From a virus, in the IMG/VR virus record IMGVR_UViG_3300031957_003439, positions 1 through 29,773 of that record: a DNA stretch of 29,773 nucleotides. The stretch is one strand, 5' to 3'. The notes below the pieces were generated by a model that was given only the letters and a program-made list of their open reading frames with translations, had not been told where the DNA came from and ran no database searches. How positions within the stretch are numbered: the stretch's first letter is position 1; each line of letters starts with the position of its first letter. The translations under genes and the position numbers were made by a program. Positions 1-29,773 of the stretch are shown in pieces.

Positions 1-63
1 GGCCTTACCTATCCCTTTGGTGTGCCCTATGATTGCTATTTTATTTTTGTTTCCTTGATTCAT
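1..63 (-). CDS. SDR-like (Rossmann-fold) protein, N-terminal fragment
   Basis: Only the first 21 codons lie in the window; the gene continues past the left edge. Reading leftward from the ATG at 63 gives MNQGNKNKIAIIGHTKGIGKA. This is a short hydrophobic beta-strand followed by a GxTxGIG-type glycine loop, the NAD(P)-binding start of short-chain dehydrogenase/reductase proteins. The start overlaps the end of the hydroxylase gene by 23 bp in another frame, so translation is probably coupled. The Shine-Dalgarno is weak (TAGTGGA, a few bases upstream). Substrate, catalytic Tyr-Lys pair and length cannot be seen. Other Rossmann-type enzymes, such as nucleotide-sugar reductases, are possible. The glycine-loop reading is direct; the SDR assignment is family knowledge from a very short piece. 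Confidence 0.6.
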   Translation of the reverse strand, partial: MNQGNKNKIAIIGHTKGIGKA

Positions 64-709
64 ACACATCCACTAGATTTTCCAACCCTTCAAAACATTC
101 CGAATAGTGTTGGTAATATTGTTCGAACTTCTCTTTAGTGTACAGTGATTCTTTGTAAAAGTCAATTAATAACGTGGTTCTCTCACCTGGATTGTTGTTG
201 AAACCATTGTGTACCTGTATGTCTGGTTGGAAAATGAACGCTTCACCTGTCTTCCAAGTCATCAATTCCTGTTTCCTAGTTTCTAGGTTCATCACGTGCA
301 TACCACTCTGGTCTCCTCCTCCGTCATCCAAACACATCTGATATCTCCAACCACCTTCGTTATCCGTGTGATTACCAATTTTTGTGTCTGGTCCAACAGT
401 CATTATTGCCACATTAGTCTTGTATGGGAATTTTCTCAGTATCGAATACAGCATGGGATAGTCATTGAACGATTGTCCCTCGTGTTCCCCTGACTGTATT
501 CCCAGTGCTTTCCACTGTCCATTCACATAGTCCCCTGACTTGTCATCGAAGTCATCCGGAAGTCCCCTTACGCTGTCTGAGAAGTCTTCTGGATCTAAGA
601 ATATCTTGTTGGGTTGTGAGTCGAACTCGTGTTTGATCTCTGTGAAATGTTTTTCTATTCTCAGGAAACATTCGCCTTGCTGTCCGTGGTAATATGATTT
701 ATCGAGCAT
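41..709 (-). CDS. 2-oxoglutarate/Fe(II) oxygenase, aspartyl/asparaginyl beta-hydroxylase-like
   Basis: A 222-residue protein whose C-terminal half has the double-stranded beta-helix signature of the aspartyl/asparaginyl beta-hydroxylase family. The iron triad is His114-x-Asp116 (motif NHTDNEGGWRYQ) with His167 (IQVHNGFNN). Arg177 (GERTTLLIDF) is placed to bind the 2-oxoglutarate carboxylate. The expected reaction is 2OG-dependent hydroxylation of an Asp/Asn side chain or a related substrate, in the infected cell's cytoplasm. The N-terminal ~90 residues are acidic and unassigned. The gene starts inside the last codons of the adhesin gene (11-bp overlap) and overlaps the SDR-like start by 23 bp, so it belongs to the fibre/adhesin transcript. 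The target is unknown: an adhesin residue, a host protein or a small molecule are all open. Proline hydroxylase-like enzymes share the fold, but the motif spacing fits the Asp/Asn family better. Confidence 0.8.
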   Translation of the reverse strand: MLDKSYYHGQQGECFLRIEKHFTEIKHEFDSQPNKIFLDPEDFSDSVRGLPDDFDDKSGDYVNGQWKALGIQSGEHEGQSFNDYPMLYSILRKFPYKTNVAIMTVGPDTKIGNHTDNEGGWRYQMCLDDGGGDQSGMHVMNLETRKQELMTWKTGEAFIFQPDIQVHNGFNNNPGERTTLLIDFYKESLYTKEKFEQYYQHYSECFEGLENLVDVYESRKQK

Positions 710-2138
710 TCAGTATATTAACATTTTTATCATGTATCTGTCTATCATGATCTTGCCAATTACTAAAAAATTGTTCACCGTGGTTGGTTAGTTCTTGCTG
801 TTCACTTAATTCGAAGTAATCTGTGAATTCTGTGTTGTTTATAATAATTCTTCTGTTTTCGCTACCGAACACGTACACTATTACTTCGTCATCACCTAGT
901 GATAATCCTAGTCTACTGTCCTCGACTCTTGTCCATGCACCATCTTCTTTGACCATGTGCGTTCCTGATACTTGGATCCCGTTGTAGTCATACAGGTTGT
1001 CTATCAAGAACTTACCTGTTGCGAACACCTTGCCACCAACTGACACTGTGTCACCTATGTCCACCTGTTCTACTGCTTTGAAAGAACCATCTGCCATCGT
1101 GATCATTGTTCCTGCTATGAAACAACCACCCCCAGGAGAAGGTCCTGATCCTCCTGATCCTGAAGTAGTGTTACCTGTAGTGTTACCAAATCCGGCCGCT
1201 GTTTCAACAATGTTGATTCCTGAGTTGAATAGTGCCTTCCATGTTCCTGATACTTTGACGTAAGCGGCCGTTATCGCCTTCCATGTTCCTGATACTTTGA
1301 CGTAAGCGGCATTTATCTTCTTCCATGTTCCTGCTACTTTAACGTTTCCCTGTACTCCTACATTGAATACAATAACTGCTTTTCCATCTGCTCCTGAGCC
1401 CGATCCAGTTCCTCCCACTGCAACTCCTGATGTGTAATTAGCTTCACCTGTTCCGCCTGGTGTAACACCCGAACCATCTGAACTCGATCCTCCTGATGGT
1501 ACTAGGTTCGATCCTGATCTACCGCCGGTACCTCCACTGTCATTAGATCCACCGTTTCCACCTGTACCGCCATCGGCTCCTCCGCCTCCAGCTCCTCCAC
1601 CACCACCGTCTCCGGAGTGGCCCGCACCGTTCTCTCCCAGTGTGCCTGGTGATCTAGCTGTTGCTGTATTTGTGGCGACTCCTGCACTTCCGTTGGAACT
1701 GTTACCCGCTCCACCGCCGCCTCCACCGCCGCCTGCTATCGCGACTGCTGTGCCATCTATGAATAATGTCGTGGCTCCTCCACCACCTCCTCCTGATCCC
1801 GAAGATCCATTTGGACCTGAAGATCCACCCTGTCCACCTGAAAAATCTGTTTTACTTTTTCCGTTTGTTCCACCTGTCGCATTTGCCCCCTGATATCCAC
1901 CTGCTCCGCCGCCACCAACTGCTACCTCAAGGGTGTCGTTGATATTGGATGTTACTGAATAACTTGTTTTTTTGACATGATGCCCGGCCGCTCCTGTGCC
2001 ACCACCACCACCTACGTCTGAACCACCGCCACCACCTGCTCCACCCCAAAGATAGATGTCTATCGATGTTGTTCCAGGTGGTATGGTTGTTTGATTTATT
2101 GTTCCTGTGTGGTTGAACGTCTTGACTACTGCTACCAT
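699..2138 (-). CDS. Glycine-rich tail adhesin with C-terminal Hint domain
   Basis: A 479-residue protein in three parts. Residues ~1-255 form a glycine-rich beta-domain: an N-terminal strand region (FNHTGTINQTTIPPGTTSI) and many GGGGG runs, as in phage glycine-rich fibre-tip adhesins. Residues ~266-307 are three 14-residue tandem repeats (VKVSGTWKAITAAY type). From Cys339 on is a Hedgehog/intein (Hint) fold: CFIAGTMITMADGS, a GDTV turn, the block-B pair Thr393-His394 (SGTHMV) and an INNTEFTDYFE end segment. Hint domains catalyse self-cleavage through the N-terminal Cys; no C-terminal intein Asn plus extein is evident, so cleavage rather than splicing is expected. The start is supported by a strong GGAGG 9 nt upstream. 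It lies 4 nt after the preceding fibre gene and overlaps the hydroxylase gene. The likely role is receptor binding at a fibre tip (inference). Confidence 0.8.
   Translation of the reverse strand: MVAVVKTFNHTGTINQTTIPPGTTSIDIYLWGGAGGGGGSDVGGGGGTGAAGHHVKKTSYSVTSNINDTLEVAVGGGGAGGYQGANATGGTNGKSKTDFSGGQGGSSGPNGSSGSGGGGGGATTLFIDGTAVAIAGGGGGGGGAGNSSNGSAGVATNTATARSPGTLGENGAGHSGDGGGGGAGGGGADGGTGGNGGSNDSGGTGGRSGSNLVPSGGSSSDGSGVTPGGTGEANYTSGVAVGGTGSGSGADGKAVIVFNVGVQGNVKVAGTWKKINAAYVKVSGTWKAITAAYVKVSGTWKALFNSGINIVETAAGFGNTTGNTTSGSGGSGPSPGGGCFIAGTMITMADGSFKAVEQVDIGDTVSVGGKVFATGKFLIDNLYDYNGIQVSGTHMVKEDGAWTRVEDSRLGLSLGDDEVIVYVFGSENRRIIINNTEFTDYFELSEQQELTNHGEQFFSNWQDHDRQIHDKNVNILNAR
708..1124 (-). other. Hint (Hedgehog/intein-type) autoprocessing domain, residues 339-477
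   Basis: The domain opens at Cys339 with CFIAGTMITMADGSFKAVEQ followed by VDIGDTVSVGG, matching block A of Hint domains. Thr393-His394 match the block-B TxxH/TH region that activates the first peptide bond. A late beta segment (RRIIINNTEFTDYFE) resembles the end of phage and bacterial Hint modules. No HN-Cys/Ser/Thr splice acceptor is seen at the C-terminus (it ends NILNAR), so N-terminal cleavage is more likely than splicing. Activity is inferred. Confidence 0.75.
1218..1343 (-). repeat. Three tandem 42-bp (14-residue) repeats in the adhesin
   Basis: Three in-frame units of exactly 42 bp encode VKVAGTWKKINAAY, VKVSGTWKAITAAY and VKVSGTWKALFNSG (residues 266-307). The first two DNA copies (around 1234-1268 and 1276-1310) share an identical 35-bp stretch on the plus strand, and the third (from 1321) has diverged slightly. 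The near-identity suggests recent unit duplication or gene conversion. The repeats sit between the glycine-rich domain and the Hint domain and may act as a spacer or trimerising stalk. Confidence 0.9.
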
Positions 2139-2142
2139 GGGA

Positions 2143-3519
2143 TTAAGCCTCCCTTACAAAATAGAAGTCTCCGTCGACGCCATCTGAATCTGAAGGATCC
2201 GTGGTTGCTACTTGCTTAAATCTGTTGACAAAAGTTACTACTTGTCCTGTAGTTGGTACGCTCACGCTTGAAGTAGATGTTATTGCTGATCCTACTGCCG
2301 CCAAATTGACATTTGTCACTGTCACCAGTCCTGCCGCTGTTGTTTTTAATACTTTTTCTTTTGATGCGTTACCGTCTACTACCGCATCTGCTAATCTTAT
2401 GACCTGTGAATATGATTGTCCGTGTCCTGCACTCCAGAAATTTTCAGACACATCATAGAACATTCTAGCATCATCTGTGTCACCAGTCTCGACTATAAGT
2501 CCTGCGTCTGCTTCCGAACCCCCTGCGTTGACTTTAAGGAAAGTGTCGGAGTGTTGTACAATGTTGGATGATGTGTAGTTGTACGCACCACTCACGTTTA
2601 AATTTCCTACTATTGTAAGATCACCAGTGATGTCTACGCCGCCATCTGCACCTGTCAATTGTAAAGGTGTTTTTGTTGTACCATTATCGTTTACTGTGAA
2701 TTTTAAGTCCTTGTCTTCTGAAGTCTGTGCTATCGTCACGTCGTTGCTTGAAACGGTCACTGTCAGTTCCTGTGCTCCACCAACTATCAATCCTGCATCT
2801 GCATCTATTGTTAATGCACCTGTTGTGGTATCTGCCACATCTGATCTCAAGAAGTTTCCACCTGCAATTACTGTGCTTGAATTATTTGATGTTCCTGATA
2901 CGAGGATCTGTGAAGCTTGTGTGCTTGTTCCATCGAACACTGCTCCCAGTGTTGAGTTTAGTGTGAATCCTGCCTTGACTGCCGCGAAACCTGTCTGTGT
3001 CACACTTGGTGTGAAATCTTCTTTTGAAAGTATAGCTACTCTTGTGTTTCCTGCGTACATGGAAGATACAACCTTGTTTCCGCCTGCACTAGCTAGTGTC
3101 TCTATCTTCCAACCTGACAGTGTCTGTCCTGCTGTGTAGACCGGTCCTACTAGTTGGAATGCTGATCCTGTATGGACGTAAAGTTGATCGTTGTCTGAAT
3201 CATGCCAAAGGTCACCCGCCGATGGTGTGGTCGGTGCTGAATTTTGTGATTTTGCACCTGCCGATGGTTTGAAACTTGTTCCATCATAAACTTTCAATTG
3301 TGCTGTTGACGTGTCAAACCATAACTCACCTTTCAAAGGTGCTGATGGTGCCGACGTCGATGCTGAATTCTCTAGCAGTTTAACAAGGTTCTCGTTCAGA
3401 CCCTCACCGAACCCAGAAAAGCTCTTTCCGAAAAGCTGTACGGAAGTGGTGTTATCTACTGTACCATCCGTGATGGTAGTGATTGCTGTCCCGTCTGTTC
3501 TGTTAATTGTGTACGCCAT
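2143..3519 (-). CDS. Tail-fibre-like virion structural protein (paralogue 1, 458 aa)
   Basis: I use the ATG at 3519 (MAYTINRTDG), not the upstream in-frame ATG at 3549. The shorter start aligns with the paralogue's MSYTVNKSNS, and the extra 10 codons would overlap the paralogue's end. Residues ~35-60 carry FGEGLNENLVKLLENSAS. Two GELWFDT/GDLWHDS modules (about 64-82 and 102-118) are typical of marine T4-like fibre proteins. A beta-rich middle (FLRSDVADTTTGALTIDADAG) aligns with the paralogue to about residue 300, then the C-termini differ: here LNVSGAYNYTSSN to GDFYFVREA, with no peptidase-like domain. No Shine-Dalgarno is visible, and an AATAAATA motif lies 8 nt upstream. It probably forms part of a side-fibre or baseplate-rim fibre. 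The exact position in the virion is unknown. Confidence 0.8.
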   Translation of the reverse strand: MAYTINRTDGTAITTITDGTVDNTTSVQLFGKSFSGFGEGLNENLVKLLENSASTSAPSAPLKGELWFDTSTAQLKVYDGTSFKPSAGAKSQNSAPTTPSAGDLWHDSDNDQLYVHTGSAFQLVGPVYTAGQTLSGWKIETLASAGGNKVVSSMYAGNTRVAILSKEDFTPSVTQTGFAAVKAGFTLNSTLGAVFDGTSTQASQILVSGTSNNSSTVIAGGNFLRSDVADTTTGALTIDADAGLIVGGAQELTVTVSSNDVTIAQTSEDKDLKFTVNDNGTTKTPLQLTGADGGVDITGDLTIVGNLNVSGAYNYTSSNIVQHSDTFLKVNAGGSEADAGLIVETGDTDDARMFYDVSENFWSAGHGQSYSQVIRLADAVVDGNASKEKVLKTTAAGLVTVTNVNLAAVGSAITSTSSVSVPTTGQVVTFVNRFKQVATTDPSDSDGVDGDFYFVREA

Positions 3520-3526
3520 TTGCTTG

Positions 3527-3534
3527 TATTTATT
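3527..3534 (-). promoter_or_regulatory. Late-promoter-like motif AATAAATA upstream of fibre paralogue 1
   Basis: The minus strand reads AATAAATA over the stop codon of the preceding gene, 8 nt before the ATG at 3519. It matches the T4 late -10 element TATAAATA at seven of eight positions. Initiation about 6 nt downstream would give an almost leaderless mRNA. The matching layout at 5774-5781 supports function, but either could be chance in AT-rich spacer. Confidence 0.45.
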
Positions 3535-5038
3535 GTCTTCCGGCCACAATATTAATTGTGCCTATTTCTGTTGAATTGTATTCTTCCAGTGCTTTTCCTA
3601 TCACTGTGCCCATTGCAGGGTTAGTTCCTGTCCTAGCAACACCTGGATGTTGCGAATGTGTGACCAACATGTCTCCCTTACTGATCTGTCCAACAACTTT
3701 ACATGGTACCTTTCCTTGTAATGCTACCGGTTGTCCTGAAGCGTCTGCATTCATTAAGTATGCTGGATTTCCTGAGATGACCCCTGCCACTTTTGGATCA
3801 CTGCCCATGCTTGAAACTGTGATCTCTTTCTCGCCACCAAATACAACAACTGTTCCCACTTCGTACTCCGAGTCAGATTCGTATATCTCGGCCAAGTCAG
3901 CGTATTGTGCCGATGTTGCCTTGGCATGAACTGTGTTGTAACCAAGAGAGCTACTTCCTATGTCATATGTGTCACCATTGTCTGGTAGTATTGCTTTTGT
4001 TATTAGTGTTCCTGATAGTGTTGTTGCACCCAGACTGCTGGCACCTGACCCTGCGATGTTTCCTGTCACGTTTCCTGTGACTGCACCGGTCAGTGGTCCT
4101 ACGAATGCTGTCGCTGTCGCTGTTCCTGCCACTTGTAATGTCGAGCTCGGTGTGGTAGTTCCGATACCCACTCTTGATGCTGATCCGTCCAACGTCATTA
4201 ACGTGGTCGTTACACCTCCGTCGTTCATTTTGAATGTTATGTCTGTGTCTACTATCACATTTGAAACAATTACCCCTGTGGAGTCCACTGTTATTGATAG
4301 GTCACTGTCAGCACCCACAGTCATACCAGAGTCTGTAACTATACCTAGCGTTCCGGCAGTTGTGTCGTTGGCATTGGATCTCAAGTACGATGCCGCTGAC
4401 ACTCCACCCAGTGCGTCTGAATCCGTGGCCGTTCCTGCAAATTTTGTACCCGATATCGCCGTGGTCAGTGTTATACCTTTCTTGATCGTTGCAAATCCTG
4501 AGAGAGTGGCCTTTGGGGTGAACTCGTCTTCCGATATTATTGCAATAAGGTTACCGTCATTGAACCACTTGGTTATGTTCTGTGATACATCCGATGAATC
4601 AACTATTACATCGTACGTGAATCCGTTTGTGGTACCTGTTGAACTTGGTGGTCCTACAAGTATCGAAGTTGTTCCATTGTAGTAGTACATCTGTCCTGTG
4701 TCTGAGTCTATCCATATATCTCCCTGTGCAGGGGCCGTGGGTTCCGTTGATTGGTACGGGACGTTTCCGCCCGACGGTACGAATACTGTTCCTGAATATA
4801 CCTTTAGCCTGCTTGTTGCAGTGTCATACCAAAGTTGTCCCTGTACGGGTTTAGTAGGTGCTGTCGTGTTTGCGAAGTTCTCCATCAGGTGTAGGAAGTT
4901 CTCTGCGATCACCTCTCCGTAACCTGCATAACCTTTACCTATGAACGAAAGATCAGTCTGGGTGTTCACAACACCATCCTGCACCGTGTACTGGTTTGGT
5001 GATGCTGAGCTGTTTGACTTGTTTACAGTGTACGACAT
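3530..5038 (-). CDS. Tail-fibre-like structural protein with C-terminal G2-type autoproteolytic-like domain (paralogue 2, 502 aa)
   Basis: A paralogue of the 458-residue protein downstream. It has the same N-terminal MSYTVN start, a GYGEVIAENFLHLMENFA helix (~40-57), two GQLWYDT/GDIWIDS modules (~67-82 and 106-121) and a beta-rich middle (YLRSNANDTTAGTLGI). The C-terminal ~123 residues (380-502) are different: ADLAEIYESDSEYEVGTVVV, VAGVISGNPAYLMN, VPCKVVGQISKGDMLV and GKALEEYN. This pattern is widespread at the ends of marine phage fibres and resembles the Peptidase_G2/IMC autoproteolytic family. It may assist trimer folding or cleavage; I cannot see a proven active site. AGGA lies 9 nt before the ATG, within the previous gene's last codons. 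It is probably a fibre subunit. Confidence 0.8.
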   Translation of the reverse strand: MSYTVNKSNSSASPNQYTVQDGVVNTQTDLSFIGKGYAGYGEVIAENFLHLMENFANTTAPTKPVQGQLWYDTATSRLKVYSGTVFVPSGGNVPYQSTEPTAPAQGDIWIDSDTGQMYYYNGTTSILVGPPSSTGTTNGFTYDVIVDSSDVSQNITKWFNDGNLIAIISEDEFTPKATLSGFATIKKGITLTTAISGTKFAGTATDSDALGGVSAASYLRSNANDTTAGTLGIVTDSGMTVGADSDLSITVDSTGVIVSNVIVDTDITFKMNDGGVTTTLMTLDGSASRVGIGTTTPSSTLQVAGTATATAFVGPLTGAVTGNVTGNIAGSGASSLGATTLSGTLITKAILPDNGDTYDIGSSSLGYNTVHAKATSAQYADLAEIYESDSEYEVGTVVVFGGEKEITVSSMGSDPKVAGVISGNPAYLMNADASGQPVALQGKVPCKVVGQISKGDMLVTHSQHPGVARTGTNPAMGTVIGKALEEYNSTEIGTINIVAGRQ

Positions 5039-5041
5039 CTA

Positions 5042-5767
5042 TTAGTATCCTGTGTTACCACCTGAAGTCGTTCCACTCACTGTGTTTGAAGTTGACAGTG
5101 CAGTCGAGCTTGTTTCGGTGAATGTTGTTAAACTCTGAATCCTTAAAGTGTAATCAATTTGTATCAACCTGTTTAGAGATTTCTGTACTGGATGGAATAC
5201 AACGTGTGTCAACAGTTTGTTCGTTGATCCGTTCTCTGTCCCTTCCCATGATTTCAGTCCCAATTCATCAAACACATAATCGCCATTGAAATCTGTTGTG
5301 TTGTCAAACGCGGCCTGTCCCGTGGGCTCACCATAATCCAATGTGCAAGTCACAACAATGTCGGTGTACTTGTTACCTGCCGTGTGTCTCACTTCCATCT
5401 TGTTCCTCGTGGTGTCCTTGTTGGTAGCAGAAGTATCATCTACCACTTTGTAATATGTTTGGTTGTACAAAGTTGCATTTGTACCTGTTGAGTTTGGTGT
5501 AAGATATGTGATTATACCTGTGGGATCAACACTTGTTCCGCCATTACCTAGTGCCATCTCGTGTACGAATCCTGTGCTCTTGTTTGCCAGTGAATTGGCC
5601 AGTGCCTGAGACATGTTCTCATAGTGGATCGCGTTTCTTTTGTCAACGATCACTTCGCCCGTCTCTGGGTCAAAGATCTTGATATGTCCCGTCATCATAA
5701 CACCTGTGTTATCCTGGGGTTTTTTGTCTTCTTCTTTTGATTCTGTTTGTTTAGTATCCTGTGTCAT
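5042..5767 (-). CDS. Virion structural protein of the marine T4-like fibre/baseplate cluster (241 aa)
   Basis: A 241-residue protein with an acidic, lysine-rich N-terminus followed by a conserved-looking core: MTGHIKIFDPETGEVIVDKR, NAIHYENMSQALANSLANKS, RNKMEVRHTAGNKYTDIVV and YVFDELGLKSW. I recognise this as a recurrent structural protein next to the giant baseplate protein in marine T4-like phages, but I know no precise T4 counterpart. The C-terminus is a Thr/Ser/Gly tail ending GGNTGY. The ATG at 5767 has no Shine-Dalgarno and lies 7 nt after an AATAAATA motif. An internal start at Met23 (MMTGHIK) is preceded by AGGTG 4-5 nt upstream and is an alternative that would remove the acidic leader. 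The gap to the next gene is 3 nt. Confidence 0.7.
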   Translation of the reverse strand: MTQDTKQTESKEEDKKPQDNTGVMMTGHIKIFDPETGEVIVDKRNAIHYENMSQALANSLANKSTGFVHEMALGNGGTSVDPTGIITYLTPNSTGTNATLYNQTYYKVVDDTSATNKDTTRNKMEVRHTAGNKYTDIVVTCTLDYGEPTGQAAFDNTTDFNGDYVFDELGLKSWEGTENGSTNKLLTHVVFHPVQKSLNRLIQIDYTLRIQSLTTFTETSSTALSTSNTVSGTTSGGNTGY

Positions 5768-5773
5768 CTAGTG

Positions 5774-5781
5774 TATTTATT
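5774..5781 (-). promoter_or_regulatory. Late-promoter-like motif AATAAATA upstream of the 241-aa structural gene
   Basis: AATAAATA on the minus strand overlaps the last codons and stop of the giant gene and ends 7 nt before the ATG at 5767. It is one base from the T4 late consensus TATAAATA. A start about 6 nt downstream would place +1 at or next to the ATG. It could give the four distal fibre genes their own late transcript after a 13-kb gene. Confidence 0.45.
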
Positions 5782-8700
5782 CAGGTGAGTTTGTTGGCTC
5801 GTTAGCTATGAATTTAGCTTGTTGAGTGGTTGAAGCTTGTAAGCCCTTACCGTCACTAGGATTACTGCCTAATGTTGTATACCAAACCTGTCCTTTCTTG
5901 TGTAAGATTTTAACCTGTGTGCCGTCAGCTGGAACAGTGCTTAAAGTCACTGTCGCAGTAGATCCGTCCACAGAATAGTTAATAGTTGATCCGTCCTCGC
6001 TAGTGAGCAACAATCGTTGGCCACCAATGAATATGTCTAACTCACTAGCAGAAGCCGGTATCTGTGATAGTGCAAACGCAACAGTACTGCCATCACCTGT
6101 GAAGGTATTGGTGTACACTGTGTCCGCATAAGGGATGGTTTGAGTTCCTGACGCATCTACCACTTCTGCGCCTGAACCATGATCCTTAATTCCTGTACCA
6201 AGCGTACCTCTTTTCAACTGTCCTAAAATATTTCCAGTTTTAGTGAAGTACTCTATTCTCTCCTTGTCTATGAAGATCACACCCGGCATGTTGTTTGATG
6301 CAACAGGTGTTGGTAAAATTGTTCCGTCGTCGACTGTGATCGTCTGCGATCCTTCTACTATGTCGTTTATTACCTGTGTCGTTGACGTTTTGCTGATACG
6401 CTTGTAGAAAGTCCTATTAAGCATATCTTTGAATATCCTAAATCCTGTGCCACCAATCGCTGTATCAAGTGCGAAGTACATCACATCTAGTCTGTCTGAC
6501 GATGTTATTGTCTTGTTCACTACTGTGATCACGTTGCCGCTCAGTGTGTAGTCATAACCTTGTGTCAGTTGTACTCCATTCAACCAGACATAAGTGTACG
6601 TGGCGTTCAGTGGAGTAAATCTCAAATGGAACGTGTTGCTTGATTGTCCTTCCAGCACTTCTCTTCTTAGTTTCATTCCAAGTGCGTTGTTGAATGTTGT
6701 CACTGATATCACATCGTTAGTGGACAGTGGCTGGCCATTTGATGCCAACTGTGTTTGGTTTAATATTATGTCTGACCCTACGTTGTAGTAATGGTAATCC
6801 GCCAATGTTGTTATAGCAACTACGTCCGTGCTTGCCGGGGCGGTGATAAAATTCACCCTGTCCGGTGATCCTGCCGAGTCCGTGGTCGTCGTAGTTGTGT
6901 CAGTCGTTGTTGACGATACATCTGTCGTGTGTACTCCATTTCCTAGATCTACTGTGTAGTGGGTGTTCAGTATCTGCTCTACTCCGTTCACGTGTATCTG
7001 TATCTGCGAAGTACTCGTGATGACCTTGACTGGATCTATCGTTGAATCTTCTCCCAGAGGTAGATCCTCTTCTATGTCCGTTGTGGTTGCAGTTGTGTCC
7101 GCTGAATTTGTTGTTGTGTCTGCCGTTACTTGTAGGCTTCCTAGGCCTGACAATGGATTGAAATCAAATCCAACAGTCGTTCCGTCTCCCATGTAGTAAC
7201 TAACATCTGGTCCTCTCAGTACTTTTCCGTTTGCCTCGACGATTGTCAAACCTGATAGTGGACCTATCGATCCAGGTGGATAAGTTAGAGTGTATCTGTC
7301 TGTGCTACCATCATATGTGATCGCTTGGTTCCTGATGCTCGCAAAACTTCTTGTCGAGCTGGATGACTTGTTGAAGCCAGCTATCTGAATGAATGAATTT
7401 GCTGTCGGTGCCGTGTTGAATGTCACCGTGATCGTGTTCGCAGTTGTCGTGGTCGAGAAAGCTGTTGTAGGTACACCATCTACTGTTATGTACATGTCAG
7501 ACACAGTTGAATCTAAATTAAATTCACCCCTCGTCGATGTAGTGAACGTGACTGTGCTTCCGTCTCCTGTGTATTGATCCAGCACCCTGTAATTCTCTCC
7601 GCTTATTGCAAAAACTTTTGTTGACACGACCGAATACTCTGCAGGTGCAGTACCAAATGTGATTGTTTTATTAGCGACATCGATTGTGTAGTCCGTTGTC
7701 AATTTTTTAACCACACCGTTCACTGAAACTGTTACTGATCCCAGTGTTCCTGGATAATCACCGATGCTGAATGTTGTCGTGGAACCTTCGACTCTGTGAT
7801 TCTTCTCAGATATAAATGGTACTCCCGATTCTGGAGATGTGTAAACTTTTATGTCCAGTGTGTCAAAAAGCTGTCCTGGCACTGTCTCTTCCGGTGCATA
7901 ACTGGTGTCTGGTGATATGAAATCATCACCTTCCATTATGATGTCGCTCGGTGCGTGTCCTAGTGCTGACCTGAATAATCCGCCCTGTACTATGGAGTCG
8001 AGTGTCCTGTCATCTGTTGGGGTCAACACACCATCGTCATCGAACGGTATGAACTCAACTAGTACACCTGCGTCAGGTATAGCAGATAAAGTAAATGCTG
8101 TTGTTGTTCCATCACCTCTGAATATATCGTTTAATTTTTGCCTCGAGCTGTCACCAGCAGTTATGTAGACCTGGTACACATCACTAGTGGCCGGTGCTGG
8201 GGTGATAGTGAATGTTGCTGTCAGTCCATCGGCACTGAAGGCTTTTATCCTAGATTCACCATAAGTGTCCCAAGGGAAATTATACCAACCTTCCTTGTCC
8301 CATCCTTGTCCCTGTGAGTATAATAAACCTGTGACCATTGTTCCACCGTAGTCAACTCCTGACATCACTTGTGAAAGTTCATTGCCTGCCATTCCCGATC
8401 CTGGTGTGTAGAAACCTTTGGTCCTGTCCGCGGCCGTTAGTCCTGTTTCATCACCGTACACTTTGTACACATCGCCGATGTTGTCATCGAACACTGTGGT
8501 TGCTGTGAAGGCATTTGTTACCTTGTAAAGTTGGTTTTTATATCTAAGTAGATCATTGTACGCATAGCTGGTCAATGCCGTCCAATCGACCACTCTCGAT
8601 GTGCTAGAAACCCTATCAAATTTTATTGTTGTGTTTATGTCCCTAACAAGATCGTTGCTAAGGTTCGTGTATGCTCTAGCAGTGTCAGACGGTGTTGATC

Positions 8701-11700
8701 CATCAGATGCACCTCCGGTCAATACCACCATAGGTGTTGAAGTGTAGTTTGCACCAGCACTTGTTACAGTTATTTTTGTCACTGTACCACTAACAACCGT
8801 TGCCGTGGCAGTCGCCGCAGTAGTGGCCGGTGTTGTGTACATCTTGTATGCACCGGATATTGTTGACTGTGCATGATTAGAAATTTGACTGTCTGGCATG
8901 TAGAACGTTCCTGCGTACCCATCAAATGTGTGAGAGTGTGATGTACCAGATCCGCCATTTTGCGAGTCCCAGATGTTAGATTGTTCAAGACTACTGAACA
9001 ATGGATAGTAGTAACCGTAACTGCCTGAAGACGCTCCACTCGAACTTGTTGCCAGTATCTGGAAAGGTCCTGTGGAACCTACTGTTCCTCCCACTATCGT
9101 GACTGTCGGGGCTGTGGTGTAGCCGGATCCACCTTTGCTGACTGTTATAGATGAAACGTGTTTCTTGTGGTAGTCATTCCACATCTGCCAAGGATATTGA
9201 GTAAGTTTATCAGTGTCGGAATCAACATTCAAAGATCTGATCTTGCCTGTCGTCGCATCATAGAATGTTGGACTGTCGAAGTCGGTGAACAGGCCGTCCT
9301 GTGTCTCTGCACCTGTGTGTCCCAATCTGTATTCTCTTAATGTTGTGTGGAAGGGTTTCACTTCATTGATGTAGCTCTCTATCCAACTGTCTGTGCCTGA
9401 TGTGTATGTCTTCCTCTGGTCCAGTGGTCTGACGGAGTTCTTGGCGTTGATGAATGATGTCTTAAACATCCAGTCAACATAGATCTGTTCTGAAAGTACC
9501 TTGCTCAATCCTATGAAGAACAGTGTGTTGTACTCGATCGCCAGTGCATTTATGAATATATCATCTCGCAGTGCCGTTAAAATATTTCTAGTCTCTATGG
9601 AAGGTTCTTGGTCAAAGAAGTTGTCATCAAAGTTGTCATCACCTGCAAATCCTGTGGCATCCTGTGAGTAGTCATAAAGTTTGGTCGATAGCCTGATCGT
9701 CCCGTTCTCTGTTCCCACGTTTGTGTAACCTGTCGCAGTCTTCATGAACAGTTTCCATCCACCTGTGTCTGCACTAGTAACTTTGACATGCTTACCTACT
9801 GCAAGAGACAGTGTGTCTAGTTCGTATTCGTAGGTTACCTGTTTGTCAATTTTTGTATTTTCACCATGGAGCATTCCATGTACATCAGGATCTGTGCCGT
9901 ACCAGTCTGTGTAACTCCAATACGATGATGTGTTGTAAGTTTGTATCTTTGTTCTAGTGAATTCTGTGCCGTCCCATGTGTATATCGCCCAGTATCCGTT
10001 GGCTGTTTCATCTGCTTTGACAAGGTATCTCACTGTTCCTGACAGATCCCTTGTGTCTATGTAAGTCAATTCCGCGTATGTGTCTATTGACTGATCCCAT
10101 TCTAGGCTCTGTACTGTGGGTTCTGGTTCTTTGGCATCAAGGTTGGTTAGGTTTATCTGACCAACCAACTGATTTTTCTTCAACACAGTGTTCGTGTAAT
10201 CTATTATCTCTTTCAAAGCATTAAATCTGTCCACGTACCAACCCTGTCTCGGTCTCGTGCTGTTTCCGTATCTCTCGTTCACAGGGAGGTCTGGATCTGG
10301 CACTAGGTCTCCTGATGTGTTCTTGCCTGCTAGTGAATCCCACCAACGTGACTCTATCCGTGCTCCTGGTCTGTAGTCCTTGTCACCTTCCCTGGCCAAC
10401 TTCCAAACAGAGTGTGCATCTGCTTCAAAATTATTGGTCCTGACGTCAACGTTTAGTGTTATTTCGTCATCGATAAGGTTGTTGACATTGTTTATAATAA
10501 ACTTGGATGTGTCAGTCACTGAGTAATACTTGAAACCATACCTTTCAGGATTCGCTATCAGGTTTGCCACGTATGCTGTTGTGTTCTTCCGCACTACCAC
10601 ACTGTTGGATGGTATTGTTGCTTTGTTCTTAACCCAATAGTAATAGTAGTTGACGAATGAATCTAGTCTGGAGTTGTATCTCGGTATCACTGTGTACTGC
10701 GTATCGTCACCGTTCAGTGCTGTGCCTGTTATCCTTTCCGTCGTGCCCTGTTGTGTAGCGGATCTGGTGTTCCATTGACTAGGTAGTAATGTTGATTCCG
10801 TCCATTCATATACGTCTATGCTGGATCCCGGGAAGAGTTGACCCCAGTGGTTTGTTTTGAATTCTTGTTCTCCTTGTTCGTACCATGTCCACTTGACTGT
10901 TGACAGATCCCACCATACCTCCCCTATGTGCTTCTCTGCCCAGTGTGTTTTACCGTCGGCGTTTGTTCCAAAATTGTAGGTCGCAGGATCCCAGGTGGTC
11001 TTGATGTTGATCTCTCTGTCGGCTACTCCTAGTATCCTTCCTTTTACAGGATCGTAGAGTTCGTAGTAGTCTCTGATCTGTTTGGTGCTGTTGTTGAATT
11101 CGAAAACTTGTCCCATTTTATCTATGTCGATCAATGCATCTTCCGTCACTATGTTGTCCCATGCGTACTTGCCGTTCACTGTTAGATCATAAATGTTGAC
11201 AGTTCCGTCATTCGAGATCTTAGAACTTCCGTCACTGGTGTCCGTGTTCCCGTCGTCATTGGGGGATCCTACAAGAACAGTGTTGTCTATCATGCATACA
11301 CCTCTCCCAAAGTCATCATTCTCTGACACGCTGACTGATACCAGGCTGTCGTCTATCACAAATTTGGTGTTGTACATCGTGGCCGTGTATGCACCACCTG
11401 ATCCCGTGTTCGGATCAACCACCCTGGTGTCCTGTAGATCAAACGTGGTCCTGCCGGAGTCAAATTTTATCTCCCTGACATTTGCAAAGTTTTCAGCACC
11501 TATAACCAGCCTCGTTCCTGAATCGTTTATGTCCAAGCTAGTTCCAAATTTCATGTTGCTCTGTGTGTCCGGAGCACTTAAGGTCTGTTGTAGTGTGTAT
11601 GTGTTCGTCGAACCATCTGCATTCCACTTGTAGTAGTATATCGCACCAGCGTCTGGTTGTTCTGTGCCGTCCACCCCAGGAGCTCCTATGATCAGTGTTG

Positions 11701-14700
11701 TTCCGTCCTTGCTCATTGCTATAGATTCTCCAAAAGCCGTGTTCACGGTCGAACCATCCGACGCAACACCTGTCAGTGTCTGTGCCAGTGCGAATGAATT
11801 CTGTGAACTCCCATCGTTGCTCTGTGAAGTCTTGACGAATATTTCCACCTTGCCTGCGTTGCCTGGTGCTAACGAACTGACTGCCAGTATGTCACCGTTG
11901 TCGTTGGCTTGTATCCTGTGTCCGAATCTTTGTCCGCTACCGCCATCCGGTGCTTCTATGGTGTAATCCTGTGTCCACGTGGAATATGTTGATCCATCTG
12001 CACCGATACCCCAGGTGTACATGTACACCCTGCCCGTGTCGCTGTCATGTCCAGGTGCTGAAACAAACAGGTATTTCTGTGCCGTGCTTCTCAATGAACT
12101 TACTGTTGGTTCTGAAATCTTGTGGGTCCAACCGAAATTTAGATTTTCGTTGGCGCTCGAGCCATCTGTTGGCGGTGTGACTGTTTCCAGTAGTCCATAC
12201 TTGAATGTCGTTGGATCCCAAACATAGATCTTTATTAATCCCGAGTTCAGTTGCCTAGTACTGCCGTCTAATCCGATCGTGTTGGTGTATGGCGCTCCCG
12301 CTACCACAAAGTTCTCATCCGTGCTCATAGACAACGATTCTCCCAATCTACTGGTGTTGTCGTCGTTGTCCGTCATTGTGCCTACTGATTGCGACTGTAA
12401 CAGTGTCCCTGCCTCCGACGAGACCCTGAAAAGGAAATTAATTTCTCCCTGTCCCTTGCCTGGAGCTGAAACAATAACTGCCCTGCCGTCATTCCTTGCC
12501 ACTATCCTGTGACCGAACTCCTGGTCTACCGTTTCACTGTCCGGTGATAGTACTAGTGCTGTTGTGTATGGATCTTGTTTCTCGTACACACGCCACAGTC
12601 CTGAGCTGTCAGCGTCAGCGAATACCTTGTCTCCTTCCTTTGCTATGGCTTCGTCCTTGTCATTGTAGTCGGCGTGGTTGAGCAGGTCATTCACGTTGTC
12701 CATCGAGGCCAACCTCACCGATATGAACTTGTAGATATTGCCGTAACTGTCTGCCGTTGATCCATCTGCTAGTGCCGGTATGAATCCTGTGTTGCCTGCG
12801 TAATCTATTATCACAGTCCTGTGGTCTGGTGTGCTGTCCACTCTGTACACTCCGTTGAGTGTTACTTCCTCACTGTTCGATATGCCAAAGTAGTCGGCCT
12901 GTGTGCTAGTGGAGCCTGCTGACAGGCCATGTGAACCCGTGAATGTTATCTCCAACTGCGTGACGTCATTTATTGGTGTCAGTGAAGCTATCCTGTATCC
13001 AGCTGATGTCAATCTAAAAACGTCCCAATCCCTGTTGCTCTTGTTGGCCACCCATACCAGATCATTGGACGTTATGGCGTTCATGTCTAGGTTCACCAGA
13101 TCGACAATGTTAAATGCCGTGTGCTGTACCTGGTTCAATTGTGGATATCCTGCTGTCTTGAAAACTTGTGCGACATCTCTGTCCACTCCTTCTTGTGAAT
13201 AGTCCAACCTACTGAATGTTGTTGCGGCCGTGTAGTCTACCGGCCTACGATATAGATCCGTTTTCGCTATGTAGTTGGATCTTGAGTATTCCAATGTGCC
13301 ATTTGACGTATCAAACAGTTCTATACTCTGTGGGTCTGCAGTGATCTTATTAGCCTCCAGTGTAATCTGTATGTTCTCTACGGAATCCGTGTTGCCTAGT
13401 GTCCCTGACCTGATCATCCATTCTGGATACAGGTCCAGTGTTATGTCCTCTCCCTCGTACTTGGCTTTAAGCAGTCTGTCTACGGCGTTCTGTGTTCCCT
13501 TCTCCCTGATGTAGCCCTGGTAGAATTTGTATTGTGAGACATCGTTGACGAAAAGATTTTCCAAGTAATCCCTTGACTGGTAACCTATCAGTCTCTGTGC
13601 CAACTGTTGCTGTGACTCATCGAAGTTGTTAGACTCCAGTTCGTAGAAATCATTGAACTGTGATATCTTGTAGTCGAAGTTTGGAATAAGTTGTGGTGCA
13701 GGTTTCTCTGCTTTTAAAATCCAGCTGGCACTGTCAAATTTTGTTGCCGAGTTGTGATTGACTTTTGCAACATAGAACTTGCCTTGAAACTCTATTGAGT
13801 CGCCTACGTTGTAGTCTGTGTTGGCCGTCCAGTAAGTTACCTGTGCCGCATCAAAGACGAATCCTGGTGCATAGTAATCCCCATTCCATCCTGCTGTTTT
13901 GAAGCCAACTAGTTTGAGTCTCTGCTGTCTGAATCCTGTGAATGGATCATATATGATGTCCGCGAACACTGTGCTGTTGTCAAACAACAGGATGTGTTCC
14001 TTCTGTACGGTGTTCAGTGCTATGTTGTACAGGCCGGTGTCCTGTGATTTAATGCCTAGTTCGAATGTCTTGCCTATCCTCTTGGTGGATATATCCCGGA
14101 TGTCGATCTTCCTGCCTCCTGCATCAAGCAGTGAATAATCTCCTGCAAGGTTCCTTAATCTGCCAACAACTGAATTGTTGGTGTCCAACTCAAACCCATC
14201 AGCGGCCGGTGAGACCGTGACGGCCGAACCCGGTGCCCATTCCTGCGTGGTCCAGAACAGGAACTCCCTGACTGCGTTCGACCAGTTGAGCGTTTCCTTC
14301 AATTCGTTTGAGTACTTGTTGAACTTGAATCCTTGGTCTTCCAGCCAGTGTCCGTATCCAAAAAGGAAATCCGTGACATCCTGTATCGTTGTGAACACGT
14401 GACCATAGGGTATTGTCTGTGTGTCTTCCTGGTAGTAGTTGTATCGTGATACTGGTGTTGCTCCTGCTACAGAAACCGCTGATTGTGTCGTTGTCTTGAC
14501 AGGATAATTAAATTTGAAATATGGCTTTGTTGTCGAATAGCCTAGGACCTTGTAGCCTCCCAACAGGCTGGATCCGTCCTGTCCGGTGTCAGTGTTCTTC
14601 TCTATCAACACACCAGAGTAGGTGAAACTCTCAACGGGGTTTGATGTCCTGAACAATATCTTGTAGTTCTCATCCGGTATGAATTTAGATCCTGTCGTCG

Positions 14701-17700
14701 ACCCCGGAGATACAGAATCTGTCAACACTTTCAAATTATCCTTGTCTGTGAATCCTCCCAGCTTGTATGCCATCTGCACTGTCAGGTTCTTCATCTTGTT
14801 GTAATAGAATGCTGTGGTATCCACATTTCTAGATATCAAGTAGTTGACGACAAAGTTCTGATAGCCTGCTGTCTGATATCTCGTGGTTACACCTGTGCTG
14901 TTGTCTGTGATCGTCTCCAGATGGTACTTGGCCGTTGCAAGAGTGTTCCTTATTCCCGTTTCTGAATATATTTGGTTTCCCGCCGTGTTTGTTGATAACC
15001 TGGAAAGATCAAAATAGTTAGAGAAGAATTTAGCCGGTTTTGTAAGTGCCAGTGTCTTCATCACAGTGAAAGGATACGCACTGGATTTACGCCATGCCGT
15101 CTCCGCTGGTGCTTGGTCACCAAACTTCCATGTGGCCTGTCTTCCCGGTAGGTCAAGATTGCCTACAAGTCCTGCCGCAATTGGATCTAGAAGATTGCCC
15201 GACGCATCCACTGGTAGGTAATCCAGTATCTGTGGTTTACTGTGCTGTCCCGTTGCTGTCGCTACCGCATTCCAAAGAACCGTGTTACCTGACGTGTACG
15301 GTGCCGCACCATAAGTGCTTTCCCAATCTGTTGGCTTCTCCGAATGGCCCAACATCTCCCATGGTCTGACGTGCGGGGCATCTGTGTCGTAAAAATAATG
15401 ATATATCGCTCTCCAGTGGCCTGGCAGTTTCTCGCTTGGTGTTATCCTGTTGGTTGAGAGGGCATAATTGTAAGTGAACGGCGATCCTTCGACAAATTGT
15501 GTGTTGTTGATGTACTGCACATTGTTTCTGCCTGCCCATACATAGAAGTCCGTGCCCATTACCTCGTTGAGCTCTGTTAGTGTGTACTCCGTTGATGAGA
15601 ATGCTGTCGGTTTTACATCGTGTATATCCAACAGTGTGCTGTCGTACGTGATTTTGCAGTTGTTGTAAATTCTTTTTTCTAGTTCTAAAATTAAATCATC
15701 TCTCTCATCACCATATGCCTTGATGAACGATCCGTCGTGTCTCCTGATCATTGTCTGGCTAGTGAGGTAGGTGTCGTCAATGAACGACTCCGGTTTAAAT
15801 CTCGGATACATTCCAAGTTTAGTCGGAGATGGTGGCATGTAACTGCCTGTTGTGTCTGCGTAATCTTTGATCACCACCTTGTCACCTTCTGCAAGTGTGG
15901 CTGATATCTCTACGCTGTCATCTACTGTGCTGAACGTGTAGTCTGTTCCTGATAGTAATTGTGCACCATTCAGATAAACATAAACTGCTCTGTTGCTTGT
16001 GGTTGTTGTGTTGTGTTGCGAATCAAGTGCGTATTCTGTCTGTGACTCTCCCTGTACTGTGTAAGATCTGGTTGAAACATTTTCACCCCATCCTATCATG
16101 TCTTCATAGAAAAATGGGAAAGAAGAGTTCCTGCCCTCTGTTATCGATGAGATAATTTCATCTACCCTGTCAGCGGCAACACCCTCGTATGCTGTCCCTG
16201 TTGCGTGTGTAAGGAATGCATGGTACCATTTTTCATATTCTTGGCTGGCATACTCAATCGCAGAAATAAAATTAGAATCTTGATCTATCAGCCCAAATAT
16301 CGCCGGCAACAGAGGACCCTCGTGTTGGTGTATGCTACCGCCTGTTAGTCTGGCGTCTGGTTTGTCCCTTAGATTAGATGTGCCCGGTACTGATCCTGTT
16401 ATGTCCTGGTTCTTGTCAAATATGTCAACAACATGTTTCATTATCTGTCCATAGGTGTATGTCCCCGACTGTTGGTTTAAACTGTTCGTGGCCAAGCTGT
16501 CAGGTATCTCATATATGCCTTTGCCAACAACCTTGTCGGCACTGCTGTGGCCTGCTAACCTGATCCGATCGTCCACCGATAGTTCTTTGTTGAATCTCAC
16601 ATATTTGTTTGTTGTTCCATTAACAACAGTGTAATCCGTTGTCAGTGTCTTCCTGGATCCATTCACGGAAACTGAAAGTTCCAGATCTGTTATTGCAGAA
16701 GAATTCTTGTAGAAGTCAATGGGGAACAACTGTTTCTCTGTATCATCTGCCACAAACGTTCGTACCACCCTCTGTCTGCTCTCGTTCGTCCTCTTTATCC
16801 AGGCGCTCTTGGAGTTGTGTGTGGTACGGCCCGTGGTGTAGTGAAGGTGCCCTATCGCTAGGGTTTCGGTGACAGTTTTGGTTCCATCCTTGTATGTGAA
16901 TGTTCCCGAAGTATGATCTGATTCAAAAACAATGTCGCCAACATTGTTTATGGTGTTGTATTTTACTTTTATGCCCAGTACCGTGTCTGTTGTTGCTGTG
17001 TCTGACGTTGCAAAGGCAAACACCTTGGCCCCCGCAAATGACGAGTTGGGATATGTTGTTGTATCATCAAAACTTATATGCTTGTTGTCCCACATGCCAA
17101 ACAACGGTTGTTGGTTGACCCCTGTCTTCTGCTGTGCTTCTATCCAGGCAGTGGTTGCACTGTCGTAATAGAAAGTCTTGCCCTGGTTCGCTGTCCCGAA
17201 TTCTACGAATACGCTGTCCTTGTCTGCCGGCACTCCGTCTGCTTCCTCGGTCAGTGAGATGACCTGTGTGCTGTCACCTGCTGTCGCAAAGCTGACTTTG
17301 TAAATCTTGTTCTTTACTATGGGATCCGTGTCTGCCGCGAATATGACCCTCATTCCTTCTGTTAGTGCAATGCCGTCAACTATATAACCTGTCTGTAGTA
17401 CCACATCACTGAAGGCATCCGTTGTCACCGTGTCATACAGTGTGACAGATGTTTTTGCAACCGTTCCGTGATTGTACAAAGCAAGTCCAGAATCAAATTC
17501 TATTATGGGTCTCTTGGCCCTGGAGTCCTCATCGAGTGTTGGTGTATAGCCGTTGATCCTGGCCGTCTCGTCTATGATGGATCTGTGGAACCATCTGTTG
17601 TACCTAGACCATGCATTCTGATCACGTGAATCTCTTTTTATCGTTATGTAATCTTTTGTGTCTGGCCTGTAGTATGCTTTTGCATAAGGCCTCGAGTCAT

Positions 17701-18829
17701 ACCCGACAGAATCATAAACTATTGTACTTTCTGTGGCATAGCTGGCCGGCGTTATCAAATCGTCCACATCGGTCAATGTTATGGCATCACCGACACCTTC
17801 CACGTAGTATTCTTTGTCTTGATAGTTTGTCGCAACCAAACTATTAGTAAATTTAACTTTCATTCCGTTTGATAAATTCAATGTTCTTAGGCTGTAATTT
17901 TTTACTCCCACTATATCGTTGGTCGGATCAATTGCCGTTGTTGCCGTTGTCGTTCTAATTTGTAATATCCCATACATTGAATCGTGATTGCCACACTGGT
18001 AATATAAAGTGTCTGGCGTCGATACAGCATCCACATATGTGGGTACTGTAAATGTCACTGTTCCATAGTCGGCACCGTTGTTGGTCACCCCTGTTGAATA
18101 TAACGTCGATGTTGACCCATCTTCCGCCACCATGCTCTTGTAAGGTTCTGTCATGATCCAGAAAGGATGTCCCGTTGCGTTGACTTTGAATTTGTACGTG
18201 TTTCCCCTGTAAAGTTTTAATATGGGATTGTTTTCTCCCGGCCTGTGACCAAAATTATATGCACCCTTGGCAAGATTGACCACGTCATATTCTGCCACTG
18301 CTGATGGACCTGCCGAGTCTATCTCAATAGATGTCGGACCTTCCGGCATCCAGAAGTATTCCCTGTAATTGATCAACTTGTCGTAGTCTATGGCTGGATT
18401 CCAAGAGTAAACAGTCTCCTTGTTGATCCTGTCATGGTTGTCAACATTTCCTCCAAAGTACTTGATCTGGTTTATGTAGTCATCATAGGTTCCTGTGAAT
18501 TTGACTTGGTCTTCTGGATTCACAGAAGTGGTATCTCTGTCCGTGTATGTGACAGCGGGTTCCAACTGGTAAGACATCCTGTCTCTGCTGGTAGCTGTAA
18601 GATATCGATCAGTTGGTTGTCTAGTGTAGGCATCCTGCCTACCGATGTAACCGTCCAGTCTCTCCAGTGAACCTTTCTGCACCAGGGGATCCAGTGTGCT
18701 TGACAAGAATCTCTGGTTTGTGTCTGTCCTGTAGAATGCTGGTAAATGCTGTACAGTTCTCCTGTACTCGTTGTCGCCCTGTTTGACAACTTCGTTGTTG
18801 GTTAATGAGTTTGTTGTATTGTCAGCCAT
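5777..18829 (-). CDS. Giant modular baseplate/fibre-network protein (4350 aa)
   Basis: One uninterrupted 13-kb frame directly after gp6, the place of gp7 in T4 (1032 aa there) and of the very large virion proteins of marine T4-like phages. The N-terminus (HLPAFYRTDTNQRFLSSTLD) looks like a baseplate-anchoring region. In order: cupredoxin-like domain (~180-290, His221/Cys279/His282/Met285); fibre beta-modules with VNGSRKTLTTDYTV (~690-760) and YLNGAQLLSGTDYTF (~935-990); a CBM5/12-like module (~1662-1706); a seven-bladed FG-GAP propeller (~2105-2547); GSGYTTAP repeat with an inserted SHSHTFDG segment (~3230-3375); a second CBM-like module (~3410-3453); a long chain of GDGST beta-modules (~3570-4320); and a LGQLKRGTLGTG motif near the end. 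The start is TAATG-coupled to gp6, with AGGA 5 nt upstream. The baseplate role is inferred from position and composition. Equivalence to gp7 is not proven. Confidence 0.85.
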   Translation of the reverse strand: MADNTTNSLTNNEVVKQGDNEYRRTVQHLPAFYRTDTNQRFLSSTLDPLVQKGSLERLDGYIGRQDAYTRQPTDRYLTATSRDRMSYQLEPAVTYTDRDTTSVNPEDQVKFTGTYDDYINQIKYFGGNVDNHDRINKETVYSWNPAIDYDKLINYREYFWMPEGPTSIEIDSAGPSAVAEYDVVNLAKGAYNFGHRPGENNPILKLYRGNTYKFKVNATGHPFWIMTEPYKSMVAEDGSTSTLYSTGVTNNGADYGTVTFTVPTYVDAVSTPDTLYYQCGNHDSMYGILQIRTTTATTAIDPTNDIVGVKNYSLRTLNLSNGMKVKFTNSLVATNYQDKEYYVEGVGDAITLTDVDDLITPASYATESTIVYDSVGYDSRPYAKAYYRPDTKDYITIKRDSRDQNAWSRYNRWFHRSIIDETARINGYTPTLDEDSRAKRPIIEFDSGLALYNHGTVAKTSVTLYDTVTTDAFSDVVLQTGYIVDGIALTEGMRVIFAADTDPIVKNKIYKVSFATAGDSTQVISLTEEADGVPADKDSVFVEFGTANQGKTFYYDSATTAWIEAQQKTGVNQQPLFGMWDNKHISFDDTTTYPNSSFAGAKVFAFATSDTATTDTVLGIKVKYNTINNVGDIVFESDHTSGTFTYKDGTKTVTETLAIGHLHYTTGRTTHNSKSAWIKRTNESRQRVVRTFVADDTEKQLFPIDFYKNSSAITDLELSVSVNGSRKTLTTDYTVVNGTTNKYVRFNKELSVDDRIRLAGHSSADKVVGKGIYEIPDSLATNSLNQQSGTYTYGQIMKHVVDIFDKNQDITGSVPGTSNLRDKPDARLTGGSIHQHEGPLLPAIFGLIDQDSNFISAIEYASQEYEKWYHAFLTHATGTAYEGVAADRVDEIISSITEGRNSSFPFFYEDMIGWGENVSTRSYTVQGESQTEYALDSQHNTTTTSNRAVYVYLNGAQLLSGTDYTFSTVDDSVEISATLAEGDKVVIKDYADTTGSYMPPSPTKLGMYPRFKPESFIDDTYLTSQTMIRRHDGSFIKAYGDERDDLILELEKRIYNNCKITYDSTLLDIHDVKPTAFSSTEYTLTELNEVMGTDFYVWAGRNNVQYINNTQFVEGSPFTYNYALSTNRITPSEKLPGHWRAIYHYFYDTDAPHVRPWEMLGHSEKPTDWESTYGAAPYTSGNTVLWNAVATATGQHSKPQILDYLPVDASGNLLDPIAAGLVGNLDLPGRQATWKFGDQAPAETAWRKSSAYPFTVMKTLALTKPAKFFSNYFDLSRLSTNTAGNQIYSETGIRNTLATAKYHLETITDNSTGVTTRYQTAGYQNFVVNYLISRNVDTTAFYYNKMKNLTVQMAYKLGGFTDKDNLKVLTDSVSPGSTTGSKFIPDENYKILFRTSNPVESFTYSGVLIEKNTDTGQDGSSLLGGYKVLGYSTTKPYFKFNYPVKTTTQSAVSVAGATPVSRYNYYQEDTQTIPYGHVFTTIQDVTDFLFGYGHWLEDQGFKFNKYSNELKETLNWSNAVREFLFWTTQEWAPGSAVTVSPAADGFELDTNNSVVGRLRNLAGDYSLLDAGGRKIDIRDISTKRIGKTFELGIKSQDTGLYNIALNTVQKEHILLFDNSTVFADIIYDPFTGFRQQRLKLVGFKTAGWNGDYYAPGFVFDAAQVTYWTANTDYNVGDSIEFQGKFYVAKVNHNSATKFDSASWILKAEKPAPQLIPNFDYKISQFNDFYELESNNFDESQQQLAQRLIGYQSRDYLENLFVNDVSQYKFYQGYIREKGTQNAVDRLLKAKYEGEDITLDLYPEWMIRSGTLGNTDSVENIQITLEANKITADPQSIELFDTSNGTLEYSRSNYIAKTDLYRRPVDYTAATTFSRLDYSQEGVDRDVAQVFKTAGYPQLNQVQHTAFNIVDLVNLDMNAITSNDLVWVANKSNRDWDVFRLTSAGYRIASLTPINDVTQLEITFTGSHGLSAGSTSTQADYFGISNSEEVTLNGVYRVDSTPDHRTVIIDYAGNTGFIPALADGSTADSYGNIYKFISVRLASMDNVNDLLNHADYNDKDEAIAKEGDKVFADADSSGLWRVYEKQDPYTTALVLSPDSETVDQEFGHRIVARNDGRAVIVSAPGKGQGEINFLFRVSSEAGTLLQSQSVGTMTDNDDNTSRLGESLSMSTDENFVVAGAPYTNTIGLDGSTRQLNSGLIKIYVWDPTTFKYGLLETVTPPTDGSSANENLNFGWTHKISEPTVSSLRSTAQKYLFVSAPGHDSDTGRVYMYTWGIGADGSTYSTWTQDYTIEAPDGGSGQRFGHRIQANDNGDILAVSSLAPGNAGKVEIFVKTSQSNDGSSQNSFALAQTLTGVASDGSTVNTAFGESIAMSKDGTTLIIGAPGVDGTEQPDAGAIYYYKWNADGSTNTYTLQQTLSAPDTQSNMKFGTSLDINDSGTRLVIGAENFANVREIKFDSGRTTFDLQDTRVVDPNTGSGGAYTATMYNTKFVIDDSLVSVSVSENDDFGRGVCMIDNTVLVGSPNDDGNTDTSDGSSKISNDGTVNIYDLTVNGKYAWDNIVTEDALIDIDKMGQVFEFNNSTKQIRDYYELYDPVKGRILGVADREINIKTTWDPATYNFGTNADGKTHWAEKHIGEVWWDLSTVKWTWYEQGEQEFKTNHWGQLFPGSSIDVYEWTESTLLPSQWNTRSATQQGTTERITGTALNGDDTQYTVIPRYNSRLDSFVNYYYYWVKNKATIPSNSVVVRKNTTAYVANLIANPERYGFKYYSVTDTSKFIINNVNNLIDDEITLNVDVRTNNFEADAHSVWKLAREGDKDYRPGARIESRWWDSLAGKNTSGDLVPDPDLPVNERYGNSTRPRQGWYVDRFNALKEIIDYTNTVLKKNQLVGQINLTNLDAKEPEPTVQSLEWDQSIDTYAELTYIDTRDLSGTVRYLVKADETANGYWAIYTWDGTEFTRTKIQTYNTSSYWSYTDWYGTDPDVHGMLHGENTKIDKQVTYEYELDTLSLAVGKHVKVTSADTGGWKLFMKTATGYTNVGTENGTIRLSTKLYDYSQDATGFAGDDNFDDNFFDQEPSIETRNILTALRDDIFINALAIEYNTLFFIGLSKVLSEQIYVDWMFKTSFINAKNSVRPLDQRKTYTSGTDSWIESYINEVKPFHTTLREYRLGHTGAETQDGLFTDFDSPTFYDATTGKIRSLNVDSDTDKLTQYPWQMWNDYHKKHVSSITVSKGGSGYTTAPTVTIVGGTVGSTGPFQILATSSSGASSGSYGYYYPLFSSLEQSNIWDSQNGGSGTSHSHTFDGYAGTFYMPDSQISNHAQSTISGAYKMYTTPATTAATATATVVSGTVTKITVTSAGANYTSTPMVVLTGGASDGSTPSDTARAYTNLSNDLVRDINTTIKFDRVSSTSRVVDWTALTSYAYNDLLRYKNQLYKVTNAFTATTVFDDNIGDVYKVYGDETGLTAADRTKGFYTPGSGMAGNELSQVMSGVDYGGTMVTGLLYSQGQGWDKEGWYNFPWDTYGESRIKAFSADGLTATFTITPAPATSDVYQVYITAGDSSRQKLNDIFRGDGTTTAFTLSAIPDAGVLVEFIPFDDDGVLTPTDDRTLDSIVQGGLFRSALGHAPSDIIMEGDDFISPDTSYAPEETVPGQLFDTLDIKVYTSPESGVPFISEKNHRVEGSTTTFSIGDYPGTLGSVTVSVNGVVKKLTTDYTIDVANKTITFGTAPAEYSVVSTKVFAISGENYRVLDQYTGDGSTVTFTTSTRGEFNLDSTVSDMYITVDGVPTTAFSTTTTANTITVTFNTAPTANSFIQIAGFNKSSSSTRSFASIRNQAITYDGSTDRYTLTYPPGSIGPLSGLTIVEANGKVLRGPDVSYYMGDGTTVGFDFNPLSGLGSLQVTADTTTNSADTTATTTDIEEDLPLGEDSTIDPVKVITSTSQIQIHVNGVEQILNTHYTVDLGNGVHTTDVSSTTTDTTTTTTDSAGSPDRVNFITAPASTDVVAITTLADYHYYNVGSDIILNQTQLASNGQPLSTNDVISVTTFNNALGMKLRREVLEGQSSNTFHLRFTPLNATYTYVWLNGVQLTQGYDYTLSGNVITVVNKTITSSDRLDVMYFALDTAIGGTGFRIFKDMLNRTFYKRISKTSTTQVINDIVEGSQTITVDDGTILPTPVASNNMPGVIFIDKERIEYFTKTGNILGQLKRGTLGTGIKDHGSGAEVVDASGTQTIPYADTVYTNTFTGDGSTVAFALSQIPASASELDIFIGGQRLLLTSEDGSTINYSVDGSTATVTLSTVPADGTQVKILHKKGQVWYTTLGSNPSDGKGLQASTTQQAKFIANEPTNSPE
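5860..8130 (-). other. Chain of GDGST-type fibre beta-modules in the giant protein
   Basis: The last ~760 residues repeat a pattern of [R/T]GDGST-x-x-F-x-L...P, then VxVNGV, DYT and TITFxxAP. Examples are RGDGTTTAFTLSAIPDAG, VSVNGVVKKLTTDYTI, TGDGSTVTFTTSTRGEF, VWLNGVQLTQGYDYTL and FTGDGSTVAFALSQIPAS. This is a common phage tail-fibre beta-sandwich repeat. Copies are strongly diverged, so this is old modular expansion, not recent duplication. Confidence 0.7.
8700..9140 (-). other. GSGYTTAP repeat pair split by a His/Tyr-rich insertion (giant protein, ~3230-3375)
   Basis: One GSGYTTAPTVTIVGG unit and a second unit, ANYTSTPMVVLTGG, are separated by ~80 residues containing GYYYPLFSSLEQSNIWDSQ, GGSGTSHSHTFDGYAGTFYM and PDSQISNHAQ. 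The flanking units are the usual adjacent beta-repeats of phage fibres, so the middle looks like an inserted module. The HSHTF pattern, with further His, could bind a metal; this is not established. Confidence 0.55.
11190..12530 (-). other. Seven-bladed FG-GAP (integrin-alpha-like) beta-propeller in the giant protein
   Basis: Seven successive units have the FG-x-S-x8-9-DG-x-x-[LV]-x-[VI]-G-[AS]-P pattern. They are FGHRIVARNDGRAVIVSAPG, LGESLSMSTDENFVVAGAPY, FGWTHKIS...YLFVSAPGHD, FGHRIQANDNGDILAVSS, FGESIAMSKDGTTLIIGAPG, FGTSLDINDSGTRLVIGAEN and FGRGVCMIDNTVLVGSPND. Each is followed by a VxIYxW/YxY strand (IKIYVW, VYMYTW, VEIFVK, IYYYKW, VNIYDL). Seven units make a closed propeller, as in integrin alpha and bacterial FG-GAP/VCBS proteins. 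It spans residues ~2105-2547. Confidence 0.8.
17960..18285 (-). other. Cupredoxin-like domain in the giant protein (~residues 180-290)
   Basis: The segment ILKLYRGNTYKFKVNATGHP, then YGTVTFTVPTYV and TLYYQCGNHDSMYGILQI, has the Greek-key strand pattern and ligand spacing of blue copper proteins: His221 in GHPF, then Cys279-x2-His282-x2-Met285 followed by YGxLxI. C-x2-H-x2-M is a normal type-1 copper loop. Copper binding is inferred from these residues only; a purely structural fold that kept the residues is possible. Confidence 0.65.
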
Positions 18830-18840
18830 TAGTATCCTGA
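18827..18840 (-). promoter_or_regulatory. Dual-coding Shine-Dalgarno / TAATG coupling site between gp6 and the giant gene
   Basis: The minus strand reads CAGGATACTAATG. It encodes the last Gly-Tyr of gp6 and its TAA stop, gives AGGA 5 nt before the next ATG, and shares the A of TAA with ATG. The same CAGGATACTAAT string ends the 241-aa gene and serves the fibre gene at 5038 (AGGA 9 nt upstream). The C-terminal Gly-Tyr of both proteins may be held by this ribosome-binding need. Confidence 0.7.
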
Positions 18841-21800
18841 TCCACTACTGCCGGTACTTGATCCCGAACCTGTTGTAGTAGAGCCTGACACTGATGATCC
18901 TGTTGTCGTATTTGTCGTGGCAGTTGATGTCGCTGTAACCACAGTGCCGGATGCCGCCAATTGGTTGGCTCCCAGTGCAGTTATGATTGAAACATCATCA
19001 ACGGTGGCCCCACTGATAAAAATCTCGTCTGATGCTGAATTGATCTGGAATAGAGACCCAAATCCTTGTCCTGCCTGGTTTGGCACAATCACCGCTGTCA
19101 GTAGATCTGGAGCAAGTTGATTGTGTACGTAGGCGGCCAGTTCTGTAAAATAAAAAGTATCACCGAAATCCCAGTTGTCCAATGCGAAGAATTCATTTAC
19201 AGCGGCAATCACCCTTGTCTTGATCACTGCGTCCGTAACATTGGTTTTTGTGTTCTTCACTACTTTGAAGGTTGCCTGCAGTTGTTCATCTGCGTTCGCA
19301 CCAAATAAAATTTTGTATTTCACAGGATGATACACGATCTGATCTGAAAGTGATTTAAGGGGATTCAGAGTCCCTGAATAATTTATCCTCAGTTGGTCTG
19401 ACGTGGAGGTCAGTGGTTTTACCCCGCCGTCCTGTAACCATATCCTGAACAGATTATCGTATGTCCTCTCCAACATATAGATATCTACAATGTTTGACAC
19501 GCTGGGATCTATCCTGGTCTCCTGTCCTGCGTTGTGTTTGTATTGGAAGCTGATAGAACTCCTACCTCTCCTCGCTATGTAATCTGTGCTTGTTGTCAGT
19601 GTGTTTGTGGTTGAACTGTAAGATTTTATCACATCCTCATCAGCATCATAGAAATAGAACAACTGTCCATCGGTGTATGTTGATGAATTTAAAATGATTG
19701 ATGATTCTTTCTCTGTCACTACAAAATTTGTTGCGGCGTACGGTCTGTATCTCTCCACAGTATCATAAGATAGGTATTTCTCAAAGAAGACGAATTTTGT
19801 AGTTTCTGATAATGTTGGTTCTACCACTATATCAAAAAGTTCTGGATTGTCTACCACCCCGTCATCGTCATCATCATAGAAGCCGACCTTGACTTTCCTG
19901 TTGTCCTGGAATCCGTCTGCCTCGGTCACCGTGTCCACTACCTGCCACGTGATAGGATATCCTATGCTGTTGCCTGTTGAAACGATAGAGTTTGTCTTTA
20001 GTATTTTCACAGTGTCCTTGACACTTTTCCCTGTCTTGTAGTCGTAAATTTTTTCCTCGACATCATAATGGAATTTATTCTGTGATTCCGATTCAAATAT
20101 GTAATCCATTTCCCTGTACTGTACCGTGTACGTGTTCCCGTCATTGGTGAACTTGAACCACCAGCTGGCGTCCAGGTTCGTCCCTGCTGTGCTACCGGCA
20201 TTGTTGAGAGTGAACACTGAACTTGTGTTCAGGTTAGTGCTTGTGATCACTGTCCACAGTTCTGTGTCTATGTCGTATCTCAGACCGAATTCCTCGTATG
20301 CTTCTATCCTGTCGATTATGTTCGCTTCCAGTGTTGTCGAGAATGCTGTCGTGAATGCAGGTATCACCGCACTAAGCACTGCTCCGTCTGGCACTATGTT
20401 GTTGAGCGTTATTGGTCCTAGTCCCGACTCTAGATTTCCTACTCCGTTGTTGGCACCATCTCCTGCTACTGCTCCGATCTTTACCCATAGCCTGTCCTCG
20501 GCATTTCCTGTTGTCGACGTGACCAATTTCCCGTTGAGGAATTTCCTCGTGTCCGGTGATGTGAATTTTATCAGTGCGCCTATTTTAGCATATTTCAGAT
20601 TCGAGGTTGCGAAGTCGCCTGTGCTCAGTGCTCCTCCCGATGTGAAATAACCTGTGTTGGTGTTTGTCGACGTTGTTGTCGAACTCCACGTGGCGGTCAG
20701 TGCGCTCAGATCCTGTGTGCTGTATTTCAAGTAGTAGAACTGTCTAGCAGATGCTTCTTTTAATTTTGATTCAACAGATGTGTCTATAGTCGACTGTATG
20801 TTGCTCCTGTTGTTGAAGCCGAAGGTGAACTGCTGTATGCTCTCTTCTCTGTACAGAATTCCGTCCTCTGCGAACACGCTCACGTTTGAATACGCTCCTG
20901 TTGGATCTAGTATTTCTTTTGCCCTCGATATACCAGATGCTGTTCTGTTTACCGATCTAACCTTGACTATTTCCTGCGATGCTGACAAAGGGACAACCTG
21001 GTAGTCTTCCGCAGTTATCATCCTGTTCTGAGAGTAGTACACCTGTGGTGCCTTGTCCTTGATCGAAGCGTTTGATTCTGTTGCCGCGGAGTTGTAGATG
21101 CTGGCCTTGAGACTCGCCGTTATACTCAGTGACTGCTGTGCACCGTTGGCGTCAGTGTATGGCACCGTCAACTGTACATTCTGCATGTCTGCTGGCTGTA
21201 TCGCATACTTGGCGTTGTCACTGGTCCTGTGGTATGTCCTGAATGATCCCAGTGGTAGGTTTGAGAAATTGCCATCACCAAACACAAGGTCAACGGCATC
21301 ATCCGCTCTCGTCACAACATTGTAGATGTTCCTTTCCTCTTTTGAAAGTGAATTGTAGATTGCGTTGTTGCCTGATAGTGAAGGTACCGCGGTCCATTGT
21401 TCCGACAGCTGTCCAAACTGGTCCAACTTGTACAACCAAACATCAGTGTCGTTGATGTTTGAAATGTTTAAGCTCTTGATGTAATTTGTTACGGCCGTGT
21501 CCACGGAAAAATCTTGCTGTTGCATCCTACCTTGTTTGAAGAGGAAGAAGAATCCCGTGTTGTTCGAGCTGTCTCCCGACCCATCTGATCTGTACGTGTA
21601 GGTCAGTCCTGTTCCCGGTATCGGTGGTGACTCGTATATCGATTCCGAGTCGTTTATCGTGCTCGGCACTATCTCGAATTGTCTGCTGGTTCCACCTATA
21701 GCCTTGTTGAAGTTGAATATCGGTAGGTCCAGCTGGTTGGAGCTCAGTGTATAAACTTCTGTGTCGATGCCTCCTACTGATTTTGCTTCCCTGGGTTTGC

Positions 21801-22311
21801 CAAATAGCTGTCCCGTCTGGTTGGCCGCATTTAAGATTGATGTGAACTGTTCTCTGTAATTTGAGTTTGCTGAATCATTCCATACAATTGTGCCGTTTGC
21901 GAGATTGATTCCCGAAGAATCTGTAACGTCCTGTGTCGTAGATATAGCATCGATCTTCAGAAGTCCTGTGGCTGGTTGATTCCTCTTGGCGTTGTAGTTG
22001 ATCAACCTCGCCAATCTCAACACCGAATTCCTTCTCTCCGCTGTTTCCAGGAAGTTCTCCCTTGCGTTTAGATCCACCCTGAATGAAAGTGCTTGGGCCA
22101 CGTAGGCTATCAAGTCAATCAGTGCTACGTATTCAGAACTCTCCACGAAATCGTTGAAATCATCTGGGTAGTTCTCACGGAGGTATGCCACCATGGTCCT
22201 TCTCAGGGTCTCGAAGTCGTAACTCTTGAAGTCGGCCTGCTGGAATGATTGATAGATCTTCCTCCAATCTTCGGCAACTAGTAATCGGTTCTGTCTGTCT
22301 GTTGTGGCCAT
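18829..22311 (-). CDS. gp6: Baseplate wedge protein gp6-like (1160 aa)
   Basis: The N-terminal ~115 residues match the T4 gp6 family: LVAEDWRKIYQSFQQADFKS, SSEYVALIDLIAYVAQALSF, RVDLNARENFLETAERRNSV and LARLINYNAKRNQPATG. gp6 dimers form the inner ring linking wedges around the hub and transmit the contraction signal. T4 gp6 is 660 residues; this one is much longer, with beta-rich insertions through the middle. A core near the C-terminus, VKYKILFGANADEQLQATF and VNEFFALDNWDFGDTFYF, is gp6/gpJ-like. It ends in a Ser/Gly/Thr tail (TGSSGSGY). The start ATG at 22311 lacks a Shine-Dalgarno and lies 26 nt after a CATAAATA motif. Translation runs into the giant gene by TAATG overlap. Confidence 0.93.
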   Translation of the reverse strand: MATTDRQNRLLVAEDWRKIYQSFQQADFKSYDFETLRRTMVAYLRENYPDDFNDFVESSEYVALIDLIAYVAQALSFRVDLNARENFLETAERRNSVLRLARLINYNAKRNQPATGLLKIDAISTTQDVTDSSGINLANGTIVWNDSANSNYREQFTSILNAANQTGQLFGKPREAKSVGGIDTEVYTLSSNQLDLPIFNFNKAIGGTSRQFEIVPSTINDSESIYESPPIPGTGLTYTYRSDGSGDSSNNTGFFFLFKQGRMQQQDFSVDTAVTNYIKSLNISNINDTDVWLYKLDQFGQLSEQWTAVPSLSGNNAIYNSLSKEERNIYNVVTRADDAVDLVFGDGNFSNLPLGSFRTYHRTSDNAKYAIQPADMQNVQLTVPYTDANGAQQSLSITASLKASIYNSAATESNASIKDKAPQVYYSQNRMITAEDYQVVPLSASQEIVKVRSVNRTASGISRAKEILDPTGAYSNVSVFAEDGILYREESIQQFTFGFNNRSNIQSTIDTSVESKLKEASARQFYYLKYSTQDLSALTATWSSTTTSTNTNTGYFTSGGALSTGDFATSNLKYAKIGALIKFTSPDTRKFLNGKLVTSTTGNAEDRLWVKIGAVAGDGANNGVGNLESGLGPITLNNIVPDGAVLSAVIPAFTTAFSTTLEANIIDRIEAYEEFGLRYDIDTELWTVITSTNLNTSSVFTLNNAGSTAGTNLDASWWFKFTNDGNTYTVQYREMDYIFESESQNKFHYDVEEKIYDYKTGKSVKDTVKILKTNSIVSTGNSIGYPITWQVVDTVTEADGFQDNRKVKVGFYDDDDDGVVDNPELFDIVVEPTLSETTKFVFFEKYLSYDTVERYRPYAATNFVVTEKESSIILNSSTYTDGQLFYFYDADEDVIKSYSSTTNTLTTSTDYIARRGRSSISFQYKHNAGQETRIDPSVSNIVDIYMLERTYDNLFRIWLQDGGVKPLTSTSDQLRINYSGTLNPLKSLSDQIVYHPVKYKILFGANADEQLQATFKVVKNTKTNVTDAVIKTRVIAAVNEFFALDNWDFGDTFYFTELAAYVHNQLAPDLLTAVIVPNQAGQGFGSLFQINSASDEIFISGATVDDVSIITALGANQLAASGTVVTATSTATTNTTTGSSVSGSTTTGSGSSTGSSGSGY

Positions 22312-22336
22312 ATTTTTATCAACTTGTTAACAACGA

Positions 22337-22344
22337 TATTTATG
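22337..22344 (-). promoter_or_regulatory. Late-promoter-like motif CATAAATA upstream of gp6
   Basis: The 53-nt spacer between gp25 and gp6 is the only sizeable gap inside the operon and contains CATAAATA on the minus strand (T4 late consensus TATAAATA, seven of eight). Initiation near 22331 would leave a leader of about 20 nt. A 10-bp perfect palindrome (TTGTTAACAA, 22324-22333) lies at the predicted start site. Confidence 0.6.
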
Positions 22345-22364
22345 TGTTAGGAAATGTGCGTACT

Positions 22365-22790
22365 TTAAGATAGACGCGACAGTGAGTTCTCATCAAAGCC
22401 AAATCTCAATTTCTCTGTGATATTCAGTGGAACATACGTGATAGTGGCCTGTATGGCTATGCCCTTGTCCGCTTCTGTGACCAATATCTCTTCCGTGGCT
22501 ATACGTGGATCTGCGTTGAGATTCGCCGTAACATCCTCTAGAATGGCGTCCTTTAGAGCTTCTGTAAACGGCTCAAATATAGCATCGTATATGATTGTGC
22601 CAAACTCCGGGTTCTCCACCCTCTCGCCCTTTCTTATGCTCAGTCTGTTTATGAGATCCTGTTTGGCACATTCAAAGTCATACAGTTTGAAGTTCTGTTT
22701 GTCCGCCTTGGAACTGAAACCCTTGAAGGTCACGTTCTTGTTAGTCAGATTTGATCCACCACCGCCACCGCTACCGCTACCATATGCCAT
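22365..22790 (-). CDS. gp25: Baseplate wedge protein gp25-like
   Basis: A 141-residue member of the gpW/gp25 family (T4 gp25 is 132 residues). The diagnostic region is residues ~34-80: FKLYDFECAKQDLINRLSIR, GERVENPEFGTIIYDAIFEP and FTEALKD, with the ENPEFG turn conserved in contractile-tail sheath-initiator/wedge proteins. gp25 joins the gp6-gp7-gp53 wedge core and nucleates sheath polymerisation. The first ~14 residues are a Gly/Ser stretch (MAYGSGSGGGGGSN). The start is TAATG-coupled to gp5, with a strong AGGAG 9 nt upstream (22800-22804). No catalytic lysozyme motif is expected despite the historical family name. Confidence 0.93.
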   Translation of the reverse strand: MAYGSGSGGGGGSNLTNKNVTFKGFSSKADKQNFKLYDFECAKQDLINRLSIRKGERVENPEFGTIIYDAIFEPFTEALKDAILEDVTANLNADPRIATEEILVTEADKGIAIQATITYVPLNITEKLRFGFDENSLSRLS

Positions 22791-22996
22791 TAGTTCGATC
22801 TCCTAAATTCAACATCCACCTTGCTGTAATCCACCATGTAGAATCCTGTGTCTGTCATTTGTCTAGCCCATGGAACTTCCTGGGCCATCACGCCCTCGTA
22901 TGTTCCTGCTGACTGTTTGTATTTAAACGAATATATGTTGATGCCCGTGGGTGACTTGCCAACTAATCGTATGTCTTCTTTCAGTCTGCTGTCGCT
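22790..22996 (-). other. Peptidase S74 intramolecular chaperone domain at the gp5 C-terminus
   Basis: Residues 767-834 begin with SDSRLKED, the S74 signature with catalytic Ser767 and a nearby Lys (Ser/Lys dyad). They continue with INIYSFKYK, GVMAQEVP and the terminal DYSKVDVEF segment. In the family this domain trimerises, folds the upstream beta-helix and then cleaves itself before the Ser. Cleavage here would release 68 residues and leave the spike ending at about Trp766. Confidence 0.85.
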
Positions 22997-25294
22997 CCAT
23001 TTGAAGCCTTTAATGAAATCTTTAGCATAGTTGAATGCCTGTGTAGTATACTTTGATACTACGCCTTGTATGAAACCCGAGGCCGCATTCTTGATATCAT
23101 TTTTATAAGCAACGGCTTTATTTTTTAGGTCATTCAGTGCCTCGAGATTCACTGTCACCGCCTCTGATAGTCCCACGATGTCCTTGGCATAACCACTTAC
23201 CTGTTTCGTGAACTTGGCCACGTCCGGATTGGCCAGTAATTTTGTTTTTATGTCGTTCAGTTGTGAGAGATCTAGTTTCACGTTGTCACCCACGATTTTC
23301 CTGATCTCACCCGACACATCAGCTATGTTGGGTTTGTTCTGTAATTTTGTTTTTAAATTGTTCAGTTGTGAAAGATCCAGGTTCACGTTCTCGGTTATTC
23401 CCGTAATTTTCTTGATCTCCCTTGATATGAAGGCTACGTCTGGATTGGCAAGTACTTTTGTTTTTATGTCGTTCAACTGTGAAGAATTTAGGTTCACGTT
23501 TTTGCCCACGATTTTACTGATCTCACCTGACACACTAGCGATAGAGGGTCCGACCAGTAACTGTTGTATGTTGTTCAACTGTGAAGAATTCAGTTTCGTG
23601 TTGTCGCCAACGAGCTTGTTTATCTCCGTTGATGCGAACTCGGATACCCTGTCGCTGGTCACACCGACTATCTTGTTGAGTTCCGACGACACGGCGTCTA
23701 TGCTGTCCTTGGAAAGTAATTGTTTTTTTATGTTTTCCAGGTCCTGTGATGACACACTGGGATTCCCCGACTCTATACTTGCTATTATGTCGTTGATGTA
23801 TCGCTTCCTTATCGCAGTACTGCTGGTCCTGGTGTATGGCTCGTGTGTCACGAAATCTGACACTGTGGTCTTGTTTGCAATCTTGTTTGGCTTGCCGCCC
23901 TGTAATGGTCTTATAGTGTCTATGTCTATCAGTGCGGCGTTTCCATCAGTGACCTCACCTCCTGTTACCTTGATGCCGACCCGGTCAGACTCTGGCACCA
24001 ACCATGATGGCCCCCATCCTGCTCTAGCACCCTGTGAGTTCATGTGTACCTGGGCGCCAGCCAGGTCTATGTTTCCTCCCGCCCCGTGCATCTGTGTCCC
24101 ACGTGTGAAAGACGTTATCTGTGTCGCGGCGTAACTTCTCAGATCACCCTGTGACGAATTGAGTATCGAATTCTTCGCCATCGTCTGTACGTTGAATCCC
24201 CCGTTGAGGTTTACGTTCTGCTCCGCCGTGAAGTTCAGACTGCCCTTTGCGTGGAAGTTCACGTGCCTGTCCGAGTGTAGGTTGAAATCCTGTTTGGTCC
24301 TCATGTTTATGCCTCCGTCTGAGAACACACTTATGGTGCCATCCTTCTCCATCTCTATGAATGCCTTGCCCGAACCGTTGGCTATGTACACCGTGCCTTC
24401 CGTGTCGTGCATCAAGATCTGATGTCCCGATGCCGTCCTGATCCTTGTAAGTTGGTTACTACCATCCTCGGCGCCGTCGTCCATGACGAAGCTGTGTCCT
24501 GGGACTCTGTCTGGTCTCACTGGTGTACCACCAGGTCCAATATTCAGTGAACGTGAGTCCTCACGTATCCTTCCAGGTGTGTTGATCCCGAACACCTGAC
24601 TTGGTGCCTCTCTTTTGGCCGAACTTGTGGTTGTGCCTCGCACTGGGTCTTGTATCAGTCCTTGGGCCGACATCTGATCTGCTAGTATACGGTTGACCGG
24701 ATATCTAAACAAATTGGCCGACTCGGCCGATACAGCACCTTCGATAAGCCTCCTGTTTCTCTCACCGACAGGCAAGAGATCAGTTCCGTAGTCCTGTGTC
24801 TGGCCGGTAGCGTTTGCTGTTATGGCTCTTTCTCGTGCATCCGATCGGTCCGATGCCAGTTCAGTGAACGTGGAGGCACCATATCCTGGCACCTGCTGAT
24901 TTGTCAGAGGTTGTTGCACACAGCCAATCCAGAATGCGTTTTTCTTGGAAAGCTCTCCCTTGGCGAAGATCACCAATACTTCCGTGTCTATGTCAGGTGG
25001 TACGAACCACATACCGTAACTGTGTTGCGTGAGCTTGTAATCATCGGGGGCAGATTTGTTTGTTGCTTCCACACTCTTGGCACCGTAGAACGGTGACAGG
25101 TACTGACACCATATGCAGTCGTCCGGTGCTGGATCGTTGGTCTGTGACAGATCCGGAATGTTCACACCCAGTCTACCCTGTCGCAACGGATCGTTCGTGA
25201 ACTTGACCTTGCCCACGTAAGGTCCCGCATCGGTCCCCGCGAACTTCTGATTGAAGTTCTTCATGTTGTCTTGTGTGTCTACGAATCCTACCAT
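22790..25294 (-). CDS. gp5: Central spike / baseplate hub protein gp5-like with S74 chaperone end
   Basis: An 834-residue spike protein. Residues ~25-130 form a gp5/VgrG OB-fold (VGKVKFTNDPLRQGRLGVNI, WFVPPDIDTEVLVIF, WIGCVQQP). Residues ~265-415 are a VgrG-like beta-needle (GHQILMHDTEGTVYIANGSG, MEKDGTISVFSDGGINM, then NFNAEQNV-type strands). Residues ~500-715 hold helical repeats of about 35 residues. The C-terminus from Ser767 is a peptidase S74/intramolecular chaperone domain (WSDSRLKEDIRLVG, YEGVMAQEVPWA, VDYSKVDVEF). T4 gp5 (575 residues) has a lysozyme between OB-fold and needle; I see no lysozyme there. The start ATG at 25294 follows a 17-bp tandem repeat and has only a weak Shine-Dalgarno; an internal ATG at Met11 is less likely, as it would cut the leader. 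Its trimer should form the membrane-piercing tip under the 770-aa hub-like protein. Confidence 0.9.
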   Translation of the reverse strand: MVGFVDTQDNMKNFNQKFAGTDAGPYVGKVKFTNDPLRQGRLGVNIPDLSQTNDPAPDDCIWCQYLSPFYGAKSVEATNKSAPDDYKLTQHSYGMWFVPPDIDTEVLVIFAKGELSKKNAFWIGCVQQPLTNQQVPGYGASTFTELASDRSDARERAITANATGQTQDYGTDLLPVGERNRRLIEGAVSAESANLFRYPVNRILADQMSAQGLIQDPVRGTTTSSAKREAPSQVFGINTPGRIREDSRSLNIGPGGTPVRPDRVPGHSFVMDDGAEDGSNQLTRIRTASGHQILMHDTEGTVYIANGSGKAFIEMEKDGTISVFSDGGINMRTKQDFNLHSDRHVNFHAKGSLNFTAEQNVNLNGGFNVQTMAKNSILNSSQGDLRSYAATQITSFTRGTQMHGAGGNIDLAGAQVHMNSQGARAGWGPSWLVPESDRVGIKVTGGEVTDGNAALIDIDTIRPLQGGKPNKIANKTTVSDFVTHEPYTRTSSTAIRKRYINDIIASIESGNPSVSSQDLENIKKQLLSKDSIDAVSSELNKIVGVTSDRVSEFASTEINKLVGDNTKLNSSQLNNIQQLLVGPSIASVSGEISKIVGKNVNLNSSQLNDIKTKVLANPDVAFISREIKKITGITENVNLDLSQLNNLKTKLQNKPNIADVSGEIRKIVGDNVKLDLSQLNDIKTKLLANPDVAKFTKQVSGYAKDIVGLSEAVTVNLEALNDLKNKAVAYKNDIKNAASGFIQGVVSKYTTQAFNYAKDFIKGFKWSDSRLKEDIRLVGKSPTGINIYSFKYKQSAGTYEGVMAQEVPWARQMTDTGFYMVDYSKVDVEFRRSN
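23150..23790 (-). repeat. Tandem ~35-residue helical repeats in gp5
   Basis: About five diverged units follow the pattern [ND]xSQLN[DN][IL]KTK, then xNPDxA, a helix, I[KR]KI[VT]G and NVxL. The clearest are NSSQLNDIKTKVLANPDVAF, DLSQLNNLKTKLQNKPNIAD and DLSQLNDIKTKLLANPDVAK, spaced roughly 34-41 residues. The DNA copies keep recognisable identity, for example TTTTGTTTTTATGTCGTTCA near 23240 and 23457 on the plus strand. They lie between needle and S74 domain and are predicted to be amphipathic helices. Confidence 0.8.
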
Positions 25295-25297
25295 TTG

Positions 25298-25331
25298 ATA
25301 TAATCTTCTATTTTATATAATCTTCTATTTT
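25298..25331. repeat. Perfect 17-bp tandem duplication at the hub/gp5 junction
   Basis: The plus strand has ATATAATCTTCTATTTT twice in a row (25298-25314 and 25315-25331). The distal copy encodes the end of the 770-aa protein (IEDYIK) and the other carries its TAG stop and most of the 13-nt spacer to the gp5 ATG. The junction creates TATATAAAATA on the minus strand, about 17-28 nt before the gp5 start. Confidence 0.95.
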
Positions 25332-27620
25332 ATTGATGCCTTGTTTAATTATTTTTTTAGCTTCATTTTTCAGACTTTCATCTAATTGCCTCTTACTATT
25401 TTTTAAGTATTCGTCTGTAAATGCGTCCGTCAACTTGCCGGCCGCACTTGCAAGTAGGCTGGCCTCCGTTCCTAATCCGTTTTGATTGTTTAGCCTCACA
25501 CAGGTCAGCGTCTGCAGGAACTGGCCATTGGACATACTGCTGTCTATCTTGACCACTTGGTAAACACCTGCGAAGAACAGGTTCTCCTCTGGCACCGTGC
25601 TGTTCTTTTCAAACATCACACCTGTCTTGTCGTTGATGTCATCTGGTAATCTGTAGATCAGTTCCATCAGTGGGGTGTGTGAATCCGCGTTGAAGGAGCC
25701 CGACTCCTGGTCAAACTGCTTGCCTCTCCGTCTTGCTTGATCCCGGGCATTCAAGGGTATGAATTGGTCCTGGCAGAGGTAAGCGGGATCTCCCAGTATC
25801 TCCATCTCTATCCTCATCATGTCCACCATGGGGTTGGTCAGGTAGTCGTAGAAGTCCTGTTTACGGGCCTCCTTGCCTGTGTCGGCGATATCAGTGTTGA
25901 AAACACTCCTGCCCTTGGTGATGTTGGGGTATGATCTCAATGTTGCCCGATCATTGTTGTCCGGGTCCTCATTGCCTCGTAGCTTAGATATCAGTGTGTC
26001 TATCTTTTCAAATACACTGTCCGGGCCTTTGCTGACCTCAACAGTGTTCTTCATGTAATATGCGGTCTTGTAGTTGATACGCAAGTTCTGTATGTCTGTG
26101 TTCTCGCCCGTGTACAGGTAGTTGTATCTTTTGAGAATATTATTTTTTACTATGCCGCTCTTCATGAACACTCCCGGTCTCATGAATTTAAGCACGTGTA
26201 TCTTGAATGGTATCACCCTATAGGTCACAATCTTCCTGTGCATCTTGTTTATTTTATCAAACTGACCGTAATCGGTCCTGACCGAGGTCTTGATCTTGAA
26301 CCAGTCCACGAAAGGGTTAGTCTCGATCGTTTTTTCGAATTTGTCACTTTCAATGAATTTTGTAATTGTTTCCGATGATGCGTCTTCACGTTGGCTTATA
26401 GTGTTGGTACGTCTGAGGTACTGCGTCCAGAAGTCCGTGGCCAGGTCCTCATATCCCTTGGTGCCCCGCACCATGTCTTCCAGCAGTTTCGTTATGCTGA
26501 CGAGACTGCTGATCTGGGCCTCGCCGACTTCCATTTCTATCTTGCTCTGTTGGCCTGGGCTACCACCTCCGGATACTCGGGTGTTTTGCACATTCCTGCC
26601 GCCGATGTAACCTCTGGCCAGATCTAGTACCTCTGGGTCAAACACTATCCTGTACTCGTCTAGGACCTCCCTGACCTTGTCCTTGTCTCTCTCCTTGAGT
26701 ATCTGTTCATTCAGTTGCTCTGACAACTGTTTACCTGCACTTTCTAGTGTGCTGGCGTTTATGGTTATCACACACCTTGGGAACTTGAATCTGTCATCAA
26801 AGGCGATGTCGTTGATACGTACCGCCGTCACATCATAGATGGCGCCACCCTCGTTGACGTCCAGATCCACCCTGGTGATCAATATGGGTATCTTCCTGAC
26901 GGTGCCATACTGGCCCATGGGAGTGCCGTTCTCGTCGAAACCTTTGAATTCTATTGTGAGCAATATCGGTGCGTCCAGGTGATCCCGGTATTTGTTGATC
27001 CTGGCCGCGGCACGCATCTTCTCCACGAAGGAAATGCCGTAAGGCTCGTGCAGTTTGAATTCCATCTTGACGAAGTCCGCCAAGCCACGCTCCTCGCTGG
27101 GACCAACCGTTGACACCATGTTGACTGACTCGATGAAGATGTCCCTGCCCTTCTCCAGCACCTCCCTGGCATTTTTAGCCATTTCGTTCTCCCTGGCTTT
27201 CTGATCTATTTGTGGGCCTGCCTGTGTGAGATCGTTGTCTCCTGTTCCGCTAAGAGCAGGATCACTTATTCCGCCCGAACGGGCAATGACATCATGCACA
27301 GTGTTTTTCAGGAACGTATGATCCTGCAGTTCCTCTTCTGATATCCCGCTCAGCGTGAACAGTGTGGTGTACGTGGCGAACTTGTGTAGTATGTTCTCAT
27401 GGGTACCCTCGTATAAAGATGGTTTGATAGTTGCTTCATATGGGGCTTCTGCAGATCCATCTAGGAACCCCTCAATATCTAGCGGCTCTTTGAAAAAAGT
27501 TTCTGACCTTGAGCTTAGTCCTTTCTTGGTGGTTAAGTTCTCGTTTTCCTTGACCGCAGAATTGACCTTGTTCTCGGCACTCTTTTTCATGTTATTTTTT
27601 AATCGATCACCTGCGGACAT
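25308..27620 (-). CDS. Baseplate hub-like structural protein, probable gp27 counterpart (770 aa)
   Basis: It lies between gp53 and gp5, where a hub partner for the gp5 spike is expected. The last globular part, NLFFAGVYQVVKIDSSMSNG followed by QFLQTLTCVRLNNQ, matches the closing strand pattern of tail hub proteins of the gp27/gpD type. Earlier regions include EPYGISFVEKMRAAARINKY, PILLTIEFKGFDENG, IPILITRVDLDVNEGGAIYD and a helix-rich segment around residues 290-330. T4 gp27 is 391 residues, so this is about twice that length and may include other hub or tail-tube-adaptor functions. The N-terminal ~45 residues are charged and probably disordered. The start at 27620 has AGGGG 6 nt upstream and is 1 nt after the gp53 stop. 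The gp27 equivalence is inference from position and the C-terminal pattern. Confidence 0.7.
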   Translation of the reverse strand: MSAGDRLKNNMKKSAENKVNSAVKENENLTTKKGLSSRSETFFKEPLDIEGFLDGSAEAPYEATIKPSLYEGTHENILHKFATYTTLFTLSGISEEELQDHTFLKNTVHDVIARSGGISDPALSGTGDNDLTQAGPQIDQKARENEMAKNAREVLEKGRDIFIESVNMVSTVGPSEERGLADFVKMEFKLHEPYGISFVEKMRAAARINKYRDHLDAPILLTIEFKGFDENGTPMGQYGTVRKIPILITRVDLDVNEGGAIYDVTAVRINDIAFDDRFKFPRCVITINASTLESAGKQLSEQLNEQILKERDKDKVREVLDEYRIVFDPEVLDLARGYIGGRNVQNTRVSGGGSPGQQSKIEMEVGEAQISSLVSITKLLEDMVRGTKGYEDLATDFWTQYLRRTNTISQREDASSETITKFIESDKFEKTIETNPFVDWFKIKTSVRTDYGQFDKINKMHRKIVTYRVIPFKIHVLKFMRPGVFMKSGIVKNNILKRYNYLYTGENTDIQNLRINYKTAYYMKNTVEVSKGPDSVFEKIDTLISKLRGNEDPDNNDRATLRSYPNITKGRSVFNTDIADTGKEARKQDFYDYLTNPMVDMMRIEMEILGDPAYLCQDQFIPLNARDQARRRGKQFDQESGSFNADSHTPLMELIYRLPDDINDKTGVMFEKNSTVPEENLFFAGVYQVVKIDSSMSNGQFLQTLTCVRLNNQNGLGTEASLLASAAGKLTDAFTDEYLKNSKRQLDESLKNEAKKIIKQGINKIEDYIK

Positions 27621-27621
27621 A

Positions 27622-27921
27622 CTATACCCCTAGGTCGCGTGTTATGTTGGCCGGTTTCGGCAACTGAATGGTAACTCCTGGTTTGAAATCGTAGATGGGA
27701 TCCTCAATCTGGTCTGGGTTACGCTGTGCGAACACCCACCACAGTCTGGGTGAACCGTACAAGTCATAGGCCAGTAGGTCTGGTCTGTATGCGTATGTCC
27801 TCTCTATGGTGTAACTTTGGTCATCGTCCTCTATGGCGAAACGTCTCCGAACAAATTGGCCCAAACTGTCGTTGTTTTGTGGTGTCGCAAAATACGGTGA
27901 TGTTGATGAGTACTTGGCCAT
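27622..27921 (-). CDS. gp53: Baseplate wedge protein gp53-like (99 aa)
   Basis: A short wedge protein recognised by its central motif YRPDLLAYDLYGSPRLWWVF, followed by AQRNPDQIEDPIYDFKPG and a closing VTIQLPKP strand. This is the gp53 core in which LWW packs into the LysM-like fold. T4 gp53 is 196 residues, so only the core is kept here. gp53 clamps adjacent wedges together around gp6, gp7 and gp25. The start is TAATG-coupled to the gp48-like gene, with GAGGTG 11 nt upstream; the stop is 1 nt from the next ATG. The protein is soluble and acts in baseplate assembly in the host cytoplasm. Confidence 0.9.
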   Translation of the reverse strand: MAKYSSTSPYFATPQNNDSLGQFVRRRFAIEDDDQSYTIERTYAYRPDLLAYDLYGSPRLWWVFAQRNPDQIEDPIYDFKPGVTIQLPKPANITRDLGV

Positions 27922-28766
27922 TAGATGAATCCCACCTCATTAGAATCCTTGCCATTCAGCTCTCCACGCACGAATTTGCTCATCGAGAAGTTCTTGACAG
28001 AGTCCCTAGAGTAGATTGGAGTTATCAGCACTGATATGTTTGACAGTGTTGGTGCCCAGGTCTGTGAATCTTCCAGTTCCGGTAATCCCATACGTTCCCT
28101 CGTTCTGGCAGTTTCGTAAACTGAATTATTCTGTCTGGTGGAGATGTAGTCAATGCCTGCCCTAAGTTCAACGTTGAACGAATTCAACACAACCGGTATC
28201 TTGTGGAACATGTGATCACCATATCCAAACAGGTGCAGTATCGGTGGTGGATTTCCTTTCAACCCTTTCCCGGTTCCTTCGTCCTTACCAAAGAACATCT
28301 TGGTCGCCGTCCTCAGGAAGTTAACAGTCGCCACCCAGTGCTTGGCGTCCTCGGAATTCTGTACCGGAAACTCACCAATTATGTTCATGGAATCCACCTG
28401 TGAATTCTGATATGCCTGGAATGGATAGTTGCTGTGTGTCTGTGCCATGGCATTGTAGTTGGCCGAGTGCTGTATCACTATCGATGGAGTCAGGGGCCAG
28501 AACATACCACGTGACCCTGCCAGTGGTTGTAGCAGTGGATTTTTATCAAAATCAAAGAACTGTGTCAGTGGTCCTTCGGGGACCTGTAATCTCACACGCC
28601 AGTCTTTCTTGTCGCTACGTCCTGACCATTTGGCCCTGGCGTTCACAATCCTGCTGTCCGTGGAAATGCCCGAACCCAGGAGCCTTCCCAAGGTCCTGTT
28701 GAATATGCCCGTGCTTACGTTCTTGACTATATTTCCAATTTGTTTTCCTGCTTCTCCGAATGCCAT
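27921..28766 (-). CDS. gp48: Baseplate tail-tube cap/junction protein, gp48-like
   Basis: A 281-residue protein and first gene of the leftward operon. The core at ~89-160 reads FWPLTPSIVIQHSANYNAMA, QTHSNYPFQAYQNSQVDSMN, IIGEFPVQNSEDAKHWVATV and NFLRTATKMFFG. I associate this pattern with the gp48-type baseplate protein of marine T4-like phages. gp48 sits on the hub and starts polymerisation of the tail tube (T4 gp48 is 364 residues). The tube-like paralogue gp54 is the main alternative, and no separate gp54 is in the window. The start MAFGEAGKQIG has AAAGGA about 14 nt upstream, a long spacing. A perfect TATAAATA late motif lies 45 nt upstream. Confidence 0.8.
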   Translation of the reverse strand: MAFGEAGKQIGNIVKNVSTGIFNRTLGRLLGSGISTDSRIVNARAKWSGRSDKKDWRVRLQVPEGPLTQFFDFDKNPLLQPLAGSRGMFWPLTPSIVIQHSANYNAMAQTHSNYPFQAYQNSQVDSMNIIGEFPVQNSEDAKHWVATVNFLRTATKMFFGKDEGTGKGLKGNPPPILHLFGYGDHMFHKIPVVLNSFNVELRAGIDYISTRQNNSVYETARTRERMGLPELEDSQTWAPTLSNISVLITPIYSRDSVKNFSMSKFVRGELNGKDSNEVGFI

Positions 28767-28784
28767 CTTAATGGTTGATTTCCT

Positions 28785-28814
28785 TTGTTAAATTCAGTAT
28801 ACTTAAACTATATT
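28785..28814 (+). promoter_or_regulatory. Possible sigma-70-type promoter for the gp55-like gene
   Basis: TTGTTA (28785-28790) and TATATT (28809-28814) are separated by 18 nt. They match the host -35/-10 consensus at four and five of six positions. Transcription would start near 28821, giving a leader of about 64 nt before the ATG at 28885. The -10 overlaps the late motif on the other strand, so the two polymerase forms would compete. The region is AT-rich and chance matches are easy. Confidence 0.3.
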
Positions 28815-28818
28815 TATA
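28811..28818 (-). promoter_or_regulatory. T4-type late promoter, perfect TATAAATA, upstream of the gp48-like gene
   Basis: The minus strand reads CTATAAATATAG, containing the exact T4 late -10 octamer recognised by gp55-charged RNA polymerase. There is no sigma-70-like -35 element, as expected for late promoters. Initiation near 28805 would give a leader of about 39 nt. It heads the whole leftward baseplate operon and lies beside the gp55-like gene itself. Confidence 0.8.
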
Positions 28819-28884
28819 GGCATTTTCTAGGCACACTTAATTACCCATACGGCACGAATCACAACAACACAAGGTAAAGGAATT

Positions 28885-29773
28885 ATGAAGAGAGTAAAGT
28901 ACCTAAACAACAGAGATCTATTGGCACAGATACACGCCAGCAAGAACACGTATTGCTCATACATAGCCCCAGAAGATGCACGTTATGATCTCATAGTACC
29001 CAATCTAAAGAAGATCAACGCCAGTGCCGTTACGATGGCCAGGAAGGCCAAGGCCAAGAGGCTCACGCAGGAAGCATGGGAGGCGGCCAAGGAATCGGGT
29101 CTCAAAAAAATTAAACTGGTGGACTACACCGTGTCGCCCAGGAAATTAGAGAAGACGGAACTTGTGTTCAGGGTCATGATGTTTGATCATGTGCCATTGG
29201 ACAGTGAGAGGAAGAAGAATCCCAAACAGACGGCGGATCATCACAGCAAGGTGAACTTCCCGCCCTTCCAACACTACAAGTTTGACGAAAAAGGAAAATT
29301 AGTGTGCGTGGGGAAATCACACTGGATCGGCGGAATGGACAACGGACACTTCTCATGTGACCACGGCAAGATGACCAACACACTTGCGATGATGTACATG
29401 AAGTTGTGTGAGAGATACGGGACCAGATCAAACTGGAGGGGTTACACCTACAACGACGAGATGCAGTCACAGGCACTGATGCAACTGAGTCAGATCGGTC
29501 TGCAGTTCGATGAATCAAAATCAGACAACCCGTTCGCGTACTACACAGCGGCCATCACAAATTCATTCACGAGAATACTGAACATCGAAAAGAAAAATCA
29601 ATCGATCAGGGATGACCTATTGGAATACAACAGCATGATGCCAAGTTTCACCAGGCAGAATGAGAACGCCACCAGTGCACCATCATACAAGAAGATGATG
29701 GAGACCGTGCATGGTGATGTACATGAGGTCAACAAGACCGGACTCGCGAAACTGAACAAGAAATTCAAGAAGA
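28885..29773 (+). CDS. gp55: Late-transcription sigma factor gp55-like, N-terminal 296 codons (runs off the window)
   Basis: The frame is open from the ATG at 28885 to the window end. AAAGG lies 4 nt upstream. Residues after about 195 carry a sigma region-2-like segment: YNDEMQSQALMQLSQIGLQF, DNPFAYYTAAITNSFTRILN and IEKKNQSIRDDLLEYNSMMP. This closely follows the gp55 pattern of NPFAYFT, then FxRVxxxEKK. gp55 gives host core RNA polymerase recognition of TATAAATA promoters and couples it to the sliding clamp. T4 gp55 is 185 residues; here ~190 residues precede the sigma region (LNNRDLLAQIHASKNTYCSY, YDLIVPNLKKI, NFPPFQHYKFDEKGKL). They resemble N-terminal stretches of other marine T4-like phage proteins and their function is unknown. 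The C-terminal clamp-binding tail is outside the window. Confidence 0.85.
   Translation, partial: MKRVKYLNNRDLLAQIHASKNTYCSYIAPEDARYDLIVPNLKKINASAVTMARKAKAKRLTQEAWEAAKESGLKKIKLVDYTVSPRKLEKTELVFRVMMFDHVPLDSERKKNPKQTADHHSKVNFPPFQHYKFDEKGKLVCVGKSHWIGGMDNGHFSCDHGKMTNTLAMMYMKLCERYGTRSNWRGYTYNDEMQSQALMQLSQIGLQFDESKSDNPFAYYTAAITNSFTRILNIEKKNQSIRDDLLEYNSMMPSFTRQNENATSAPSYKKMMETVHGDVHEVNKTGLAKLNKKFKK

What the first reader, a model, noticed from the sequence alone, without database searches (positions are those of the whole stretch)
699..2138. Glycine-rich adhesin carrying a self-processing Hint domain
A fibre-tip-like glycine-rich protein ends in a Hint domain with intact Cys339 and Thr393-His394 but no splice acceptor. 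If active, the adhesin would be cut or would form a thioester at residue 339. This could release the Hint part after folding or attach the adhesin covalently to a nucleophile such as a glycan, lipid or partner fibre, as Hedgehog attaches cholesterol.
Basis: partly seen in the sequence, partly recalled or inferred. Interest (0 to 1): 0.65.

Follow-up and report, generated by a model that had tools for sequence, protein, structure and literature searches.

The report
Intein-like tail on phage adhesin
An uncultured, probably marine phage makes a glycine-rich attachment protein that ends in a self-processing, intein-like module; the same module caps several unrelated proteins in related uncultured phages and is always followed by a gene for an acetyltransferase-like enzyme, which points to an unrecognised way of cutting or chemically modifying phage particle proteins.

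Summary
The ORF is on the minus strand (699-2138, 479 aa): a Gly-rich adhesin-like protein whose last 141 residues adopt a Hint fold (AlphaFold pLDDT 88; best PDB matches are BIL, intein and Hedgehog Hint domains, Z up to 13.5). Cys339 (129/129 unique modules) and His394 (114/114) are invariant. The intein C-terminal His-Asn|Cys/Ser/Thr is replaced by Thr439-Asp440|Tyr441, so splicing is very unlikely, but thioester chemistry at Gly338-Cys339 is plausible. Hint core and tail are under strong purifying selection (dN/dS about 0.08 and 0.05).

Beyond the finding, this is a C-terminal cassette. It sits, mostly behind a Gly-rich linker, on unrelated phage proteins, and in all 132 unique loci with enough sequence a GNAT-like gene follows. 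In the window's T4-like group a PF05118 hydroxylase and a short-chain dehydrogenase lie between. In reverse, 73 of 76 GNAT-like loci have the module upstream; the other three are contig ends. No close relative of the module was found in 50,697 phage records.

Cleavage, product and adduct are not shown. Most likely it is a type-B-BIL-like maturation module; Hedgehog-like conjugation stays open.

The parts
699..2138 (-). Whole ORF, 479 aa, Gly-rich adhesin-like protein with C-terminal Hint module
1125..2138 (-). N-terminal part, residues 1-338: Gly_rich_2 region, three K-V-(A/S)-G-T-W-K repeats (residues about 265-304), Gly-rich linker ending PSPGGG
814..1124 (-). Hint core from Cys339 through FTDY (Tyr441 is the +1 position)
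   Evidence: AF2 plus Foldseek/VIA; conservation
1119..1127 (-). Predicted scissile junction Gly338-Cys339-Phe340
   Evidence: model Cys aligns to residue 1 of inteins and to Hedgehog 258; -1 is Gly in 116/129 modules
957..968 (-). Block-B motif Ser391-Gly-Thr-His394
702..813 (-). C-terminal tail, residues 442-478, predicted as one long helix
   Evidence: low confidence at the end; dN/dS 0.05
41..709 (-). Next gene, overlapping the Hint stop: PF05118 Asp/Asn beta-hydroxylase family; HxD (NHTD) present in the sequence
   Evidence: (E 8.7e-11, above cut-off), synteny
1..69 (-). Start of the short-chain dehydrogenase gene (cut by the contig end); in relatives it is followed by the GNAT-like gene
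   Evidence: translation (MCMNQGNKNKIAIIGHTKGIGKA); L047 11053-12091

Best explanation
Residues 339-479 are an intein-like (type-B-BIL-like) C-terminal maturation module. Shown: Hint fold, invariant Cys1-Phe2 and His, preference for Gly at -1, loss of the C-terminal splice residues, strong purifying selection, movement between unrelated phage proteins, and a strict downstream partner gene. Inferred: after the adhesin folds, Cys339, helped by His394, attacks the carbonyl of Gly338 to give an adhesin thioester, which is resolved by water or a small nucleophile. That leaves a 30.4 kDa adhesin ending at Gly338 and frees the 15.9 kDa Hint-helix. The GNAT-like enzyme (and in this group the hydroxylase and dehydrogenase) is inferred to modify the same protein or the acceptor, perhaps docking on the helical tail before release.
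For: Fold: (Z 13.5 to 6y75, 111 residues, rmsd 2.1; Hedgehog 1at0 Z 11.2). Residues: including modules found only through the partner gene. Block B aligns to NEQ068. [quoted passage not shown] a Magnetospirillum BIL also has Tyr at +1 (PMC4031507). Selection. Partner gene. Module spread. C-terminal module exchange at the adhesin locus.
Against: No biochemical or mass-spectrometric evidence. The block-F Asp that assists N-terminal reactions in inteins appears to be Val/Thr/Ile here (my reading of V423). Ser/Ala replaces the TxxH Thr; in Hedgehog T326A greatly reduces activity (PMC9163320), although Ser is found in NEQ068. Tandem Hint-Hint proteins make simple trimming by the second module look redundant. 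GNAT-like relatives in Flavobacteriia phages show no Hint in the genes inspected. Virion location is inferred from gene context.
Confidence: 0.55

Rival explanations
1. Hedgehog-like conjugation: the Gly338 thioester is passed to a specific acceptor (lipid, amine, glycan or another virion protein). The GNAT-like enzyme, hydroxylase and dehydrogenase make or present that acceptor, or the GNAT-like enzyme uses the protein thioester in place of acyl-CoA.
For: Gly-Cys-Phe junction with C-terminal extension, Hedgehog Hint among the structural matches, and strict linkage to enzyme genes that plain hydrolysis would not need.
Against: No acceptor is known. The tail is a short helix that diverges between groups, unlike one common adduct-binding region. 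GNAT-like relatives exist without an adjacent Hint. In Gram-negative hosts assembly is cytoplasmic, so the acceptor would have to be there.
Confidence: 0.22
2. The module does not cut in the virion life cycle; it is a docking or assembly domain for the partner enzyme, and Cys/His are kept for another reason such as metal binding or a regulatory thiol.
For: Linkage to the enzyme genes; highly conserved tail in the window group (dN/dS 0.05); tandem second Hint.
Against: The invariant set matches the N-terminal half of the intein reaction: Cys at position 1, small residue before it, block-B His.
Confidence: 0.16
3. A true intein or trans-splicing half.
For: Intein fold.
Against: Thr-Asp|Tyr instead of His-Asn|Cys/Ser/Thr, invariant or nearly so; only a 37-48 residue tail as C-extein; a single module-bearing gene per contig, including a 196 kb contig.
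Confidence: 0.03
4. A decaying intein relic or selfish remnant.
For: No endonuclease, no splice motif.
Against: Synonymous divergence pS about 0.6 with dN/dS 0.08 in the core and 0.05 in the tail, stricter than the adhesin itself at 0.22; partner-gene linkage.
Confidence: 0.03

Closest known systems
Bacterial intein-like (BIL) domains, type B (Amitai 2003, reviewed in PMC4031507)
   Same: Hint fold, N-terminal Cys, block-B His, no intein block G, no +1 nucleophile
   Different: Placed at the very C-terminus of phage proteins, with a helical tail and a fixed downstream GNAT-like gene; sequence identity to the best structural match (BIL2 6y75, which is a ciliate domain with C-terminal Asn) is only about 24%
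Hedgehog Hog (Hint plus sterol recognition region; PMC9163320)
   Same: Gly|Cys junction, N-terminal effector part plus C-terminal Hint plus C-terminal extension, no splicing
   Different: No sterol recognition region recognised; TxxH Thr is Ser/Ala; equivalents of D303 and C400 not established; phage, not animal
Class 1 mini-inteins (e.g. NEQ068, gp41-1)
   Same: Fold, Cys1, block-B His, SxxH as in NEQ068
   Different: C-terminal Thr-Asp|Tyr; not inserted in a conserved essential protein but appended to ends
Self-cleaving intramolecular chaperones of phage fibres (S74 / K1F / T5 pb1 type; PMC10579305, PMC7824862)
   Same: C-terminal module on a virion appendage protein, possibly removed after folding
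   Different: Different fold and chemistry (Ser-based S74 domain versus Hint Cys)

Membership tests
Hint superfamily | Disc-shaped all-beta Hint fold | tested here: met
   pLDDT 87.9; VIA Z 13.5-10, all 50 listed entries Hint/intein
Hint superfamily | Cys/Ser at position 1 and block-B His | tested here: met
   Cys1 129/129, His 114/114
Class 1 intein | C-terminal His-Asn (rarely Gln/Asp) | tested here: not met
   Thr439-Asp440 by structure alignment; Asp is a known rare variant, the penultimate His is absent
Class 1 intein | +1 Cys/Ser/Thr and a C-extein | tested here: not met
   +1 is Tyr (113/114) or Phe (1), followed by a 37-48 residue tail
BIL type A | C-terminal His-Asn without +1 nucleophile | tested here: not met
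   Thr-Asp
BIL type B | Hint core lacking intein block G similarity | tested here: met
   Thr-Asp|Tyr replaces block G
BIL type B | Cleavage at domain ends uncoupled from splicing | not testable with these tools
   needs expression
BIL type B | Sequence membership in the published type B set | not tested
   no type B alignment was on hand
Hedgehog Hog | Thr and His of TxxH | tested here: inconclusive
   His met; Thr position is Ser 108, Ala 6
Hedgehog Hog | D303 and C400 equivalents; sterol recognition region | not tested
   no residue-level structural alignment to 1at0 was returned; the tail is one short helix
Hedgehog Hog | Ligation of a sterol | not testable with these tools
   -
Partner protein as GNAT acetyltransferase (PF00583) | Score above Pfam cut-off | tested here: inconclusive
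   1 of about 20 scanned members passes (L241, 21.6 vs 20.7 bits, residues 31-119); 13 others have no hit; PDB profile search found no GNAT
PF05118 Asp/Asn beta-hydroxylase (window 41-709) | Score above Pfam cut-off | tested here: met
   42.4 vs 22.6 bits
Short-chain dehydrogenase PF00106 (L047 11062-11634) | Score above Pfam cut-off | tested here: met
   31.1 vs 26.6 bits

The most novel reading that the evidence does not exclude
A two-part phage system for conjugating virion proteins: a C-terminal Hint module makes a protein thioester, and the obligate GNAT-like partner (with hydroxylase and dehydrogenase in T4-like phages) transfers that acyl group, or a modified acceptor, to give virion proteins a covalent C-terminal adduct. 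It would be a phage counterpart of Hedgehog lipidation, carried as a swappable cassette.
Probability: 0.15. Interest if true: 0.92.

Novelty: new variant of a known kind. Interest (0 to 1): 0.66.

Why it matters
Hint domains in phages are mostly reported as inteins in enzymes (terminase, nucleotide metabolism). Here one appears to have been domesticated as an exchangeable C-terminal cap on adhesins and other phage proteins, under stronger selection than the adhesin itself, and tied without observed exception to an enzyme gene. It makes a direct test possible: do phages trim or chemically modify their attachment proteins by thioester chemistry? It also offers a new Hint lineage with N-terminal chemistry only, of possible use in protein ligation.

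Tried and rejected
Trans-acting partner Hint: each of 17 contigs (one of 196 kb) has one module-bearing gene; two show a tandem pair inside that same gene. Isolate relatives: tblastn of the module (several versions), of Hint1 of the tandem and of the hydroxylase against 50,697 phage records gave nothing beyond weak intein starts. Bacterial origin: only one related contig in 84,980 genomes, in a Verrucomicrobia MAG, with the same adhesin-hydroxylase order and so probably phage. Cyanophage: no psbA family hit in 10 large contigs, so not a typical photosynthesis-carrying cyanophage, host unknown. Tail as hydroxylase substrate: HDRQ motif is present in most tails of the hydroxylase-linked adhesin group but absent from hydroxylase-linked DUF4815-like proteins, so no support. 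GNAT as Hint-only partner: relatives in Flavobacteriia phages follow or lie near virion genes with no Hint in the genes inspected. First AF2 model from 11 near-identical sequences was poor (pLDDT 61) and was replaced. Searches (query too long; wrong frame) failed.

Full report
OBSERVATION. The ORF at 699-2138 is real and lies on the minus strand. Its 479 residues start with a Gly_rich_2 region, continue with three KV-x-GTWK repeats and a Gly-rich linker, and end with 141 residues that begin CFIAGTMITMADG. The window is a 29,773-base viral record carrying a T4-like baseplate and fibre operon: gp25-like wedge, lysozyme-type hub and other baseplate genes match PHROG families. Pfam sees only the start of a Hint domain, below the curated cut-offs.

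FOLD. A first AF2 model from 11 close homologues was mediocre, yet its listed PDB matches were all Hint or intein domains. A second model from 67 diverse modules has mean pLDDT 87.9. VIA-align gives Z 13.5 to the BIL2 domain 6y75 (111 residues, rmsd 2.1), 12.8 to the Clostridium BIL 2lwy, 11.2 to Hedgehog 1at0; all 50 listed entries are Hint domains. Model Cys5 (Cys339) aligns with residue 1 of inteins, and model residue 106 (Asp440) with the terminal residue of Mtu RecA (440) and PI-SceI (454). So the intein His-Asn is Thr-Asp here and the +1 residue is Tyr441. After it comes a long helix whose far end is of low confidence.

CATALYTIC RESIDUES. Scans of the viral collection with the whole protein, the Hint alignment and a divergent alignment gave about 236 related stretches in one scan. 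Among 114 unique modules Cys1, Phe2, block-B His, Tyr422, Arg429 and Phe-Thr-Asp are invariant. The PDB profile search aligns this stretch with LSANH of the NEQ068 intein, so Ser there has precedent. A later set of 129 unique modules, including divergent ones found only through the neighbouring gene, keeps Cys-Phe in all; the -1 residue is Gly 116, Ser 6, Arg 4, Leu 2, Lys 1. The search patterns did not contain the Cys, though confirmation used a query starting at it.

SELECTION. In 29 window-type genes synonymous divergence is similar in all parts (pS 0.52-0.62), while dN/dS is about 0.22 in the adhesin part, 0.08 in the Hint core and 0.05 in the tail (Nei-Gojobori-type estimate on mean proportions, near saturation, so only the contrast is firm). 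The module is therefore used, not decaying.

A MOBILE CASSETTE. The module always ends its protein. Its hosts fall into unrelated groups: the Gly-rich adhesin, DUF4815 proteins (L061, L102), small Gly-zipper proteins with a weak tape-measure match (L129), and low-complexity proteins, mostly with a run of Gly before the Cys. In nine loci read out here a second Hint domain ending in VHN-K-G directly precedes it. At the adhesin locus of related phages the same linker carries a helical module instead (L260, L262, L263), a different Hint (L266), or nothing (L264, L265, L267, L268), so the module is exchangeable.

THE PARTNER GENE. The next gene overlaps or closely follows the Hint gene. In 168 loci it belongs to only two families: a roughly 145-residue protein (phrog_17252-like; 96 loci) or the PF05118 hydroxylase (72 loci, the window type). 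A reverse scan from the first family showed that the window-type phages have it too, behind hydroxylase and short-chain dehydrogenase: adhesin-Hint / hydroxylase / SDR / GNAT-like / fibre (L047). Of 76 new loci from that scan 73 have a Hint module upstream and the other three are cut by contig ends. Counted by unique module DNA, 131 of 132 loci with enough sequence were scored positive, and the last, L091, visibly encodes the protein as well, so 132 of 132. The window itself ends just inside the SDR gene. The GNAT label rests on one member passing PF00583 narrowly and on my reading of the sequence pattern; most members match nothing, so call it GNAT-like. Distant relatives in Flavobacterium, Cellulophaga, Maribacter and Tenacibaculum phages lie next to virion genes, with no Hint in the genes inspected, so the enzyme may act on virion proteins in general.

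MECHANISM. The retained set (Cys1, small -1 residue, block-B His) is what the first intein step needs; the lost set (His-Asn, +1 nucleophile) is what splicing needs. PMC4031507 describes type B BILs as cleaving without splicing, and PMC9163320 describes Hedgehog as N-S acyl shift at Gly|Cys followed by attack of an external nucleophile. I infer that Gly338-Cys339 is opened, giving a 30.4 kDa adhesin and a 15.9 kDa Hint-helix (masses). Whether water or a specific acceptor resolves the thioester is open; the strict link to enzyme genes argues for something more than hydrolysis, the divergent tails argue against one common acceptor site. Against activity: Ser/Ala for Thr, and apparently no block-F Asp. 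The tandem Hint proteins are not explained by simple trimming.

NOVELTY. The fold and chemistry are of a known kind. The arrangement (exchangeable C-terminal Hint cap on phage adhesins and other phage proteins plus an obligate enzyme gene) was not found in the open-access literature searched or in phage isolates, so I rate it a new variant of a known kind. No virion or biochemical evidence exists.

Noticed in passing
L061 5180-6079, L110, L128, L119-L121, L124, L127, L171: Tandem Hint domains at the protein end: a first Hint ending VHN-K-G directly followed by the module described here. Why two are needed is unexplained.
   Followed up: partly
L260 3944-5407, L263 3944-5461, L262 3941-5344: Orthologous adhesins carry a helical module (CSIICTKL... 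or RVICTWL...) behind the same Gly linker instead of Hint; a related stretch occurs as a separate gene near L116 4998.
   Followed up: partly
L266 2945-5089: A different Hint (…VYNLMLETGESHYANGVKVNN) sits between Gly linker and a helical C-terminal domain.
   Followed up: no
L238, L239, L240: Divergent DUF4815-like group with CRRGCRR|CFLAGT junctions and two hydroxylase genes before the GNAT-like gene.
   Followed up: partly
L251 4995-5402 and related Flavobacteriia phage loci: GNAT-like relatives beside large virion structural proteins without Hint in isolated phages, which could be tested at the bench.
   Followed up: partly
5777-18829 (-): A single 4350-residue ORF in the baseplate/fibre operon.
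   Followed up: no
2143-3549 and 3530-5038 (-): Two related fibre-like proteins, the first with an Mtd_N domain; the family recurs several times per genome.
   Followed up: no
L047 15304-20083: Downstream of the fibres: several glycosyltransferase-like genes and one with a radical-SAM-like CxxxCxxC motif (by eye), possibly glycan modification.
   Followed up: no
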